Positions 1 through 64,000 of a stretch of DNA of 64,000 nucleotides are shown here, piece by piece (within the stretch, counting starts at the first letter, position 1; every line of letters begins with the position of its first letter). The DNA is from Sphingomonas sp. EC-HK361. Its GTDB lineage: Bacteria; Pseudomonadota; Alphaproteobacteria; Sphingomonadales; Sphingomonadaceae. The notes under the pieces are model-generated. The model searched no databases, had not been told where the DNA came from, and worked only from the letters and a program-made list of their open reading frames with translations. The stretch covers positions 1,116,724 through 1,180,723 of the forward strand of contig NZ_LR701493.1 of the NCBI RefSeq assembly GCF_902498785.1. Direction: 5' to 3'. The position numbers were made by a program, and so were the translations under genes.

Positions 1-640
1 CGCCCGGCTGCCCGCGAAACGTCGCGCTGACGACGATCGCCCCCTCCGGCAGTTCGCTGTGGCGATAGGTGTAGTTCAGATCGCTCGCCGCCAGCACCCG
101 CCGCTTGCCGGAGCGCAGCACGACCTCGCACTCGACCAGGATCTCGGCAGTCTCGCGGCCATAAGCGCCGCCGTTCATGCGCACGAACCCGCCGACCGTG
201 CCGGGAATCGAGCGCAGGAACTCGACCCCCGCAATCCCCGCATCGCGCGCGGTCGAGGACACGAGAATGCCGCTCGCCCCGCCGCCGCAGCGCAGCGTCA
301 CCGCATCGATCGCCTCGACCCTCGCAAACGCCTTTCCCAGCCGAACGATAACGCCGGGCACGCCCCCATCGCGGACGATGAGGTTCGAGCCGAGTCCCAG
401 CGCCATCACCGGCACCGTCGGGTCGAGATCACGCAGGAAGGCGGCGAGGTCTTCGGCGTCCTTGGGCTCGAACAGCCACTCAGCCGCACCGCCGGCCTTG
501 AACCAGACGAGCGGCGCGAGGGGGGCTTGCGGGGTAAGCCGGCCTTCAGGACGCGAACCCGCGTTGTGCTCCCGCGAAGGCGGGAGCCCAGACTGGGTCC
601 CCGCCTTCGCGGGGACACAATTGGTGGCCTCAAGGCTCAC
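1..640 (-). CDS. murB: UDP-N-acetylenolpyruvoylglucosamine reductase (3' partial)
   Basis: This flavoenzyme reduces UDP-GlcNAc-enolpyruvate to UDP-MurNAc in the cytoplasmic part of peptidoglycan synthesis. The gene runs off the left edge, so its C-terminus is missing. Translation shows VWFKAGG near residue 45, [12 protein letters not shown], and [15 protein letters not shown], the usual FAD-binding core of MurB. The start is GTG at 638-640, overlapping the murC stop as GTGA. Codons about 7-25 are read through a palindromic repeat (565-619). No ATG, GTG or TTG lies in frame between that repeat and the conserved core, so the repeat must be translated unless a non-standard start is used. It is the last gene of the dcw operon visible here. 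Confidence 0.93.
565..619. repeat. 55-base double-palindrome repeat inside murB
   Basis: Two short hairpins (CCCGCGAAGGCGGG type and CCCGCCTTCGCGGG type) are joined by a CCCAG-rich spacer. The reverse complement matches 55416-55470 at 54 of 55 bases. The repeat lies wholly inside the murB reading frame and adds residues such as [10 protein letters not shown] to the N-terminus. Confidence 0.9.
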
Positions 641-2067
641 GGTGCCCGGCTCCGGATCGCGTCGGCAAGCCCCGCCGCCCACTTCGTAATGTCGCCCGCC
701 CCCAGGCACACGACCTGATCGCCAGCGCGCAAGCCTCCCGCCAGCGCATCTGCAAGCGCTTCGGCACTGTCGATCGTCGCCGCCGATCGATGCCCACGCC
801 GCTTCAATCCCTCGACCAGCGCGTCGGCATCGATACCCTCGACCGGCGTCTCCCCCGCGGCATAGACTGGCGTCACATAGACCACATCCGCGTCGTTGAA
901 CGCGGTCTGGAACTCCTCCATCAGATTGCCCAGTCGCGAATAGCGGTGCGGCTGGACGACCGCGATCACGCGACCTGCCGCGCTTTCCCGCGCCGCCGCC
1001 AGCACCGCGCGGACCTCCACCGGGTGGTGGCCGTAATCGTCGATGATCGTGGCCGAACCACCCCCAAGATCTTGAGCCACCGCGACCTCGCCGACCTTGG
1101 TGAAGCGCCGTTTCACCCCGCCGAACTGGCCGAAACCCTTCTGGATCGTGGCATCGTCGATGCCGAGCTCCAGCGCCACGCCGATCGCGGCGAGCGCATT
1201 CTGTACGTTGTGCCGCCCCGGCATCGGCAGCTCGATTCCCTCGATCGACCGCACCGTCCCGTCGCGGCTCCGCACGATCGTCTCGAACCGGTTGCCCCCC
1301 GCGACCGGGGTCACATTCACCCCGCGCACGTCGGCCTGCGCCGAAAAGCCATAGGTCACGACCCGCCGGTCGCGCACCCGCGGCAGGATCGACTGCACCT
1401 CGGCGTGATCGAGACACAGCAGCGCCGCGCCGTAGAAGGGCACGTTCTCGACAAACTCGACGAACGCATCCTTCACCCGCTCGAAGCTGCCGTAATGATC
1501 GAGATGTTCGGGATCGATATTGGTGACGACCGCGATCGTGCCGTCGAGCCGCAGGAAGCTGCCGTCGCTCTCGTCCGCCTCGACGACCATCCAGTCGCTG
1601 TCGCCCAGCCGCGCGTTCGAGCCATACTGGTTGATGATCCCGCCATTGATGACGGTCGGATCGACCCCGCCCGCATCGAGCAGCGCCGCGACCATCGACG
1701 TCGTCGTCGTCTTCCCGTGCGTGCCCGCCACCGCGACGGTCGATTTCAGCCGCATCAGCTCCGCAAGCATCTCGGCGCGGCGGACGACGGGAATACGCCG
1801 TTCGAGCGCCGCCTCGACCTCCGGATTGCCGCGCTTGATCGCGGTCGAGGTGACGACGACCGCGGCTTCGCTGAGGTTCGCCGCGTCGTGCCCGATCGCG
1901 ACGGGAATGCCCTTCGCGCGCAGCCCCTCGACGACATAGCCTTCCGCCACGTCGGAGCCCTGCACGCTATAGCCGAGATTCTTCATCACCTCGGCGATGC
2001 CGGACATGCCGATCCCGCCGATGCCGATGAAGTGAATCGTCCCGATATCCGTCGCGACGCCTTTCAC
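637..2067 (-). CDS. murC: UDP-N-acetylmuramate--L-alanine ligase
   Basis: This cytoplasmic ATP-dependent ligase adds L-Ala to UDP-MurNAc, the first step of the stem peptide. The 476-residue length is normal. Near the N-terminus is the [10 protein letters not shown] dinucleotide-like fold of MurC, then the ATP loop GTHGKT at residues 115-120, then [11 protein letters not shown] and the C-terminal [10 protein letters not shown] segment. It follows murG after a 142-base gap that holds a palindromic repeat, which is unusual in this otherwise tightly overlapped operon. Its stop overlaps the GTG of murB. Confidence 0.97.
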
Positions 2068-2074
2068 AGTCTTT

Positions 2075-2195
2075 TCCTCCCCTGGAAGGGGAGGTGGCAG
2101 GCCGGAAGCCTGACGGAGGGGTGTCGTCCTATCGATAAGGGAGACACCCCACCACCATTGCTGCGCAATGGTCCCCCTCCCCTTACAGGGGAGGA
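2075..2195. repeat. GC-rich palindromic repeat between murG and murC
   Basis: The element begins TCCTCCCC, contains GGGGAGGTGGCAG and CTGACGGA, and ends GGGGAGGA, so its ends are inverted. An organised relative with the same blocks lies at 28309-28437. It fills most of the murG-murC gap. Confidence 0.8.
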
Positions 2196-2209
2196 ATTAG
2201 CGCCCCCCC

Positions 2210-3355
2210 TCACGCGAACGCCTCCTTTACCTGTGGCACGCCGACCGGCAGCCGCGCGAGGGGCGCGTCCAGGCTTTCGACCAGATCGGCAAGATCGCTC
2301 GCGGCATTCGGCCGACCGCACGCCTTCGCCCGTCCTGCGGCATTTTCCAGCGCCGCCGGGTCGAGCCCAAGCTTCTGCATTTGCTTCGCCAGCTCGCCGG
2401 GGGTGAATTGTCCTTGTGCGATCGTCCGCGCCCCGCCCGCCTGCGTCATCTCGCGCGCGTTCGCGGTCTGGTGATCGTCGGTCGCAGACGGCAGCGGCAC
2501 GAGGATCGCGGGACGCCCCGCCGCGGTCAGTTCCGCAATTGTCGATGCACCTGCACGCGCGATGACGATATGCGCCCAGCCCAGCTGCTCGGGCAGATCG
2601 GGCAGATAGGTCGCAAGGTCGGCAGCGATATCCAGCTCGGCATATTTGGCGCGCGCGGCGTCGATATCCTCGATCCGCGCCTGATGCGTCACCTGCAAGC
2701 GCCGGCGAAACGCGACCGGCAGCATCGACAGACCTTCGGGCACCACCTGGCTCAACACGCTAGCGCCCTGGCTGCCGCCGGTGACGAGGACGCGAAAGAT
2801 GCCCTCTTCCTCAAGCAGCGGATAGGGCTTGGCTCGCAACGCCAGCACCGCCGCGCGCACCGGGTTGCCGATCAGATGCGCCTTGTCGGCATGCGCGGGC
2901 TTCAGCCGCTGCGTCTCGGCATAGGAGGTCGCGATCGCGTCGACCTTGCCCGCGACGAGCCGGTTGACACGGCCGAGCACGGCGTTCTGCTCGTGGATCG
3001 CGGTCGGGATCTTCTCGGCAAACGCCGCCGACAGCGCGGGATAGGCGGGGTAGCCGCCGAAGCCGATGACCGCCGCCGGCTTGAACGTGCGATACAGCTC
3101 GCGCGCCATCGCGCGTCCGCGCCGCATCTCGCGTGCGGCACGCAGCCAGCCGAGCGGACCGCCGGCGAAGCGCTCGGCCGGCAGGACATGCGTCTGGATA
3201 TCGTCGAACAGGCCCGGAAAGCGCACCCCGCGCGCATCCGACACCAAAGCGACACGGTGGCCGCGCCTGGTCAGCTCCGCGGCAAGCGCGGCGGCGGGCA
3301 CCATGTGACCGCCGGTGCCCCCGGCGGCGAGAACGAAGTGACGGGCGCGCGTCAT
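2210..3355 (-). CDS. murG: Undecaprenyl-PP-MurNAc-pentapeptide GlcNAc transferase
   Basis: This peripheral inner-membrane GT28 glycosyltransferase turns lipid I into lipid II. It has 381 residues. The N-terminal glycine loop GGTGGH lies at residues 12-17, followed by EQNAVLGRVNRL and, in the C-terminal UDP-GlcNAc domain, GGSQGAS and ATDDHQTANA. The ATG overlaps the ftsW stop by four bases, so translation is probably coupled. The C-terminus runs slightly long past the last conserved block. Confidence 0.96.
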   Translation of the reverse strand: MTRARHFVLAAGGTGGHMVPAAALAAELTRRGHRVALVSDARGVRFPGLFDDIQTHVLPAERFAGGPLGWLRAAREMRRGRAMARELYRTFKPAAVIGFGGYPAYPALSAAFAEKIPTAIHEQNAVLGRVNRLVAGKVDAIATSYAETQRLKPAHADKAHLIGNPVRAAVLALRAKPYPLLEEEGIFRVLVTGGSQGASVLSQVVPEGLSMLPVAFRRRLQVTHQARIEDIDAARAKYAELDIAADLATYLPDLPEQLGWAHIVIARAGASTIAELTAAGRPAILVPLPSATDDHQTANAREMTQAGGARTIAQGQFTPGELAKQMQKLGLDPAALENAAGRAKACGRPNAASDLADLVESLDAPLARLPVGVPQVKEAFA

Positions 3356-4578
3356 GCAGACGGGCTCCAGCGGGCGACATAGGGACTGCGCATGAGGAAC
3401 GGATTGCGCCGGGTGAACGCCAGCAGCAACCCCATTCCGATCGACAGCGCGATCATCGACGATCCGCCATAGCTGATGAACGGCAGCGTCATCCCCTTGG
3501 ACGGCGCAAGGCCGGTGTTGACCGCCATCGAGATCAGCGCCTGCGCGCCGAACTGGGTGGCGAGGCCCGCGGCGGCGAGGAGCTTGAACGGGTCCTCTTC
3601 ATCGAGCAGCTTCACGAAGACCCGCACGACGATGGCGAGGAACACGCACGCGATGACCCCGCAGGCGATGAGTCCGAACTCCTCGCCGATCACCGAATAG
3701 ATATAGTCGGTATGCGCTTCCGGCAGACCGAACTTCGCGACCCCGCCGCCCGGCCCCGTCCCCGTCCAGCCGCCCGCAGTCAGCGTCGCGTGCGCGGCGT
3801 TGGTCTGGAAATGGTCGGACGCGCCCTCACCCTCGATACCGGGAAAGAGAAACGCATCGATCCGGTTCCGCGCCGTCGAATAGAAGAGATACGCCGCGAT
3901 CAGCCCGGCGGGCGCGAGGCTCAACAGCCCCACGATCGTGCGCACCGGCGTGCCCGCGATCGCAACGAGCACCATCCACACCGTCGCGAAGACGATCGTC
4001 TGCCCGAAATCGGGCTGGAGCATCATCAGGCACGCGACGAGCCCGGTCAGCCCAAAGGTGATCGTCGTGACCGGCAGATTCTCGTCCTGCGCGCGCAGCG
4101 ACAAGAGCCACGCCGTCGTCACGATGAAGAAGGGTTTGAGGAACTCGGACGGCTGGAACTGCGCAAAGCCGAAGCCGATCCACCGCTTCGCGCCGTTCAC
4201 CTGCACCCCGATCGCGGGAACCAGCATCAGCAGGAAAATGCACACGCACGCCCCCACCAGCGCCATGCGCTTGGCGACGTTGACGGGGAGCATGGAAACG
4301 CCGAAGAGCACGGGCAGCGAGAGTCCGACCCACACGACCTGACGCCAGAAATAATAGAGCGGGGTGAATTTCAGATGCTCCCCCGAATAGCGCACCGCGC
4401 TCGCCGGGCTTGCCGCTGCGACCGCGATCAGCCCGATCGCGATGAGGAACAGCGTCAGGACGAGGAGCACCCGGTCGATATCCCAGAACCAGGTGCCCAA
4501 TGGCGACCGGTCGCCGCGCCCGCCACGGGCCTTGATCTTGGCGGTGATGCCCCGGCGTTCGGCCGCCATGTCGTTCAT
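3352..4578 (-). CDS. ftsW: SEDS peptidoglycan glycosyltransferase / division protein FtsW
   Basis: This polytopic SEDS-family protein (408 residues, about ten hydrophobic segments) polymerises lipid II at the septum with its partner FtsI. The C-terminal part carries the conserved GLAPSKGMTLPFISYGGSS region, and GEEFGLIAC precedes it. It overlaps murD upstream and murG downstream by four bases each. Position inside the dcw cluster favours FtsW over RodA. A second in-frame ATG lies three codons downstream. Confidence 0.96.
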   Translation of the reverse strand: MNDMAAERRGITAKIKARGGRGDRSPLGTWFWDIDRVLLVLTLFLIAIGLIAVAAASPASAVRYSGEHLKFTPLYYFWRQVVWVGLSLPVLFGVSMLPVNVAKRMALVGACVCIFLLMLVPAIGVQVNGAKRWIGFGFAQFQPSEFLKPFFIVTTAWLLSLRAQDENLPVTTITFGLTGLVACLMMLQPDFGQTIVFATVWMVLVAIAGTPVRTIVGLLSLAPAGLIAAYLFYSTARNRIDAFLFPGIEGEGASDHFQTNAAHATLTAGGWTGTGPGGGVAKFGLPEAHTDYIYSVIGEEFGLIACGVIACVFLAIVVRVFVKLLDEEDPFKLLAAAGLATQFGAQALISMAVNTGLAPSKGMTLPFISYGGSSMIALSIGMGLLLAFTRRNPFLMRSPYVARWSPSA

Positions 4579-5876
4579 GCCAGTGCCCCCACGGCCGCGC
4601 GGAAGGCCGCACCCCGATGCTCGTAATCGCGAAACTGGTCGAAGGACGCCGCCGCTGGCGACAGCAGCACGACGTCGCCGGGCGCAGCGGCCCTTGCCGC
4701 TTGCGTCACCGCCGCCTCCAGCGTCCCCACTTCCTCGACAGCAACATCATGGCGCAGGATCGCGGCGAAACGCGGCCCCGCCTCGCCGATGGTGTAGGCG
4801 CACACGACATGCCCGAAGCCCGGGCGGCACGCGTCGAGATCGTCGCCCTTCGCCCGTCCGCCGACGATCCAGTGGACGCGCGGGAACGCCATCAGCGCCG
4901 GCGCAGTGCTCTCCGGGTTGGTCGCCTTGCTGTCATCCACGAACGCGACGCCGCCGATCTCGCCGACCTTTTCCATGCGGTGCGGCAGGCCGGTGAAGCT
5001 TTCCAGCCCCCGGTCGATATCGGCTTCACCCACGCCGAGCGCCTTGGCGACCGCAATCGCGGCGAGCGCGTTCTGCGCATTGTGCGGGCCTTGCAGCGCG
5101 GGCCAGCGCGACTGGTCCATGCACACGCCCGGCGCGATCTTCGTCAGATGCTCGCCCCGCGTCGACAGGCTCCGCGCGATCGCCGCCGACGCTGCCTCGC
5201 CGATGCCGATCACCGCGTCATGCCCGGCCGACTGCATCGCGAACAACCGCGCCTTCGACGCCGCGTAGCCCGCGAAACCGTCATAACGATCGAGGTGATC
5301 GGGGGTCAGGTTCAGCAGCACCGCGACCTCGCAGTCCAACGTCTGGGTCAGGTCGATCTGGTAGCTCGACAATTCCAGCACATAGACGCCGCCCTCTGGT
5401 AGCGGGTCCTGGGCGAGGATCGGGAGCCCGATATTGCCGCCCATCAGCGCGGGCACGCCGGAGGTCTTCAGGATGTGAGTGACGAGTGCCGTCGTCGTCG
5501 ACTTGCCGTTAGTGCCGGTGATGCCGACGACCTTGTGTGCGGGGAGTTCGGCGCGGGCCTCTGCAAAGAGCTGAATATCGCCGATGATCGGTACGCCGGC
5601 CGCACGCGCGGCATGGGCTAGCGGGTGGGTGTTGAGCGGTACGCCGGGGGACACAACGAGTGCATCGATTTCGTCAAGGTTGTGCCACGTCCCAACATCT
5701 TCGATCGTCAGCCAACGGGCATCCGGATCGCGGATTTCGTCACGTCTGGCGTCATCCGTGTCCCAGGCGACCACCTCTACATCAGCCGCAAGCAAGGCGC
5801 GCACCGTCGCCGCGCCGGAACGCGCCAGCCCCAGCACCGCATAGCGCTCTCCCGCCCAAGCGCGTGCGACGATCAC
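4575..5876 (-). CDS. murD: UDP-N-acetylmuramoylalanine--D-glutamate ligase
   Basis: This ligase adds D-Glu to UDP-MurNAc-L-Ala in the cytoplasm. At 433 residues it is of normal length. The ATP loop [12 protein letters not shown] is present near residue 117, followed by [11 protein letters not shown] and [11 protein letters not shown], which are MurD signatures. The start is GTG, overlapping the mraY stop as GTGA. The stop overlaps the ftsW ATG. Confidence 0.97.
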
Positions 5877-6943
5877 CGCAGCTTCAACGTCGAAAGCCCG
5901 GCCAGCGCCAGCACCAGCGCGATGATCCAGAAGCGGATCACGACGGTCGGCTCGCTCCAGCCGAGCTGTTCGAAATGGTGGTGGATCGGCGCCATGCGGA
6001 ACACGCGTTTGCCGGTGCGTTTGTAGAAAAACACTTGGATGATGACGCTCATCGCCTCGACCACGAACAACCCGCCGATGATGCCCAGCACGATCTCATG
6101 GTGCGCGACGACCGCGATCGTGCCGAGCGCCCCGCCGAGCGCGAGGCTGCCGGTATCGCCCATGAACACCGCGGCCGGCGGCGCATTATACCACAGGAAA
6201 CCGAGCCCCGCGCCGACCACCGCGCCGCAGAAAATCGCCAGCTCGCCCGCCCGCGGCACATGCGGGATGCCGAGATAATCGGCGAACTTCACATTGCCGG
6301 CGAGGTAGACGATCAGCATGAACGCGACGCTGGCGATAATGACCGGCATCGTCGCCAGCCCGTCGAGGCCATCGGTCAGGTTCACCGCATTGCCGAACGC
6401 CACGATCGTGAAGGCGGCGAATACCGGGAAGAACCAGCCGAGCTCCAGATACATCCGGTTGGTGAACGGCAGATAGAGGTGCGTGCCGTTCTCCTGGCAG
6501 ATGATCCACGCCGCGATTCCCGCGATCAGGAATTCCAGAAGGAGGCGGGTGCGGCCCGAAACCCCAGCGGTCGAGGCTTTGCGGACCTTGTCATAATCGT
6601 CGAGGAAGCCGATCGCGCCGAAGCCGAGCGTCACGAACATGCACGCCCAGACGAACGGGTTCGACAGGTCCATCCAGATCAGGATCGACAGCGACATGCT
6701 CGTCAGGATCATGAGGCCGCCCATCGTCGGTGTGCCGACCTTGGCGAGGTGCGTCTGCGGGCCGTCCGCACGGATCGGCTGGCCCTTGCCCTGCCGGATG
6801 CGCAGCCAGCCGATGAACTTCGGCCCGATGATGAGGCCGATCAGGAGCGCCGTCGCCACCGCCGAGCCGGTACGGAACGACTGGTAGCGGATGAGATTGA
6901 GAAGGCCGGGAAAGCCGAGATGGGCGGCCAGCAGGTAAAGCAT
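5873..6943 (-). CDS. mraY: Phospho-N-acetylmuramoyl-pentapeptide transferase
   Basis: This integral membrane enzyme moves phospho-MurNAc-pentapeptide onto undecaprenyl phosphate to give lipid I. It has 356 residues and about ten transmembrane segments. The metal and substrate motifs [20 protein letters not shown] and [10 protein letters not shown] are intact, as is the HHHFEQLGW motif near the C-terminus. The start ATG shares one base with the murF stop (TAATG), and the end overlaps murD. Confidence 0.98.
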
Positions 6944-8319
6944 TATGAATTCCCCGCCAGTCCCGCGACAACACGCGCGAGCCCGACTCCGTTCGATCCC
7001 TTGACGAGCACCGCGTCGCCTGGCGCCAGCAGGGTCCTTGCCTGCTCCAGCGCCGCCGCGGCGTCGGCCACATGGACGAAATCGACGCGCCCCTCAAGCG
7101 CGGTGGCAAGCGCCGCCATCGGTTCGCCGACCAGCAGCGCCAGCTCGACGCGTGCTGCAAGGATCGGCTCGGCGAGATCAGCGTGGAAGGCGGCGCTCTG
7201 CGTGCCCAGCTCCTTCATTTCACCGAGAATGGCGACGTGGCGCCCCTGCTCCTCGCCAAGGACGGAAAGCGTCGCACGCATCGATGCCGGATTGGCGTTG
7301 TAGCTTTCGTCGATCAGCAGCGCCTCGCCGCCGCCAGCAAGCGTAATCGTGCGCCGCGCGCCGCGCCCCGCAAGCCCGCCGAGATCGGCGAGCGCAAGGC
7401 CGGCAAGCGCCAGATCGCCGCCCGCCGCCTCGACCGCGGCCAGCACCGCCAGCGCGTTCGACACCCAGTGATCGCCCGGATGCGCGATGGTGAAGCTCAG
7501 CTCCGCGGTGCGCAGCCTTGCGGTGACGAACGTGCCGCCGCGCGCGTGGCGCATCGTCTCGACCGCGCGGACATCGGCGCCCTTGCCGAGTCCGAACGTT
7601 ACCGTGCGTGCCGCATGGGGTGCCGCCGCGGCGATCAGCCGGTCGCGGTGCGGGCTGTCGAACGGCACGATCGCGGTGCCGCCCGGCTCCAGGCCGCGGA
7701 AGATTTCGCCCTTGGCATCGGCGATCGCGCTTTCGTCGGGAAAGAATTCGGTATGCGCCGGCGCGATCGTGGTCACGACGGCGACATGCGGGCGGACCAG
7801 CGTCGTCAGATGCGCGAGTTCGCCGGCATGGTTCATTCCCATTTCGAACACGCCGAAGCGGGTATCCGCCGGCATCCGTGCGAGGCTCAGCGGCACGCCC
7901 GTATGGTTGTTGTAGCTCTTGACCGACCGGTGCACGCGGTCGTGCGCGCCGCGCTCCAGCGCCGCATACAGCGCTTCCTTCGTCCCGGTCTTGCCGACCG
8001 AGCCCGTTACCCCGATGATCGTCGCGTCAGTGCGCGTCCGAGCGGCTCGGCCCAGCGCCTCGAGGGCCGCAAACGTGTCTACGACCAGCACATGCGGGCC
8101 ATCGACCTGGCGCGAGACGAGCGCGCCGGCGGCTCCCGCAGCGAACGCCTGTTCGACGAAGCGGTGGCCGTCGGTCGCCTCCCCCGTCATCGCGACGAAC
8201 AGATCGCCCGCGTCGACCTCGCGCGAATCGAAGGTGACGCCGGACGCTTCGAACGCGCCCGACGCCACCCCGCCCACCGCCCGGGCGATTTCGTCAGAGG
8301 TCCAGAGCGCGCGCGTCAC
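6943..8319 (-). CDS. murF: UDP-MurNAc-tripeptide--D-alanyl-D-alanine ligase
   Basis: This is the last cytoplasmic ligase of the pathway and adds D-Ala-D-Ala. It has 458 residues. [12 protein letters not shown] is the ATP loop, and the family blocks [10 protein letters not shown] and [11 protein letters not shown] are present. The start is GTG at 8317-8319, one base after the stop of a 44-codon ORF that itself overlaps murE. Confidence 0.96.
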
Positions 8320-8320
8320 C

Positions 8321-8455
8321 TCAATGCCCCGCGGCTCCCTGTGCGGTCGCTGCGCCGCCGCCGAAATTGAGGCTCAGCTTCTTGCGTTCGCGCGGCCGCT
8401 GGGTTGCATCCGTCGCGGCGATCGGCCGGTTCGGGATCGTGATCTTACGCTTCAC
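8321..8455 (-). CDS. 44-residue basic protein locked between murE and murF
   Basis: This small ORF starts with a GTG that overlaps the murE stop (GTGA) and ends TGA one base before the murF start codon, so it fills the murE-murF gap exactly. The product is strongly basic in its first 26 residues (MKRKITIPNRP, then RPRERKKLS) and ends in a Gly/Ala-rich tail. No signal peptide or membrane segment is seen. I do not recognise the family. It may be a real microprotein, or only a translated bridge that keeps murF coupled to murE. Codon use is like that of its neighbours. Confidence 0.55.
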   Translation of the reverse strand: MKRKITIPNRPIAATDATQRPRERKKLSLNFGGGAATAQGAAGH

Positions 8456-9867
8456 GCTGCCATCTCCCTTGCTACAGTCACGTCATCGAAGGGCAGCACC
8501 AGCTCGCCCACGATCTGTCCCTGCTCATGGCCCTTGCCGGCCACCAGCACGATATCTTCTGCACCCGCCATCGCGATCGCTGCCCCGATCGCCGCGCGCC
8601 GGTCTCCGATCTCGGTTGCACCGACAGCGCCTTCCATCACCGTGGCGCGGATCGCGGCGGCATCCTCGGTCCGCGGGTTGTCGTCCGTCACGATGACCAC
8701 GTCCGCCTGCCCGGCCGCGACCTTGCCCATCGGCGCGCGTTTACCGGTGTCGCGGTCGCCGCCTGCGCCGAAGACCAGGATCAGCCGCCCCGCGACATGC
8801 GGCTTCAGCGCCGCGATCGCCGCCTCCAGCGCGTCGGGGGTGTGCGCGTAATCGACATAGACCGGCGCGCCCGTTTTCGTGATGACCGCGCGTTCCAGCC
8901 GCCCGCGGACCGGCTGCAACCGCGCCAGATTGGCGAGCGTCTGGGCCGTATCGCCGCCCGTGGCGATGACGAGTGCGGCTGAAACCAGCGCGTTCGCTGC
9001 CTGATACGCGCCGATCAGCGGCAGTGTGACCCTGTGGGTTTGGCCGTCCGCCTCAATAGTCAGCCCCTGCCCCAGCAGCGTCGGATCGCGCCCGACAAGA
9101 CGCAGCGCCTCGCCATGCTCGCCCACCGTCATCAGCCGGTTGCCACGCGCGTGCGCGAGATCGATCACGCGGTCGGCCTGCGGATCGTCCGCCCACACCA
9201 CCGACACGCCGTCATCGGCGAGCACCTCGGAGAACAGCCGCAGCTTCGCGGTGAAATACGCCGCCATGTCGCCGTGATAGTCGAGATGATCGCGGCTGAG
9301 GTTGGTGAACGCTGCCGCCTGCACCCGGATGCCCTCGGTGCGGTATTGGCTCAGCCCGTGGCTCGACGCCTCGAACGCCAGATGGGTCACGCCCTCACGC
9401 GCAAGACCGGCGGCGTTCGACAAAAAGGTCACGACATCGGGGGTGGTTAGCCCGGTCGACACCCGGTCGTCCGCCGTCGTCACGCCGAGCGTGCCAACGG
9501 AAGCGGCATGGAACCCCGCCATCCGCCACAGCTGGCGCGTCATCTCAACGGTGGACGTCTTGCCGTTAGTGCCCGTGACCGCGACCGACGTCGCCGGGAA
9601 TGGTGCGAAGAACCTCGCCGCGAGCTTTGCGAAACACTCGCGCGGATTGCTGTCGGCGATGTGGACGGCGCCCGTCACGCGCGCACCGGGCCGCGCCACG
9701 ACGGCGACCGCGCCGCTGGCGACCGCGGCGTCGATATAATCCTCGCCGTTGACGCGCAGCCCTTCGAAGGCGCCGAAGATCGTGCCCGGCGCGACCTTTC
9801 GGTGATCGATCGCAAACCCGGTCACCTGGACCGCCTCGCCGCCGCCGGTGAGCGCGCCCAGCCTCAT
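8452..9867 (-). CDS. murE: UDP-MurNAc-tripeptide synthetase (meso-diaminopimelate adding)
   Basis: This ligase adds meso-diaminopimelate to UDP-MurNAc-L-Ala-D-Glu. The ATP loop VTGTNGKTSTVEM is present, and TDDNPRTED carries the DNPR motif that specifies diaminopimelate rather than lysine. I chose the ATG at 9865-9867 (471 residues) because a GAGG ribosome site sits five bases upstream and it clears the ftsI stop at 9878. The frame stays open to 9915 but would then overlap ftsI. The stop overlaps the GTG of the small ORF before murF. Confidence 0.95.
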   Translation of the reverse strand: MRLGALTGGGEAVQVTGFAIDHRKVAPGTIFGAFEGLRVNGEDYIDAAVASGAVAVVARPGARVTGAVHIADSNPRECFAKLAARFFAPFPATSVAVTGTNGKTSTVEMTRQLWRMAGFHAASVGTLGVTTADDRVSTGLTTPDVVTFLSNAAGLAREGVTHLAFEASSHGLSQYRTEGIRVQAAAFTNLSRDHLDYHGDMAAYFTAKLRLFSEVLADDGVSVVWADDPQADRVIDLAHARGNRLMTVGEHGEALRLVGRDPTLLGQGLTIEADGQTHRVTLPLIGAYQAANALVSAALVIATGGDTAQTLANLARLQPVRGRLERAVITKTGAPVYVDYAHTPDALEAAIAALKPHVAGRLILVFGAGGDRDTGKRAPMGKVAAGQADVVIVTDDNPRTEDAAAIRATVMEGAVGATEIGDRRAAIGAAIAMAGAEDIVLVAGKGHEQGQIVGELVLPFDDVTVAREMAA

Positions 9868-9877
9868 GCTGCCTCGC

Positions 9878-11593
9878 TCATTGCCCGTCGACCGGCTCGG
9901 CGCCGCCCTCTTCATACAGCGTCGGGGTCAGGTCCGACACGTCGATGTCGCGGTTCGCATCGGGCACGACGCCCAGCATCGCGCCGACCCGCGCGATCGT
10001 GCGGCCGACGACCGGCGCGGCGTTCCACGCGGCGGTCTTCCACCCGCCGGTTTCCTTCGTTCCTTGCGGTGAATCGAGCATCGCGAGAACGACATAGCGC
10101 GGCGCGTCCATGGGGAAGGCGGCGGCAAAGGTCGCGACGTTGCGCGAATGGTCATAGCCGCCGGCGACCGCCGCCTCCGCCGTGCCCGTCTTGCCGCCAA
10201 CGCGGTAGCCCGGCGCATCGCCCTTGCGACCAGTGCCGCGCAGCACGATCAGCCGCAGGAACTGCCGCATCCGCGCGCTCGTCGCCGGGCTGATGACGCG
10301 GCGCCCGGCAGGCGCGTGCCCGGGCTGCAGCTTCATCAGCGTCGCCGGCCGCCAGATGCCGCCATTGACGAGCGCGGCATAGGCGCTTGCCAGATGGAGC
10401 GGCGTCACCGCGATGCCGTGGCCGTACGCCGTCGTCATCGTCGTCGTGCGCGCCCAATAGGTCGGCCAGAGCGGACGGCCCTTTTCGCGAAGCTCGATAT
10501 CGGGCTTCGTCCCGAAGCCCAACTTGTTGAACATGGCCTGCATCCGCTGCGGCCCGATCTCGTCGGCGACGCGCGCGGTCGCGACGTTGGAGGAGTAGAT
10601 GAGCGTTTCCGCCATGTTGAGCCAGCGCTTCGGGTCGCCGCGCTCGTCATGGATGGTGAACCGCCCGACCTGGAGCGGATGCGTCGCATCGAAGCGCCGG
10701 GTCATCGACGTGACGACGCCGGTGTCGAGCGCGGTCGCCATCGTGATCGGCTTGAAGGTCGAGCCGAGCTCGAACACGCTTTGCGTCGTGATGTTGCGCA
10801 GCTGCTCGGTGCCCGACTTGCCGACCCGGTTGGGGTTGAAATTGGGCAGCGAAACCATCGCGATGACCTCGCCCGTCGCCACGTCGAGGATGATCCCGCC
10901 GCCGCCGCGCGCCGAAAAGGTCGTCATCGCGCGGCCGAGCTCGCTCTCCATCGCCGCCTGGACGCGGGTGTCGATCGACAGCGCGACCGGCTGACCCGTC
11001 GATGCGGGATCGCGCAGCCGCTCGTCGAGCACGCGCTCCATCCCGCTCATCCCCCGCCCGTCGGTGGACAGAAACCCCAGCGCGTGCGCCGCCATCGTCG
11101 ATTGCGGATAGAGCCGCTGCGTCTCGCGCTCGAACACGATCCCCGGCTCGCCGATCGCGTTCACCGCTTCGACAAGCGACGGCGACGCACGGCGCTGGAG
11201 ATAGGTGAACGGCACCTTCTTCGTGAGCTGGCTATAGAACCAAGCCTGGTCGCGGTGCTCGGGCATCAGGTCGGCGAGTTTCTGCGCGATGTCGCTTGGG
11301 TCGCCGATCAGCTTCTCCGGATGGACGCCGATCGTCCACGCATCGATCGTGCGCGCGAGCGGCTGGCCGTTGCGATCGACGATATCGCCGCGCGGCACCG
11401 CGCCCAGCAAATTGCTCCGCGCGCCCGGCGCATCGAAGATCGCCAGCATCGCCAGCCGCCCGACGACGACGGTCACGCCGGCGGCGAACAGCAGCATCAG
11501 GATCATCAGGCGCATGTGCGCCGTCGCCAGCAGGGATTGGCGCTTCTCGTTCAGCCGCTGGACGCGGACGGGACGGGCGACGAGCGCGGTCAA
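9878..11593 (-). CDS. ftsI: Peptidoglycan D,D-transpeptidase FtsI (PBP3)
   Basis: This septal class B penicillin-binding protein cross-links peptidoglycan and works with FtsW. It has 571 residues: a cytoplasmic tail, one membrane anchor at about residues 29-48, a pedestal domain, then the transpeptidase domain with GSTFKP (active serine), YSSN and KTGTAE. The start appears to be TTG, overlapping the ftsL stop as TTGA. No better upstream start is available without a larger overlap. Confidence 0.95.
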   Translation of the reverse strand: MTALVARPVRVQRLNEKRQSLLATAHMRLMILMLLFAAGVTVVVGRLAMLAIFDAPGARSNLLGAVPRGDIVDRNGQPLARTIDAWTIGVHPEKLIGDPSDIAQKLADLMPEHRDQAWFYSQLTKKVPFTYLQRRASPSLVEAVNAIGEPGIVFERETQRLYPQSTMAAHALGFLSTDGRGMSGMERVLDERLRDPASTGQPVALSIDTRVQAAMESELGRAMTTFSARGGGGIILDVATGEVIAMVSLPNFNPNRVGKSGTEQLRNITTQSVFELGSTFKPITMATALDTGVVTSMTRRFDATHPLQVGRFTIHDERGDPKRWLNMAETLIYSSNVATARVADEIGPQRMQAMFNKLGFGTKPDIELREKGRPLWPTYWARTTTMTTAYGHGIAVTPLHLASAYAALVNGGIWRPATLMKLQPGHAPAGRRVISPATSARMRQFLRLIVLRGTGRKGDAPGYRVGGKTGTAEAAVAGGYDHSRNVATFAAAFPMDAPRYVVLAMLDSPQGTKETGGWKTAAWNAAPVVGRTIARVGAMLGVVPDANRDIDVSDLTPTLYEEGGAEPVDGQ

Positions 11594-12276
11594 CGCGAGC
11601 GGCGCTCCGTGCGCGCACCGCTCAGCAGATCGCCCAGCGTCGAATCGCTGAGCAGGCTGCGGTCGAGCATCGCCATCGCCTCGGCCTTGCGCAGTTCGAC
11701 GCGGCGCTTGGACGCCGCTCCGCTTCCGGGCATCGCAGCCGCCGCCGGCTTCGTGATCGCCGCGATCCGCGTCAGCGCGGGTGTCGTGGCGGGCCGGTCT
11801 TGCGGCGCGTGCTCTTCCTTTGCCTTCGCGACCTGAAGGACTGCCGGAGCTGGTGAACGCGTGGTGGAGGCGGTTTCGATGACGGCCGGGGTGATCGCCG
11901 CCAGTGCGTAGCCGGACAGCGAGGGAACGATCAGCTGCGCGGTCTGGACCTGACCGGCGGAGCCTGCGGTTGCCGGCGTGCCGTCGAAGCTGATCGCGGC
12001 GAGCTGCGCCTCGTCACGCACGAACTGGCCGGCGGTCGGCGCGACGAGCGCCAGCGTATCGCCGTTCCACCGCTCGAGCTGCGCGAGGTTCGCGCGCGTA
12101 TCGAACTCCGTTTCCAGCGCGCGAATGTCGCGCTGGGCGCCGGCGATCTGGCGGTTCATGCTTTCCAGATGCTTGCGCTCCGAGGCGACCTGCAACGACA
12201 CGAGGTAGAAGGCCAGCGCGACCATCGTCACGCCGCCCATCCAGCCCAGACCCTTCAACCGATAGGCCGCCGTCAT
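11590..12276 (-). CDS. ftsL: FtsL-like divisome protein with a long C-terminal tail
   Basis: Position between rsmH and ftsI, a short cytoplasmic N-terminus, one membrane segment at about residues 11-31 and a following coiled-coil stretch ([13 protein letters not shown]...) all fit FtsL, which bridges FtsB/FtsQ to FtsWI. At 228 residues it is about twice the usual length. The extra half is rich in Ala, Pro and Thr and looks disordered. ATG overlaps the rsmH stop, and the stop overlaps ftsI. FtsL is poorly conserved, so the name rests partly on context. Confidence 0.75.
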
Positions 12277-13238
12277 CGTAACGCCTCCACTGCCGCAACT
12301 GTTGACCAGGCCGGCGCTGCGGTGCGCCTGGCCGTTCTGAGCGTCGCCGAGCGCGCCCGCGGGTTGGCCGCGATCTCCGCCTCGCTCGCACGCACCGCGC
12401 GGCCCAAGATTTCGAAGCTCGGCTCGCGCACGTCGTTCGCCGCCGGCCGGTGGCGCGATCCTGCAGGGACGTTCCCCGACCGCTCGCGCAGGAACCGCTT
12501 CACCATCCGGTCCTCGAGGCTGTGGAAAGTGACGACCGCCAGCCGCCCGCCGGGCTTCAGCACGCGCTCCGCCGCTTCCAGCCCTTGCGCCAGCTCGTCC
12601 AGCTCGCGGTTCACATGGATGCGGATCGCCTGGAAGGTCCGCGTCGCCGGGTCCTTCTTGTCGTGCGGCTTGTGGCCCAGCGCCTTGCGCACCACCGTTG
12701 CCAGTTCCCCGGTGCGCGACAGCGGGCGCGCCGCGACGATCGCCTTGGCGACCCGGCGCGAACGCGGCTCCTCGCCATATTGGTAGAGCACGTCGGCGAT
12801 CGCGGCTTCATCGGCGGTATTGAGGAAGTCCGCCGCGCTCTCGCCCGACTGGCTCATCCGCATGTCGAGCGGGCCGTCACCCTGAAACGAGAAGCCGCGC
12901 TCCGCCTGGTCGAGCTGCATCGACGACACGCCGATATCCATCGTCACGCCGTCGACGGGGACGGCGCCCCGCGCCTCGAGTTCCGGCGCCATGGCGGAAA
13001 AGTCGGCGGCGACCAGCGTCAGACCGGCTTCCGCGTCTTCGAGCGCACGGCCGTTCGCAATCGCATCCGGATCACGATCGAAGGCGACGACGCGCGCGCC
13101 TTTCGCCAGCATCGCCCGCGTGTAGCCGCCCGCGCCGAAGGTCGCGTCGATATGGCATTCGCCGGGGGCAATGGCGAGCGCGTCGATCACTTCGCCCAGC
13201 AGGACGGGGACATGCGGGGATTTCGCGCCGCCGCTCAC
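12273..13238 (-). CDS. rsmH: 16S rRNA (cytosine1402-N4)-methyltransferase
   Basis: This SAM-dependent enzyme methylates N4 of C1402 in 16S rRNA. The start is GTG at 13236-13238, overlapping the mraZ stop as GTGA, giving 321 residues. Translation begins [16 protein letters not shown], followed by the SAM site [14 protein letters not shown], then [11 protein letters not shown] and [12 protein letters not shown]. The frame stays open far upstream, but that part is only mraZ read in another frame. Confidence 0.96.
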
Positions 13239-13738
13239 AGCACCACCTTCTTTTCGGCGAGGTGATAGCGGCAGGCCGAGACCATCACGGCGGGGATGCC
13301 CGGCGTTTCGAACAGGATCGCCGGGTTCCAGATCTCGATCGTGTCGACCGCGCCCCAGAAGAAGGCGTAGCCGGCGATCTCGGCATGAAAGCGCGGGAAG
13401 CCGGGCATGATGAAGCGCCCGCTCGCATCGAACGGCGTCGCCTCCGCGCCCAGGCCGCCCTTGCGCTTGATGTTGTAGTCGAACTCGCCGTCGTCGGCGG
13501 GGTGCGCCTTTTCGCGCGCATCGAGATCGTCCGCCAACCGGTCGAGATAACCCGGATCGAACGCGACCAGGCAGCGCTCCTTCTGGTGCGCACCAATGAT
13601 GATGGTGCCGCCGCCCTTGCCTTCGCTGACCGGGGAATTGGCGATGAGGGTGGAACGAAGCGGCGCAGGGATGGCGACGCGGCCCTTGTCGTCGACAAGG
13701 CCGATGCCACTCCCGAGATACCGTCCTCTGTTCGACAC
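13235..13738 (-). CDS. mraZ: Transcriptional regulator MraZ
   Basis: This is the first gene of the dcw operon, encoding a ring-forming DNA-binding protein of the SpoVT/AbrB fold that in studied bacteria represses its own operon. It has 167 residues with two repeats; [13 protein letters not shown] marks the first. The start is GTG at 13736-13738, preceded by GAGG. Candidate MraZ operator repeats lie about 120 bases upstream. It is slightly longer than the E. coli protein (152). Confidence 0.93.
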
Positions 13739-13859
13739 GCCAACCTCGCACTGCGGCGCGCACGACTCAACACTCCCCGAAAGCGACTTGCGTCACCTCG
13801 GACTGCCCGGATTCGGGAAATGGCGAGTCTGCCCCTCTACGTCCGCTGATTAGGTATCA

Positions 13860-13903
13860 GGGGCGCATCGGGGATGCAAAGGGATTTTTGGGGAAATTAG
13901 GGG
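13860..13903. promoter_or_regulatory. Candidate MraZ operator: five G-boxes at 10-base spacing
   Basis: GGGG (GGG in the third) occurs at 13860, 13870, 13881, 13890 and 13900 on the plus strand, one per helical turn. Known MraZ operators are G-containing direct repeats with a 10-base period upstream of mraZ. Here the G-runs are on the strand opposite to mraZ. On the minus strand a GATACCTAAT stretch just downstream could be a -10 region. Confidence 0.6.
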
Positions 13904-13995
13904 ATAGGCCCTTAGATCGGGGGTCCTGATCCGGCGAACCGCCACAGCCGGACGCCCGCGCCGGCGCCGAAACCGGCGCGCGCAACGTTTGGCAC

Positions 13996-14009
13996 GGGGA
14001 ATTTCGGGG
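13996..14009. promoter_or_regulatory. Second pair of 10-base-spaced G-boxes
   Basis: ACGGGGAATTTCGGGGAAAT places two more GGGG boxes exactly ten bases apart, just downstream of the 14036-14425 gene and about 90 bases beyond the main array. They resemble the 13890/13900 boxes (TTGGGGAAATTAGGGGA). Nothing else is seen in the 13739-14035 gap. Confidence 0.35.
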
Positions 14010-14035
14010 AAATCATGGTGTGAGTCGCGGCGCGA

Positions 14036-14425
14036 TCAGCGGTGCACGGTCGGGCGGACGGGCGGCGGCGTGATCGGGGCGGCCGCATTGGCCTCTACCG
14101 CCGCCGCATCAACCGCGGGGGCCACGCCCAGCTCGGCAAGCGGCTCGTTCGTGCCCGTCGTCGGCGCGGTATCATTCTCGGCGACGAGGTTCGCGACGAC
14201 ATCGGATCGCGAAGCCCCCACCGCGGTGACCGGGCGTTCGGTATTCACGGTCGAGAAGATCGCGCTGGCGAGTCCGATGAGCAGCATCACCGCCGCAAGG
14301 CCGACCATGCCGACCTTGACGCGCTGCGTCGCCTGTTCACGCGACCGTTCCTTCGGGGGTGCGACTGTCTTCATCCCGTCGGGCGTCTGTAGCGCTTCGT
14401 CGCGATGTTGTCGAATTTCGCTCAA
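14036..14425 (-). CDS. Single-pass membrane protein of unknown function
   Basis: I read this from TTG at 14423-14425, which overlaps the cysteine synthase stop as TTGA, giving 129 residues. An ATG at 14375-14377 would give a shorter form. After a charged cytoplasmic stretch there is one hydrophobic segment at about residues 38-58 (VGMVGLAAVMLLIGLASAIF), then an Ala/Pro/Thr-rich tail ending PPVRPTVHR, probably periplasmic. No domain is recognised. It looks co-transcribed with the cysteine synthase gene upstream. Confidence 0.6.
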   Translation of the reverse strand: MSEIRQHRDEALQTPDGMKTVAPPKERSREQATQRVKVGMVGLAAVMLLIGLASAIFSTVNTERPVTAVGASRSDVVANLVAENDTAPTTGTNEPLAELGVAPAVDAAAVEANAAAPITPPPVRPTVHR

Positions 14426-15402
14426 TCCGTCGCCGGTCCAAGCCCCTTCGTCGCACGCCACTGTGGGTTGTGAAGCGTTGAAAGATAACGGAATCCCGTG
14501 TCGCACAGGATCGTCGCGACACGGCTGCCCCCGCCGATCTGCCGCCCCAGCGCGATGGCACCCGCGACGTTGATCCCGGACGACAGACCCAGGCACAGCC
14601 CCTCCTCGCGAAGCAGCCGCTCGACCCAGTACCAGCCTTCGTCGTCGGAAATCCGGAACTGGGTATCGATCGGCGCACCGTCCAGATTGGCGGTGATCCG
14701 CCCCTGCCCGATCCCTTCCGCGACCGACGACCCTTCCGATTTCAGCTCGCCATGCGCGTAATACTCATAAAGCGCCGCGCCGTGCGGATCAGTGAGCGCG
14801 ATGGTCACGCGCTCGTCATGCGCCTTCAGCCCGAGCCCCACCCCCGCCAGCGTTCCCCCGGTGCCGACCGCGCAGGTGAAGCCATCGATCCGCCCTTCCA
14901 TCTGCTGCCAGATCTCCTCGGCCGTGCCGACGATATGCGCACGGCGGTTCGCGATATTGTCGAACTGGTTCGCCCAGACCGCCCCCGGCGTCTCCTCCGC
15001 GATCCGGCGCGAGGTGTGGACGAAGTGGCAGGGGTTCGAATAGGCCGCCGCCGGCACGAGGACGAGCTCCGCGCCGAGTGCGCGCAGCGTATCCATCTTC
15101 TCGCGGCTCTGCGTCTCGGGCATCACGATGACGGTGCGATAGCCCTTGGCGTTGGCGACGAGCGCAAGGCCAATGCCGGTATTGCCCGCCGTCCCCTCGA
15201 CGATCGTCCCGCCGGGCTGCAACGCGCCCCGCGCCTCGGCATCCTCGACGATGAACAGCGCCGCGCGGTCCTTCACCGACGCGCCCGGATTGGCATATTC
15301 GCACTTGCCGAAAATCTCGCAGCAGGCCGCAGCACTCGGCCCGTTCAGCCGGACGAGCGGCGTGTTGCCAATGAGCGATAGCGTGTCGGGGGTGATCTGC
15401 AT
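14422..15402 (-). CDS. cysK: Cysteine synthase family PLP enzyme
   Basis: This enzyme is expected to make L-cysteine from O-acetylserine and sulfide in the cytoplasm. GNTPLVRL opens the protein, NPGASVKDRAA holds the PLP lysine, and GTAGNTGIGLA binds the phosphate; GTGGTLAGVG and a C-terminal GLSSGIN follow. I chose the ATG at 15400-15402 (326 residues). An upstream start at 15438 would add 12 poorly conserved residues. The long QFRISDDEGWYWVERL segment resembles cysteine synthase A. A related beta-substituting activity cannot be excluded. Confidence 0.88.
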   Translation of the reverse strand: MQITPDTLSLIGNTPLVRLNGPSAAACCEIFGKCEYANPGASVKDRAALFIVEDAEARGALQPGGTIVEGTAGNTGIGLALVANAKGYRTVIVMPETQSREKMDTLRALGAELVLVPAAAYSNPCHFVHTSRRIAEETPGAVWANQFDNIANRRAHIVGTAEEIWQQMEGRIDGFTCAVGTGGTLAGVGLGLKAHDERVTIALTDPHGAALYEYYAHGELKSEGSSVAEGIGQGRITANLDGAPIDTQFRISDDEGWYWVERLLREEGLCLGLSSGINVAGAIALGRQIGGGSRVATILCDTGFRYLSTLHNPQWRATKGLGPATD

Positions 15403-15544
15403 GGCCCAAAGATAGGGATACCGCGGCGCTGGCGGCAAGCGACCATCGCTTGGCCGCGCGCAAGTTTCACCACACGCCGCTGGAACACCGGCCTGCGGAT
15501 CGCGCTTGACGGAACCTTGTGCATGCGCGAAGCGTCAGGGCGCT

Positions 15545-15931
15545 ATGAAGAGCCCCCTGTTCCTCGCCCCCGCCGCCCTGCTGTTCGCACTTGCGGCATG
15601 CAACTCACAACCCAAAAGCCCCGAGGTCGTGGACAGCAATCCCGATCCGATGGCGACCCAGCTCGCCAACGCAGCCCCTGTCGAGCTGCCGCCCGCGATC
15701 AAGGCCGACAAGACGATGCGTTGCAAGGACAACAGCCTCGTCTACGTCACCTTCTTCGACGGCGACAAGCAGGTCTTCGTGAAGACGAAGAAGGACGGCA
15801 CGCCGACGACGCTGAAGGCGCCAGCCGCCGGCGAAGCCTATGTCGCCGATGGCGGCTGGAAGCTGACCGGCAACACCAGCAACATCACGCTCGAACAGCC
15901 GGGCAAGGACTCGCTCACCTGCAAGGCGTGA
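15545..15931 (+). CDS. Small lipoprotein, MliC-like
   Basis: The protein has 128 residues and begins with a lipoprotein signal (MKSPLFLAPAALLFALAAC), with the acylated Cys at about 19. The mature part has a Cys pair, MRCKDN near residue 60 and LTCKA at the very end, enclosing a WKLTGNTSNITLEQPGKD strand pattern. That layout resembles the MliC/PliC inhibitors of c-type lysozyme, but the match is by eye only. A strong terminator follows at 15956-15990. The frame is open further upstream (15506), but the signal peptide sets the start. Confidence 0.7.
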   Translation: MKSPLFLAPAALLFALAACNSQPKSPEVVDSNPDPMATQLANAAPVELPPAIKADKTMRCKDNSLVYVTFFDGDKQVFVKTKKDGTPTTLKAPAAGEAYVADGGWKLTGNTSNITLEQPGKDSLTCKA

Positions 15932-15955
15932 TCGCAGCCTGACGACATTCCAACG

Positions 15956-15990
15956 ACGGCCGGCGAGACGCTCGCCGGCCGTTTTTCTTT
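15956..15990 (+). terminator. Rho-independent terminator after the lipoprotein gene
   Basis: A perfect 12-base stem (ACGGCCGGCGAG / CTCGCCGGCCGT) with a three-base loop is followed by TTTTCTTT. Confidence 0.9.
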
Positions 15991-16037
15991 GCCCGCGGCT
16001 TGCCACCCCGCGCCGCACAGGCCAGATTCCGCGCGTC

Positions 16038-16751
16038 ATGGCGACCATCGCGATCTACAGTCTGAAGGGCGGCGTCGGGAAGACGACGCTTGCGGTCAAC
16101 CTCGCCTGGTGCGCCGCATCGCTGTCGGCGCGCCGCACCTTGCTCTGGGACCTCGATGCGCAAGGGGCGGCAAGCTGGATGCTCCACGCCGGCCCCGCCC
16201 GCCAGCCGGCAAGCGCGCTGTTCCAGAAAGACGTCGATCCGGCCAAGCTCGTCCAGCCCACCGCCGTCGCGCGGCTCGATCTCATCGCGGCTGACGCGTC
16301 GCTGCGTGATCTCGACCGGCAGTTTCACGAACTCGATCGCAAGAAGCGGCTGCGCAAGCTCGTCGAATCGGCCGCGCGCGATCATGATCGCGTCATTCTC
16401 GATTGCCCCCCCGGACTCGGCGACACCGCCGATCAGGCGATCCGCAGCGCCGACCTGATCGTCGTCCCCGTCATCCCGTCGCCGCTGTCCGCGCGCGCCT
16501 ATGCCGCGGTCACCGATCATGTCGGCGCGCGGCGCCCGATCCTGCCGGTCTTCGTCATGGTCGATCGCAGGCGTGCATTGCACCGCGCCGCGCTCACCGC
16601 GCATCCGGCCTGGCCGGTCATCCCGATGGCGAGCGCGGTCGAGCAGATGGCGGATCGCCGGGCGCCGATCGGCACTTACGCGCGGGCCAGCCCCGCCGCG
16701 ACCGCCTTTGCCGATCTGTGGCGCCATATCGAGCAGCGGCTCGCCGGGTGA
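16038..16751 (+). CDS. ParA/MinD-type ATPase
   Basis: At 237 residues, this is a deviant Walker A ATPase: YSLKGGVGKTTLAVN at about residues 8-22, WDLDAQGAAS (A' motif) and ILDCPPGLGD (Walker B). Relatives position DNA or protein cargo by cycling on the nucleoid or membrane. No ParB partner is adjacent, so the cargo is unknown and it is not the usual chromosomal parAB pair. Its TGA overlaps the GTG start of aat, implying coupled translation. Confidence 0.85.
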   Translation: MATIAIYSLKGGVGKTTLAVNLAWCAASLSARRTLLWDLDAQGAASWMLHAGPARQPASALFQKDVDPAKLVQPTAVARLDLIAADASLRDLDRQFHELDRKKRLRKLVESAARDHDRVILDCPPGLGDTADQAIRSADLIVVPVIPSPLSARAYAAVTDHVGARRPILPVFVMVDRRRALHRAALTAHPAWPVIPMASAVEQMADRRAPIGTYARASPAATAFADLWRHIEQRLAG

Positions 16752-17506
16752 GAGCCCCCGTCGCGCCCGAGACGCTCGATCCCGCCCTGGTGCTCGGCGC
16801 CTATGCGGTGGGGGTGTTCCCGATGGCGGACAGCCGCGATGCGGGCGGCGTCTATTGGGTCGAGCCGCGCCGCCGCGCCGTCCTGCCGCTCGGCGGCTTC
16901 CACCTCTCACGCAGCCTTGCGAAGCGGATCGCCTCGGATCGCTTCCGGGTGACCGCCGACACCGCCTTTGCCGACGTGATCGCGCTGTGCGCCGAATCCG
17001 CCGAGGACCGGCCGGAGACGTGGATCAACACGACGATCGAGCAGGTCTTCCTCGATCTCCATGCGCGCGGCTTTGCGCATTCGGTGGAATGCTGGGACGG
17101 CGACCGGCTCGTCGGCGGGCTTTACGGCCTGGCGCTCGGGCGGGCCTTTTTCGGGGAAAGCATGGTCAGCCGCGCGACCGATGCGTCCAAGGTCGCGCTC
17201 GCCTGGCTCGTCGCGCGATTGAAGGTCGGCGGCTTCTCGCTGCTCGATTGCCAGTTCATGACCGAACACCTCGCGACGCTCGGCGCCGTCGAGGTTTCGC
17301 GCGAAGACTACAAGGCGTTGCTCGGTTCCGCCGTATCGGGGATCGACGGCGTCGCGGTCGCGGCCGGCGCGGTCGCATCCGCATCGTCGGGCGCCGCCGC
17401 ATTCGGCGCGCTCGACCGGCTCGGCGCCGGCGACACGCCGACCTGCTCGGTATCGGGGCCGGTCTCGGGGAATTTCATCGTGCAGCTCTTGACCCAGACG
17501 TCATAG
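16748..17506 (+). CDS. aat: Leucyl/phenylalanyl-tRNA--protein transferase
   Basis: Aat places Leu or Phe on the N-terminus of proteins with basic N-terminal residues, marking them for ClpS/ClpAP. It starts at GTG 16748 (GTGA overlap with the ParA gene). Conserved stretches are WINTTIEQ, SVECWDGDRLVGGLYG and GRAFFGESMVSR. Typical family members end near residue 195 of this 252-residue frame. The remaining C-terminal part is Ala/Ser/Gly-rich and lies antisense to the end of the DUF2155 gene for 199 bases. It may be a non-conserved tail. Confidence 0.93.
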   Translation: MRAPVAPETLDPALVLGAYAVGVFPMADSRDAGGVYWVEPRRRAVLPLGGFHLSRSLAKRIASDRFRVTADTAFADVIALCAESAEDRPETWINTTIEQVFLDLHARGFAHSVECWDGDRLVGGLYGLALGRAFFGESMVSRATDASKVALAWLVARLKVGGFSLLDCQFMTEHLATLGAVEVSREDYKALLGSAVSGIDGVAVAAGAVASASSGAAAFGALDRLGAGDTPTCSVSGPVSGNFIVQLLTQTS

Positions 17507-17979
17507 ACCGCGTTCTGCACGACGTTGAGCGACGGGCGTTCCTTGTAGAGCCAGCCCGAGAAGACCCGCCGCCAGTGCTGGTCGATCCCGTGCACGTCGA
17601 GCTGGACGAACGCGCCGGTCAGTTGCTGCTGCTCCCACGGCGCGGTGCGCTCGCAGGCGCGCAGCCGTATGATCGTATCGCCCATCCGCACCGCCTGCCC
17701 GACCTTCATCGGCACGTTGCGCGAGACGCCGTTGCGCTTGTTGAGCCAGCCGATCACCGCGGTGCGCTCGGCCATCGGCGTCGTCCCGGCATCGACGACC
17801 GGGTTGTCGCTATCGACCGACACGACATCGCCAGCGGGCGCTGCGGGCTGCGCGTCGGGGACAGCCTGGCTGGATGCGGCCGTGCGCGGCGCGGGCGAGT
17901 CGGTGCGGGTGGCGATCCAGGTGCCGACCCCGGCGGCCGCGACCACCGCGGCGACGCCGATCGCCAGGGCGCGGTTCAT
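17308..17979 (-). CDS. DUF2155 domain protein
   Basis: The protein has 223 residues. An uncleaved or cleaved N-terminal hydrophobic segment (about 5-22) points to the periplasm or membrane. A DUF2155-like core follows at about residues 75-170, with LNKRNGVSRN, RLRACERTAPWE, FSGWLYKERPSLN and YDVWVKSC. Family function is unknown. The last 50 residues are Ala/Pro/Ser-rich. Start ATG 17979 overlaps the NDUFA12 stop by four bases, and the 3' end overlaps aat on the other strand. Confidence 0.85.
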   Translation of the reverse strand: MNRALAIGVAAVVAAAGVGTWIATRTDSPAPRTAASSQAVPDAQPAAPAGDVVSVDSDNPVVDAGTTPMAERTAVIGWLNKRNGVSRNVPMKVGQAVRMGDTIIRLRACERTAPWEQQQLTGAFVQLDVHGIDQHWRRVFSGWLYKERPSLNVVQNAVYDVWVKSCTMKFPETGPDTEQVGVSPAPSRSSAPNAAAPDDADATAPAATATPSIPDTAEPSNAL

Positions 17980-18368
17980 GCGTCGGGCGTCCACGCCTCG
18001 TAATCGCCTGTCGCGGCGGCGCGCCTGCCGCCCTTTTCGAGCGCACCGGCCGGCCGATAGGCGAGCGCGGTGCCGGTCATGTTGGGGACCGCAGGCTTCT
18101 GCCAAGTGCGGCGCGGCGGCATCGACCGGTCGGGCACCTCATCGACCTGATGGTGCATCCAGCTGAACCATTCGGGCGCGATCCGGCTCGCGTCGTTGGA
18201 GCCGGCATAGATCACCCAGCGGCGCGGACGCCCCGCGGTGTCGCTGCCGCCTTCGTAATACAGGTTGCCGAGATCGTCCGAGCCGACCTGACGCTTGCCG
18301 CGCAGGCCCATCCAGGTGCCGAAGGTGGCGCCGGTCCACCAGGTGAACGGATTGAGGTTGAGTGCCAT
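17976..18368 (-). CDS. NADH:ubiquinone oxidoreductase NDUFA12-type subunit
   Basis: The 130-residue protein begins MALNLNPFTWWTGATFGTWM and contains GNLYYEGG, RRWVIYAGSNDASRIAPEWF and WMHHQVDEVP, the pattern of the complex I accessory subunit NDUFA12/B17.2 found in alphaproteobacteria and mitochondria. It probably binds the peripheral arm of complex I. The frame is open upstream to 18503, but the family's N-terminus and the spacing fix the ATG at 18366-18368. It is coupled to the DUF2155 gene. Confidence 0.93.
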   Translation of the reverse strand: MALNLNPFTWWTGATFGTWMGLRGKRQVGSDDLGNLYYEGGSDTAGRPRRWVIYAGSNDASRIAPEWFSWMHHQVDEVPDRSMPPRRTWQKPAVPNMTGTALAYRPAGALEKGGRRAAATGDYEAWTPDA

Positions 18369-18441
18369 TGTGGCCCAGCGCTTAGCCGCAAGCCGCGGCG
18401 GCTTCAACCGCTCGTCACGCCGCGCACCCTCGCCGCGCCGC

Positions 18442-18921
18442 CTACTTCCCCCAGGCCACCTTGTCGCCTTCCGCGATGCCGAGTTCGGCGGCGCGACCGC
18501 CATTGATCTCGAGCACCGCCGCCACCGGCTCGCCCGACGGGATCGGCGTTTCCGAAAACGGCACGGTATTCTCGGCGATGCGCGCGATCGTGCGGTCGGC
18601 GCGGATGAAGAGGATGTCGAGCGGACTCGGCGTGTTCTTCATCCAGAAGCTCGCCTCGCGCAGCCCACCGCCAGCGGGCGGATAGGGGTGGAACAGCATC
18701 CCGCCATCCTTCGGGATGTCGGTGCGATACATCAGCCCCCTGGCCTGCGCCGCCTCCGTCTTCGCGACCTCGACGTGGAACACATGCGCGCCGTTGCTGC
18801 TCGTGATCGTCAGCGCGATGGTGCCCGCCGGCGCGTCGGCCGCCGTCGCGTCGCCCCCGCGCGCGCAGGCCGCCGGGATCGCAAGCACCGCCAGCGCCAG
18901 CGTCAGCCACGCCGTCCTCAT
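18442..18921 (-). CDS. DUF192 family exported protein
   Basis: At 159 residues, it begins with a hydrophobic signal (MRTAWLTLALAVLAIPAAC). The Cys could be a weak lipobox or the signal may be cleaved nearby. The body has the DUF192 pattern ARGLMYRTDIPKDGGMLF, FWMKNTPSPLDILFI and VLEINGGRAAELGI. The fold is known from structures but the role is not. The cold-shock gene ends one base upstream of its start, so the two probably share a transcript. Confidence 0.88.
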   Translation of the reverse strand: MRTAWLTLALAVLAIPAACARGGDATAADAPAGTIALTITSSNGAHVFHVEVAKTEAAQARGLMYRTDIPKDGGMLFHPYPPAGGGLREASFWMKNTPSPLDILFIRADRTIARIAENTVPFSETPIPSGEPVAAVLEINGGRAAELGIAEGDKVAWGK

Positions 18922-18922
18922 G

Positions 18923-19501
18923 TCAGAGCACCTCCTCGACCTGCACCGCCAGCGGCCCCTTGTTGCCGTCGACGATCCGCGCGCGCAGCGGCTGTTCGGG
19001 CTCGACCTCCATCACGCCGCCGCGCCGCAGCGTTTCCATATGCACGAAGACGTCGCCCGAATCATCGGGGCGGACGAGGAAGCCATAACCTTTCAGCCGG
19101 TTGAACCACTTCACCGCGACCGGCTCCCACGGGCCGGCCTGGTCGATCAGCGCGGATGGATCGTTGCGCTGCGCACGCTCGCGCTCCGGCGGCGCTGCGA
19201 CCGCGGTCGTCAGATCGAGGTCGAGGACGCTGCGCGCCTGGTAGCCCCGGTCCCGCCGCACCGCATCGACGACCATGCGCGCACCCTCGGGCAGGCTGCG
19301 CCGGCCAAGTGGCTGGAGGATCGAGAAATGCACCAGCACGTCGCCGATATCGCCGGTATCGGGAACAAGGAAGCCGAAGCCGCGGGTCACGTCGAACCAC
19401 TTCAGCGTGCCCTCCACGCGAAAGCCATCCTCGACCGGTGCCTGCCCGGTCGCGGTCGCCTCCTCACGTAATTCCGCGTCACGCTGCGGATCGGCACGCA
19501 T
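18923..19501 (-). CDS. Tandem cold-shock-domain protein
   Basis: Two OB-fold cold-shock domains lie in 192 residues. The first is at about 28-95 (GTLKWFDVTRGFGFLVP, VLVHFS) and the second at about 125-190 (AVKWFNRLKGYGFLVRP, DVFVHMETL). Both keep the RNP-1 type GFGFL/GYGFL aromatic surface, so both should bind single-stranded RNA or DNA. Double-CSD proteins of about this size are typical of alphaproteobacteria. DUF192 follows directly. Confidence 0.9.
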   Translation of the reverse strand: MRADPQRDAELREEATATGQAPVEDGFRVEGTLKWFDVTRGFGFLVPDTGDIGDVLVHFSILQPLGRRSLPEGARMVVDAVRRDRGYQARSVLDLDLTTAVAAPPERERAQRNDPSALIDQAGPWEPVAVKWFNRLKGYGFLVRPDDSGDVFVHMETLRRGGVMEVEPEQPLRARIVDGNKGPLAVQVEEVL

Positions 19502-19572
19502 ACCTAATTCCCCCGGAAGGCGGGAACGCTAGCAAAACTGACGCGCCGCACAAGGGTTATGGGGCACAATAG

Positions 19573-20124
19573 TCAGGCGGCGAATTCGGCCGCGATGTCT
19601 TCGGTCGACGCACCGGGCGGCGCATCGACGATCGCGCGGGCGATCGCGAAGCCGTGGCCGGCACGCAGCATCGCGGCGAGCTGCTTTTCCCGCCGCGGGC
19701 GATCGGATGCTGCAAGCGCGAACGGCCCGATCCGCTTGCGCCGGGCAAAGGCGAGCGCGGTCTCGGCGGCGCGCTCGTCGACGTCCGGGCGGATCGCCGC
19801 GGTATCCTGCGCCTCGATTCCTGCCTGCCGCCACGCGTCCTGCACCCGCCGCGCGCCCAGTCCGCGCCGCCCGAGACTGCGCGCGCGCGCTTCGGCAAAG
19901 GCGCGGTCGTCGATATAGCCCAGTTCCGCCAGCCGCGCGGCGAGCGCATCGGGATCGGCGGCCTCGCCCTCCCATCCCCGCTCGCGGATCTTGCGGCGCA
20001 GATAGTCGGCCAGCTTCGCGCGGCTCGTCGCGAACCGCTCGACATAGCGCAGCGCCAGCCGCTCCAGCGCCGCCGCGTCGAGCGGCGGTGGGGCCGCGCG
20101 GCCGGGCTTGCGGTTTCGTGTCAT
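19573..20124 (-). CDS. recX: RecX family regulatory protein
   Basis: At 183 residues, the helical repeats include LALRYVERFATSRAKLADYLRRKI and LGYIDDRAFAEARARSLGRRGLGARRV, the RecX pattern. RecX binds RecA filaments and restrains recombination. recA is not in this window. No clear LexA box is seen upstream. The gene is divergent from the acyl-AMP ligase across 134 bases. Confidence 0.88.
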   Translation of the reverse strand: MTRNRKPGRAAPPPLDAAALERLALRYVERFATSRAKLADYLRRKIRERGWEGEAADPDALAARLAELGYIDDRAFAEARARSLGRRGLGARRVQDAWRQAGIEAQDTAAIRPDVDERAAETALAFARRKRIGPFALAASDRPRREKQLAAMLRAGHGFAIARAIVDAPPGASTEDIAAEFAA

Positions 20125-20258
20125 CGCGCCATCCCGATCGTTACGCCATCATTGTGCCACACTGGGATCGGATTTTGAACGCCAGGATCGGGCAGAGCTG
20201 TATCTCTGACCTCAGGCGGGGCCAACCCGCGACGATGAAGAACGGGAAGCGAAGAACG

Positions 20259-22013
20259 ATGACGAGCGACACCCAGATGGCCGCGACGCCCAGCGTCGAT
20301 GCGCTGCCGCGTCGGTTCGCCGATTTCGACACGCTCGGCGAGGCGCTGGATTATGCCGCACGCGGGGAGCGCGGGCTGAATTTCCACGACGCGCGCGGCA
20401 ACCTCGCGCGACCCTATCCCTTTGCCGAACTGCGCGGCGACGCGCTGGCCGCCGCCTACCGGCTGATCGCGTCCGGGGTAAAGCCCGAGGACCGCGTCGC
20501 GCTGGTCGCCGAGACGAGCGCCGAGTTCGCCGCGCTGTTCTTCGGCGTCGTCTATGCCGGCGCCTGGCCCGTGCCGCTGCCGCTGCCGACCTCGTTCGGC
20601 GGGCGCGACAGCTATATCGAGCAGCTGCGCGTCCAGCTTTCCAGCTGCGACCCGACGATGCTCATCTATCCGCCCGAACTCGGCGAGATGGCCGGCGCCG
20701 CCGCGCAGGCGGTCGGCGCGCAAGGCATCGACTGGGCCGATCTGCTCTCGCGCCCTGCGCTTGAGACGCCGCTGCCGCAGGCGACCGCCGACGATATCGC
20801 CTATCTGCAATATTCCAGCGGATCGACGCGCTTCCCCCACGGCGTCGCGATCACCCACCGCGCGCTCCTCAACAACCTCGCGGCGCACAGCCACGGGATG
20901 GAGATCGACGGCACCGATCGCTGCGTTTCCTGGCTTCCGTGGTATCACGACATGGGGCTGGTCGGCTGCTTCCTGTCGCCGGTCGCCAACCAGGTTTCGA
21001 CCGATTATCTCAAGACCGAGGATTTCGCGCGGCGCCCGCTCGCGTGGCTCGACATGATTTCGCGAAATCCGGGCACGACGCTCAGCTATTCGCCGACCTT
21101 CGGCTACGACATCTGCGCGCGCCGCATCTCGTCGGTGACCAAGGCGTCCGACCGGTTCGACCTCTCGCGCTGGCGGGTGGCCGGCAACGGCGCCGACATG
21201 ATTCGCCCCGATGTGATGCAGGCGTTCGTCGACGCCTTTGCCGAGGCCGGGTTCAAGGCGTCCGCGTTCCTGCCGAGCTACGGCCTGGCCGAGGCGACGC
21301 TTGCGGTGACGATCATGCCCCCAGGCGAAGGCATCCGCGTCGAGCTGGTCGAGGAAACGCAGCTTTCTGGCGTCGAAGCGGGGCAGGATCGCCCGCAGCG
21401 CTTCCGCGCGATCGTCAATTGCGGCAAGCCCGTCCGTGATATGAAGGTCGAAATCCGCGAGGAGGACGGCACGCCGCTCCCCGAACGCGCGATCGGCAAG
21501 GTCTGGTGCGCGGGGCCGTCGGTGATGGTCGGCTATTTCCGCGACGACGCGGCGACCGCGGCCTGCATGGCCCCCGATCCCGCCGGCGCCGGCACCTGGC
21601 TCGATACCGGCGACATGGGCTATATGTCGGACGGCTATCTCTACATCGTCGGCCGCGCCAAGGACATGATCATCGTCAACGGCCGCAACCACTGGCCGCA
21701 GGACATCGAATGGGCGGTCGAGCAGCTGCCCGGCTTCAAGGCGGGCGATATCGCAGCCTTTGCGATCACCACGCCCGGCGGCGAGGAAACCCCCGCCGTC
21801 CTCGTCCAGTGCCGCAGTTCCGACGAGGCCGAGCGCGTTCGCCTGCGCGACGAGATTCGCGAGCGCGTCCGCTCCGTCACCGGCATGAACTGCGTGATCG
21901 AGCTGATCCCGCCGCGCACCCTGCCGCGCACCTCTTCGGGCAAGCTCAGCCGGGCAAAGGCACGCAACCTCTATCTCGCGGGCGAGATCAAGCCGTACGA
22001 TCTAGCCGCGTAA
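20259..22013 (+). CDS. Fatty acyl-AMP ligase (adenylate-forming enzyme)
   Basis: At about 584 residues, this is an ANL-superfamily enzyme with LQYSSGSTRFPHGV (phosphate loop), SYGLAEATLAV, WLDTGDMGY, RAKDMIIVNGRNHWPQDIE and the catalytic lysine in PRTSSGKLSRAKAR. The extended N-terminal part and the WLPWYHDMGLVG block fit the FAAL subgroup, which activates fatty acids as AMP esters for transfer to carrier proteins rather than CoA. No carrier protein or polyketide gene is adjacent. An in-frame ATG lies eight codons upstream; no clear ribosome site separates the two. Confidence 0.88.
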   Translation: MTSDTQMAATPSVDALPRRFADFDTLGEALDYAARGERGLNFHDARGNLARPYPFAELRGDALAAAYRLIASGVKPEDRVALVAETSAEFAALFFGVVYAGAWPVPLPLPTSFGGRDSYIEQLRVQLSSCDPTMLIYPPELGEMAGAAAQAVGAQGIDWADLLSRPALETPLPQATADDIAYLQYSSGSTRFPHGVAITHRALLNNLAAHSHGMEIDGTDRCVSWLPWYHDMGLVGCFLSPVANQVSTDYLKTEDFARRPLAWLDMISRNPGTTLSYSPTFGYDICARRISSVTKASDRFDLSRWRVAGNGADMIRPDVMQAFVDAFAEAGFKASAFLPSYGLAEATLAVTIMPPGEGIRVELVEETQLSGVEAGQDRPQRFRAIVNCGKPVRDMKVEIREEDGTPLPERAIGKVWCAGPSVMVGYFRDDAATAACMAPDPAGAGTWLDTGDMGYMSDGYLYIVGRAKDMIIVNGRNHWPQDIEWAVEQLPGFKAGDIAAFAITTPGGEETPAVLVQCRSSDEAERVRLRDEIRERVRSVTGMNCVIELIPPRTLPRTSSGKLSRAKARNLYLAGEIKPYDLAA

Positions 22014-22049
22014 GGTTAGAACGTTTTCGAACTAATTTGATCTTCCCGT

Positions 22050-22117
22050 TCGTTTCGAGCGCAGTCGAGAAACGTTTCCAGGCGCAGTCCAGCGTTTCGC
22101 GACTTCGCTCGAAACGA
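22050..22117. repeat. Long palindromic repeat after the acyl-AMP ligase
   Basis: Perfect 12-base arms (TCGTTTCGAGCG / CGCTCGAAACGA) enclose a second, imperfect pair around GTCGAGAAACG. It could act as a terminator or REP-like element. Bases 22052-22074 match 29254-29276 at 21 of 23 positions. Confidence 0.75.
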
Positions 22118-22252
22118 CGGAGGCGGTGATTCCAGCCAGCTGTCCTTCGCTCCAAGGCAGCGCGGCACCTAGCACGACATTTTGCGATTTCGGACGCGAA
22201 TCGCGGCGGTTGGCAACCAACCGCTAACGACTTGCCGGCTATCCACCCGGCC

Positions 22253-24628
22253 GTGTCGCAGAAACTCGTCAGCAAGCCCAACGCCCCCGTCAGCGAGGGT
22301 CCGATCCTCGTCGATTTCCCGACCGCGATCGGGGTCCGCGAAGGCGAGGACCGGCTGGAATGGAGCCGGATTCGCGCGAGCCAGCTGCACGCCGCGCGCC
22401 AGTCGGCGCTTTTCCTGCTCGCCGCGAATCTTGCCGCCGGCGCCACCACGATCGTGCTCGCGTCCCCGTATCTGCCGCGCTGGGAGCTCGGCATGTGGGG
22501 CGCCGCGCTGACGCTGGTCGCGACACTCTTTGCGATTCGCCGCCTCGCTTCTCCCCACCGCGCCGATACCTATGCGCAGGTCGATGACGTGCGCCGCACC
22601 GCGATCGACGGCGCGGCGCTTGGCGGCGTGTGGTCGGTGGTGCCGCTCTTCATCTGCCCGCATCTCCCGGCTAATGCGACCGGCGGGGTTGGCCTCGTCC
22701 TCGCGATTCTCGGCATTACGACCGCGTTGACCCTTGCGCCGCTGGCGTTCGCGACGCTGATCGCGATCGGCGGCGTCGGCCTCTCGGTGGTCGTGCACCT
22801 CATTCTGGAAGGTCACTATACCGCGGCCGGCGGCGTCGCGCTGTTCACCGGTCTGCTGATCGTCACCTGCCTGACCCGCGCCCGCGCGCTGATCCTGCTG
22901 CGCGCCAGCGACATCGCGCTTGGCGAGCGGAACGAGACGGTCAGCCTGTTGCTGCGCGAGTTCGAGGACAAGGCCGCTGACTGGCTCTGGGAAACCGATG
23001 CCGCGCGCCGGGTCGTGCGCGCATCGCCGCGCTTCGCCTATGCGTTGGGGCTCGATCCGGTTTCGATCGAGGGCATGGCCTTCCTTCAGGTCCTTGCCGG
23101 CCCCAGCTGGGAAAGCGGCGAGGTGTCGGACGGGCTGCGCGATCTTGCCGAACGACTGAAGCAGCGCGAGAGCTTTCGCGACCTCACGCTTCCCGTCACC
23201 GTCCAGGGCGAGCAGCGCTGGTGGCAGATCGCCGCATCGCCGCGCCATGACGACGACGGCGTGTTTATCGGGTTTCGCGGGGTCGGCTCCGACGTGACGG
23301 AACAGCGCGAATCCACCGACAAGATCAATCGCATGGCGCGGTTCGACACGCTGACCGGTCTGCCCAACCGTCTCCATATCAACGAAACGCTCGCCCGCGC
23401 GCTCGACGATGCGGAGGCGTGGAACTCGCGCTGTGCGTTCATGATGATCGACCTCGACCGGTTCAAGGCGGTCAACGACACGCTCGGCCACCCGATCGGT
23501 GACCGGCTGCTCGGCCGCGTCTCCGAACGGCTCGGCCAGCTGATGACCGAAACCGAGATCATCGGGCGGCTGGGCGGCGACGAATTCGCGGTCGTCGTGC
23601 GCGACGCGAGCGATGCGGGCCGCGTCGAGCATCTGGCGCGCCGCATCATCGAAGTGCTGTCACGCCCCTATGAGCTCGATCACCACACGCTGCACATCGG
23701 CTGCTCGGTCGGCATCGCGACGAGCCCGCGTGACGGGCGCACCGCGGAAACGCTCGTCCGCTCCGCCGATCTTGCGCTTTACCGGTCGAAGGACGCCGGC
23801 GGCGGGGTCGCGCATGCCTATGAGCCGCAGCTTCACGTCGAGGCGGAGGAGCGCCGTGTCCTCGAAATGGCGCTCCGCCAGGCGTTGCAGAACGGCGAGA
23901 TGCACCTCGCCTACCAGCCCGTCGTCGATGGCAACACCGGCAAGCTGACCGGGTTCGAGGCGCTGCTCCGCTGGACCCACCCCGAGCTCGGGCCGATCTC
24001 GCCTGCGAAATTCGTCCCGCTGGCGGAAGAAGCGCGGTTGATCGGCGCGATCGGCGAATGGGTCCTGCGCACGGCCTGCGCGGAGGCCGCGTGCTGGCCG
24101 GGACACATTCGCATCGCGGTGAACATCTCGCCCGAACAGCTTCATCATGCGAATTTCCTGGCCATCGTCACCTCCGCGCTCAGCCAGACCGGACTCGCTC
24201 CCGGACGGCTTGAGCTGGAGGTCACCGAATCGGTCTTCATGCGCGAAGGGCCTGCCGCCACGCGCACGCTGGAGCGCGTGCTTGACCTTGGCGTGCGGCT
24301 CAGCCTCGATGATTTCGGCACCGGCTATTCCTCGCTCGGCTACCTCTCGCGCACGCGCTTTTCGACGATCAAGGTCGATCGCAGCTTCGTGCAGGCGGCC
24401 TCGAAGGGCGTGCGCGAGGCGGTGGCGATCATCCGCGCGGTCGTCGCGCTCGCCTCCAGCCTCGGCATGAAAACCACCGCCGAAGGCGTCGAAAACGAGG
24501 CGGAACTGGCGATGATCCGCGATCTCGGCTGCGACAAGGTGCAGGGGTATTATTTCGGCCGCCCCCTCCCCGTCGAAGAAGCCCGTGCGATCGCGGTGCG
24601 CAGCGCCGCCGAATCGGTTGCGGCCTGA
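22253..24628 (+). CDS. Membrane-bound PAS-GGDEF-EAL cyclic-di-GMP protein
   Basis: At about 791 residues, it has a hydrophobic N-terminal half with five or six membrane segments (about 50-215), a PAS-like region (about 225-350), GGDEF at 441-445 and EAL at 569-571. The cyclase motif LGGDEF is intact, but no RxxD inhibitory site precedes it. The phosphodiesterase metal and catalytic residues are present (FEALLRW, NISPEQL, TESVF, DDFGTGYSS, IKVDRSF, EGVENE). It may work in either direction. I chose GTG 22253; a TTG at 22232 is also possible, and neither has a clear ribosome site. Confidence 0.9.
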   Translation: MSQKLVSKPNAPVSEGPILVDFPTAIGVREGEDRLEWSRIRASQLHAARQSALFLLAANLAAGATTIVLASPYLPRWELGMWGAALTLVATLFAIRRLASPHRADTYAQVDDVRRTAIDGAALGGVWSVVPLFICPHLPANATGGVGLVLAILGITTALTLAPLAFATLIAIGGVGLSVVVHLILEGHYTAAGGVALFTGLLIVTCLTRARALILLRASDIALGERNETVSLLLREFEDKAADWLWETDAARRVVRASPRFAYALGLDPVSIEGMAFLQVLAGPSWESGEVSDGLRDLAERLKQRESFRDLTLPVTVQGEQRWWQIAASPRHDDDGVFIGFRGVGSDVTEQRESTDKINRMARFDTLTGLPNRLHINETLARALDDAEAWNSRCAFMMIDLDRFKAVNDTLGHPIGDRLLGRVSERLGQLMTETEIIGRLGGDEFAVVVRDASDAGRVEHLARRIIEVLSRPYELDHHTLHIGCSVGIATSPRDGRTAETLVRSADLALYRSKDAGGGVAHAYEPQLHVEAEERRVLEMALRQALQNGEMHLAYQPVVDGNTGKLTGFEALLRWTHPELGPISPAKFVPLAEEARLIGAIGEWVLRTACAEAACWPGHIRIAVNISPEQLHHANFLAIVTSALSQTGLAPGRLELEVTESVFMREGPAATRTLERVLDLGVRLSLDDFGTGYSSLGYLSRTRFSTIKVDRSFVQAASKGVREAVAIIRAVVALASSLGMKTTAEGVENEAELAMIRDLGCDKVQGYYFGRPLPVEEARAIAVRSAAESVAA

Positions 24629-24689
24629 GCCACGACGAACGCCCCTTGTGGCGCCCCGCGCACGGCGTTAAGAGCGCCGTCACCGCGAT

Positions 24690-24766
24690 AGGGGTGTAGC
24701 TCAGCTGGTTAGAGCGTCGGTCTCCAAAACCGAAGGCCCTCGGTTCGAATCCGAGCTCCCCTGCCA
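24690..24766 (+). tRNA. tRNA-Trp (CCA)
   Basis: It folds as a 77-base cloverleaf with an encoded CCA end. The acceptor stem is AGGGGTG/CTCCCCT with one T-T mismatch, the D-loop carries AGCTGGTTAGA, the anticodon loop CTCCAAA has CCA at 24724-24726, and the T-loop carries GGTTCGAATCC. It sits upstream of secE-nusG. Confidence 0.98.
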
Positions 24767-24921
24767 TCCTTTCACCCCGATTGCATCTTGCCCCGGCCGT
24801 CAGCGCGTTGGCGGACGGTTGCAGCCACTTTCGCACCGATTTTTTTCGGGCTATGGAACTTAAGTTACATCAATATGTTGGACGCGCTGAATACCGTCCA
24901 TCTGTCACAGGGAGTTTACCT

Positions 24922-25161
24922 ATGTCCTTCAAGTCCATCCTCGCCGCCGCCGCCATTGCCTCGATGGCGACCGCCCCCGCGATGGCCGCATCCAATCCGG
25001 CACAGTCGCTCTCGATCGCGCCGTCCGCGCGTACCGCGGCGCCGGTCGGCAAGACCAACAAGGCCGTGGGCGGCGGTGTCATTGCTGCGCTGATCGCAGC
25101 GGGCGTCGTCGCGATCGTCGTGATCGCGGCGTCGAAGGACGACAATTCTTCGAGCAACTGA
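24922..25161 (+). CDS. Small exported or membrane protein of unknown function
   Basis: At 79 residues, a signal peptide (MSFKSILAAAAIASMATAPAMA) is followed by a short Ser/Thr/Ala region, then a Gly/Ala/Val/Ile membrane segment (about 50-71), and the tail SKDDNSSSN. ATG 24922 is preceded by AGGGAG. The upstream 140 bases are clearly A+T-richer than the rest (TTTTTTTCGG, AACTTAAGTTACATC) and probably hold its promoter. A strong terminator follows, so it is its own transcription unit. The family is not identified. Confidence 0.7.
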   Translation: MSFKSILAAAAIASMATAPAMAASNPAQSLSIAPSARTAAPVGKTNKAVGGGVIAALIAAGVVAIVVIAASKDDNSSSN

Positions 25162-25200
25162 TCCGATAATCGTCGCGCCAGCCGCGACAGGTCATCCGGG

Positions 25201-25234
25201 AAGCCCCGTCGATCGCGGTCGACGGGGCTTTTCG
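25201..25234 (+). terminator. Rho-independent terminator before secE
   Basis: A perfect 12-base stem (AAGCCCCGTCGA / TCGACGGGGCTT) with a six-base loop is followed by TTCGCGTTT. It ends the small membrane protein transcript. Confidence 0.85.
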
Positions 25235-25427
25235 CGTTTCAGGTCGGTGGGGATATGTCGGCTGTCGCGATGCGCACGCGCCATGACCGCACCGCTTGTG
25301 TTTTGCAGGACCGGCCGCTATCTGCCTTGGCCAATCCGGTAGCGAGATTGAACGCCCACCGTTTTCCCGGCGTCGGGGGGCGGCAGACGGTTCATGTCCC
25401 GCTGGTGGCATTTCGAGGTAAGAGCAC

Positions 25428-25625
25428 GTGGCGAAGACGTCCCCAGTCGAGTTCATCCAGCAGGTTCGGGCGGAAACCAAGAAGGTCGTCTGGCCGACCC
25501 GTCGCGAAACCGTGATGACCGGCATCATGGTGGTCATCATGACCACGATCCTCGCGATCTTCTTCCTGGGCGTCGATACGCTTCTGGAAACGATCGTGAA
25601 GGGCCTTCTGAGCTTGGCGAAATAA
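25428..25625 (+). CDS. secE: Preprotein translocase subunit SecE
   Basis: The 65-residue single-span subunit clamps SecY in the inner membrane. It has the signature EFIQQVRAETKKVVWPTRRET followed by one membrane helix (about 30-55). The start is GTG at 25428 with GAGG about twelve bases upstream. nusG follows after 18 bases, the classic pairing. Confidence 0.95.
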   Translation: MAKTSPVEFIQQVRAETKKVVWPTRRETVMTGIMVVIMTTILAIFFLGVDTLLETIVKGLLSLAK

Positions 25626-25643
25626 GGGCCTGACAGACACATT

Positions 25644-26180
25644 ATGGCACGCTGGTACATCATCCACGCCTATTCGGGGTTCGAGGGCAAGGTTCGCGAC
25701 GCGATCATGGCGGAAGCCACGCGCATGGGCCTGGAGCGCTTGGTCGAGCAGATCGAGGTTCCGACCGAAACCGTGACCGAGGCGCGTCGCGGCAAGAAGA
25801 TCGCGGTCGAGCGCAAGTTCATGCCGGGCTATGTCCTCGCCAAGCTCGAGATGAACGACGACGTCTATCACCTTGTCAAGAATACCCCGAAGGTCACCGG
25901 CTTCCTCGGCAGCATGGGCAAGCCCCAGGCGATCAGTGAGGCGGAAGCGGCGCGGATGTTGAATTCGAAGGAGGAAGCCGCTGCCGCGCCGAAGCAGAAG
26001 GTCAAGGTCGATTACGAAATCGGCGATTCGGTGAAGGTTCTCGACGGTCCGTTCGCCAGCTTCAACGGCGTGGTCGAGGAACTCGATTTCGACAAGTCGA
26101 AGGTCAAGGTGTCGGTGTCGATCTTCGGCCGCGCGACCCCGGTCGAACTCGATTTCGAGCAGGTCGAACGAAGCAAGTAA
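25644..26180 (+). CDS. nusG: Transcription termination/antitermination factor NusG
   Basis: This 178-residue protein binds RNA polymerase and links it to Rho or the ribosome. The N-terminal NGN domain starts ARWYIIHAYSGFEGKV. The C-terminal KOW domain contains VKVLDGPFASFNGVVEELD. The usual downstream rplK-rplA genes are not here. Instead the next genes are on the opposite strand. A weak hairpin (AAATAGC/GCTATTT, 26205-26221) lies just after. Confidence 0.97.
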   Translation: MARWYIIHAYSGFEGKVRDAIMAEATRMGLERLVEQIEVPTETVTEARRGKKIAVERKFMPGYVLAKLEMNDDVYHLVKNTPKVTGFLGSMGKPQAISEAEAARMLNSKEEAAAAPKQKVKVDYEIGDSVKVLDGPFASFNGVVEELDFDKSKVKVSVSIFGRATPVELDFEQVERSK

Positions 26181-26305
26181 ACCGCGAGGCTTACGGCCGC
26201 ACGCAAATAGCGCAGCTATTTTCGAGACGGTGCCCGCCGGGCGGCGGGTCGGGGTAGCCGAACCCGACCGACGACGCGGGATCTACGCCCGCGTCGAGCC
26301 TTCCC

Positions 26306-26941
26306 TCAATCCATCCCGGCCCGCATCGCCGCGCCCGCCACGAACGGCGCGCCCGCGACCAGCAACAGACTGACCGCGGCGAGCAGCTTGAACGCCGCCG
26401 CTCCTCCTTCGATCGCCCCCGCCCCGAAGATGAGCAACGGCACCGCGAGCGGCAGCATCACCAGACCCGCGACCGCACTCCCGCCGCGCGACGACGCGAC
26501 CAGCGCGCCCGTCGTGACCGCAAGCGCGGCCAGCCCCGGCGTGCCGATCGCCAGCCCGATCTCGACCGTCGCCAGCGTCGCCGCCGACAGATCGAGCAGA
26601 CCCGCCGCGATTAACGCGGCCAGCATGAGCGGCGGCGCGAACGCCAGCCAGTGCGCCATCATCTTGGCGGCCGCGACCGCGCTCATCGCAAGCCCCCGCA
26701 CCGCGAGTTGATCGAGCACGCCGCTCTCCAGATCGGGCGCGACAAGGCGCTCGACGGGGAGAAGCGCCGCGAGCAACGCCGCTGCCCAGATCACGCCGCC
26801 GCCGACGCGTGCGAGCAGGGCCGCATCCGGCCCGATCGCGAAGGGAAAGAGTGTCGTCACGAGGAGGAAGAACGCGACCACGAGCGTTGCCCCACCGCCC
26901 GCATAGCCGCGCCGGACATCGCGGAGGATCAGCGCGATCAT
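26306..26941 (-). CDS. ccmB: Heme exporter membrane protein CcmB
   Basis: At 211 residues with six hydrophobic segments, it is the membrane subunit of the CcmABCD complex that releases the heme-CcmE adduct during cytochrome c maturation. It has the family blocks ERLVAPDLESGVLDQL and KMMAHWLAF, plus APFVAGAAMR at the end. It overlaps ccmA by four bases. ccmC and ccmD do not follow in this window. Confidence 0.92.
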   Translation of the reverse strand: MIALILRDVRRGYAGGGATLVVAFFLLVTTLFPFAIGPDAALLARVGGGVIWAAALLAALLPVERLVAPDLESGVLDQLAVRGLAMSAVAAAKMMAHWLAFAPPLMLAALIAAGLLDLSAATLATVEIGLAIGTPGLAALAVTTGALVASSRGGSAVAGLVMLPLAVPLLIFGAGAIEGGAAAFKLLAAVSLLLVAGAPFVAGAAMRAGMD

Positions 26942-27543
26942 GCCGCCGCGTCCGCAAGCGACGACACAAGCGCAATCTCGACCGCCCCCGGCAGCGCGAT
27001 GGGCTGGTGCGTGGCGACAATCGCCATCCCGCCGCCGGCACGGTGCCGTGCTATCAGCGCCTCCAGCCGCTCGACCGCGTCCGCATCAAGTCCGTTCGCC
27101 GGCTCGTCGAGCAGCCACAGCTCTGCGCCAGCCGCGAGCACACGGGCCATCGCGATCCGCCGGCGCTGCCCGGTCGACAGAATCCGCACGGGAACGTCAG
27201 CGAGGTGATCGAGCGCCAGATCGCGAAGCGCCGCCGCCACCGCTGCGTGCGGGTCCGCAATCCGGTCGAGCATCGCCCAGAAGCCGAGCGCCTGCGCGAC
27301 GCTACGCTCCGGATCAAGCGCCGCGGCCTCGGTCAGCAGCGCGGTGCTCGGCGCGGACACCACCCGCCCCGCCGCCGGCCGCAGCAACCCGCCCGCGATG
27401 CGGAGGAGGCTCGATTTGCCGACGCCGTTCGGCCCGGTAACGCGCGCGGCATCCCCGGGTACCAAGCGCAGCGACAGGCGCGCGAACAGCAGCCGCCCTG
27501 CGCGCACCCCGGTCACGTCCTCGAGCGCGAAGCCGCCGCTCAC
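26938..27543 (-). CDS. ccmA: Heme exporter ATP-binding protein CcmA
   Basis: At 201 residues from GTG 27541-27543 (GTGA overlap with the upstream peptidase gene), it has Walker A GPNGVGKSSLL, signature LSTGQRRRIAMA, and Walker B LWLLDEPANGLD. Its small size and coupling to ccmB identify it as CcmA. The frame extends to 27666, but that part is the upstream gene in another frame. Confidence 0.93.
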   Translation of the reverse strand: MSGGFALEDVTGVRAGRLLFARLSLRLVPGDAARVTGPNGVGKSSLLRIAGGLLRPAAGRVVSAPSTALLTEAAALDPERSVAQALGFWAMLDRIADPHAAVAAALRDLALDHLADVPVRILSTGQRRRIAMARVLAAGAELWLLDEPANGLDADAVERLEALIARHRAGGGMAIVATHQPIALPGAVEIALVSSLADAAA

Positions 27544-27965
27544 GGATCGACCACCGAATCTTCCAGCGCATGCATGTCCGCGTCGGAGAGCCCGAAATGA
27601 TGGCCGATCTCGTGAATCGTCACATGCGCGACGAGATCGTCGAGCCGCTCGCCACTCTCGCACCATTCGGCGAGGATCGCCTGCCGGTAGAGGTGGATTC
27701 GGTCGGGCATCGCAGCGCTGTCGAAGGCCGATTTCTCGCCGATCGGGCGGCCGTGATAGAGGCCGGTCAGGTCCAGCGGGTGGTCCAGCCCGAGCGCCGC
27801 CAGCGTCTCGTCATCGGCATACTCCTCGACCCGCAGCACGACGTCGCCAAGATGCGCCGCGAACGGCGCGGGCAGCTTGGCGATGGTCGCGCGCGCGATC
27901 GCCTCGATCGCGTCGGCATCGGGCGGTGGTCCGAAAGGCGCTTGCTCCCCCATGGCCCCACGCAT
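27540..27965 (-). CDS. Zincin-like metallopeptidase (MPN-type DUF1025 family)
   Basis: The roughly 141-residue cytoplasmic protein has the zinc motif HEIGHHFGLSD near its C-terminus, with AHVTI just before it. The GLYHGRPI and PDRIHLYRQAIL blocks fit the PF06262 family, whose substrates are unknown. Start choice is open: ATG 27963-27965 or ATG 27951-27953, the latter with GGGG closer upstream. It is the first gene of an operon with ccmA-ccmB, diverging from the pterin dehydratase gene. Confidence 0.85.
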   Translation of the reverse strand: MRGAMGEQAPFGPPPDADAIEAIARATIAKLPAPFAAHLGDVVLRVEEYADDETLAALGLDHPLDLTGLYHGRPIGEKSAFDSAAMPDRIHLYRQAILAEWCESGERLDDLVAHVTIHEIGHHFGLSDADMHALEDSVVDP

Positions 27966-28002
27966 ACCGCTTGGTTTCCGCAACCGGCAAGGAACTTGAG
28001 CG

Positions 28003-28308
28003 ATGGCCGAACCCAAGGTCGAACAGTTGAGCGAAGCCGAACGCGCCGACGCGCTGGATGGCCTGCCCGACTGGGATTATGACGAGGCGCGCGACGCGAT
28101 CACCCGCGGCATCGTGTTCACCGATTTCGCCGAGGCGTTCGGCTTCATGACCCAGGTCGCGCTGATCGCCGAAAAGGCCGACCATCACCCCGAATGGACG
28201 AATGTGTGGAATCGCGTGGAGATCACGCTGACGACCCACGATGCCGGCGGGCTGTCGGAACGGGATATCGAACTGGCAGAAGCGATCGACGCGATCCTGG
28301 AGGGGTAA
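28003..28308 (+). CDS. 4a-hydroxytetrahydrobiopterin dehydratase
   Basis: At 101 residues, it has the PCD/DCoH motif [23 protein letters not shown], including the paired histidines of the active site. It would recycle the pterin cofactor of aromatic amino acid hydroxylases, though no such hydroxylase is nearby. A palindromic repeat begins on the base after its TAA. Confidence 0.94.
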
Positions 28309-28437
28309 TCCTCCCCGGCACGGGGAGGTGGCAGTCCGCGGGACTGACGGAAGGGGGCCGCCGCAGACGTCACGCCAGTGGTGGGCCCCCTCCACCACGC
28401 TCTTCGAGCGCGGTCCCCCTCCCCGTGCCGGGGAGGA
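28309..28437. repeat. GC-rich palindromic repeat between two convergent genes
   Basis: Same block order as 2075-2195: TCCTCCCC, GGGGAGGTGGCAG, CTGACGGA, then CCCCCTCC and a closing GGGGAGGA. It exactly fills the gap between the pterin dehydratase stop and the SDR stop and may serve as a terminator for both. Confidence 0.8.
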
Positions 28438-28442
28438 TTTTC

Positions 28443-29222
28443 TTACCGCCGCATCCGCTTGCGCAGGCTTCCCGGCATCCAGCGCGCAGCGAAGGCCATG
28501 CGGTGCGCGGTCTTGCCGACATAGGTGTGGACCTTGTCACCATGCACCGCGGCCCATGCCGCCTCCGCCACCGCATCCACCGGGGTCACCTCCAGCCCCG
28601 CCGACGTCACCGTCTCGCGGATCGAGCGGTTCGATCCGCCCGCGGTCGCATCGAGGAGCGGCGTCTCGATGAAGCTCGGCACCACGTCGCGCACCCGGAT
28701 GCCGTCCGCCGCCCATTCGCCGTCCAGCGCCTCGGTCAGCGCCCGCACCGCGAACTTCGTGGCGGAATAGGTCGCCAGCCCGGCCGACCCATAGATCGCC
28801 GACGCAGACGCGGTGTTGAGCAGGCACGAGCCAGGCGTGCGCGCGAGATAGGCATGGCCGATCCGCGCGCCGTTCAGGACGCCGGTGAAATTGACCGCCA
28901 CTACCCGGTCCAGCTCGTCGAAATCGGTCGTCGCAAGCGGACCGCCCGATCCGATACCGGCATTGTTGAACAGCACGTCGAGTCGACCGCCGACGGCGTT
29001 CGTGAACGCATCGAGCGCCGCGACCCACGCATCCCGATCACGCACGTCCATCTGGAAGGTTTCGCACGCGTCACCCGGCAGCATCGCCTTCGTCGCGGCC
29101 AGCCCCGCCACGTTCACATCCGCGATCCCGACCCGCCAGCCGCGCGCGGCGAACAGCTTCGCGGTCGCCTGGCCGATCCCGGACCCGCCGCCGGTTATGA
29201 AAATCGCCTTCGCTTCGGTCAT
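28443..29222 (-). CDS. Short-chain dehydrogenase/reductase
   Basis: A classical SDR of 259 residues: cofactor loop TGGGSGIG near residue 10, DVRDRD, FNNAGIG at about 88, and catalytic YSATK at about 150 with the serine in NTASASAIYG. The substrate cannot be told from sequence. The basic C-terminus (PGSLRKRMRR) may touch the membrane. It stands alone, with repeats on both sides. Confidence 0.9.
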   Translation of the reverse strand: MTEAKAIFITGGGSGIGQATAKLFAARGWRVGIADVNVAGLAATKAMLPGDACETFQMDVRDRDAWVAALDAFTNAVGGRLDVLFNNAGIGSGGPLATTDFDELDRVVAVNFTGVLNGARIGHAYLARTPGSCLLNTASASAIYGSAGLATYSATKFAVRALTEALDGEWAADGIRVRDVVPSFIETPLLDATAGGSNRSIRETVTSAGLEVTPVDAVAEAAWAAVHGDKVHTYVGKTAHRMAFAARWMPGSLRKRMRR

Positions 29223-29250
29223 TCTCGTCTCCCCCGGCGTTTCTTATCCG

Positions 29251-29300
29251 TTAGTTTCGGGCGAAGTCGAGAAACGTGTCGCCACATTACTCGACACGAG
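29251..29300. repeat. Degenerate copy of the 22050 palindromic element
   Basis: Bases 29254-29276 match 22052-22074 at 21 of 23 positions. A small 7-base inverted pair (CGTGTCG/CGACACG) follows. It lies in the divergent gap between the SDR and the ABC transporter genes. Confidence 0.6.
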
Positions 29301-29324
29301 GGAAAACAGGGGCATAGTCGCACG

Positions 29325-30086
29325 GTGGACGATATCGGACCCAAAGTGCGCTTCGACGCGGTCACCAGGACTTTCGGCGAAACGCACGCGGTCGATTCGG
29401 TCACGCTCGACATCGCGGGCGGCGCCTTCGTGGCGCTGGTCGGGCAGTCCGGATCGGGCAAATCGACGCTGCTGAAGACGGTCAATCGGCTCGTCGTGCC
29501 CACCAGTGGCCGCGTCGCCATCGACGACCGCGATGTGGCGGCCGATCCGCTACCCCTGCTGCGCCGGCGGATCGGCTATGTCTTCCAGAATGTCGGGCTG
29601 TTCCCCCATCTGAGCGTTGCGGAAAACATCGCGATCCCGCTGCGGATCGCCGGGGATCGCGATGCCGTCAGGGTCGATGAACTGCTCGATCTCGTCGAAC
29701 TGCCCCGCGCGCTGGCCACGAGAATGCCGGCCGAGCTCTCCGGCGGCCAGCGCCAGCGCGTCGGGATCGCGCGCGCGCTCGCCGCGCGGCCACGCCTCAT
29801 GCTCATGGACGAGCCGTTCGGCGCGCTCGATCCCGTCACCCGCGATTCGCTGGGCGGGGCGGTGCGCGCGCTCCACGACCGGCTCGCGCTCACCACGATC
29901 ATGGTCACCCACGACATGGCCGAGGCGCTGCTCCTCGCCGACCGCGTGCTCGTCATGGAGCGGGGCCGGATCGTCGCCGACGAAACGCCCAGCGCGTTGC
30001 TGGCGGGCGAAGGCGGGACGACCGCGCAAGCACTGGTCGCAATCCCGCGGACGCAGGCCGAGCGGTTGCTGGCGATCGAGCGATGA
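29325..30086 (+). CDS. Osmoprotectant-type ABC transporter ATP-binding protein
   Basis: At 253 residues from GTG 29325, it has Walker A GQSGSGKSTLL, signature LSGGQRQRVGIARAL, and Walker B LMLMDEPFGALDP. It is closest to the OpuCA/ProV ATPases of quaternary-amine importers but lacks the C-terminal CBS domains of OpuCA. It overlaps the permease/binding-protein fusion by four bases (ATGA). The exact start is uncertain, since no strong ribosome site is seen. Confidence 0.88.
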   Translation: MDDIGPKVRFDAVTRTFGETHAVDSVTLDIAGGAFVALVGQSGSGKSTLLKTVNRLVVPTSGRVAIDDRDVAADPLPLLRRRIGYVFQNVGLFPHLSVAENIAIPLRIAGDRDAVRVDELLDLVELPRALATRMPAELSGGQRQRVGIARALAARPRLMLMDEPFGALDPVTRDSLGGAVRALHDRLALTTIMVTHDMAEALLLADRVLVMERGRIVADETPSALLAGEGGTTAQALVAIPRTQAERLLAIER

Positions 30087-31621
30087 ACGGCTTTGCCGAC
30101 GCATGGGGCCGCGTGCCCGATCTGGCCGCGCAGCATCTGCTCCTCGCCGGCTGCGCGATGCTGCTCGCGCTCGTCATCGCCTTGCCGCTGGCGGTCTGGT
30201 CGGCGCGGACGCCCGCAGTGGCTCGCGTGGCGCTGGGTTTTGCAAGCCTCGTCCAGACGATCCCGTCGCTCGCGCTGCTCGCGCTCTTCTATCCGCTCCT
30301 CCTGTCGCTTCGCGCGGTATTTGGCGACGGTGTCCCCGCGCTCGGCTTCCTGCCTTCGCTCATCGCGCTGACCCTCTACGCGCTGCTGCCGATCCTCCGG
30401 AATGGCGTAACGGGCCTGACCGGGCTCGAACCCGCCGTCATCGAGGCGGCAGACGGCGTCGGGATGACGCCCGCGCAGAAATTGCGGCTGGTCGAGGCGC
30501 CGCTCGTCGCCCCCATAGTCATGGCCGGCATCCGCACCGCCGCGGTGTGGACGATCGGCGCGGCGACGCTTTCGACCACGGTCGGCCAGCCGAGCCTCGG
30601 CGACCTGATCTTCGCCGGCCTGCAGACCCAGGCCTGGCCGCTGGTGCTTGCCGGATGCCTCGCCGCCGCCGCGCTCGCGCTCGCCGTCGATGCGCTGCTC
30701 GCCATCGCCGAACGCGGTCTGGCGCGCCGCAAGCGGTGGATGGTGTGGACGCCGCTGCTGCTCCTCGGCGCGGCGCTCCTCGCCTCCACCGCCCCGCTAT
30801 GGCCGCGCGGCGGCGGCGACCGCACCGTCGTTGTCGGCGCCAAGAACTTTTCGGAGCAGTATATTCTCGCGCGCCTCATCGGAGAGCGGCTGACGCGCGC
30901 CGGCTACCGCGTCACCTACCGCGATGGCCTGGGCTCGGCGGTTGCGTTCGGCGCGGTCGCGGGCGGCGATATCGACGTCTATGTCGATTATGCCGGCACG
31001 ATCTGGACCGGCCAGATGCGCCGGGCGGATTCCCCGCCGCGCAAGGCGCAGGTCGCCGCGATCGCCGACTGGGCGAAGCGCACGCACGGGGTGACGCTGC
31101 TCGGCAGCCTCGGCTTCGAGAACGCCTATGCCTTTGCGATGCGCGGCGACGATGCGCGGCGGCGCGGCATCGCGAGCCTCGCCGATCTGGTTTCCGCCGC
31201 GCCCGGGCTCACCCTTGGCGCCGATCTCGAATTCCTCGATCGACCCGAATGGGCGGCGGTAAAGCGCGCCTATCCGCTCCGCTTCAAGGCGATGACCCCC
31301 TACAGCCCGACCTTCATGTATCGCGCGCTGGCGAGCGGCCGGGCCGACGTGATCTCGGCCTTTTCGTCGGACGGGCGGATCGCGGCGGATCGGTTGGCGG
31401 TGCTCGCCGATCCGAAACGGGCGATCCCGGGCTATGACGCGATCCTGCTGACCGCGCCCGGCCGCGCCAGCGACGCGCAGTTCGCACGCGCGCTCCAGCC
31501 GCTCATCGGCCGCATCCCGGTCGAGGCGATGCGGGCGGCGAACTATCAGGTCGATCGGGATGCGGACAAGCAGACGCCTGAGGCTGCGGCGCGGTGGCTG
31601 GCGGGGAAGATCGGTTTGTGA
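30083..31621 (+). CDS. Fused permease and substrate-binding protein of an osmoprotectant ABC transporter
   Basis: At 512 residues, about 1-205 is a membrane permease with LVQTIPSLALLAL, LYALLPILRNG and EAADGVGMTPAQKL (the ABC-coupling loop). A further hydrophobic segment at about 220-240 anchors the second half, from about residue 250, which is an OpuCC/ProX-type binding domain (VVVGAKNFSEQYILA, VDYAGTIWTG, DVISAFSSDGRI). Fusions of this type occur in glycine betaine/carnitine/choline systems. The ligand here is a guess. Confidence 0.9.
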   Translation: MNGFADAWGRVPDLAAQHLLLAGCAMLLALVIALPLAVWSARTPAVARVALGFASLVQTIPSLALLALFYPLLLSLRAVFGDGVPALGFLPSLIALTLYALLPILRNGVTGLTGLEPAVIEAADGVGMTPAQKLRLVEAPLVAPIVMAGIRTAAVWTIGAATLSTTVGQPSLGDLIFAGLQTQAWPLVLAGCLAAAALALAVDALLAIAERGLARRKRWMVWTPLLLLGAALLASTAPLWPRGGGDRTVVVGAKNFSEQYILARLIGERLTRAGYRVTYRDGLGSAVAFGAVAGGDIDVYVDYAGTIWTGQMRRADSPPRKAQVAAIADWAKRTHGVTLLGSLGFENAYAFAMRGDDARRRGIASLADLVSAAPGLTLGADLEFLDRPEWAAVKRAYPLRFKAMTPYSPTFMYRALASGRADVISAFSSDGRIAADRLAVLADPKRAIPGYDAILLTAPGRASDAQFARALQPLIGRIPVEAMRAANYQVDRDADKQTPEAAARWLAGKIGL

Positions 31622-31622
31622 T

Positions 31623-31703
31623 CCGTTCGCACTGAGCTTGTCGAAGTGCCGTTCTTCTTCCGCAGAAAAAAGAACGGGGCTTCGACAGGCTCAGCCCGAA
31701 CGG
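31623..31703. repeat. 81-base palindromic element after the ABC transporter
   Basis: Matched arms CCGTTCG/CGAACGG, CTGAGC/GCTCAG, GTCGAAG/CTTCGAC and CCGTTCTT/AAGAACGG fold into one long hairpin. It separates the fusion gene from the convergent hslU and may terminate both. Confidence 0.8.
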
Positions 31704-31717
31704 CGTTTGCGGTGGGG

Positions 31718-33016
31718 CTACAGTACGAAGCGGCTCAGATCCGTATTCCGCGCGATGCTCGCCAGCTGCTTCTCGACATAGGCGGCGTCCACCACGACCG
31801 CCGCGCCCTTGCGGTCTTCTGCGTCGAAGCTGACTTCCTCGAGCAGCTTCTCCATGACCGTCTGGAGCCGCCGCGCGCCGATATTCTCGATCTCGCCATT
31901 CACCTCGGCGGCGATCTTCGCGACCGCGCGGATGCCGTCGTCGGTGAAGGTCACGTCGACGCCCTCGGTCTTGATGAGTGCGGTATATTGCGAGGGCAGC
32001 GACGCCTTGGTGTCGGAGAGGATCGCGACGAAATCATCCTCGGTCAGCCCCTTCAACTCGACCCGGATCGGCAGGCGGCCCTGGAGCTCGGGGAGCAGAT
32101 CGCTCGGCTTGGCGACGTGGAACGCGCCGCTCGCGATGAAGAGGATGTGGTCGGTCTTCATCGGCCCGTATTTGGTCGCGACCGTCGTGCCCTCGATCAG
32201 CGGCAGCAGATCGCGCTGGACGCCCTCGCGGCTGACGCTGCCGCCGCCGCGATGTTCGGACATCGCGATCTTGTCGATTTCGTCGAGGAAGACGATGCCG
32301 TTCGCCTCGGCATCCGCCAGCGCGACGCGGCTGACCTCGTCCTGGTCGAGGCGCTTGTCGGCCTCTTCCTCGACCAGCTTCTCCCACGCCGACGGCACCG
32401 TCAGCTTGCGGCGCTTCTGCTGCCCGCCGCCGCCGAACGCCTTCATCATCTCGCCGAGGTTGATCATCTGCGGCGCGCCGCCGGGGATGTCGAAGGGCAT
32501 TTGCGGCGCCTGGTTCAGCTCCAGCTCGATTTCGGTATTGTCGAGATGGCCGTCGCGGAACCGCTGGCGGAAGCTCTCGCGGGTCGCCTCGCTCGCGCCC
32601 TTGCCGGTCAGCGCGTCGAGCAGCCGCGCCATCGCCGCCTCCTCCGCCTTGTCCTTGACGGCGAGGCGGCGGCGCTCCTTCTCCAGCCGGATCGCCTCCT
32701 CGACGAGATCGCGCGCGATCTGCTCGACGTCACGACCGACATAGCCGACCTCGGTGAACTTGGTCGCCTCCACCTTCACGAACGGCGCGTCGGCGAGCTT
32801 GGCGAGGCGGCGCGAAATCTCGGTCTTGCCGCATCCCGTGGGACCGATCATCAGGATGTTCTTGGGCGTCACCTCGTCGCGCAGCTCGGCGGAGAGTTGC
32901 TGGCGTCGCCAGCGGTTGCGCATCGCGACCGCGACGGCCTTCTTGGCGTCGCGCTGGCCGATGATGTGCGCGTCGAGCGCGGCAACGATGGCTTTCGGGG
33001 TGAGGGCGTCGTTCAT
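31718..33016 (-). CDS. hslU: HslUV protease ATPase subunit
   Basis: This AAA+ unfoldase forms hexamers that feed HslV. The start is ATG 33014-33016 (432 residues). It has [11 protein letters not shown], Walker [23 protein letters not shown], and Walker [13 protein letters not shown]; the C-terminus LSRFVL is the tail that inserts into HslV. It overlaps the aldo/keto reductase gene by four bases. hslV lies upstream of that gene instead of directly next to hslU. Confidence 0.97.
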
Positions 33017-34077
33017 ACGACCGGGGCTTCCTTGAGATTCGGGGTGTCGCCGGGACGGGCAGCAAGCGCGTTGACGATGGGGCCGTCCGGCACGCGGGTG
33101 ACGCCGGTCACGAAATCGGGCGTCGGCTCCGTCGCCTTGTCGAGCTTGGCAAGGTCCTCGGGCGTCAGAGCAAGATTTGCAGCGGCGATGTTGTCGTCGA
33201 GCTGGGAGAGCTTCGACGCACCGATCAAGACGCTCGACACCTGCGGCTTGGCGAGGAGCCATGCGAGCGCGACCTGCGCGACGGTGGCGTCGTGCGCGGC
33301 GGCGATGCCGCGCATCGTCTCCACGAGCGCGAAGCCCATGTCCTTGTCGAAGGGGATCATGTCGAACCCCGACAGGCGATTGTTCGGATCGTCGAGGTTC
33401 TCGCGGGTGTATTTGCCCGACAGGAAACCGCCGGCGAGCGGGCTCCAGGCGGTGTAGCCGAGCCCATAATGCGCGGCCATCGGCAGCACCTGATCCTCAA
33501 CCCCGCGACCGAGCAGCGAATACATCATCTGGATGTGGGTGAACGGCGCCCAGCCATTGGCGCGCTGCAGCTCAAGCGCCGCGGCGACCTTCCACGCCGA
33601 CCAGTTCGACACGCCGAGATACCGCGCCTTGCCCGCGCGCACGATCGCGTCGAGCGCCTGGAGCGTTTCCTCCAGCGGGGTATGCGCGTCGTCGCGGTGG
33701 GCGATGTAGACATCGACATGGGTCGTGCCGAGCCGCTTCAGGCTCTGGTCGATCGACCAGTGGAGATGCGCGGCAGAGAGACCCGAGCGGTTGAGCGGCG
33801 CACCGGTGCGCCACCCGGCCTTGGTCGCCAGCACCACCTCGTCGCGGCGCTTGCCGAGGATGCGGCCGACAATCTCCTCGCTCTCGCCGCCGGCATAGAC
33901 ATCCGCCGTGTCGATGAAGTTGATGCCCGCATCCAGCGCACGGTCGACGATCGCGGCGGCATCCGCCTCGCGTGTCCGCGCAATCGCGGCATTGCCGCTG
34001 CCCGCGCCGAAGGTCATCGTGCCGAGGGCGAGGCGCGAGACGATCAGCCCGGTCGTGCCGAGTTTGGAATAGAGCAT
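33013..34077 (-). CDS. Aldo/keto reductase
   Basis: At 354 residues, this NADPH-dependent TIM-barrel reductase carries the catalytic set in DTADVYAGG (Asp, Tyr), LATKAG (Lys) and YIAHRDD (His). RYLGVSNWS and the C-terminal [11 protein letters not shown] also fit. The substrate is unknown. It lies between hslV and hslU, nine bases after hslV and overlapping hslU, so it must be co-expressed with the protease. Confidence 0.93.
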
Positions 34078-34086
34078 GATCGTCCT

Positions 34087-34656
34087 TCAGGTCGCGCTGT
34101 CGAGGGTTTCGATCGTGAGGCGGTCGTTGGTGTAGACGCAGACCTCCGCCGCGATCGCCATCGCCTTGCGGCACAGCGTCTCGGCATCGGTTTCGTAGTC
34201 CACCAGCGCGCGGGCGGCGGCGAGCGCGTAATTGCCGCCGGAGCCGATCGCGGCGATGCCGGCCTCTGGCTCCAGCACGTCGCCGTTGCCGGTGAGGATC
34301 AGCGTGACGTCCTTGTCGGCGACGATCATCATCGCTTCCAGGTTGCGCAGATATTTATCGGTCCGCCAGTCCTTCGCAAGCTCGACCGCGGCGCGCAATA
34401 ACTGGCCCTGATACGCCTCCAGCTTGCGCTCCAACCGCTCGAACAAGGTGAAGGCATCGGCGGTCGCGCCAGCGAACCCGCCGATCACCTTGCCATCCGC
34501 CCCCAGCCGACGGACCTTCTTCGCATTGGGTTTCATCACGGTCTGGCCCATCGAAACCTGGCCGTCGCCGATGACGACAACCTTACCCCCGCGCCTGACT
34601 GAAAGAATGGTGGTGCCGTGCCAGACCGGCGCGGCGTGTGGATCGTTCCCGCTCAT
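34087..34656 (-). CDS. hslV: HslUV protease catalytic subunit
   Basis: This proteasome-like threonine peptidase has 189 residues from ATG 34656. A 14-residue propeptide ends WHG before the catalytic Thr of [23 protein letters not shown] and [19 protein letters not shown] are family blocks. The frame stays open to 34725, but the propeptide length supports the chosen start. Confidence 0.96.
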
Positions 34657-34738
34657 GCAGCGGAATATGGGAGGGGCATGTGACGCCGCAAGGGCTGCGA
34701 CCAATCCATCCCACGGCGAGATCAAGCGAGTTTATGCA

Positions 34739-34761
34739 AGTTTACGGAATTTCGATAAACT
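34739..34761. promoter_or_regulatory. Imperfect palindrome before the AAA ATPase gene
   Basis: AGTTTAC...ATAAACT arms flank an A+T-rich core; 18 of 23 positions are symmetric. It lies 14 bases upstream of the ATG at 34776 in an A+T-rich patch and could be an operator or part of the promoter. Confidence 0.4.
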
Positions 34762-34775
34762 GGCATAACTTCACT

Positions 34776-35948
34776 ATGGATGCGCGTCGCAACCCCTTCG
34801 CTCCCGGCGCCGGCACGCGTCCGCCCGAACTCGCCGGCCGCGAGGATCTGATCGAAGCGTCCGCGGTGGCGCTCGATCGCATCCGGGCGGGGCGGGCGGC
34901 ACGCAGCACAATCCTCTACGGCCTGCGCGGGGTGGGCAAGACGGTGCTGCTATCCGCCATTCGCGACGCGGCGGAGGCCGAAGGCATGGCCGTCGTGGCG
35001 ATCGAGGCGCCGGAGAACCGCTCGCTTCCGGGCATCCTCGTGCCGGCCTTGCGCGCAGCGTTGCTGCGGCTCGATCGGGTGAAGCAGGCGTCAGCGGGGG
35101 TGAAGCGGGCGCTGAGCGCGCTGGCGGGGTTCGCCAAGCTGAAGGTTAAATATGACGATCTGGAGGTCGCGCTCGACTTCGCGTCCGAACCGGGGCTGGC
35201 CGACAGCGGCGATCTGGAGGCCGATCTGGCTGACCTGATCGTCGCGGTGGGCGAGGCGGCGCGCGAGCGCGGTACCGCCGTGGTGCTCGCGATCGACGAG
35301 CTGCAATATGTGCCGGAGGAACAGCTCGCCGCGCTCATCAGCGCGCTGCACCGCGCGAACCAGCGACAATTGCCGATCACGCTCGTCGGCGCGGGCCTGC
35401 CGCAACTTCTGGGACAGATGGGACGCGCCAAATCCTATGCGGAGCGGCTGTTCGCCTTCGTCCCCGTTGGGCCGCTCGACGCCGCCGCAGCGGGCGACGC
35501 GCTGCGGTTGCCGATCGAGCGCGAGGGGGAGGCGATCGACGATGCCGCAATCGCCGCGATCGTCGCCGAAACCGAGGGATATCCCTATTTCCTGCAGGAA
35601 TGGGGCAAGCATAGCTGGGACACCGCCGAAGCCTCGCCAATCACTGCAGAGGATGTGGCGCTCGCCACGCGCACCGCGCTGGCCGAACTCGACGCCAGCT
35701 TCTTCCGCGTCCGCTTCGACCGGCTGACCCCGGCGGAAAAGCGGTATCTCCGCGCGATGGCGACGTTGGGGCCGGGACCGCACCGGTCGGGCGACATCGC
35801 CGATGCGCTCGGCGTCAAGGTCTCCAGCGTCGCGCCGACGCGCAATACGCTGATCGGCAAGGGTATGCTTTACAGCCCGGCGCACGGCGACACGGCGTTC
35901 ACCGTGCCGCTGTTCGACGCGTTCATGCGCCGGGTCCTGCCGGACTGA
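34776..35948 (+). CDS. Orphan AAA/STAND-like ATPase
   Basis: The 390-residue protein has Walker A GLRGVGKTVLL near residue 52, Walker B VVLAIDELQYV, and a sensor-like ITLVGAGLPQLL. The C-terminal 80 residues look like a winged helix (GDIADALGVKVSSVAPTRNTLI). The layout matches the archaeal-type ATPase (AAA_16/ORC-like) group found widely as single genes. The role is unknown. An in-frame ATG 14 codons upstream is possible. It is divergent from hslV and convergent with the holin gene. Confidence 0.75.
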   Translation: MDARRNPFAPGAGTRPPELAGREDLIEASAVALDRIRAGRAARSTILYGLRGVGKTVLLSAIRDAAEAEGMAVVAIEAPENRSLPGILVPALRAALLRLDRVKQASAGVKRALSALAGFAKLKVKYDDLEVALDFASEPGLADSGDLEADLADLIVAVGEAARERGTAVVLAIDELQYVPEEQLAALISALHRANQRQLPITLVGAGLPQLLGQMGRAKSYAERLFAFVPVGPLDAAAAGDALRLPIEREGEAIDDAAIAAIVAETEGYPYFLQEWGKHSWDTAEASPITAEDVALATRTALAELDASFFRVRFDRLTPAEKRYLRAMATLGPGPHRSGDIADALGVKVSSVAPTRNTLIGKGMLYSPAHGDTAFTVPLFDAFMRRVLPD

Positions 35949-35949
35949 C

Positions 35950-36360
35950 CTATTTCTCGCCCTTCGCCTTCCCCCATTGGCGCGCGACCGTGTAGCCAAG
36001 ATAGCCAGTGCCGAAGAGCGTGTAGAGTTCCTCCGGCAGCGCACGCAGATACGCCGTCATGCCGTTGGCGATCGCGGCCGCGGTCGCTGGCTGGACCGCG
36101 GCGATGAGGCCCATCGGGATCGACCACAGGATCATCGCATACATGACGTAGAGGAAGCTCGGTCGCGCGCGGCTGGTCCACGGGTCCGCGGACTGCGCCT
36201 CGGCAAGCACCGCGCCCATCTGCGCTTTCGTCCTCTCCAGGTCCTGGCTTCCCTCAAGCTTCAGCAGTTCCAGCTTCGCCGCATCGCGCGCCTTCGGATC
36301 GGGAATGATCTTGTCGAGCAGCCCCGCTACCGGCGCGATGATACCGTCCAATACCCCCAT
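35950..36360 (-). CDS. 3TM holin of the gene transfer agent type
   Basis: At 136 residues, a short soluble N-terminus (DKIIPDPKARDAAKLELLKLE) precedes SADPWTSRARPSFLYVMYAMIL and two or three membrane segments, the pattern of Pfam 'holin of 3TMs, for gene-transfer release'. It should make the inner-membrane hole that lets the endolysin out. GGGGAAG precedes the ATG, which lies 15 bases after the endolysin stop. Confidence 0.85.
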   Translation of the reverse strand: MGVLDGIIAPVAGLLDKIIPDPKARDAAKLELLKLEGSQDLERTKAQMGAVLAEAQSADPWTSRARPSFLYVMYAMILWSIPMGLIAAVQPATAAAIANGMTAYLRALPEELYTLFGTGYLGYTVARQWGKAKGEK

Positions 36361-36375
36361 TTCACTTCCCCTTGT

Positions 36376-36915
36376 TTAGCCGATACGGTTCGCTAGCCAT
36401 CCGTACAGAAACGCCTCGCTCGCCGGCCGGGATTCTGCCAGCGCGACGTAGCGTTCGCCCTGCAGCGCCTCGATCGCCTTCAGCAGCACCGCTTCGCCGC
36501 CGCTCCCGCGCCGCGCGATGAAACCGTCGAGCGCGGCGAGCGTCTTCGGCCCGATCCGTCCGTCGAGCGCCACGTCGGGATAATCGCTGGCGCCGCGGTT
36601 GAGCGCGTTGAGCGCGCGCTGCAGAAACGCCGCCGCGACCGCCGGCCCCATGTTAACGCCTGTGTCGAAAAGCTCGGCCGCGATCAGCGGCGCACGCGAC
36701 GCCACGCCATCAAAGCGCGGGCGTATCCAGTAGAGCCTGCGATAGATCGCAACCGCGTCCTCGCGCGGATACGCGCGCATGTCGCCGCGATATCCAGATG
36801 CACGCGCGACCGCTTCTGTCACCCCCCACCGCGTCGCCCCGCCGCGATCCGCGCGGTGATCCGAATAGCCCCCCTCGCGGTCGATCACCGCGTCGATCAG
36901 ATCGTCGATATCCAT
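36376..36915 (-). CDS. GH108-type muramidase (endolysin)
   Basis: At 179 residues from ATG 36915, it begins DDLIDAVIDREGGYSDHRADRGGATRWGVTE, which contains the GH108 catalytic-glutamate motif (E in REGGY), and ends with a peptidoglycan-binding-like region (VALDGRIGPKTLAALDGF). No signal peptide is seen, so release would need the adjacent holin. A TTG five codons upstream is also in frame. Together with the holin it forms a lysis cassette without other phage genes around. Confidence 0.88.
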   Translation of the reverse strand: MDIDDLIDAVIDREGGYSDHRADRGGATRWGVTEAVARASGYRGDMRAYPREDAVAIYRRLYWIRPRFDGVASRAPLIAAELFDTGVNMGPAVAAAFLQRALNALNRGASDYPDVALDGRIGPKTLAALDGFIARRGSGGEAVLLKAIEALQGERYVALAESRPASEAFLYGWLANRIG

Positions 36916-36978
36916 CCGTGCCCCCGTCAAAGAGGCGCGCTCATAACCTATATGGTTCGCTGTAGGACAGCGGCGGGA

Positions 36979-37845
36979 TCAGATATCCTGAACGAGCCGG
37001 CCGTAGAGGTCCGGGCGCCGATCCCGGAAGAAACCGAAGGCGGCGCGGTGGCGCTTTACGCGGTCGAGGTCGATCGTCGCGGTGATGACACCCTCCTCTT
37101 CGCGGTCGAGCTCGGCGAGGATATCGCCGCGCTCGTCGGCAATGAAGCTCGTGCCGTAAAAGGTCTGGCCATGCTCCGTCCCCACCCGGTTCGCCGCGAC
37201 GATCGGGACCACGTTCGACACCGCATGCCCGACCATCGCGCGCCGCCACAGCCTTGCGGTATCGAGCGAGGTGTCGTGCGGCTCGCTGCCGATCGCGGTG
37301 GGGTAGAACAGCACCTCCGCCCCCATCAGCATCATCGCGCGCGCGGTTTCGGGATACCATTGGTCCCAGCACACGCCGACGCCCAGCGTCGTGCGGCCTC
37401 CGGATGCCTTGGCCGGCCCGTCCCACACCTTGAACCCGGTGTTGCCGGGGCGGAAATAGAACTTCTCTTCATAGCCAGGCCCATCGGGGATGTGGCTCTT
37501 GCGATAGACGCCCGCGACCTCGCCATCGGGTCCGATCATCGCGAGGCTGTTATAATGGTGCGGCCCGTCCGCCTCGAAAAAGCTCGTCGGGATCCAGATC
37601 TTCAGCGCCTCCGCCAGCGCCTGCATCGCCAGCACCGCCTTGTGCTCGCCGACGGGTTTGGCCTTGGCGAACAGGCCCTCGTCCTCGATCCGGCAGAAAT
37701 ACTCGCCCTCGAACAGTTCGGGCGGCAGCACGACCTGCGCACCGCGACCCGCCGCCTCGCGAACGCCTTCCGCCACCCTGGCGATGTTCGCGTCGATATC
37801 GTTCGAAAAGGCGAGCTGGAGCGCGCCGACGGTGATCTGGGTCAT
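36979..37845 (-). CDS. aguB: N-carbamoylputrescine amidase
   Basis: This nitrilase-superfamily enzyme of 288 residues has the triad Glu in PPELFEGEY, Lys in YRKSHIPDGPGY and Cys in GVGVCWDQWYPE. It converts N-carbamoylputrescine to putrescine, and the EKFYFRPGNTGF block fits this subfamily. It lies seven bases after the DUF3147 gene, which overlaps agmatine deiminase, so the operon provides the two-step agmatine-to-putrescine route. Confidence 0.94.
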   Translation of the reverse strand: MTQITVGALQLAFSNDIDANIARVAEGVREAAGRGAQVVLPPELFEGEYFCRIEDEGLFAKAKPVGEHKAVLAMQALAEALKIWIPTSFFEADGPHHYNSLAMIGPDGEVAGVYRKSHIPDGPGYEEKFYFRPGNTGFKVWDGPAKASGGRTTLGVGVCWDQWYPETARAMMLMGAEVLFYPTAIGSEPHDTSLDTARLWRRAMVGHAVSNVVPIVAANRVGTEHGQTFYGTSFIADERGDILAELDREEEGVITATIDLDRVKRHRAAFGFFRDRRPDLYGRLVQDI

Positions 37846-37852
37846 GGCTATC

Positions 37853-38209
37853 CTACAGCGTGACGCCGAAGCGCGCGGCGATGAATGTCGTGGCGAGATA
37901 GAGCAAGACCGTCAGCACGCAACCCGCGAGCAGCGCGGTCCAGAAGCCCACGCCGTGCCGCAACAGCAGCGGGATGAGCGCGAACATCGGCAGCGAGGGC
38001 AGGACATACCACAAGGTCGCCCCGGCATGGGTGGCAAGCCGCTCGGGATCGTGCGTATCGCGCCACAGGAAGATCATGCCGAGCACCGAGACGAGCGGCA
38101 GCGACGCGACGATCGCCCCCGCGACCGGGCTACGCCGCGCGATCAGCGCGACCGCCGCGACGATCAGCCCGGCGAGTGCCGCGCGCGCGACGAACGCGCC
38201 GATAGTCAC
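37853..38209 (-). CDS. DUF3147-like membrane protein
   Basis: The 118-residue protein has four hydrophobic segments. It contains AGAIVASLPLVSVLGMIFLW, RDTHDPERLA and WYVLPSLPMFALIPLLL, typical of DUF3147. Function is unknown. GTG start at 38207-38209 overlaps the agmatine deiminase stop. Its place between the two agmatine enzymes suggests a linked role, perhaps transport, but that is only inference. Confidence 0.8.
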   Translation of the reverse strand: MTIGAFVARAALAGLIVAAVALIARRSPVAGAIVASLPLVSVLGMIFLWRDTHDPERLATHAGATLWYVLPSLPMFALIPLLLRHGVGFWTALLAGCVLTVLLYLATTFIAARFGVTL

Positions 38210-39177
38210 CCAGGAATCTGCTGCGAGATGCAGTGGAAGCTGCCGCCCCCGGTCAGGATCGCGTCGGCACGCAGACCCACGACCGCGCGCGTGGGGAAGA
38301 GCTTGCCGATCGCGAGCACCGCCGCCTGGTCAGCGTCGGTGCCATAGAGCGGCACGACCACCGCGGCGTTGCCGATGTAGAAATTCATGTAGCTCGCCGG
38401 CACGACCTCCTCGTCGCGCAGCACGCGTCCCGGCGACGGGATGCGCGCGATCGTCAGCCCTGCGGCCTCGGCGCGCATCGCGGCGTCCTGATAGACGCGC
38501 CAGTTGGGATCATTGTCGCTGGCTTGCGGGATCGCGACGACACCGGGCGCGACGAACCGCGCGAGGTTGTCGACATGGCCATCGGTATGATCGTTGACCA
38601 GCCCGTCGCCCAGCCAGATGACCTCCGTCAGCCCCAGATCGCCGGCGAGCCGATCCTCGATCTCGCTGCGTGACATGTGCGGGTTGCGGTTACGGTTGAG
38701 CAGGCACTGCTCGGTTGTGACGACCCGCCCGGTCCCGTCACCGTCGATCGCGCCGCCCTCCAGCACCCAGCTGCACGATTCGACCGCGATCCCGCGCGAT
38801 TCCGCCAGCCGCACGCCGATATCCTCGTCGCCGGGCAGATCATATTTCCCGCCCCAGCCGTTGAACTGGAAATCGCGCGCGGTGCCGTCGCCGCCGATGA
38901 TCGGCGCGGTATCGCGCAGCCAGATGTCGCCGAAGGGCTGGACGACGACATCGGCGATGTCCCCCGCCATCCGGCGCGCAGCGTTCGCCGCCTCGGCGTC
39001 CGCCGCGACGAGGATCACGCGCTCGCCGGCGCCGTCCGCATGGACCGCGCGGGCGAACGCCGTTACCTCGGCCCGCGCGGGTTCGAGGTCCTCGACCCAC
39101 AATTCCGGATGGCTCGGAAAGCCGATCCAGACGGCCGTGTGGCGGACCCATTCGGCGGGGGGCGGTTTGATCGTCAT
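38206..39177 (-). CDS. aguA: Agmatine deiminase
   Basis: At 323 residues from ATG 39175-39177, it carries the guanidino-modifying enzyme fold with FGDIWLRDTAPI, NGWGGKYDLPGDE, ND.TDGHVDNLARF and the catalytic cysteine in GGGSFHCISQQIP at the end. It converts agmatine to N-carbamoylputrescine. It is the first gene of the operon with DUF3147 and aguB. The frame opens six codons earlier. Confidence 0.95.
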   Translation of the reverse strand: MTIKPPPAEWVRHTAVWIGFPSHPELWVEDLEPARAEVTAFARAVHADGAGERVILVAADAEAANAARRMAGDIADVVVQPFGDIWLRDTAPIIGGDGTARDFQFNGWGGKYDLPGDEDIGVRLAESRGIAVESCSWVLEGGAIDGDGTGRVVTTEQCLLNRNRNPHMSRSEIEDRLAGDLGLTEVIWLGDGLVNDHTDGHVDNLARFVAPGVVAIPQASDNDPNWRVYQDAAMRAEAAGLTIARIPSPGRVLRDEEVVPASYMNFYIGNAAVVVPLYGTDADQAAVLAIGKLFPTRAVVGLRADAILTGGGSFHCISQQIPG

Positions 39178-39228
39178 GGGCGATTCGATTAGCAAAGCGC
39201 GCCTGACCCCGCAGCTATTTCTTCGCCC

Positions 39229-40869
39229 CTAGTTTTTGGCTCGATCCGCGTCGCGGATGCGGCGGAATTCCGACGTCGTATACCAGTTCGGCCAGGCCGT
39301 CCCGTCCGCCAGGCTGCGACCGAGATCGTAATAGATCGTCAGGTCCTGCACCGCGCCGGTCCAGTCCCATTTCGGATCATATTCGTCCTGCGGCTTGTGA
39401 TAGCGGTGCGCGATGTAATCCTCGGTCGCGGCCTTGCCCGCCGCCTTGCCGCCGGTCACCAGATCCTCGCCCGATCCGCCGTCGAGCATCGGCACGCCCA
39501 GCTTGGCGAAGCTGAAATGGTCGGACCGGAAATAGCCGCCGCGCTCCGGATTGGGTTCGGCGGTGATGACGCGGCCTTCCGCCGCGACGAAGGGCTTCAC
39601 CATGTCCTCAAGCTCCGACTTGCCTGCCCCGGTGATGACGAAATCGCGCGCCGGGCCAATGATGTTCAGCCCGTCCATGTTCACGCCCCCCACCGTCGAG
39701 CGCAGCGGGAAGATCGGATGGCGCGCATAATATTCGGAGCCCAGCAGCCCCGATTCCTCCGCGGTCACCGCCAGGAACGCGATCGATCGCCGCGCCGGTC
39801 CGGCCTTGGCGTTGGCCTCAGCCAGCGCGATGAGCCCGGCGACCCCGCTCGCATTGTCCAGCGCGCCGTTGCAGATATCATCGCCGTCCACCGCATCGCA
39901 GCGGCCCAGATGATCCCAGTGCGCCGAATAGAGCACCGTCTCGTTCGGCGCGGTCTTGCCCGGCAGCACGCCGATGACGTTCTTCGACGCCTGCTTGCGG
40001 ATCGTGTTGTCGAAGCCGAACGACGCCTTCACGCCCAGCGGCACCGCCTTGAAGCCCCTGACCTTGGCGGCGGCCGAGAGCGCGGCGAAATCCTTCCCCG
40101 CGCTCGCAAACAGCGCTCTGGCGGCCGGCAGCTGGATCCAGCCGATGCCTTGCGCCGCACCGCTATGCCCGTCCGCCGCGTCCAGCTCATACTGCGCGCC
40201 GGTCCAGGACGACTGGACCACCGCCCAGGGATAGGCCGCCGGCTCCGTATCGTGGACGATGATCGCGGCCGCCGCGCCGTGCTTCGCGGCGTTTTCGTAT
40301 TTGTATGGCCAGCGCCCGTACCACGTCATCGCGCGGCCTTCGAAAGGCCCATCCCGGGTCATCGTCTGCCAGTCGGGATCGTTGACCAGCATGACGACGG
40401 TCTTCCCCTTCACGTCGATGCCGGCATAGTCGTCCCAACCCTTTTCGGGCGCGGTTATGCCGTAGCCGACGAAGACGACGTCGCTGTCCCTGACCGCGAT
40501 CTTCGGCGTCACCCGGTAGGTCGCGATCACCATGTCCTTGCGATAATCGAGGGCGACCGGCGTCTTGCCGCCGGTGAAGGTCAGCGGCTGGACGTTTTCC
40601 GCGGTGATCTCGACCATTGGCACGTCCTGCGTCCACGCGCCGTTGTTACCCGGCTTCAGCCCCGCCGCCTTCATCCGCTCGATGATATAGGCGACCGTCT
40701 TCGCCTCCGCTGGCGTCGTCGGCGCGCGGCCTTCAAAGGCGTCGGACGACAAGGTCTGCGTCACGGCTTTCAGCGTATCGATCGATATCGCGGGTTGCGT
40801 CTGCGCGAACGCGGGCAGCGGGCTCACCGCGCTGAGCAGGACTGCTAGACGGACGATATGATCGGACAT
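39229..40869 (-). CDS. Secreted M28 family zinc peptidase
   Basis: At 546 residues, it has a signal peptide (MSDHIVRLAVLLSAVSPLPAFA), an inserted PA domain (about 130-280), and an M28 catalytic domain with the two-zinc ligands in SAHWDHLG, NGALDNASGVAG, TAEESGLLGSEYY, MDGLNI and HRYHKPQDEYD. It is probably a periplasmic or outer-face aminopeptidase. GAGGGG precedes the ATG. It is divergent from an S9 peptidase gene, so the two may share a control region. Confidence 0.92.
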   Translation of the reverse strand: MSDHIVRLAVLLSAVSPLPAFAQTQPAISIDTLKAVTQTLSSDAFEGRAPTTPAEAKTVAYIIERMKAAGLKPGNNGAWTQDVPMVEITAENVQPLTFTGGKTPVALDYRKDMVIATYRVTPKIAVRDSDVVFVGYGITAPEKGWDDYAGIDVKGKTVVMLVNDPDWQTMTRDGPFEGRAMTWYGRWPYKYENAAKHGAAAAIIVHDTEPAAYPWAVVQSSWTGAQYELDAADGHSGAAQGIGWIQLPAARALFASAGKDFAALSAAAKVRGFKAVPLGVKASFGFDNTIRKQASKNVIGVLPGKTAPNETVLYSAHWDHLGRCDAVDGDDICNGALDNASGVAGLIALAEANAKAGPARRSIAFLAVTAEESGLLGSEYYARHPIFPLRSTVGGVNMDGLNIIGPARDFVITGAGKSELEDMVKPFVAAEGRVITAEPNPERGGYFRSDHFSFAKLGVPMLDGGSGEDLVTGGKAAGKAATEDYIAHRYHKPQDEYDPKWDWTGAVQDLTIYYDLGRSLADGTAWPNWYTTSEFRRIRDADRAKN

Positions 40870-40989
40870 GGCTGTTTCCCCTCTGGTCGTGGTCAGCGTG
40901 ACAGGCTGCCGGAACGATCGCAACCATCCTCGGGTCTTGCCGTCGCAAATCAATCGGCTAGCGTGCGTCGGGGACTATTGGGGGACGAC

Positions 40990-42978
40990 ATGACACGGAC
41001 ATTTCGGGCGACGCTGCTCGCGGCGGCGGGCATCGCGGCTGTGCCGGCTGCGGCACAAAGCGATGCGGCCAAGCGCTTCGGTGCGCGCGAACAGGTCATC
41101 TCCGCCACGATTTCTCCTGATGGCAATCACTACGCGGCCGTCCTCGCCACGGCGGGGCGCAAGTCCGTCGCCATCGTGGGCGACGTCGCCGCCACCGCGA
41201 CGCTCAAGCCGATCCTGCAATCGAGCGGGGCGCCGGAACGCCTGACCGACTGCAACTGGGCGACCAATGCCCGCCTCGTCTGCGGTATCTATGCCATCGA
41301 CGGGAAGGGCAGCGCGGCGCTCGGCTTCACTCGCCTCTTCGCGCTGGACCCCGACGGCAGCAAGCTGAAACTCATCAGCGCGAAATCGTCGCTGGACAGC
41401 CTGGGGATCATGCAGAATGGCGGCCAGGTCATCGACTGGTATGGCGACGAAAGCGGCGGGTCGCTGCTGATGCTGCGCCAGTTCGTGCCTGAGAAGACGA
41501 CCGGCACCTATACAGCGAGCGCACTCAATGGATATGGCCTGGAGCGGATCGATCCGGTCACGTTTCGCCGCACCGTCGTCGAGACGCCCCGTCCGGAGAT
41601 CGAGGAATTCATCACCGATGGGCACGGCACCGTCAGGATCATGGGCGTCCGGCCGCAGGACTCCGCCGGCTACGGCAAGACGTTCATCAACTACATGTTC
41701 CGCAAGCCCGGCGAACGATCCTGGAACAAGCTGAGCACCGTCACCGGCGATTCGCAGACCCGCATCGGCTTCGATCCCTATGCCGTCGATCGCGATCTCA
41801 ACGTCGCTTACGGTTTCGACGTGCAGAATGGTCGGTCTGCGCTGTTCAAGATGGCGCTCGACGGCAGCGGCAAGCGGGATATCGTCTATGGCCGCCCCGA
41901 CGTCGATATCGACGGGCTGGTCCGCATCGGTCGGCAACGGCGCGTCGTCGGCGTGACCTTCGCGACCGATCGGCGGGAAACGGCCTTTTTCGATCCGGAG
42001 CTGAAACGGCTCCAGGCCGCGCTGTCGAAGGCGATTCCCGAATTGCCGCTAATCCGCTTCATCGATGCCAGCGCCGACGAGAAGAAGCTGCTCCTGTGGG
42101 CTGGCAGCGACGTCGATCCGGGCCGCTATCTCGTCTTCGACAAGTCCAACCGTCACCTCGACCTGTTGCTGCCCGCCCGCCCCCAACTGGAAGGATTCAC
42201 GCTCGCGCCGGTCAAGGCGATCACCTACGCCGCCGCGGACGGGACGAAGATCCCCGGCTATCTGACCGTCCCCGCGGGCAAGGATGCGAAGAACCTTCCC
42301 ACGATCGTGATGCCGCATGGCGGCCCCAGCGCGCGGGACGAATGGGGGTTCGACTGGCTGGCGCAGTTCTTCGCCGCGCGCGGTTATGCCGTGCTCCAGC
42401 CCAACTTCCGGGGGTCGTCGGGCTACGGCGACAGCTGGTTTCAGGAGAACGGCTTCCGATCGTGGAAGACGGCGATCGGCGACGTGAACGACGGGGGCCG
42501 CTGGCTGGTCAAGGAAGGTATCGCCGATCCGAAGCGGCTCGCCATCGTCGGCTGGTCCTATGGCGGCTATGCGGCGCTGCAATCGCCGGTCCTCGCGCCC
42601 GACCTCTTCAAGGCGATCGTCGCGATCGCGCCGGTCACCGATCTGGCGACGCTGCGAGAGGAGCACCGCGACTTCAGCGATTTCCGGCTGGTCGATACCT
42701 TCATCGGCCGCGGCGATCACGTGAAGGAAGGTTCGCCCGCGCAGAACGTCGCGGCGATCAAGGCGCCGGTGCTGCTGTTCCACGCCGACCAGGACCGCAA
42801 CGTCGGGATCGGCGAGTCGCGCATGATGGCGTCACGCCTGCGAAATGCGGGGAAGCAGGTCGAACTGGTCGAGTATAAGGGCCTCGACCACCAGATCGAC
42901 GATAGCGACGCGCGGATCGCGATGCTCGACAAGGCGGATACGTTCCTGCGGACGACCCTCGGGATCGAGGGGCCTTGA
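40990..42978 (+). CDS. Secreted S9 family prolyl oligopeptidase-like peptidase
   Basis: At 662 residues, it has a signal peptide (MTRTFRATLLAAAGIAAVPAAA), a beta-propeller-like region (about 30-400) and a C-terminal alpha/beta hydrolase with catalytic Ser in GWSYGGYA, Asp in HADQDRNV and His in KGLDHQ. It likely cleaves small peptides in the periplasm. A hairpin terminator follows within ten bases. Confidence 0.93.
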   Translation: MTRTFRATLLAAAGIAAVPAAAQSDAAKRFGAREQVISATISPDGNHYAAVLATAGRKSVAIVGDVAATATLKPILQSSGAPERLTDCNWATNARLVCGIYAIDGKGSAALGFTRLFALDPDGSKLKLISAKSSLDSLGIMQNGGQVIDWYGDESGGSLLMLRQFVPEKTTGTYTASALNGYGLERIDPVTFRRTVVETPRPEIEEFITDGHGTVRIMGVRPQDSAGYGKTFINYMFRKPGERSWNKLSTVTGDSQTRIGFDPYAVDRDLNVAYGFDVQNGRSALFKMALDGSGKRDIVYGRPDVDIDGLVRIGRQRRVVGVTFATDRRETAFFDPELKRLQAALSKAIPELPLIRFIDASADEKKLLLWAGSDVDPGRYLVFDKSNRHLDLLLPARPQLEGFTLAPVKAITYAAADGTKIPGYLTVPAGKDAKNLPTIVMPHGGPSARDEWGFDWLAQFFAARGYAVLQPNFRGSSGYGDSWFQENGFRSWKTAIGDVNDGGRWLVKEGIADPKRLAIVGWSYGGYAALQSPVLAPDLFKAIVAIAPVTDLATLREEHRDFSDFRLVDTFIGRGDHVKEGSPAQNVAAIKAPVLLFHADQDRNVGIGESRMMASRLRNAGKQVELVEYKGLDHQIDDSDARIAMLDKADTFLRTTLGIEGP

Positions 42979-42982
42979 AGCG

Positions 42983-43012
42983 AAAAGGGCGGCCCGGTTG
43001 GGACCGCCCTCT
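42983..43012. terminator. Bidirectional terminator between the S9 peptidase and rpsD
   Basis: GGGCGGCCC/GGGACCGCCC form a stem with one bulge. Flanking AAAA on one side gives a TTTT run on the minus strand, suited to rpsD, and CTCTTGTTG on the plus side serves the peptidase. Two more small hairpins (43031-43045 and 43056-43069) lie in the same gap. Confidence 0.75.
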
Positions 43013-43122
43013 TGTTGATCGTGGAGCGCCGCGGGCGAAGCCCGCGCCGTCGGTCGTCGCTTGAGCGACGCCGGCCGCTCGCGCTGAGTGTTGGCTCGAC
43101 CCAGCTTCGCCAGGTCGTTGCC

Positions 43123-43737
43123 TCAGCGCGAGTAGAACTCGACCACCAGGTTCGGTTCCATCTTCACCGGATACGGCACTTCGTCCAGGGTGGGCACGCG
43201 CACGAAGGTGATCTTCGCGTTGCCGTCCGGCGCGACATAATCGGGGACGTCACGCTCGGCGAGGCTCTGCGCTTCCATGACGAGCGCCATGTCCTTGGCC
43301 TTCGTGCCCAGCGAAATCTCGTCGCCGACAAAGCAGCGGCGCGACGCGATGTTGCACTTCACGCCGTTGACGCGGATGTGGCCGTGGCTGACGAGCTGGC
43401 GCGCCGCGAAGATCGTCGGCGCGAACTTGGCGCGGTAGACGATCATGTCGAGCCGCTGCTCGAGCAGGCCGATCAGGTTCTGGCCGGTGTCGCCCTTCAT
43501 GCGCGCCGCCTCGTGATAGCAGGCGCGGAACTGCTTCTCGGTCACGTCGCCATAATAGCCCTTGAGCTTCTGCTTGGCGCGCAGCTGGATGCCGAAGTCG
43601 CTGACCTTGCCCTTGCGACGCTGGCCGTGCTGGCCGGGGCCATATTCGCGCTTGTTGACCGGGCTCTTCGGACGACCCCAGATGTTCTCGCCCATCCGGC
43701 GGTCGAGCTTGTACTTGGCGCTCTGGCGCTTCGACAT
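43123..43737 (-). CDS. rpsD: 30S ribosomal protein S4
   Basis: At 204 residues, it begins [20 protein letters not shown], with the S4 RNA-binding domain in [31 protein letters not shown]. It is an early 16S rRNA binder. It stands as a single gene rather than in the rpoA operon. Its leader (43738 upward) is about 180 bases to the next gene and holds one copy of a 28-base repeat. Confidence 0.98.
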
Positions 43738-43823
43738 CGTATTTCCTCAATTGCAACAACGTTGGTCCCGGTATCGCTCTGGACCGGCAGAAACCGGGCA
43801 GGGCCGCCGCTTCACCGGGGTGC

Positions 43824-43851
43824 GGGGCCAATTGCGAAGCTGCGCCCTATG
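43824..43851. repeat. 28-base direct repeat, copy 1
   Basis: The block beginning GGGGCCAATTGCGA matches 44374-44401 at 25 of 28 bases. It sits 70 bases past the stop of the first small secreted paralogue. Confidence 0.7.
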
Positions 43852-43920
43852 TCAGCTAGCGCTTTGGCGGTCAAGCTCTCGCCGGCCAGCCGCGTGGAAT
43901 GCCTGGCTTGATGCCCGGAG

Positions 43921-44199
43921 CTACTCGAAGACCGGCGTTCCCACATGGTCGGTTTGCACCCGGGAAATGTTGCCGAGCATGCGCATCCGCATGTCCACGT
44001 CTTTGCCGGCCGCCGACTTGGCGTCGCTCCACTCCACAGCCGTCCGGCAGGTGCGCACCGGCATGCGCGATCCGGTGAATGTCTGCGAGCGGCAGATCTT
44101 CTTGCCCGAAGCGTCCTTGGCATCCTTGGCGATGGCCGGCTCAGTCAGAGCCAAGGACAGCATGGGAAGCACAGGAATGGTCACCAATATGCGGAGCAT
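43921..44199 (-). CDS. Small secreted Cys-pair protein, copy 1
   Basis: At 92 residues from ATG 44199 (AGGGGGACGGAG just upstream), with a signal peptide (MLRILVTIPVLPMLSLAL). The mature core KKICRSQTFTGSRMPVRTC has two cysteines 16 residues apart, followed by RTAVEW. The same motif occurs in the neighbouring gene at 44467. No known domain; probably a small disulfide-bonded periplasmic protein. Another ATG six codons upstream is possible. Its C-terminal part differs from the paralogue. Confidence 0.7.
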   Translation of the reverse strand: MLRILVTIPVLPMLSLALTEPAIAKDAKDASGKKICRSQTFTGSRMPVRTCRTAVEWSDAKSAAGKDVDMRMRMLGNISRVQTDHVGTPVFE

Positions 44200-44373
44200 C
44201 TCCGTCCCCCTCGCCATTGCAACGCCATCAAAATCATCGATTGACGAGCAGCTTAGCACACCCGAGGCGCCATACAAGCGTTCGCCGGCGCGATGGCCCC
44301 CCGCCGGGCCTCCGTGCTGCCGGATCGCTGCGTATCGCCACAAACCTGGCGGCGCCGTGCCCGCCGCGAAGTG

Positions 44374-44401
44374 GGGGCCAATTGCGACGCAGCGCCCGAT
44401 G
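44374..44401. repeat. 28-base direct repeat, copy 2
   Basis: Second copy of the GGGGCCAATTGCGA block, 66 bases past the stop of the second paralogue. The matching position relative to both genes suggests that the whole unit was duplicated. Confidence 0.7.
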
Positions 44402-44466
44402 CAAGGTCGCGTCGATCAAACGCCAGCCGGGTGACGGCTGCGCGACCGGGCCGACCTCGAAGACGG

Positions 44467-44727
44467 TTATTGCCGGCTAACTCCGGCGGTCGTCGCGGGC
44501 CGATTCCGGAAAGCCTCTACGTTCGCCGCATTGGTTTCTTCCTGCTGCTTCCATTCGCTGGCGGTGTGGCATGTGCGGTGCGGCATTATGGACCCCGTGA
44601 CGGACTCGCTCCGGCAGATCTTCTTTTCCTTCGCCGGCGAAGGCGTCGGCTCTGCCTTCTGCGCCACAGCACCGGACGATATGGCCAATGCTGCCACGCC
44701 CATTACCACCAATAAAAGCTGCCGCAT
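44467..44727 (-). CDS. Small secreted Cys-pair protein, copy 2
   Basis: At 86 residues, with a signal peptide (MRQLLLVVMGVAALAISSGAVA), a Pro/Lys linker, and the core KKICRSESVTGSIMPHRTC followed by HTASEW. This is clearly paralogous to the 43921-44199 product. AGAGGATAGGGTC precedes the ATG. It diverges from the chorismate mutase-like gene. Function is unknown. Confidence 0.72.
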   Translation of the reverse strand: MRQLLLVVMGVAALAISSGAVAQKAEPTPSPAKEKKICRSESVTGSIMPHRTCHTASEWKQQEETNAANVEAFRNRPATTAGVSRQ

Positions 44728-44844
44728 GACCCTATCCTCTTAAGAATCGTCCACAAATTTTGACAGTGTCATTGCCGCATTCATCGAAAATTGCAAGACG
44801 ATCGCTTGGCTGGACAGAGCGCGGCGGGACGCTATGCACACCCC

Positions 44845-45174
44845 ATGCCCGACAGGATCCTCCCAGGCCCCGATTGCACGACCATGATCGAGGTGCGTGC
44901 CGGCGTCGATCAGGTCGACCGCGAGCTCGTGGCGCTGCTCGTCCGGCGATTCGCCTATATGGACGCCGCGGCGCGCATCAAGCCGACGCGCGGCGCGGTA
45001 CGCGACGAGGCGCGCAAGGCGCAGGTGATCGCCAACGCTCGGGCGGCCGCGGAAGCCGCGGGGCTGCCCGGAGACGCGATCGCGGCGCTCTGGGATCAGC
45101 TCGTGGAGGCCTCGATCGCCTACGAGTTCGACGCCTTCGATACCGATACGGACCGAAGCGTAACCGCTTCTTAG
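44845..45174 (+). CDS. Chorismate mutase-like (AroQ fold) protein
   Basis: At 109 residues, a three-helix AroQ pattern is visible: VRAGVDQVDRELVALLVRRF, then AARIKPTRGAVRDEARKAQV and a C-terminal WDQLVEASIAYE. Basic residues expected at the active site (Arg in VRAG, Arg in LVRR, Lys in RIKP) are present. It could be a chorismate mutase or an isochorismate-pyruvate lyase (PchB-like). TTGACA at 44760-44765 may be its -35 box. It lies 52 bases upstream of the aminotransferase fusion. Confidence 0.8.
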   Translation: MPDRILPGPDCTTMIEVRAGVDQVDRELVALLVRRFAYMDAAARIKPTRGAVRDEARKAQVIANARAAAEAAGLPGDAIAALWDQLVEASIAYEFDAFDTDTDRSVTAS

Positions 45175-45226
45175 CAGCCTCCATGGCAAGCGCCCGGCTT
45201 CGACAAAGGAGCCCGGGGGAGTTCGC

Positions 45227-47695
45227 TTGCAGCAAAGACTGCCGCTGATCGCACCGCAGCCGCCGCGGCTCAGCCGCCTGACGGCCGCGCTCGAGCGGGT
45301 GGAGGCGTCCGGCACCTACAGCAACACCGGTCCCGAAGTCCGCGCGTTCGAGGCGGAGGCGACCGCGCAGCTGTTCGGCGGCTGCGGCGATTCGCTTGCG
45401 GTCGCCAACGCGACGCTTGGCCTGATCCTGGCGATCAGCGATCAGGCGCGCCCTCGCGCGGGGCTTGGCCTCGCGCTCATGCCGGCCCTCACCTTTGCCG
45501 CGACCGCGCAGGCCGCGCATTGGGCGGGCCTGACCCCGCTCATCTGCGATATCGATCCGGACGACTGGTCCGCCGCGGCGGCCGAGGAAGAGTGCCTGCT
45601 CTCGCTCCATGCGGATCGGATCGCGGTGATCGTGCCCTATGCCACCTTCGGCCGCGCGATCGATCTCGATCGCTATGCGTGGCTCGCCGACCGTCACGGT
45701 GTCGGCGTCGTCGTCGATGCGGCGGCCTCGCTCGGCACGACCACCGCGGATGGACTGAACTTCGGCGCCGGCGCGCGCTTCCCCGTCGTCTTTTCGATGC
45801 ACGCGACCAAGACCTTCGCGACAGCGGAAGGAGGCCTCGTCCACTGCAGCGATGCCGGCGTCATCGCGCGGCTGCGATCGATGGCGAATTTCGGATTCGA
45901 TGGCGCGCGCAGCGCCGTTCTGCCGGGCCTCAACGCGAAACTGCCCGAAGTCCTCGCCGTCATGGCGCGCGCGAAGCTTGCGGAATTTCCGGGCGTATGT
46001 GCCGCGCGTGAAGCGGTTGCGGCCGCCTATCGTGCCGCGATCAGCGATCGATACGGCCTGCAGTCGCGCACACCGGGCACGCAGGCCATGCAGTTTTTTC
46101 CCGTGCTGCTCCCGCCCGGCTCTGACCGTGAGGTCATTGCCGAACGCATGGCGGCACGCGGCATCGGCACCGGGCGCTATTTCTCCCCGCATCTGGGCGA
46201 GCAGCCCTGGATCCGCGCCAACGCCCAAATCGAGCCGACGCCGGTCGCGGACGACATCGCCGCGCGGCTGCTCTCGTTGCCGATCACCGATAGGATGACC
46301 CCAGCCGATGCAGAGCGCGTCGCGGCTGCGCTGGACGACGCCTGCCGTCCGCGTGCGAAGGCGGTTGTATCGATTGCCGCCCCCCCGGTCGCCGATGTCC
46401 TGATCGTCGGCGGCGGTCCGGCCGGCTCGGCCGTTCTTACGGCGGCAACCAAGCGCGGCCTGTTGCCCGACTTCGCGCGCAATCTGGTGGTGGTCGAACG
46501 CGACCACGGCATCGGTGGCGGGCGGCTCGGACACTACGCCATCACCTCTGATTCGACCGCGCAGACGTTTCTCAGCGCGGTAGAGGGCAACATCCACCCC
46601 GAGATCGCTGCGCTGGCGGACCATCCCACAGGCCGCGCCGTCGCCGGCTACCGCGATGCGCTCGGCGTGCCGCTGGTCGAAGCGGGCCCCTTCCTGAGGG
46701 CAACCGGTGAGCGGTTAGCGGAAATCGTCCGCGGCGCCGGTGGCACGATCCTGACCGGGCACGAGGCGCTCGCGACCCGGCGCGGGCATGACGGCTTATG
46801 GCGCACCACCCTCCGCGACCGGGAAAGCGGCCGAACGCAGGAGCGCGCGTCGCGTAGCGTCGTCATCGCGACCGGCGGGCATCAGCCGCTCGATCGGCTG
46901 GCGCAGCAGCGTGTGGCAGGCGAGCCGCTCATCGCGCTGGCCGGCGATCGGCTCGTCCAGTCGGATAGCATCCTCGCCATCGGCGGGCCGGCGCGTGTTG
47001 AGGATCTGCTCGCCGGGAAGCGTGCGCCGCGGATCGCGGTGATCGGCGGGTCGACCAGCGCGCTGACGACGGTCGTCCTCCTGCTCAAAAGTGCCCTGCC
47101 GCTCGGTCCGGGCGCGATATCGCTGCTCCACCGCCGGCCGCTTCGCCCCTTCTATCCCTCCGTCGAGGCCGCGCATGCCGAAGGGTTTCGCGATTTCGGC
47201 CCCGACGATGTCTGCCCGATATCGGGCTTCGTCTACCGCCTCGCGGGCTTTCGGCTGGAGGCGCGCGAACTCGTCCTGCGCCTCCTCGGCGTCGACGGCC
47301 GGGCAAGCGAGCCCCGCGTCGCTGCGCACCGCATCGATGACGACCACGCAAAGGCGCGCGCGCTGATCGACGATGCCGACCTGGTCATCGCGGCGCTCGG
47401 CTATCGCCCGCATGCGCTGCCGGTCGAGGGCACCGACGGCACGCCGGTCACGCTCGCCGCGCATTACGGGGCACCGATGGTGGATCGGCATTGCCGCGTT
47501 ACCGACGCTGCCGGCCAGCCGATCCCCGGCCTCTACGGCATCGGCCTGGCGGCTGGCTTCGTGCCCTGGGGATCGCTCGGCGGCGAGGCGAGCTTTCGCG
47601 GGCAGGCGAACGGCCTGTGGCTCTGGCAGAATGATGTGGGGCTGATGATCGTCGATCAGGTGATGGCCGATATCGCCACGCGCGCGGTCGCGTGA
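45227..47695 (+). CDS. DegT-type aminotransferase fused to an FAD/NAD(P) oxidoreductase
   Basis: An 822-residue fusion. Residues about 1-375 form a DegT/DnrJ/EryC1/StrS PLP enzyme; the lysine in MHATKTFATAEGG (K195) is present, so it should be an active aminotransferase. Residues about 388-822 form a flavoprotein with VLIVGGGPAGSA at 391-402, a second nucleotide loop IAVIGGSTSALTT, IATGGH and IAALGYRP, resembling N-hydroxylating or similar monooxygenases. The start is TTG 45227 with GGGGGAG seven bases upstream. The GTGA overlap with the glycosyltransferase gene implies one pathway. The substrate is unknown. Confidence 0.85.
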   Translation: MQQRLPLIAPQPPRLSRLTAALERVEASGTYSNTGPEVRAFEAEATAQLFGGCGDSLAVANATLGLILAISDQARPRAGLGLALMPALTFAATAQAAHWAGLTPLICDIDPDDWSAAAAEEECLLSLHADRIAVIVPYATFGRAIDLDRYAWLADRHGVGVVVDAAASLGTTTADGLNFGAGARFPVVFSMHATKTFATAEGGLVHCSDAGVIARLRSMANFGFDGARSAVLPGLNAKLPEVLAVMARAKLAEFPGVCAAREAVAAAYRAAISDRYGLQSRTPGTQAMQFFPVLLPPGSDREVIAERMAARGIGTGRYFSPHLGEQPWIRANAQIEPTPVADDIAARLLSLPITDRMTPADAERVAAALDDACRPRAKAVVSIAAPPVADVLIVGGGPAGSAVLTAATKRGLLPDFARNLVVVERDHGIGGGRLGHYAITSDSTAQTFLSAVEGNIHPEIAALADHPTGRAVAGYRDALGVPLVEAGPFLRATGERLAEIVRGAGGTILTGHEALATRRGHDGLWRTTLRDRESGRTQERASRSVVIATGGHQPLDRLAQQRVAGEPLIALAGDRLVQSDSILAIGGPARVEDLLAGKRAPRIAVIGGSTSALTTVVLLLKSALPLGPGAISLLHRRPLRPFYPSVEAAHAEGFRDFGPDDVCPISGFVYRLAGFRLEARELVLRLLGVDGRASEPRVAAHRIDDDHAKARALIDDADLVIAALGYRPHALPVEGTDGTPVTLAAHYGAPMVDRHCRVTDAAGQPIPGLYGIGLAAGFVPWGSLGGEASFRGQANGLWLWQNDVGLMIVDQVMADIATRAVA

Positions 47696-48744
47696 CGCCG
47701 CCCGCGCCCACCGTCAGCGTCGTCATGGCGGCCTATAATGGCGCCGGGCTCATCGGGGAGACGCTCGCGAGCCTTGCCGCGCAGACCTTCGGCGATTTCG
47801 AGCTCATCGTCGTCGATGACTGCTCGACCGACGACACGCGCGCGGTCATCGCAGGCTGGGACGATCCAAGGCTGCGGCTGATCGAGTCTGCGCACAACGG
47901 TGGCCCCGTCCGTGCGCGCAACCGCGCCTTTGCGCAGGCGCGCGGCCGCTATGTCGCCGGGCTCGACCAGGACGATCTGTGCACGCCCGATCGCTTCGCG
48001 CGGCAGGTCGCGTTTCTCGATGCAAATCCCGACGTCGTCCTCGTCGGTGCCAATGCGCACTATCTCGACGGGGCCCGGCAGAGCGCATCGGCCTATGCGC
48101 CGCTCACCACCCCGACGCTCGTCGAATGGCTGCTTCATGTCGAAAATCCGCTCGTCTGGTCATCGGTGATGCTGCGCACAGATGCCGCCCGCACGCTCGA
48201 TCCCTTCACCCGCCCGGACATCCTCTACGCCGAGGATTTCGACCTCTATCACCGCATGGCGCGGATGGGCCGGATCGCGCGGCTCGACGACGAGCTGATC
48301 CTCTATCGCCGCCACGCCGGCGGCGCCTCGCACCGCTACACCGCCACGATGGAGGACAGCGCCGCGCTGGTGCTGGCGGGCGCCTATGCGCCGTTCTTCG
48401 GCGAGGGTGCGGTCGAAGCCGCTAGCCTCGTGGTTCGTCACGTCATGGGCCGCACCGCCCCGCCCGACCGCGCGACGCTGGAGGCGATCGGCGATATCCT
48501 CGTTCGCCTGCAGGACCTGTTCCTGCAACGCCATCCGTGCGACGAACCGTGCCTGCGCCTGATCCGCTGGGAAACCGCGCGACGCTGGGCAGGCGTGGTG
48601 CGCAGCGGACTGCGCAGCGGCACGATCACGCTGTTCGATGTCGTCGCCGCGCGCCGCGATCATCTGGGACTCGGTCATGCCGGGATCGAGGAGCTCGCCT
48701 GGTCGCGCGCCATCGGCAAGACGCGGGGGCTGATCGGGCGGTAG
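47692..48744 (+). CDS. Family 2 glycosyltransferase
   Basis: At 350 residues, it has a GT-A fold beginning PTVSVVMAAYNGAGLIGETLASL, with IVVDDCSTDDT and the metal motif GLDQDD, then a later EDFDLYHRM. The C-terminal 120 residues are helical with no recognised domain and no clear membrane span. GTG 47692 overlaps the fusion gene stop. It probably adds a sugar to the product of that pathway. It converges with xerC, leaving four bases between the stops. Confidence 0.9.
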   Translation: MTPPAPTVSVVMAAYNGAGLIGETLASLAAQTFGDFELIVVDDCSTDDTRAVIAGWDDPRLRLIESAHNGGPVRARNRAFAQARGRYVAGLDQDDLCTPDRFARQVAFLDANPDVVLVGANAHYLDGARQSASAYAPLTTPTLVEWLLHVENPLVWSSVMLRTDAARTLDPFTRPDILYAEDFDLYHRMARMGRIARLDDELILYRRHAGGASHRYTATMEDSAALVLAGAYAPFFGEGAVEAASLVVRHVMGRTAPPDRATLEAIGDILVRLQDLFLQRHPCDEPCLRLIRWETARRWAGVVRSGLRSGTITLFDVVAARRDHLGLGHAGIEELAWSRAIGKTRGLIGR

Positions 48745-48748
48745 CCGC

Positions 48749-49627
48749 TCAGGCGCGCGGATGCGCGTTGCGATACACGTCCAGCAGATGCGCCGCATCG
48801 ACCGCGGTGTAGATCTGCGTCGAGCCAAGGCTCGCATGCCCGAGCAATTCCTGCAGCGACCGCAAATCCGCACCACGCCCGAGCAGATGCGTCGCAAAGC
48901 TGTGGCGCAGCGCGTGCGGCGTCGTCCGCTCGCTCAGGCCGAGCCGCCCCCGCGCCGCCCGCACCCCCGCGCGGATGATCCCCGGCGACAGCGCCCCGCC
49001 CCGCGCGCCGCGGAACAGCGGCTGGTCCTTTGCCGACGGCCAGGGGCATACCGCCAGATACGCCTCGATCGCGCCGCGCACCTGCGGCAGCAACGGCACG
49101 ATACGCGTCTTCGCGCGCTTGCCCGTGACGACCAGCGTGCTGCCGAGCGGCAGCGCCGCGCCGGTCAGCGCCAGCGCCTCGCCGATCCGCAAGCCGGCGC
49201 CGTAGAGCAGCAGCAGCAGCGCCCAGTCGCGTGCGCCGACCCACGCGTCGCGCGCGCTTTCCGCGACATCGCCCGCCAGCGCCATCACATCGTCGGGCGC
49301 GACCGGGCGCGGCACGCCCTTCTTCACCCGCGGCCCGCGCATTGCCGGCATCGCGCCCGGCGCCGCCCAGTCGACAAAGGCGCGCGCGGCCGACAGTTCG
49401 CGCGCGGCCGAGGCATTGGACAGCCCCTCGCCGCGTCGCATTGCAAGGAACGCCCGGAGATCGCTCGCCGAAAGTCCCCTGAGAGCAACCGCATCGATCG
49501 CCCCACCCCAATGCCGTTGGAGGAAGTCGCACAGCCGCTCGGCCGTCGCCTGATACGCGCGCACCGTATGCACCGACCGCCTGCGGTCGCGCAGCAGATG
49601 CTCGGCAAAGGCGGCTGGCAGCGTCAT
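48749..49627 (-). CDS. xerC: Tyrosine recombinase XerC
   Basis: At 292 residues, it has an N-terminal SAM-like DNA-binding domain (SVHTVRAYQATAERLCDFL) and a catalytic domain with Arg in GAGLRIGEAL, Lys in TGKRAKTR, HALRHSFATHLL, LLGHASLGSTQIYT (His and the Tyr nucleophile). Size and housekeeping setting beside priA fit XerC, which resolves chromosome dimers with XerD at dif. No integrative element is seen next to it. Confidence 0.9.
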   Translation of the reverse strand: MTLPAAFAEHLLRDRRRSVHTVRAYQATAERLCDFLQRHWGGAIDAVALRGLSASDLRAFLAMRRGEGLSNASAARELSAARAFVDWAAPGAMPAMRGPRVKKGVPRPVAPDDVMALAGDVAESARDAWVGARDWALLLLLYGAGLRIGEALALTGAALPLGSTLVVTGKRAKTRIVPLLPQVRGAIEAYLAVCPWPSAKDQPLFRGARGGALSPGIIRAGVRAARGRLGLSERTTPHALRHSFATHLLGRGADLRSLQELLGHASLGSTQIYTAVDAAHLLDVYRNAHPRA

Positions 49628-49702
49628 GGTGCCACGTTAGCGCAGTGTCCGGGGACGGGCGAGGGTTCCCCAAAACCATCGCCGCCGCCATATGAGCGGG
49701 GC

Positions 49703-51871
49703 ATGTCCCGCGCCCGCGTCCTCGTTCTCAACTCCGCGCTCGGCCCGCTCGATTACCGCGTCCCGTACGGGATGAGCGTGGAGCCGGGGTCGGTCGTCGT
49801 CGCGCCGCTCGGCCCGCGGCAGCTGATGGGCGTGGTCTGGGAGCCGGATCGGATGCCGTCGGATGCGGAGGTCGGCGACAACCGGCTGCGCAACCTCGTC
49901 GGCGTTGCCGATGTGCCGCCGCTGGCGGCTCCGCTTCGCCGGCTGGTCGAGTGGACCGCCGATTATTACCTCGCCCCGCCCGCCGCCGTGGTGCGCATGG
50001 CGATCCCGTCCACTTCCGCGCTGGAAGGCGCGCGCACCGCGATCGAATATCGCGCGACGGGCGAGCTTCCCGAACGCCTCACCCCGCAGCGCGCGCAGGC
50101 GCTGGAGCGGATCGCCGACCGCCAGGGCCTGATCCGCGAGCTTGCCGCCATCGCCGACGTCTCCGACGGCGTGATCCGCGGGCTGGTGAAGGCGGGCGCT
50201 ATTCAAGCGGTGGAGGTCGCAATCGACAGCCCCTTCGCGCTTCCGGACCCCGCTTTTGCGCAGCCGGTGCTGTCCGAAAGTCAGCAGGCCGCGGCCGATA
50301 GGCTTGTCGCGCAGGTGGAGGCACGCGCCTTCGCGCCGACACTGCTCGACGGCGTGACCGGCTCCGGCAAGACCGAGGTGTATTTCGAGGCGGTCGCCGC
50401 CGCGATCCGCGAGGGCCGGCAGACGCTGGTGCTGCTCCCGGAAATCGCGCTCACCGAACCGTTCCTGCGCCGCTTCCAAGACCGCTTCGGCTGCGAACCC
50501 GTCGCGTGGCATTCGGGGCTTCGCTCCACCCAGCGCCGCCGCGCGTGGCGCGCGATCGCCAGCGGCGAGGCGCTGGTGACCGTCGGCGCGCGCTCGGCGC
50601 TGTTCCTGCCCTACGCCAACCTCGGGCTCATCGTGATCGACGAAGCCCACGAAACGAGCTTCAAGCAGGAGGACGGCGTCCATTATCATGCGCGCGACGT
50701 CGCGGTGATGCGCGGGATGTTCGAAGGGTGCCCGGTCATCCTCGCCTCCGCCACCCCCGCGATCGAGACGCGCCAGCAGGTCGCGGCGGGGCGCTACGCC
50801 GAACTGAGGCTCCCCGGGCGCTATGGTGCGGCGGAAATGCCGACCATCGAGGCGATCGACCTGATCGCGCATCCGCCCGAACGCGGGCGTTGGCTCGCGC
50901 CCAAGCTCGTCACCGCCATGGAGGAGACGCTCGCTCGCGGCGAGCAGTCGCTGCTCTTCCTCAACCGCCGCGGCTATGCGCCGCTGACGCTGTGCCGCAC
51001 CTGCGGCCACCGTTTCCAGTGCCCCAATTGCACCGCGTGGATGGTCGAGCACCGCCTCACCCGCCGCCTCGCCTGCCATCACTGCGGCCATATCGAGCCG
51101 GTGCCGCGCGCCTGCCCGGAGTGCAAGAACGAGGACACGCTCGTCGCGTGCGGCCCCGGTGTCGAGCGCATCGCCGACGAGGTCTCGTTCCTCTTTCCCG
51201 AGGCCCGCACCGCGATCGTAACGTCCGACACGATCTGGAGTCCCGCCAAGGCCGCCGAGTTCGTCGCGCGGATGGAAGGCGGGGCGATCGACATCGTCGT
51301 CGGCACGCAATTGGTGACGAAGGGCTATCACTTCCCCAATCTGACGCTGGTCGGCGTCGTCGATGCCGATCTGGGGCTGGAGGGCGGCGATCTGCGCGCG
51401 GCCGAGCGGACCTTCCAGCAGATCCGCCAGGTCTCGGGCCGCGCCGGCCGCGGCGAGAAGCCGGGGCATGTCTACATCCAGACGCATTCGCCCGGCGCGC
51501 AGGTCATGCAGGCGCTGGTCACCGGCGACGCCGACGCCTTCTACGCCGCCGAAACCGAGGCGCGTCGGGATGCGGGTGCGCCCCCCTTCGGCCGCTACGC
51601 GGCGATCATCGTCTCCTCCGAGGATCAGGCGGCCGCCCACGACACCGCGCGCCAGATCGCCCGCGCCGCGCCGCAGGTGGAGGGCATGCACGTCTACGGC
51701 CCCGCCCCTGCGCCGCTGGCGATGCTGCGCGGGCGGCACCGGTTCCGGCTGCTGGTGCATGCGCGGCGCGCGCTCGACGTGCAGGACGTTATCCGGGCCT
51801 GGCTGGGCGGACTGGACTGGCCGGCAAAGGTCCGCGTCGCGGTGGATGTGGACCCGTATAGTTTCCTGTAA
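49703..51871 (+). CDS. priA: Primosomal protein N' (replication restart helicase)
   Basis: The 722-residue protein reloads the replisome at stalled forks. The N-terminal 3'-end-binding domain starts RARVLVLNSALGPLDYRVP. The helicase core has GVTGSGKTEVYFEAV and IVIDEAHE. The zinc site is CRTCGH, CPNC, CHHCG and CPEC, with GTQLVTKGYHFPNLTLVGVVDAD further on. All eight zinc cysteines are present. The frame opens far upstream, but ATG 49703 gives the normal N-terminus. It is divergent from xerC. Confidence 0.96.
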   Translation: MSRARVLVLNSALGPLDYRVPYGMSVEPGSVVVAPLGPRQLMGVVWEPDRMPSDAEVGDNRLRNLVGVADVPPLAAPLRRLVEWTADYYLAPPAAVVRMAIPSTSALEGARTAIEYRATGELPERLTPQRAQALERIADRQGLIRELAAIADVSDGVIRGLVKAGAIQAVEVAIDSPFALPDPAFAQPVLSESQQAAADRLVAQVEARAFAPTLLDGVTGSGKTEVYFEAVAAAIREGRQTLVLLPEIALTEPFLRRFQDRFGCEPVAWHSGLRSTQRRRAWRAIASGEALVTVGARSALFLPYANLGLIVIDEAHETSFKQEDGVHYHARDVAVMRGMFEGCPVILASATPAIETRQQVAAGRYAELRLPGRYGAAEMPTIEAIDLIAHPPERGRWLAPKLVTAMEETLARGEQSLLFLNRRGYAPLTLCRTCGHRFQCPNCTAWMVEHRLTRRLACHHCGHIEPVPRACPECKNEDTLVACGPGVERIADEVSFLFPEARTAIVTSDTIWSPAKAAEFVARMEGGAIDIVVGTQLVTKGYHFPNLTLVGVVDADLGLEGGDLRAAERTFQQIRQVSGRAGRGEKPGHVYIQTHSPGAQVMQALVTGDADAFYAAETEARRDAGAPPFGRYAAIIVSSEDQAAAHDTARQIARAAPQVEGMHVYGPAPAPLAMLRGRHRFRLLVHARRALDVQDVIRAWLGGLDWPAKVRVAVDVDPYSFL

Positions 51872-51887
51872 AGCGTCTTGTTACGCG

Positions 51888-52535
51888 TTATGGATCGTCG
51901 ACGATGGCTGGCGGTGCCGGCCCGGGATCGTTAGGTTCTGGAAGGGGATCGTCACCTGGCCCTCCGGCATGCATCAATTGCGGCTTGTCCGACGACGCGT
52001 TTGTAAGCCGCAAAGCATCTCTCGAGAAGCGCGATGCCAGCCATTGATAGCTTGCATAAAGCCGGGGTCGATAGACGAAATCGTCTTTCGCTTCGTTTAA
52101 ACGCCACCGCTCCCGCTGAATATAGGAAGCGGCAGCATTCCAGTCGCGCACGACAGCGCTTCCCATCCATTCCTTGTAGATTTTCTCGTCGAGAATATTG
52201 TTTCGAATGCCGATCGCGACGAGCTCATAATGGTTGAGATAATCCTGCACATCGGCGCGCGCCTTACGCTCTTCATCGCTTTGCGGGTCATGCAGCGCTG
52301 CAAATCCGCCCGCTTTTCGCGTCGCCGAAAACGCCTCGTTGAGCGAACGGTAATGCTCGGTCGACTCAAATTTCTCGATGATATCAAGCGTCGCTTTCTG
52401 GCGTGCGACAGCGCGTGCGTTGCGGATTCCCAGCCATGCGACGAAGACCGATATCAGGACCAAAGCGGGTCCCAAGAGCGTCTTCCAAAGTGGACCGGAA
52501 TCAGAAACGCAGCGGAAGGACTCCGCTGCGCTCAT
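51888..52535 (-). CDS. DUF4760-like membrane protein
   Basis: At about 215 residues, one membrane segment near the N-terminus (LLGPALVLISVFVAWLGI) is followed by IRNARAVARQKATLDIIEKFEST, the DUF4760 pattern, and a helical cytoplasmic domain. The tail is Pro/Asp-rich. Base composition is visibly lower in G+C than its neighbours, and the 52566-52686 gap is also A+T-rich with a small inverted pair at 52604-52618, so it may be acquired. The start is uncertain (ATG 52535 or TTG 52565). Confidence 0.65.
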   Translation of the reverse strand: MSAAESFRCVSDSGPLWKTLLGPALVLISVFVAWLGIRNARAVARQKATLDIIEKFESTEHYRSLNEAFSATRKAGGFAALHDPQSDEERKARADVQDYLNHYELVAIGIRNNILDEKIYKEWMGSAVVRDWNAAASYIQRERWRLNEAKDDFVYRPRLYASYQWLASRFSRDALRLTNASSDKPQLMHAGGPGDDPLPEPNDPGPAPPAIVDDP

Positions 52536-52686
52536 AAAACCAAAATGAAAAATCTGGCAATTCAACGGATTTAGTCGCGTGCACCTTCGCGCATCATCAA
52601 TCCTTCCTTGATAAGGAACTGCTTGTGAATATCTGACTTAGCATCCAACAAGTCAATAGAGCCTTACGGTCGGTTTCCCTCGCTCC

Positions 52687-52937
52687 TTACCCCGCATGTT
52701 CCGCTAGGATCGTAAGACCTGCCTTCGATACTTCTGCGAACCCGCCGCGGATCGCCAGCGTTTCCGGCTCGCTTTTGTCGGCTTTGTAGATCGAGAGCGT
52801 CCCGTCGCGCACCGTCGACATCAGCGGTGCATGGCCTTCGAGCACGCCGAAATCGCCCTCTGTCCCCGGAACGGTCACCATGTAGACCTCTTCCGAGCGG
52901 ACGAGCCGCTCGGGGGTCACGAGTTCGAAATGGAGCA

Positions 52938-52938
<1 letters not shown>
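52687..52938 (-). CDS. atpC: F1 ATP synthase epsilon subunit (short form)
   Basis: The 83-residue protein [21 protein letters not shown]...[18 protein letters not shown] is only the N-terminal beta-sandwich domain of epsilon. The C-terminal helix pair, which in E. coli (139 residues) inhibits the enzyme, is missing. The downstream sequence does not continue the helices in frame. Its start shares one base with the atpD stop. It is the last gene of the atp operon. Confidence 0.93.
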
Positions 52939-54515
<1,577 letters not shown>

Positions 54516-54525
54516 GTATTGGTTG

Positions 54526-55404
54526 TTACAGCGCCTCGGCGCCCGAGATGATCTCCACCAGCTCGGTCGTGATCGCGGCCTGGCGGGTGCGGTTGTACTG
54601 GATCGAGAGGCGATTGATCATGTCGCCCGCATTGCGCGTCGCATTGTCCATTGCGTTCATGCGGCTGCCCTGCTCCGACGCCGCGTTTTCCAGCATCGCG
54701 CGGAAGATCTGGATCGCGACGTTGCGCGGCAGCAGATCGGCGAGGATCGATTCCTCGTCGGGTTCATACTCGACCGCGGCCGCACCGTCGTTCGCCGCCG
54801 CCTTGTCGGTCGGGATCGCGACCGGGATGATCTGCATGCCGACCGGGTCCTGCACCAGCGCCGAGACGAACTTGGCGTAGAACAGGTGCGCCACGTCGAA
54901 CTCGCCCGCCTCGAACCGCGCGATCAGATCGTCGGCGACTTCGCGGGCCTGATCGAAGCCCAGGACCTTGTGCTGCCCCAGCTCGAAATCGGCGGCGATC
55001 GCGTTCGGGTAGAAGCGCTTGAGCACGCGCCCCTTCTTGCCGGCGAGGTAGAAGCGCACCGTCTTGCCCGCCGCTTCCAGCGCTTCGGCCTTCTTGCGCG
55101 CGGCACGGACGATGTTGGTGTTGAACGCGCCCGCAAGGCCGCGTTCGGAAGTCGCGACGACGATCAGATGGACCTGATCCTTGCCGGTGCCCGCAAGGAG
55201 CTTCGGGCTGCTTTCGCTGACCGTCACGGTGGAGGCGAGCGACGCCATCACCTTTTCCAGCCGCTCGGCATAGGGGCGGCCGGCAACTGCCGCTTCCTGC
55301 GCACGGCGCAGTTTGGCAGCGGCAACCATCTTCATCGCCTTGGTGATCTTCTGCGTCGACTTCACCGAGCCGATGCGGATCTTGAGGGCTTTAAGCGAGG
55401 CCAT
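54526..55404 (-). CDS. atpG: F1 ATP synthase gamma subunit
   Basis: The 292-residue rotor shaft begins [36 protein letters not shown] and ends [11 protein letters not shown]...[15 protein letters not shown] type helices, both conserved. It sits between two palindromic repeats inside the operon. Confidence 0.98.
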
Positions 55405-55415
55405 CTAGGTTCCCT

Positions 55416-55470
55416 TGTGTCCCCGCGAAGGCGGGGACCCAGTCTGTGCTCCCGCCTTCGCGGGAGCACA
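55416..55470. repeat. 55-base double-palindrome repeat between atpA and atpG
   Basis: Differs by one base from the reverse complement of the copy inside murB (565-619). Each half is a small GC-rich hairpin. Confidence 0.92.
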
Positions 55471-55475
55471 TTCGA

Positions 55476-57579
<2,104 letters not shown>

Positions 57580-57750
57580 GCGATTCGTTTCCCCGGTTCG
57601 CCAAATGGTGGCCCCATGCGCCTTGGGGCCGCGTCTGGCGCGACCGGAGCATGGGATGGCGGGCGGCTAGCATGGGGTCCGCGGGGATGCAAGCCGGGCC
57701 GCAGCCGGGTAAGGCTCGCGCAAACGACTCGATACCGAAGGAGCGAACCG

Positions 57751-58425
57751 ATGCCCGGCACGATGGAACAGATGACGATGTCCGACGGTGCCGAAATCGG
57801 CGTCTATCACGCCCAGCCGCAGGGGGAGCGCAAGGGGGGCCTCGTGCTGGTGCAGGAGATTTTCGGGATCACCGAGCATATCCGCGATCTGTGCGAGGAA
57901 TATGCGGCGGACGGCTATGAGGTTCTGGCGCCCTCGCTCTACGACCGCGAGCATCCGGGCTTCCAGGCCGATTATACCGGCCCCGATTTCGACCGCGCGG
58001 TGGAACTCGCGCGCAAGCTCCATCCGTTCGATCTGTCGCTGAAGGACGTGCAGACCTGCGTCGATGCGCTGAAGGAAAAGGGCGCGGTGTTCGTGGTCGG
58101 CTATTGCTACGGCGGATCGGTCGCGTGGTTCGCGGCGACGCGCCTCACCGGCGTGGCGGCGGCCAGCGGCTATTATGGCAGCCTGATTCCCGGCGCGGCG
58201 GACGAGGAACCCAAGGTGCCCGTCATCCTCCATTTCGGTCGTCACGACCACGGCATCCCGATGGAAGGCGTGGAAAAGGTGATCGCGAAGGATTGGCCGA
58301 ACGCCGCCGTCTATGTCTACGAGGCGGGGCACGGCTTCAATTCGGATCGTCGCAAGGATTATCACGAACCCTCGGCCGATCTCGCGCGCGAACGCACGCT
58401 TGCGCTCTTCGAGGCGAACCGCTGA
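57751..58425 (+). CDS. Dienelactone hydrolase family protein
   Basis: A 224-residue alpha/beta hydrolase with the cysteine nucleophile in VVGYCYGGSVAWF, Asp in GRHDHGIP and His in EAGHGFNSD, plus VQEIFGITEHIRD near the N-terminus. It would open dienelactones or similar lactones, but no aromatic degradation genes are near, so the substrate is open. GAAGGAGCG gives a strong ribosome site for ATG 57751. Confidence 0.93.
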   Translation: MPGTMEQMTMSDGAEIGVYHAQPQGERKGGLVLVQEIFGITEHIRDLCEEYAADGYEVLAPSLYDREHPGFQADYTGPDFDRAVELARKLHPFDLSLKDVQTCVDALKEKGAVFVVGYCYGGSVAWFAATRLTGVAAASGYYGSLIPGAADEEPKVPVILHFGRHDHGIPMEGVEKVIAKDWPNAAVYVYEAGHGFNSDRRKDYHEPSADLARERTLALFEANR

Positions 58426-58489
58426 CCCCGACGCTTTGGCCGCAAGCGGCGGGACGCGCCGCGGACGGCCAGCGCCCATATCGAGACGC

Positions 58490-59548
58490 ATGACCCTCCC
58501 GATCGACCTCGACGAAGCCTGGCGCGCCTTCGAGCGCCGCGACCGCAACCAGGACGGGCGCTTCGTCGTCGCGGTGCGGACGACAGGCATCTATTGCAAG
58601 CCGAGCTGTCCCGCGCGGCATCCGGCGCGAGCGAACGTGTCCTTCTACGGCGAACCGGCCGATGCGCGCGCTGCCGGCTACCGCGCCTGTCTGCGGTGTC
58701 GGCCCGACGAAGTGGGGCGCGACCGCGAAGCCGTCGCGCGTGCGGTCGCCATCATCGATACAGCGGAGACGCCGCCGACGCTCGTCGAACTTGGCGCGGC
58801 CGTCGGCTATGCCCCGCATCATTTCCAGCGGCTGTTCACCCGCGCGACCGGGGTGTCGCCCGCCGCCTATGCTCGTGCGCGGCGGGCGGGCCGCGCCGCC
58901 GACGCCTTGCAAGGCGAGGCGAGCGTCACCGACGCGATCTACGCCGCCGGCTATTCCGCGCCAAGCCGCTTCTACGAACACGCAGCCCCGCGTCTGGGCA
59001 TGGCGCCGAGCGCGTGGGCACGCGGCGGCGCCGGCGTCACGATCCGCTGGACGCTTGCGCGGACCAGCCTTGGTCCCTTGCTCGTCGCCGCGACTGACCG
59101 GGGGCTGTGCCGCGTCGCGTTCGACGAGGATGATGCGAGCCTGAAGGCGCGCTTCCCGCATGCGGAACTCGTGCAGGGCGGCGAAGCGCTCGCCACGCTG
59201 GCCGCGCAGGTGGTGGCAAGCGTCGAATCCCCCGATCGCGACCAGTCGCTGCCGCTCGATATTCGCGGGACCGCGTTTCAGGAGGCGGTGTGGCAGGCGC
59301 TGCGCAGCATTCCGGCCGGCGAGACGCGGAGTTACCGCGAACTCGCGGCGATCGCCGGCAGCGCAGGTGCTGTGCGCGCGGCGGGAAGCGCCTGCGGCGC
59401 CAATCCGGTGGCGGTCGTCGTCCCCTGCCATCGGGCTAAGCGATCGGACGGCAGCATCGGTGGCTATGCTCACGGGTTAGACCGCAAGCGCGCGTTGCTG
59501 GCGCGCGAGCATAGCACGAGCGACGAAACGAGCGATTTGCGCGATTAG
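58490..59548 (+). CDS. ada: Ada: methylphosphotriester sensor and O6-methylguanine-DNA methyltransferase
   Basis: The 352-residue protein has all three Ada parts. The zinc/methyl-acceptor domain carries GIYCKPSCPARHP and CLRCRP. An AraC-type helix-turn-helix spans about residues 90-185 (LGAAVGYAPHHFQRLFTRATG). The C-terminal methyltransferase has the active cysteine in VVPCHRAKRSDGSIGGYA. It repairs alkylated DNA and, once methylated, activates the adaptive response. Confidence 0.95.
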   Translation: MTLPIDLDEAWRAFERRDRNQDGRFVVAVRTTGIYCKPSCPARHPARANVSFYGEPADARAAGYRACLRCRPDEVGRDREAVARAVAIIDTAETPPTLVELGAAVGYAPHHFQRLFTRATGVSPAAYARARRAGRAADALQGEASVTDAIYAAGYSAPSRFYEHAAPRLGMAPSAWARGGAGVTIRWTLARTSLGPLLVAATDRGLCRVAFDEDDASLKARFPHAELVQGGEALATLAAQVVASVESPDRDQSLPLDIRGTAFQEAVWQALRSIPAGETRSYRELAAIAGSAGAVRAAGSACGANPVAVVVPCHRAKRSDGSIGGYAHGLDRKRALLAREHSTSDETSDLRD

Positions 59549-59606
59549 CGGTTGCGCTGCAGGCCTGGCCTAGTAGGGCCACGGGACACCGCCCGGAGCC
59601 GCCGAA

Positions 59607-60527
59607 ATGTTACCGACCCTGCCCGTCACGCCCCCCGCCAGCCGCGTGTGGCGCGTGATCCACTTTCCGCCGGTGCTGCTGATCGTTGGCCTTGGCCTGA
59701 TGGCGCTGGGGGCGGCCATCGCGCATTTCGTAGGGGTGGGCACGGCTGCGCGGGAAAGTGCGAGCGGGCTGGTGGCCATTGCGGTCGCGCTGGAAACCGC
59801 GGCGATCTGCGCTGGCGTTTATTGGCTCTTCGTCCGCTTCGTCGAGCGCCGCCCGAGGGTCGATGAGTTCGCCGCCAAGGGCGCGCTTCCCGAATTGCTG
59901 GCCGGGCTTTTTACCGGCACGATCCTGTTCGCGGCGATCGTCGCGATCATCTGGGCGGCGGGTGGCTACAGCGTCCTCGGCACCAACCCGCCAGCCGTGC
60001 TGCTACCGGTCCTTGCCATCGCGATCGTGTCAGGGGTTACCGAGGAGATCATCTTTCGCGGTCTGGTCTTTCGTATCCTGGAACGCTGGCTGGGCAGCGG
60101 CATCGCGCTCGTCGTCTCCGCGCTGATCTTCGGGCTGCTGCATCTCGCCAACCCCAATGCGACGCTGCTCGCGGGCTTCGCGATTGCACTCGAAGCCGGC
60201 GTGATGCTCGCCGCCATTTACATGCTCACGCGGCGGCTTTGGGCGGCGATCGGCGTCCATGCCGCGTGGAACTTCGCGCAAGGCGGCATCTTCGGCATCC
60301 CGATCTCGGGTTTGGCTTCGGACGGCCTCCTCCGCCCCCGTATCACCGGCCCCGATCTGCTGACAGGCGGCGATTTCGGGGCGGAGGCATCGCTGCCGGC
60401 GATCGTCGTCGCGACCGCCTTCGGGCTGGCGCTATTGTGGCGCTGCCATGTCCGCGGTCGCTTCGTCGCGCCGTCGTGGCGCCGCGCTCAGGAGTCCGCG
60501 GCTCCCGTCGCTGCCGAGCAGGTATAG
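59607..60527 (+). CDS. CPBP family intramembrane metalloprotease
   Basis: At 306 residues with about eight membrane segments, it has the Abi/CPBP motifs GVTEEIIFRGLVF, FGLLHLANPN and GVHAAWNFAQGG, which supply the metal-binding Glu and His residues. Members process or protect prenylated or bacteriocin-type targets; the substrate here is unknown. The last 40 bases overlap the convergent serine protease gene. Confidence 0.92.
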   Translation: MLPTLPVTPPASRVWRVIHFPPVLLIVGLGLMALGAAIAHFVGVGTAARESASGLVAIAVALETAAICAGVYWLFVRFVERRPRVDEFAAKGALPELLAGLFTGTILFAAIVAIIWAAGGYSVLGTNPPAVLLPVLAIAIVSGVTEEIIFRGLVFRILERWLGSGIALVVSALIFGLLHLANPNATLLAGFAIALEAGVMLAAIYMLTRRLWAAIGVHAAWNFAQGGIFGIPISGLASDGLLRPRITGPDLLTGGDFGAEASLPAIVVATAFGLALLWRCHVRGRFVAPSWRRAQESAAPVAAEQV

Positions 60528-62029
60528 ACCAGCTTCTCGTTGGGCAGCGGCGGCAGGACGGCGCGGATCGCCGCCTGCTTCGCGGCCAGCGCCGCGCGCG
60601 CCGCCGGGTCGGCGGTGCACATCGCCGGCTTGCCGTCCCCACGGGCGGCGCGCGCCGCCGCCATGCCCTGCGCGCCGAGCAGATAGCGCGTGTTGGTATA
60701 GTCACGGCTGACCGGGTCGAAGGACAGGATCGATACCGTCTGCTCGGCGTCGGGCACCGCGACCCGCGTCCAGCGTGCGCCGTCCTCGGCGAACTGGGTG
60801 CGCCCGCCGACGCAGCCGCCCTTGCCCCAATCGAGCGTAATGTCGTTCCCCGATGATACCGTCACCCGGCTGCGGTCGGGCACCAGCGTGCAAACGAGCC
60901 TGCCCGCGGACTGCGCCGCGCCAAGCGTCGCTGAGGGAATCGCGGCACCGGCGGGCAGGCCGATCCGCGGCGAGGGCCGGAACAGGAAGACCGCGACCGC
61001 ACCGACGATCAGCACCGCGCCGACCCCCGCGGCCCACAAGGCCGGCTCGCGCCGCCCGGTCAGCTCCAGCGTGCCGCCGATGCCGAGCCCCAGCGCCCCG
61101 GCGACGAGCATCAGCACCGCGAGCGCCATCACATTCTCGCGCATCGCCTCCGCATCCGCGCGCGCATCGGCCAGCGCCTCCTCGCGCGCGACCGCCGCCT
61201 TCGCCGCTGCGTCGCGGCGCGCGGTATCGGCGCTTGCCAGCGCGCGGGCGCTCGCCTCACTGTCGCTGCGCAGCCGGTCCTCGATCGAGGTGCAGGGAAA
61301 GCCGACCGAGGCATAGGGCTGCTTCGCCGCCTGCAGGAACGCGGCGAGTTCGGTGTCGGCGATCGCGAAGCCGAAGCTCGCGTCGCCGTCCTGCCCCTGA
61401 GTCACCGCGGAGTTGACCCCGATCACGCGCCCGCACCGATCGAGCAACGGCCCGCCCGAATTGCCCCGCGCGATGTTCGCGGTGTGGAGAAGCACCCCCG
61501 TCCCCTCCAGCGCACGCCGCCCCGAAAAGACACCCTGCGACCGGATCGGCGTCGTCGGCTTGATATAGTCGGCCGCGCTCTGCGCCGTCGCGAGATCGAC
61601 ATTGCCCGGATAGCCGAGCGCGACCACGGGGTCACCCTCCGTCACCGGCCCGGTGAACAGCGTCGCGGCGGGCAGCCCCGGCCCATCGAACTGGATGAGC
61701 GCGAGGTCGCGCTTGGGATCATAGGCGATGACCTTGCCCTGAAAGGACTTGTCCCCTTCGGACGGCACGATGCCGATCACGACATTGTCGGCGTAACGCT
61801 CGGCCAGCTCCACGACATGCGCGTTCGTCACAATCCGGTTCGGCGAAATCGCGAAGCCCGATCCGTGCCCGAACCCGACCACCTCGTCATCGACGACCGC
61901 GATCGTGACGACCCGCACGACCCCCCGCCCGGTCGCGGAGATGTCGTCCGCGGCCGCCGGCCAGGCCAGCGCGAGCGCCGTCACCGCGATCAGATATCGC
62001 AACGCCGCTGCTATCGTTCGTGCACCCAT
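60488..62029 (-). CDS. Membrane-anchored trypsin-like serine protease
   Basis: At 513 residues from ATG 62027-62029 (AAAGGAGGC just upstream), it has a signal peptide, then an S1-type protease domain with the triad in TNAHVVEL (His), RDLALIQF (Asp) and ARGNSGGPLL (Ser). An Ala-rich coiled coil (about 260-300) leads to two membrane segments (about 303-325 and 333-353). The C-terminal domain has cysteines at CTLVPD, GGCVGG, AMCTAD and YTCSA. No PDZ domain is seen, so it is not DegP-like. Four cysteines suggest disulfides in the periplasm. Confidence 0.88.
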   Translation of the reverse strand: MGARTIAAALRYLIAVTALALAWPAAADDISATGRGVVRVVTIAVVDDEVVGFGHGSGFAISPNRIVTNAHVVELAERYADNVVIGIVPSEGDKSFQGKVIAYDPKRDLALIQFDGPGLPAATLFTGPVTEGDPVVALGYPGNVDLATAQSAADYIKPTTPIRSQGVFSGRRALEGTGVLLHTANIARGNSGGPLLDRCGRVIGVNSAVTQGQDGDASFGFAIADTELAAFLQAAKQPYASVGFPCTSIEDRLRSDSEASARALASADTARRDAAAKAAVAREEALADARADAEAMRENVMALAVLMLVAGALGLGIGGTLELTGRREPALWAAGVGAVLIVGAVAVFLFRPSPRIGLPAGAAIPSATLGAAQSAGRLVCTLVPDRSRVTVSSGNDITLDWGKGGCVGGRTQFAEDGARWTRVAVPDAEQTVSILSFDPVSRDYTNTRYLLGAQGMAAARAARGDGKPAMCTADPAARAALAAKQAAIRAVLPPLPNEKLVYTCSAATGAADS

Positions 62030-62157
62030 ACAGCCTCCTTTGCCGGTCGGCTCGATCCGATCAAGACGCACGCGCGGCCAATTCGTCGCCGCGAATTAGG
62101 TAAATGTCAGGACTTGGCGGTTAACCACGGCGCGATCGATATCGAAGGACGGTGGAA

Positions 62158-63699
62158 ATGAGTGCGTTCGGACGTCGCAGCGGACCCAGTGGCGGCACAG
62201 CCGGTGCCGGCGGATCGCGCCCGGCCTTTGGCGTCGCGCGGCCGATGCAGGGCGGCGCCCCGGCGCGCGCCGAGCCCGCGGGCGGCGAGCAGTTCCCGCC
62301 GCTGGAGACCATCGCGCCGCTGCTCGACGATGCCGGGCTTGGCGCGGCGCCGTTCGGCGGACCGACCGACGCGATGCAGCGCCTGACCGATCGCCAGAAT
62401 TCCAGCGGCGAGGCCGGCAACAGCCGGGTCGAGGGATTCGAGGCATCGATCCACAAGATCAAGGAGCAGGTGCTGCCGCGCCTGCTGGAACGCGTCGACC
62501 CCGAAGCCGCCGCGACCCTCGGCAAGGACGAGCTGGCCGAGGAATTTCGCCCGATCATCGGCGAGGTGCTCGCCGAACTGAAGCTGACGCTCAACCGCCG
62601 CGAGCAGTTCGCGCTGGAAAAGGTGCTGGTCGATGAGCTTCTCGGCCTCGGGCCGCTCGAGGAGTTGCTCGCCGACCCGGCGATCTCGGACATCATGGTC
62701 AACGGCCCCGAACAGACGTACGTCGAGCGCAAGGGCAAGCTGGAGCTGGCGCACATCAGCTTTCGCGACGAGGAGCATCTGTTCCAGATCGCGCAGCGCA
62801 TCTGCAATTCCGTCGGCCGCCGTGTCGACCAGACGACCCCGCTCGCCGACGCCCGCCTGAAGGACGGGTCCCGCGTCAACGTCATCGTGCCGCCGCTTTC
62901 CTTGCGCGGCACCGCGATCTCGATCCGCAAATTCTCCGCCAAGCCGATCACACTCGACATGATGGCGTCGGGCGGGTCGATGTCGGTAAAGATGGCGACC
63001 GCGCTGAAGATTGCGGGCGCGTGCCGATTCAACGTCGTCATCTCGGGCGGCACCGGCTCGGGCAAGACGACGATGCTCAACGCGCTGTCGAAGATGATCG
63101 ACCCCGGCGAGCGCGTGCTGACGATCGAGGACGCGGCCGAGCTTCGCCTTCAGCAGCCGCACTGGCTGCCGCTCGAAACGCGGCCCGCCAACCTCGAAGG
63201 TCAGGGCGAAATCTCGATCCGCGACCTCGTCAAGAACGCGCTGCGTATGCGCCCGGATCGCATTATCCTGGGCGAAATCCGCGGCTCCGAATGTTTCGAC
63301 ATGCTCGCCGCGATGAACACCGGCCATGACGGATCGATGTGCACGCTCCACTCCAATAGCCCGCGCGAGGCGCTGGCGCGTATGGAGAACATGGTGATGA
63401 TGTCCGACATCAAGGTGCCGAAGGAGGCGATCAGCCGCCAGATCGCCGATTCGGTCGACATGATCATCCAGGTGAAGCGCCTGCGCGACGGCTCGCGCCG
63501 GGTCACCAACGTGACCGAGGTGATCGGCATGGAAGGCCCCGTCATCGTGACGCAGGAGCTGTTCAAGTTCGAGTATCTGGACGAGACCGCGGACGGCAAG
63601 ATCATCGGTGAATACCGCGCGATGGGCTTGCGCCCCTATACCATCGACAAGGCGAAGCAGTTCGGCTTCGATCAGGCCTTCCTCGAATCCTGCCTCTGA
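62158..63699 (+). CDS. CpaF/TadA-type secretion ATPase
   Basis: At 513 residues, this is a type II/IV secretion ATPase of the Flp/Tad pilus group. A Gly/Pro-rich N-terminus is followed by ELLADPAISDIMVNG, LPPLSLRG-like RGTAISIRKF, Walker A SGGTGSGKTTMLNAL, TIEDAAELRL, the RMRPDRIILGEIRG box and MNTGHDGSMCTLHSN. It powers assembly of Tad pili. The other tad genes are not seen in this window. GTG 62152 is an alternative start. Confidence 0.93.
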   Translation: MSAFGRRSGPSGGTAGAGGSRPAFGVARPMQGGAPARAEPAGGEQFPPLETIAPLLDDAGLGAAPFGGPTDAMQRLTDRQNSSGEAGNSRVEGFEASIHKIKEQVLPRLLERVDPEAAATLGKDELAEEFRPIIGEVLAELKLTLNRREQFALEKVLVDELLGLGPLEELLADPAISDIMVNGPEQTYVERKGKLELAHISFRDEEHLFQIAQRICNSVGRRVDQTTPLADARLKDGSRVNVIVPPLSLRGTAISIRKFSAKPITLDMMASGGSMSVKMATALKIAGACRFNVVISGGTGSGKTTMLNALSKMIDPGERVLTIEDAAELRLQQPHWLPLETRPANLEGQGEISIRDLVKNALRMRPDRIILGEIRGSECFDMLAAMNTGHDGSMCTLHSNSPREALARMENMVMMSDIKVPKEAISRQIADSVDMIIQVKRLRDGSRRVTNVTEVIGMEGPVIVTQELFKFEYLDETADGKIIGEYRAMGLRPYTIDKAKQFGFDQAFLESCL

Positions 63700-63707
63700 C
63701 CGGGGAT

Positions 63708-64000
63708 ATGCACGGGACCATCACGACTTCGCGTGCGCGCGCGCGGACGTCCGCTCTCGTCGTCGCGGCGATCGTGGCGGTTGCCTTCGCGCTGCGCGCG
63801 ACGACGCTCGCACGGCCGTCGATCCACCACCCGGACGAGATCTACCAGTATCTCGAGGCTGCGCACCGCTATCTCTTCGGTTACGGAGTGGTTCCGTGGG
63901 AATACCGCGTCGGCATGCGCAGCTGGCTGCTGCCGTTGCTTCTGTCGGGGCCGATGGCGCTGGGCAACCTCATCGCGCCGGGCGGCACGATCTATCTCCT
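63708..64000 (+). CDS. GT22-like membrane mannosyltransferase (3' partial)
   Basis: The gene is cut by the right edge; about 97 residues are visible. An N-terminal membrane segment (SALVVAAIVAVAFALRA) is followed by SIHHPDEIYQYLEAAHRYLFGYG and VPWEYRVGMRSWLLPLL. The HPDE motif followed by EAAH and GYG-xxxWEY fits the polyprenol-dependent GT22 family (ALG9/PIG-B type). The ATG lies eight bases after the CpaF gene, so they are probably co-transcribed. Confidence 0.8.
   Translation, partial: MHGTITTSRARARTSALVVAAIVAVAFALRATTLARPSIHHPDEIYQYLEAAHRYLFGYGVVPWEYRVGMRSWLLPLLLSGPMALGNLIAPGGTIYL

Follow-up and report, generated by a model that had tools for sequence, protein, structure and literature searches.

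The locus considered here raises the question of which neighbouring genes act together, and on what substrate. Within a window of 64,000 nucleotides from Sphingomonas sp. EC-HK361 (the whole stretch of DNA that was analysed), a single open reading frame (ORF) joins a DegT aminotransferase to an FAD/NAD(P)H-type half, and lies between genes for an AroQ-like protein and a GT2 glycosyltransferase. A sequence-only reading had placed all three genes in one pathway leading to an aminated, then oxidised and perhaps N-hydroxylated, glycosylated small molecule. The relevant features are as follows.

43123..43737, minus strand: putative rpsD (ribosomal protein S4), the gene that AroQ accompanies
44845..45174, plus strand: AroQ/PchB-like protein of 109 aa (PF01817, CM_2, 5.9e-19), judged not to be a cassette member
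45227..47695, plus strand: DegT-FAD fusion, a single ORF of 822 aa with a TTG start
45227..46345, plus strand: DegT sugar-aminotransferase half, residues 1-373 (PF01041, 1.3e-57)
45809..45811, plus strand: K195 codon, for the lysine expected to form the PLP Schiff base
46346..46390, plus strand: interdomain linker, about residues 374-388 in the whole-fusion model
46391..47692, plus strand: FAD/NAD(P)H half, whose model resembles class B N-hydroxylating monooxygenases
46409..46426, plus strand: predicted FAD-binding loop GGGPAG, residues 395-400 (G395, G397, P398, A399 and G400 invariant)
47045..47062, plus strand: second nucleotide loop GGSTSA, residues 607-612, the expected NADPH site (G607 and S609-A612 invariant)
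47378..47404, plus strand: DLVIAALGY, residues 718-726 (D718, G725 and Y726 invariant)
47692..48744, plus strand: GT2 glycosyltransferase of 350 aa (PF00535, 4e-34), sharing a GTGA overlap with the fusion stop

Extent of the cassette

The elements from which the sequence-only reading was assembled, namely the chorismate mutase-like ORF, the 822-residue fusion with K195 and two nucleotide loops, and the GT2 joined through GTGA, are all present in the sequence. This overlap would couple translation of the GT2 to that of the fusion, and the GT2 protein itself scores 118.4 bits against PF00535, for which the gathering score is 23.3. A scan for promoters and terminators found nothing. Among homologous cassette loci, of which 131 were found and 80 kept for counts, the DegT-FAD protein is encoded by one ORF in 76. 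The four exceptions comprise two fragments at contig edges (L041 and L073), a frameshift (L078) and a standalone FAD gene (L067). Thus, a frame error joining two genes is ruled out. A GT2 homologue is found in 78 of the 80 loci, so that this gene does travel with the fusion, and the gene following the fusion overlaps it by 4 bp in 57. Across the 151 Sphingomonas genomes sampled, the FAD half is encoded in 92, and in 87 of these it lies in an open frame of at least 826 aa, as a fusion would require.

AroQ behaves differently. It is present in only 18 of the 80 cassette loci, precisely the 18 that also hold rpsD. Where AroQ-bearing genomes carry the cassette elsewhere, rpsD is within reach of AroQ in 18 of 24, and where they carry no FAD half at all, in 10 of 14. 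AroQ therefore tracks rpsD with or without the cassette and is rejected as a cassette member; the conserved unit consists of two genes, the DegT-FAD fusion and the GT2, and the claim that AroQ, fusion and GT2 form a conserved unit is already refuted. A single pathway that starts from chorismate or isochorismate and ends in an aminated, oxidised and glycosylated aromatic would account for the contiguous, co-directional arrangement of the three genes in the window and for the resemblance of the first to PchB and AroQ-type chorismate mutases (it matches both CM_2 and PchB), but given the distribution of AroQ such a pathway is exceedingly improbable. The ORF also scores only 67.3 bits against the PchB isochorismate lyase model NF005475, under its cut-off of 126.

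The two halves of the fusion

The match of the DegT half to PF01041 spans residues 19-369 and reaches 196.1 bits, where the gathering score is 19.8. K195, within SMHATKTF, does not vary across 21 aligned fusions (that of the window among them), the set over which the invariance of the other listed residues was also judged. The best solved relatives are 3ju7 (3.4e-51), an uncharacterised Bacillus cereus aminotransferase, and 2po3 (4.1e-44), which is the TDP-4-keto-6-deoxyglucose 4-aminotransferase DesI with its TDP-sugar product. Both have the DegT fold and family in common with the window protein at 30-35% identity, but both solved chains (377 and 424 residues) are too short to include a flavin domain. 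DesI is likewise the best NCBIfam model (TIGR04427), at 165.7 bits against an equivalog cut-off of 650. The DegT half may thus work like DesI, yet is not classed as DesI. The linker that follows is of low model confidence at residues 377-383 and differs in sequence and length among homologues. Because the orientation of the domains is uncertain in the whole-fusion model (pLDDT 84.1, pTM 0.53), no channelling between them is claimed.

The flavin half begins at about residue 390, with Pyr_redox_2 as its best Pfam match. A Foldseek search with the model of this half returned exclusively N-hydroxylases of the SidA, PvdA, DfoA and KtzI type (together with DiatB) in the first 42 rows, with SidA at the head. 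In the predicted model, the overall fold and the two dinucleotide loops match the class B N-hydroxylating monooxygenases across the whole half, although identity to SidA, PvdA, DfoA and KtzI is only 12-20% with a TM of about 0.5, and the window protein differs from them in being fused to an aminotransferase. The second loop reads GGSHSA or GASHSA in distant relatives. N-hydroxylating monooxygenases carry the motif D(x)3(L/F)ATGY, which DLVIAALGY appears to resemble; some relatives have ATGY where the window has ALGY. At E 0.01 the window protein does not match PF13434, the family of lysine/ornithine N-monooxygenases, to which 2 of 14 relatives do match. No close relative of the FAD half was found among solved structures, and searches of solved structures from two distant FAD relatives gave one match at E 0.66 and none, respectively.

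Rather than an oxygenase, could the flavin half be a reductase or dehydrogenase linked to NAD(P)H, with the sugar as its substrate or with a role in cofactor recycling? The Pyr_redox_2 assignment would suit such a role, as would a profile search topped by thioredoxin-reductase and ferredoxin-NADP-reductase chains and the second place of Bdr/YpdA in VIA-align. However, SidA-type chains head the Foldseek search with the whole half, in which a reductase (FNR2) does not appear before row 43. The half also exceeds these reductase chains by about 100 residues in length, and no CxxC active site is visible in it by eye. A reductase is accordingly considered unlikely, and the half is discussed below as a putative N-hydroxylase.

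Linkage in other bacteria and the candidate substrate

The DegT-FAD linkage recurs beyond Sphingomonas, as a fusion in reversed order, as split genes or as adjacent ones. Granulicella encodes a reversed FAD-DegT fusion (42% and 46% identity) in a cluster with Wzz, export and sugar-transferase genes. In locus L174, DegT, FAD and GT2 are split genes, and in L160 and L161 the DegT and FAD genes are adjacent, those of L160 being separate overlapping ORFs. Adjacent DegT and FAD genes also lie next to a flippase, a Wzc-like protein and a GT2 in L162, L163, L165 and L166, with neighbours assigned by Pfam in L165 and by similarity in the other three. In Kushneria L067 and in L168, from the family sample, the genes are FAD gene, GT2, RmlB, RmlA, a DegT of a different lineage, and GT2; RmlB and RmlA score over the cut-off in L168. 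The FAD proteins of these two loci nest inside the fused clade, where each of the two enclosing forks has support of 97/91. Apart from the loci of Sphingomonas and the samples of the genus and the family, and with L175 left out, 19 other FAD loci were counted: in nine a DegT is fused or no more than four genes away, in three another PLP enzyme is adjacent, and seven have neither. The halves are therefore not always separate and unlinked, a finding that would have told against the sequence-only reading, but occur as fusions of either order or as neighbours in unrelated clusters.

In Sphingomonas, RmlB accompanies the FAD half in 80 of 92 genomes and occurs in 41 of the 59 that lack this half (OR 2.9, p 0.012, uncorrected for kinship). 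Nevertheless, rmlA and rmlB do not occur wherever the cassette does: of 103 genomes that encode the FAD half, 14 are without rmlB, and 13 of these gave no rmlA match either. For this reason dTDP-4-keto-6-deoxyglucose is rejected as a universal Sphingomonas substrate, and is the best candidate only where rmlAB exist, as they do close to the FAD genes of L168 and Kushneria L067. GDP-4-keto-6-deoxymannose is rejected as a common precursor since Gmd is not associated with the FAD half (39 of 92 genomes that have it, 25 of 59 that lack it). Twelve RmlB-less genomes held no match at E 1e-20 to the UDP-GlcNAc-type dehydratase PF02719.

These gaps lend some weight to a substrate that is a non-nucleotide ketone, from which the fusion would make an N-oxidised free amine for glycosylation by the GT2, yielding a small secondary metabolite. 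No consistent sugar-nucleotide genes were seen among the immediate neighbours of the Sphingomonas cassette, and among the distant FAD relatives that of Shinella lies in an NRPS/PKS cluster while others adjoin an annotated aminotransferase, in Erwinia also with a nucleotidyltransferase domain. Against this, nucleotide-sugar 4-aminotransferases are the DegT enzymes of known function closest to the DegT half, polysaccharide clusters house several of the pairs, fused or adjacent, seen outside Sphingomonas, and the cassette has no other biosynthetic genes. Such a metabolite is improbable. Amination followed by oxidation, perhaps N-hydroxylation, as the sequence-only reading had it, is supported by the Foldseek result; as to the product, a glycan sugar is more likely than a free small molecule.

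A proposed route to N-oxidised glycan sugars

The N-hydroxylases retrieved by Foldseek, the DesI-like DegT half, the recurrent linkage, the Kushneria and L168 loci and the RmlB association all point to a two-gene glycan-tailoring cassette, a proposal given an even chance of being right, in which one chain would aminate and then N-oxidise a keto-sugar nucleotide, for transfer to a glycan. The DegT half would aminate a nucleotide keto-sugar in a PLP-dependent reaction, with dTDP-4-keto-6-deoxyglucose as the best candidate at least in relatives, to give an amino sugar. The fused FAD/NADPH half would convert the new amine to a hydroxylamine through a flavin hydroperoxide, from which a nitroso group, an oxime or a nitro group might form by further oxidation, and the coupled GT2 would move the N-oxidised sugar onto a surface glycan or lipid.

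N-oxidised sugars are not known outside rare antibiotics. In calicheamicin biosynthesis, CalS13 and CalE10 act in the same order as proposed here, DegT 4-amination of a TDP-sugar preceding N-hydroxylation, but CalE10 is a separate cytochrome P450. The nitrososynthases KijD3, DnmZ and RubN8 carry out flavin-dependent N-oxidation of nucleotide amino sugars with an acyl-CoA-dehydrogenase fold, whereas the present model shows the class B fold with its two loops. A literature search, most subscription papers being beyond its reach, returned no recognised description of a DegT-FAD fusion. As described in PMC7347517, FrbG of FR-900098 biosynthesis is an FAD-dependent N-hydroxylase, similar to group B FMOs, that acts on the aminopropylphosphonate unit of a CMP conjugate. 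The likeness lies in N-hydroxylation on a nucleotide conjugate; the FrbG substrate is a phosphonate rather than a sugar.

As a practical matter, the FAD family of this fusion often accompanies aminotransferases, which may serve as a rule of thumb in annotation. It is put forward only tentatively, and as somewhat less probable than not, that one polypeptide both aminates a nucleotide sugar and N-oxidises it by a class B flavin N-hydroxylase, so that most Sphingomonas would carry hydroxylamino-, nitroso- or nitro-sugars in their surface glycans, and that the pairing has re-formed several times in other bacteria. If true, a one-chain enzyme would perform chemistry that needs two elsewhere, with a class B flavin N-hydroxylase in place of the P450 or acyl-CoA-dehydrogenase-type enzymes that act on such sugars, and would represent a new flavin N-oxygenase branch with a tethered-amine substrate. 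N-oxidised sugars would then be commonplace on the surfaces of a genus that is abundant in the environment, and the cassette suggests that bacterial surface glycans acquire oxidised amino sugars by a route not yet described.

The fusion and its partner glycosyltransferase

The ORFs picked out by the sequence-only reading are all present in the window, a stretch of chromosome that resembles Sphingomonas, including the 822-residue ORF that joins a DegT aminotransferase half to an FAD (flavin) half.

44845-45174, AroQ-like ORF (Pfam CM_2)
45227-47695, fusion ORF, 822 residues (Pfam DegT_DnrJ_EryC1, with weak Pyr_redox_2 and FAD_binding_2 matches)
47692-48744, GT2 (Pfam Glycos_transf_2), joined to the fusion by a GTGA overlap

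A genome collection scanned with the flavin half gave 131 relatives, nearly all named Sphingomonas, and the best 80 of the 131 were kept and read. The fusion is a single ORF in 76 of these 80 loci; of the four exceptions, two are fragments at contig edges, one is frameshifted and one has the FAD gene on its own. Lysine K195 and the two nucleotide loops, already pointed out in the window protein, proved to be conserved features, as neither K195 nor the core of either loop varies among 21 aligned fusions. The DegT-FAD fusion is genuine and conserved, and its assembly has recurred; it links a DegT aminotransferase to a predicted, still unnamed branch within the fold of class B flavoprotein monooxygenases.

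The conserved unit is the two-gene cassette of fusion and GT2. Within the best 80 of 131 loci, a GT2 homologue (at least 45% identity) and a DegT-half homologue (at least 50% identity) each occur in 78, bearing out the earlier grouping of GT2 with the fusion. In 57 loci the gene that follows on the same strand shares 4 bp with the fusion; in 21 others it begins no more than 100 bp away, and one of these 21 (L050) has a gene other than GT2 at this position. The cassette is found in many differing neighbourhoods. No recurrent sugar-pathway gene was seen among the immediate neighbours, most judged by sequence start and few Pfam-scanned, except for a weak RmlB-like gene (28-29% identity) several kb off in L049, L058 and L062. 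A further exception is the gene immediately 3' of GT2 in L055 (10458-11534), L065 and L074, which forms one cluster, is an Acyl_transf_3 membrane acyltransferase by Pfam (L055 only scanned), and is a possible N- or O-acylating partner.

Just past GT2, a YkuD_2 L,D-transpeptidase-cluster gene lies in 41 of 80 neighbourhoods (L001:10375-11920 and 40 others), and a gene clustering with a second YkuD protein occurs in 38 of the 80 (79 loci plus the window, L067 excluded; Pfam on L001 only for both). The opposite flank differs among these YkuD-bearing neighbourhoods. Elsewhere in the window, 51888-52565 (-) encodes a DUF4760 protein of unassigned function, flanked by what we take to be priA-like and ATP-synthase genes.

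The AroQ-like gene and rpsD

AroQ lies outside the cassette. Its proposed membership of one three-gene unit did not hold, as AroQ tracks rpsD, the ribosomal protein S4 gene: of the 80 cassette loci (best 80 of 131), 18 contain AroQ, and rpsD is present in exactly those 18. Among 30 genomes whose cassette locus has no AroQ, 24 carry it elsewhere (at least 54% identity), 18 of these with rpsD near it (roughly 1.5 kb read per side); in one of them (G029), AroQ is just some 10 kb away from the cassette. The same holds where the FAD half is absent: in 20 genomes taken from the 59 of the genus that lack it, AroQ occurs in 14, with rpsD in reach in 10 of those 14.

Between rpsD and AroQ in the window lie two small paralogues:

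43921-44343 (-), small paralogue, secretion probable
44467-44727 (-), small paralogue, secretion probable

Both carry a KICRSxxxTGSxMPxRTCxTAxEW-like stretch with two cysteines, and searches of Pfam and NCBIfam with an E-value limit of 0.1 gave no match for either. At L178:6940-9680, AroQ, the FAD gene and GT2 are consecutive, with no DegT half found in the 17 kb read; the aminotransferase half has apparently been lost here in nature.

Spread and apparent re-pairing of the two halves

Of 151 genomes in the genus, 92 have the flavin half, which in 87 of the 92 lies in an open frame of at least 826 aa. It also occurs in 13 of 298 in a family sample, 12 of 398 in a phylum sample (four shared with the family sample) and 7 of 121 in the Kushneria family. 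Sphingomonas-type cassettes were also seen in L001 (Microvirga sp. SRT01) and L076 (Arthrobacter sp. TPD3018), whose fusions are 69% and 59% identical to that of the window, and these organism names may therefore be wrong.

Granulicella carries a reversed fusion (FAD 11-440, then DegT 504-874; 42% and 46% identity) followed by GT2, in a cluster holding Wzz, export and sugar-transferase genes. L174 (family sample) keeps the order DegT, FAD, GT2 but splits it into three genes, and DegT and FAD genes are separate but adjacent in L160 and L161; L162, L163, L165 and L166 place FAD with a different DegT lineage near a flippase, a Wzc-like protein and GT2 (Pfam on L165 only). In Kushneria L067 and in L168 of the same family, a standalone FAD gene precedes GT2, RmlB, RmlA, DegT and GT2. 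The L067 FAD protein is 63% identical to the window half, and both proteins nest among the fused ones (support 97/91 at each of the two forks around them) in a maximum-likelihood tree whose deep branches are long and unsure; the flavin half thus apparently parted from its own DegT and was joined to another. The FAD relatives of Erwinia and Rahnella adjoin an annotated aminotransferase, which bears a nucleotidyltransferase domain in Erwinia (the one scanned), and that of Shinella adjoins another PLP enzyme. Across 19 such FAD loci from outside the Sphingomonas loci and the genus and family samples, read about 8 kb per side, DegT is fused or within four genes in 9 and another PLP enzyme is adjacent in 3; neither was found in 7 (L164, L167 and, from the Kushneria family, L169-L173).

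The Erwinia and Rahnella loci (L083, L085; about 9968-20900) are plasmid clusters that hold, besides the FAD relative and aminotransferase, CDP-alcohol phosphatidyltransferase, HAD, ATP-grasp and MFS proteins, and look like a pathway, yet to be characterised, for a metabolite or a lipid.

Sugar precursor and proposed chemistry

If dTDP-4-keto-6-deoxyglucose were the only sugar source, RmlB would be expected in every genome with the FAD half. RmlB occurs in 80 of these 92 genomes versus 41 of the 59 without (p 0.012, uncorrected for kinship); Gmd showed no association across the same 92 and 59. Two genomes of 20 further loci (9 already among the 92) also lack RmlB, so that it is absent from 14 of 103 when both sets are pooled. 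No RmlA match was found in 13 of these 14, an absence that looks real because all three control genomes gave a match, and dehydratase-like matches in G009 and G456 are only weak. The compound was therefore rejected as sole source, and it stays a candidate for the native Sphingomonas sugar where rmlA and rmlB are present.

The chemistry of the fusion is a reasoned guess. Starting from a keto-sugar nucleotide, the DegT half would aminate the sugar, the flavin half would N-oxidise the product, and GT2 would transfer it; CalS13/CalE10 of calicheamicin biosynthesis and the nitrososynthases are parallels. A nucleotide-tethered amine would be a reasonable substrate for the flavin half by analogy with the FAD-dependent N-hydroxylase FrbG, because the latter, according to a review (PMC7347517), has as its substrate an aminopropylphosphonate unit that is part of a CMP conjugate.
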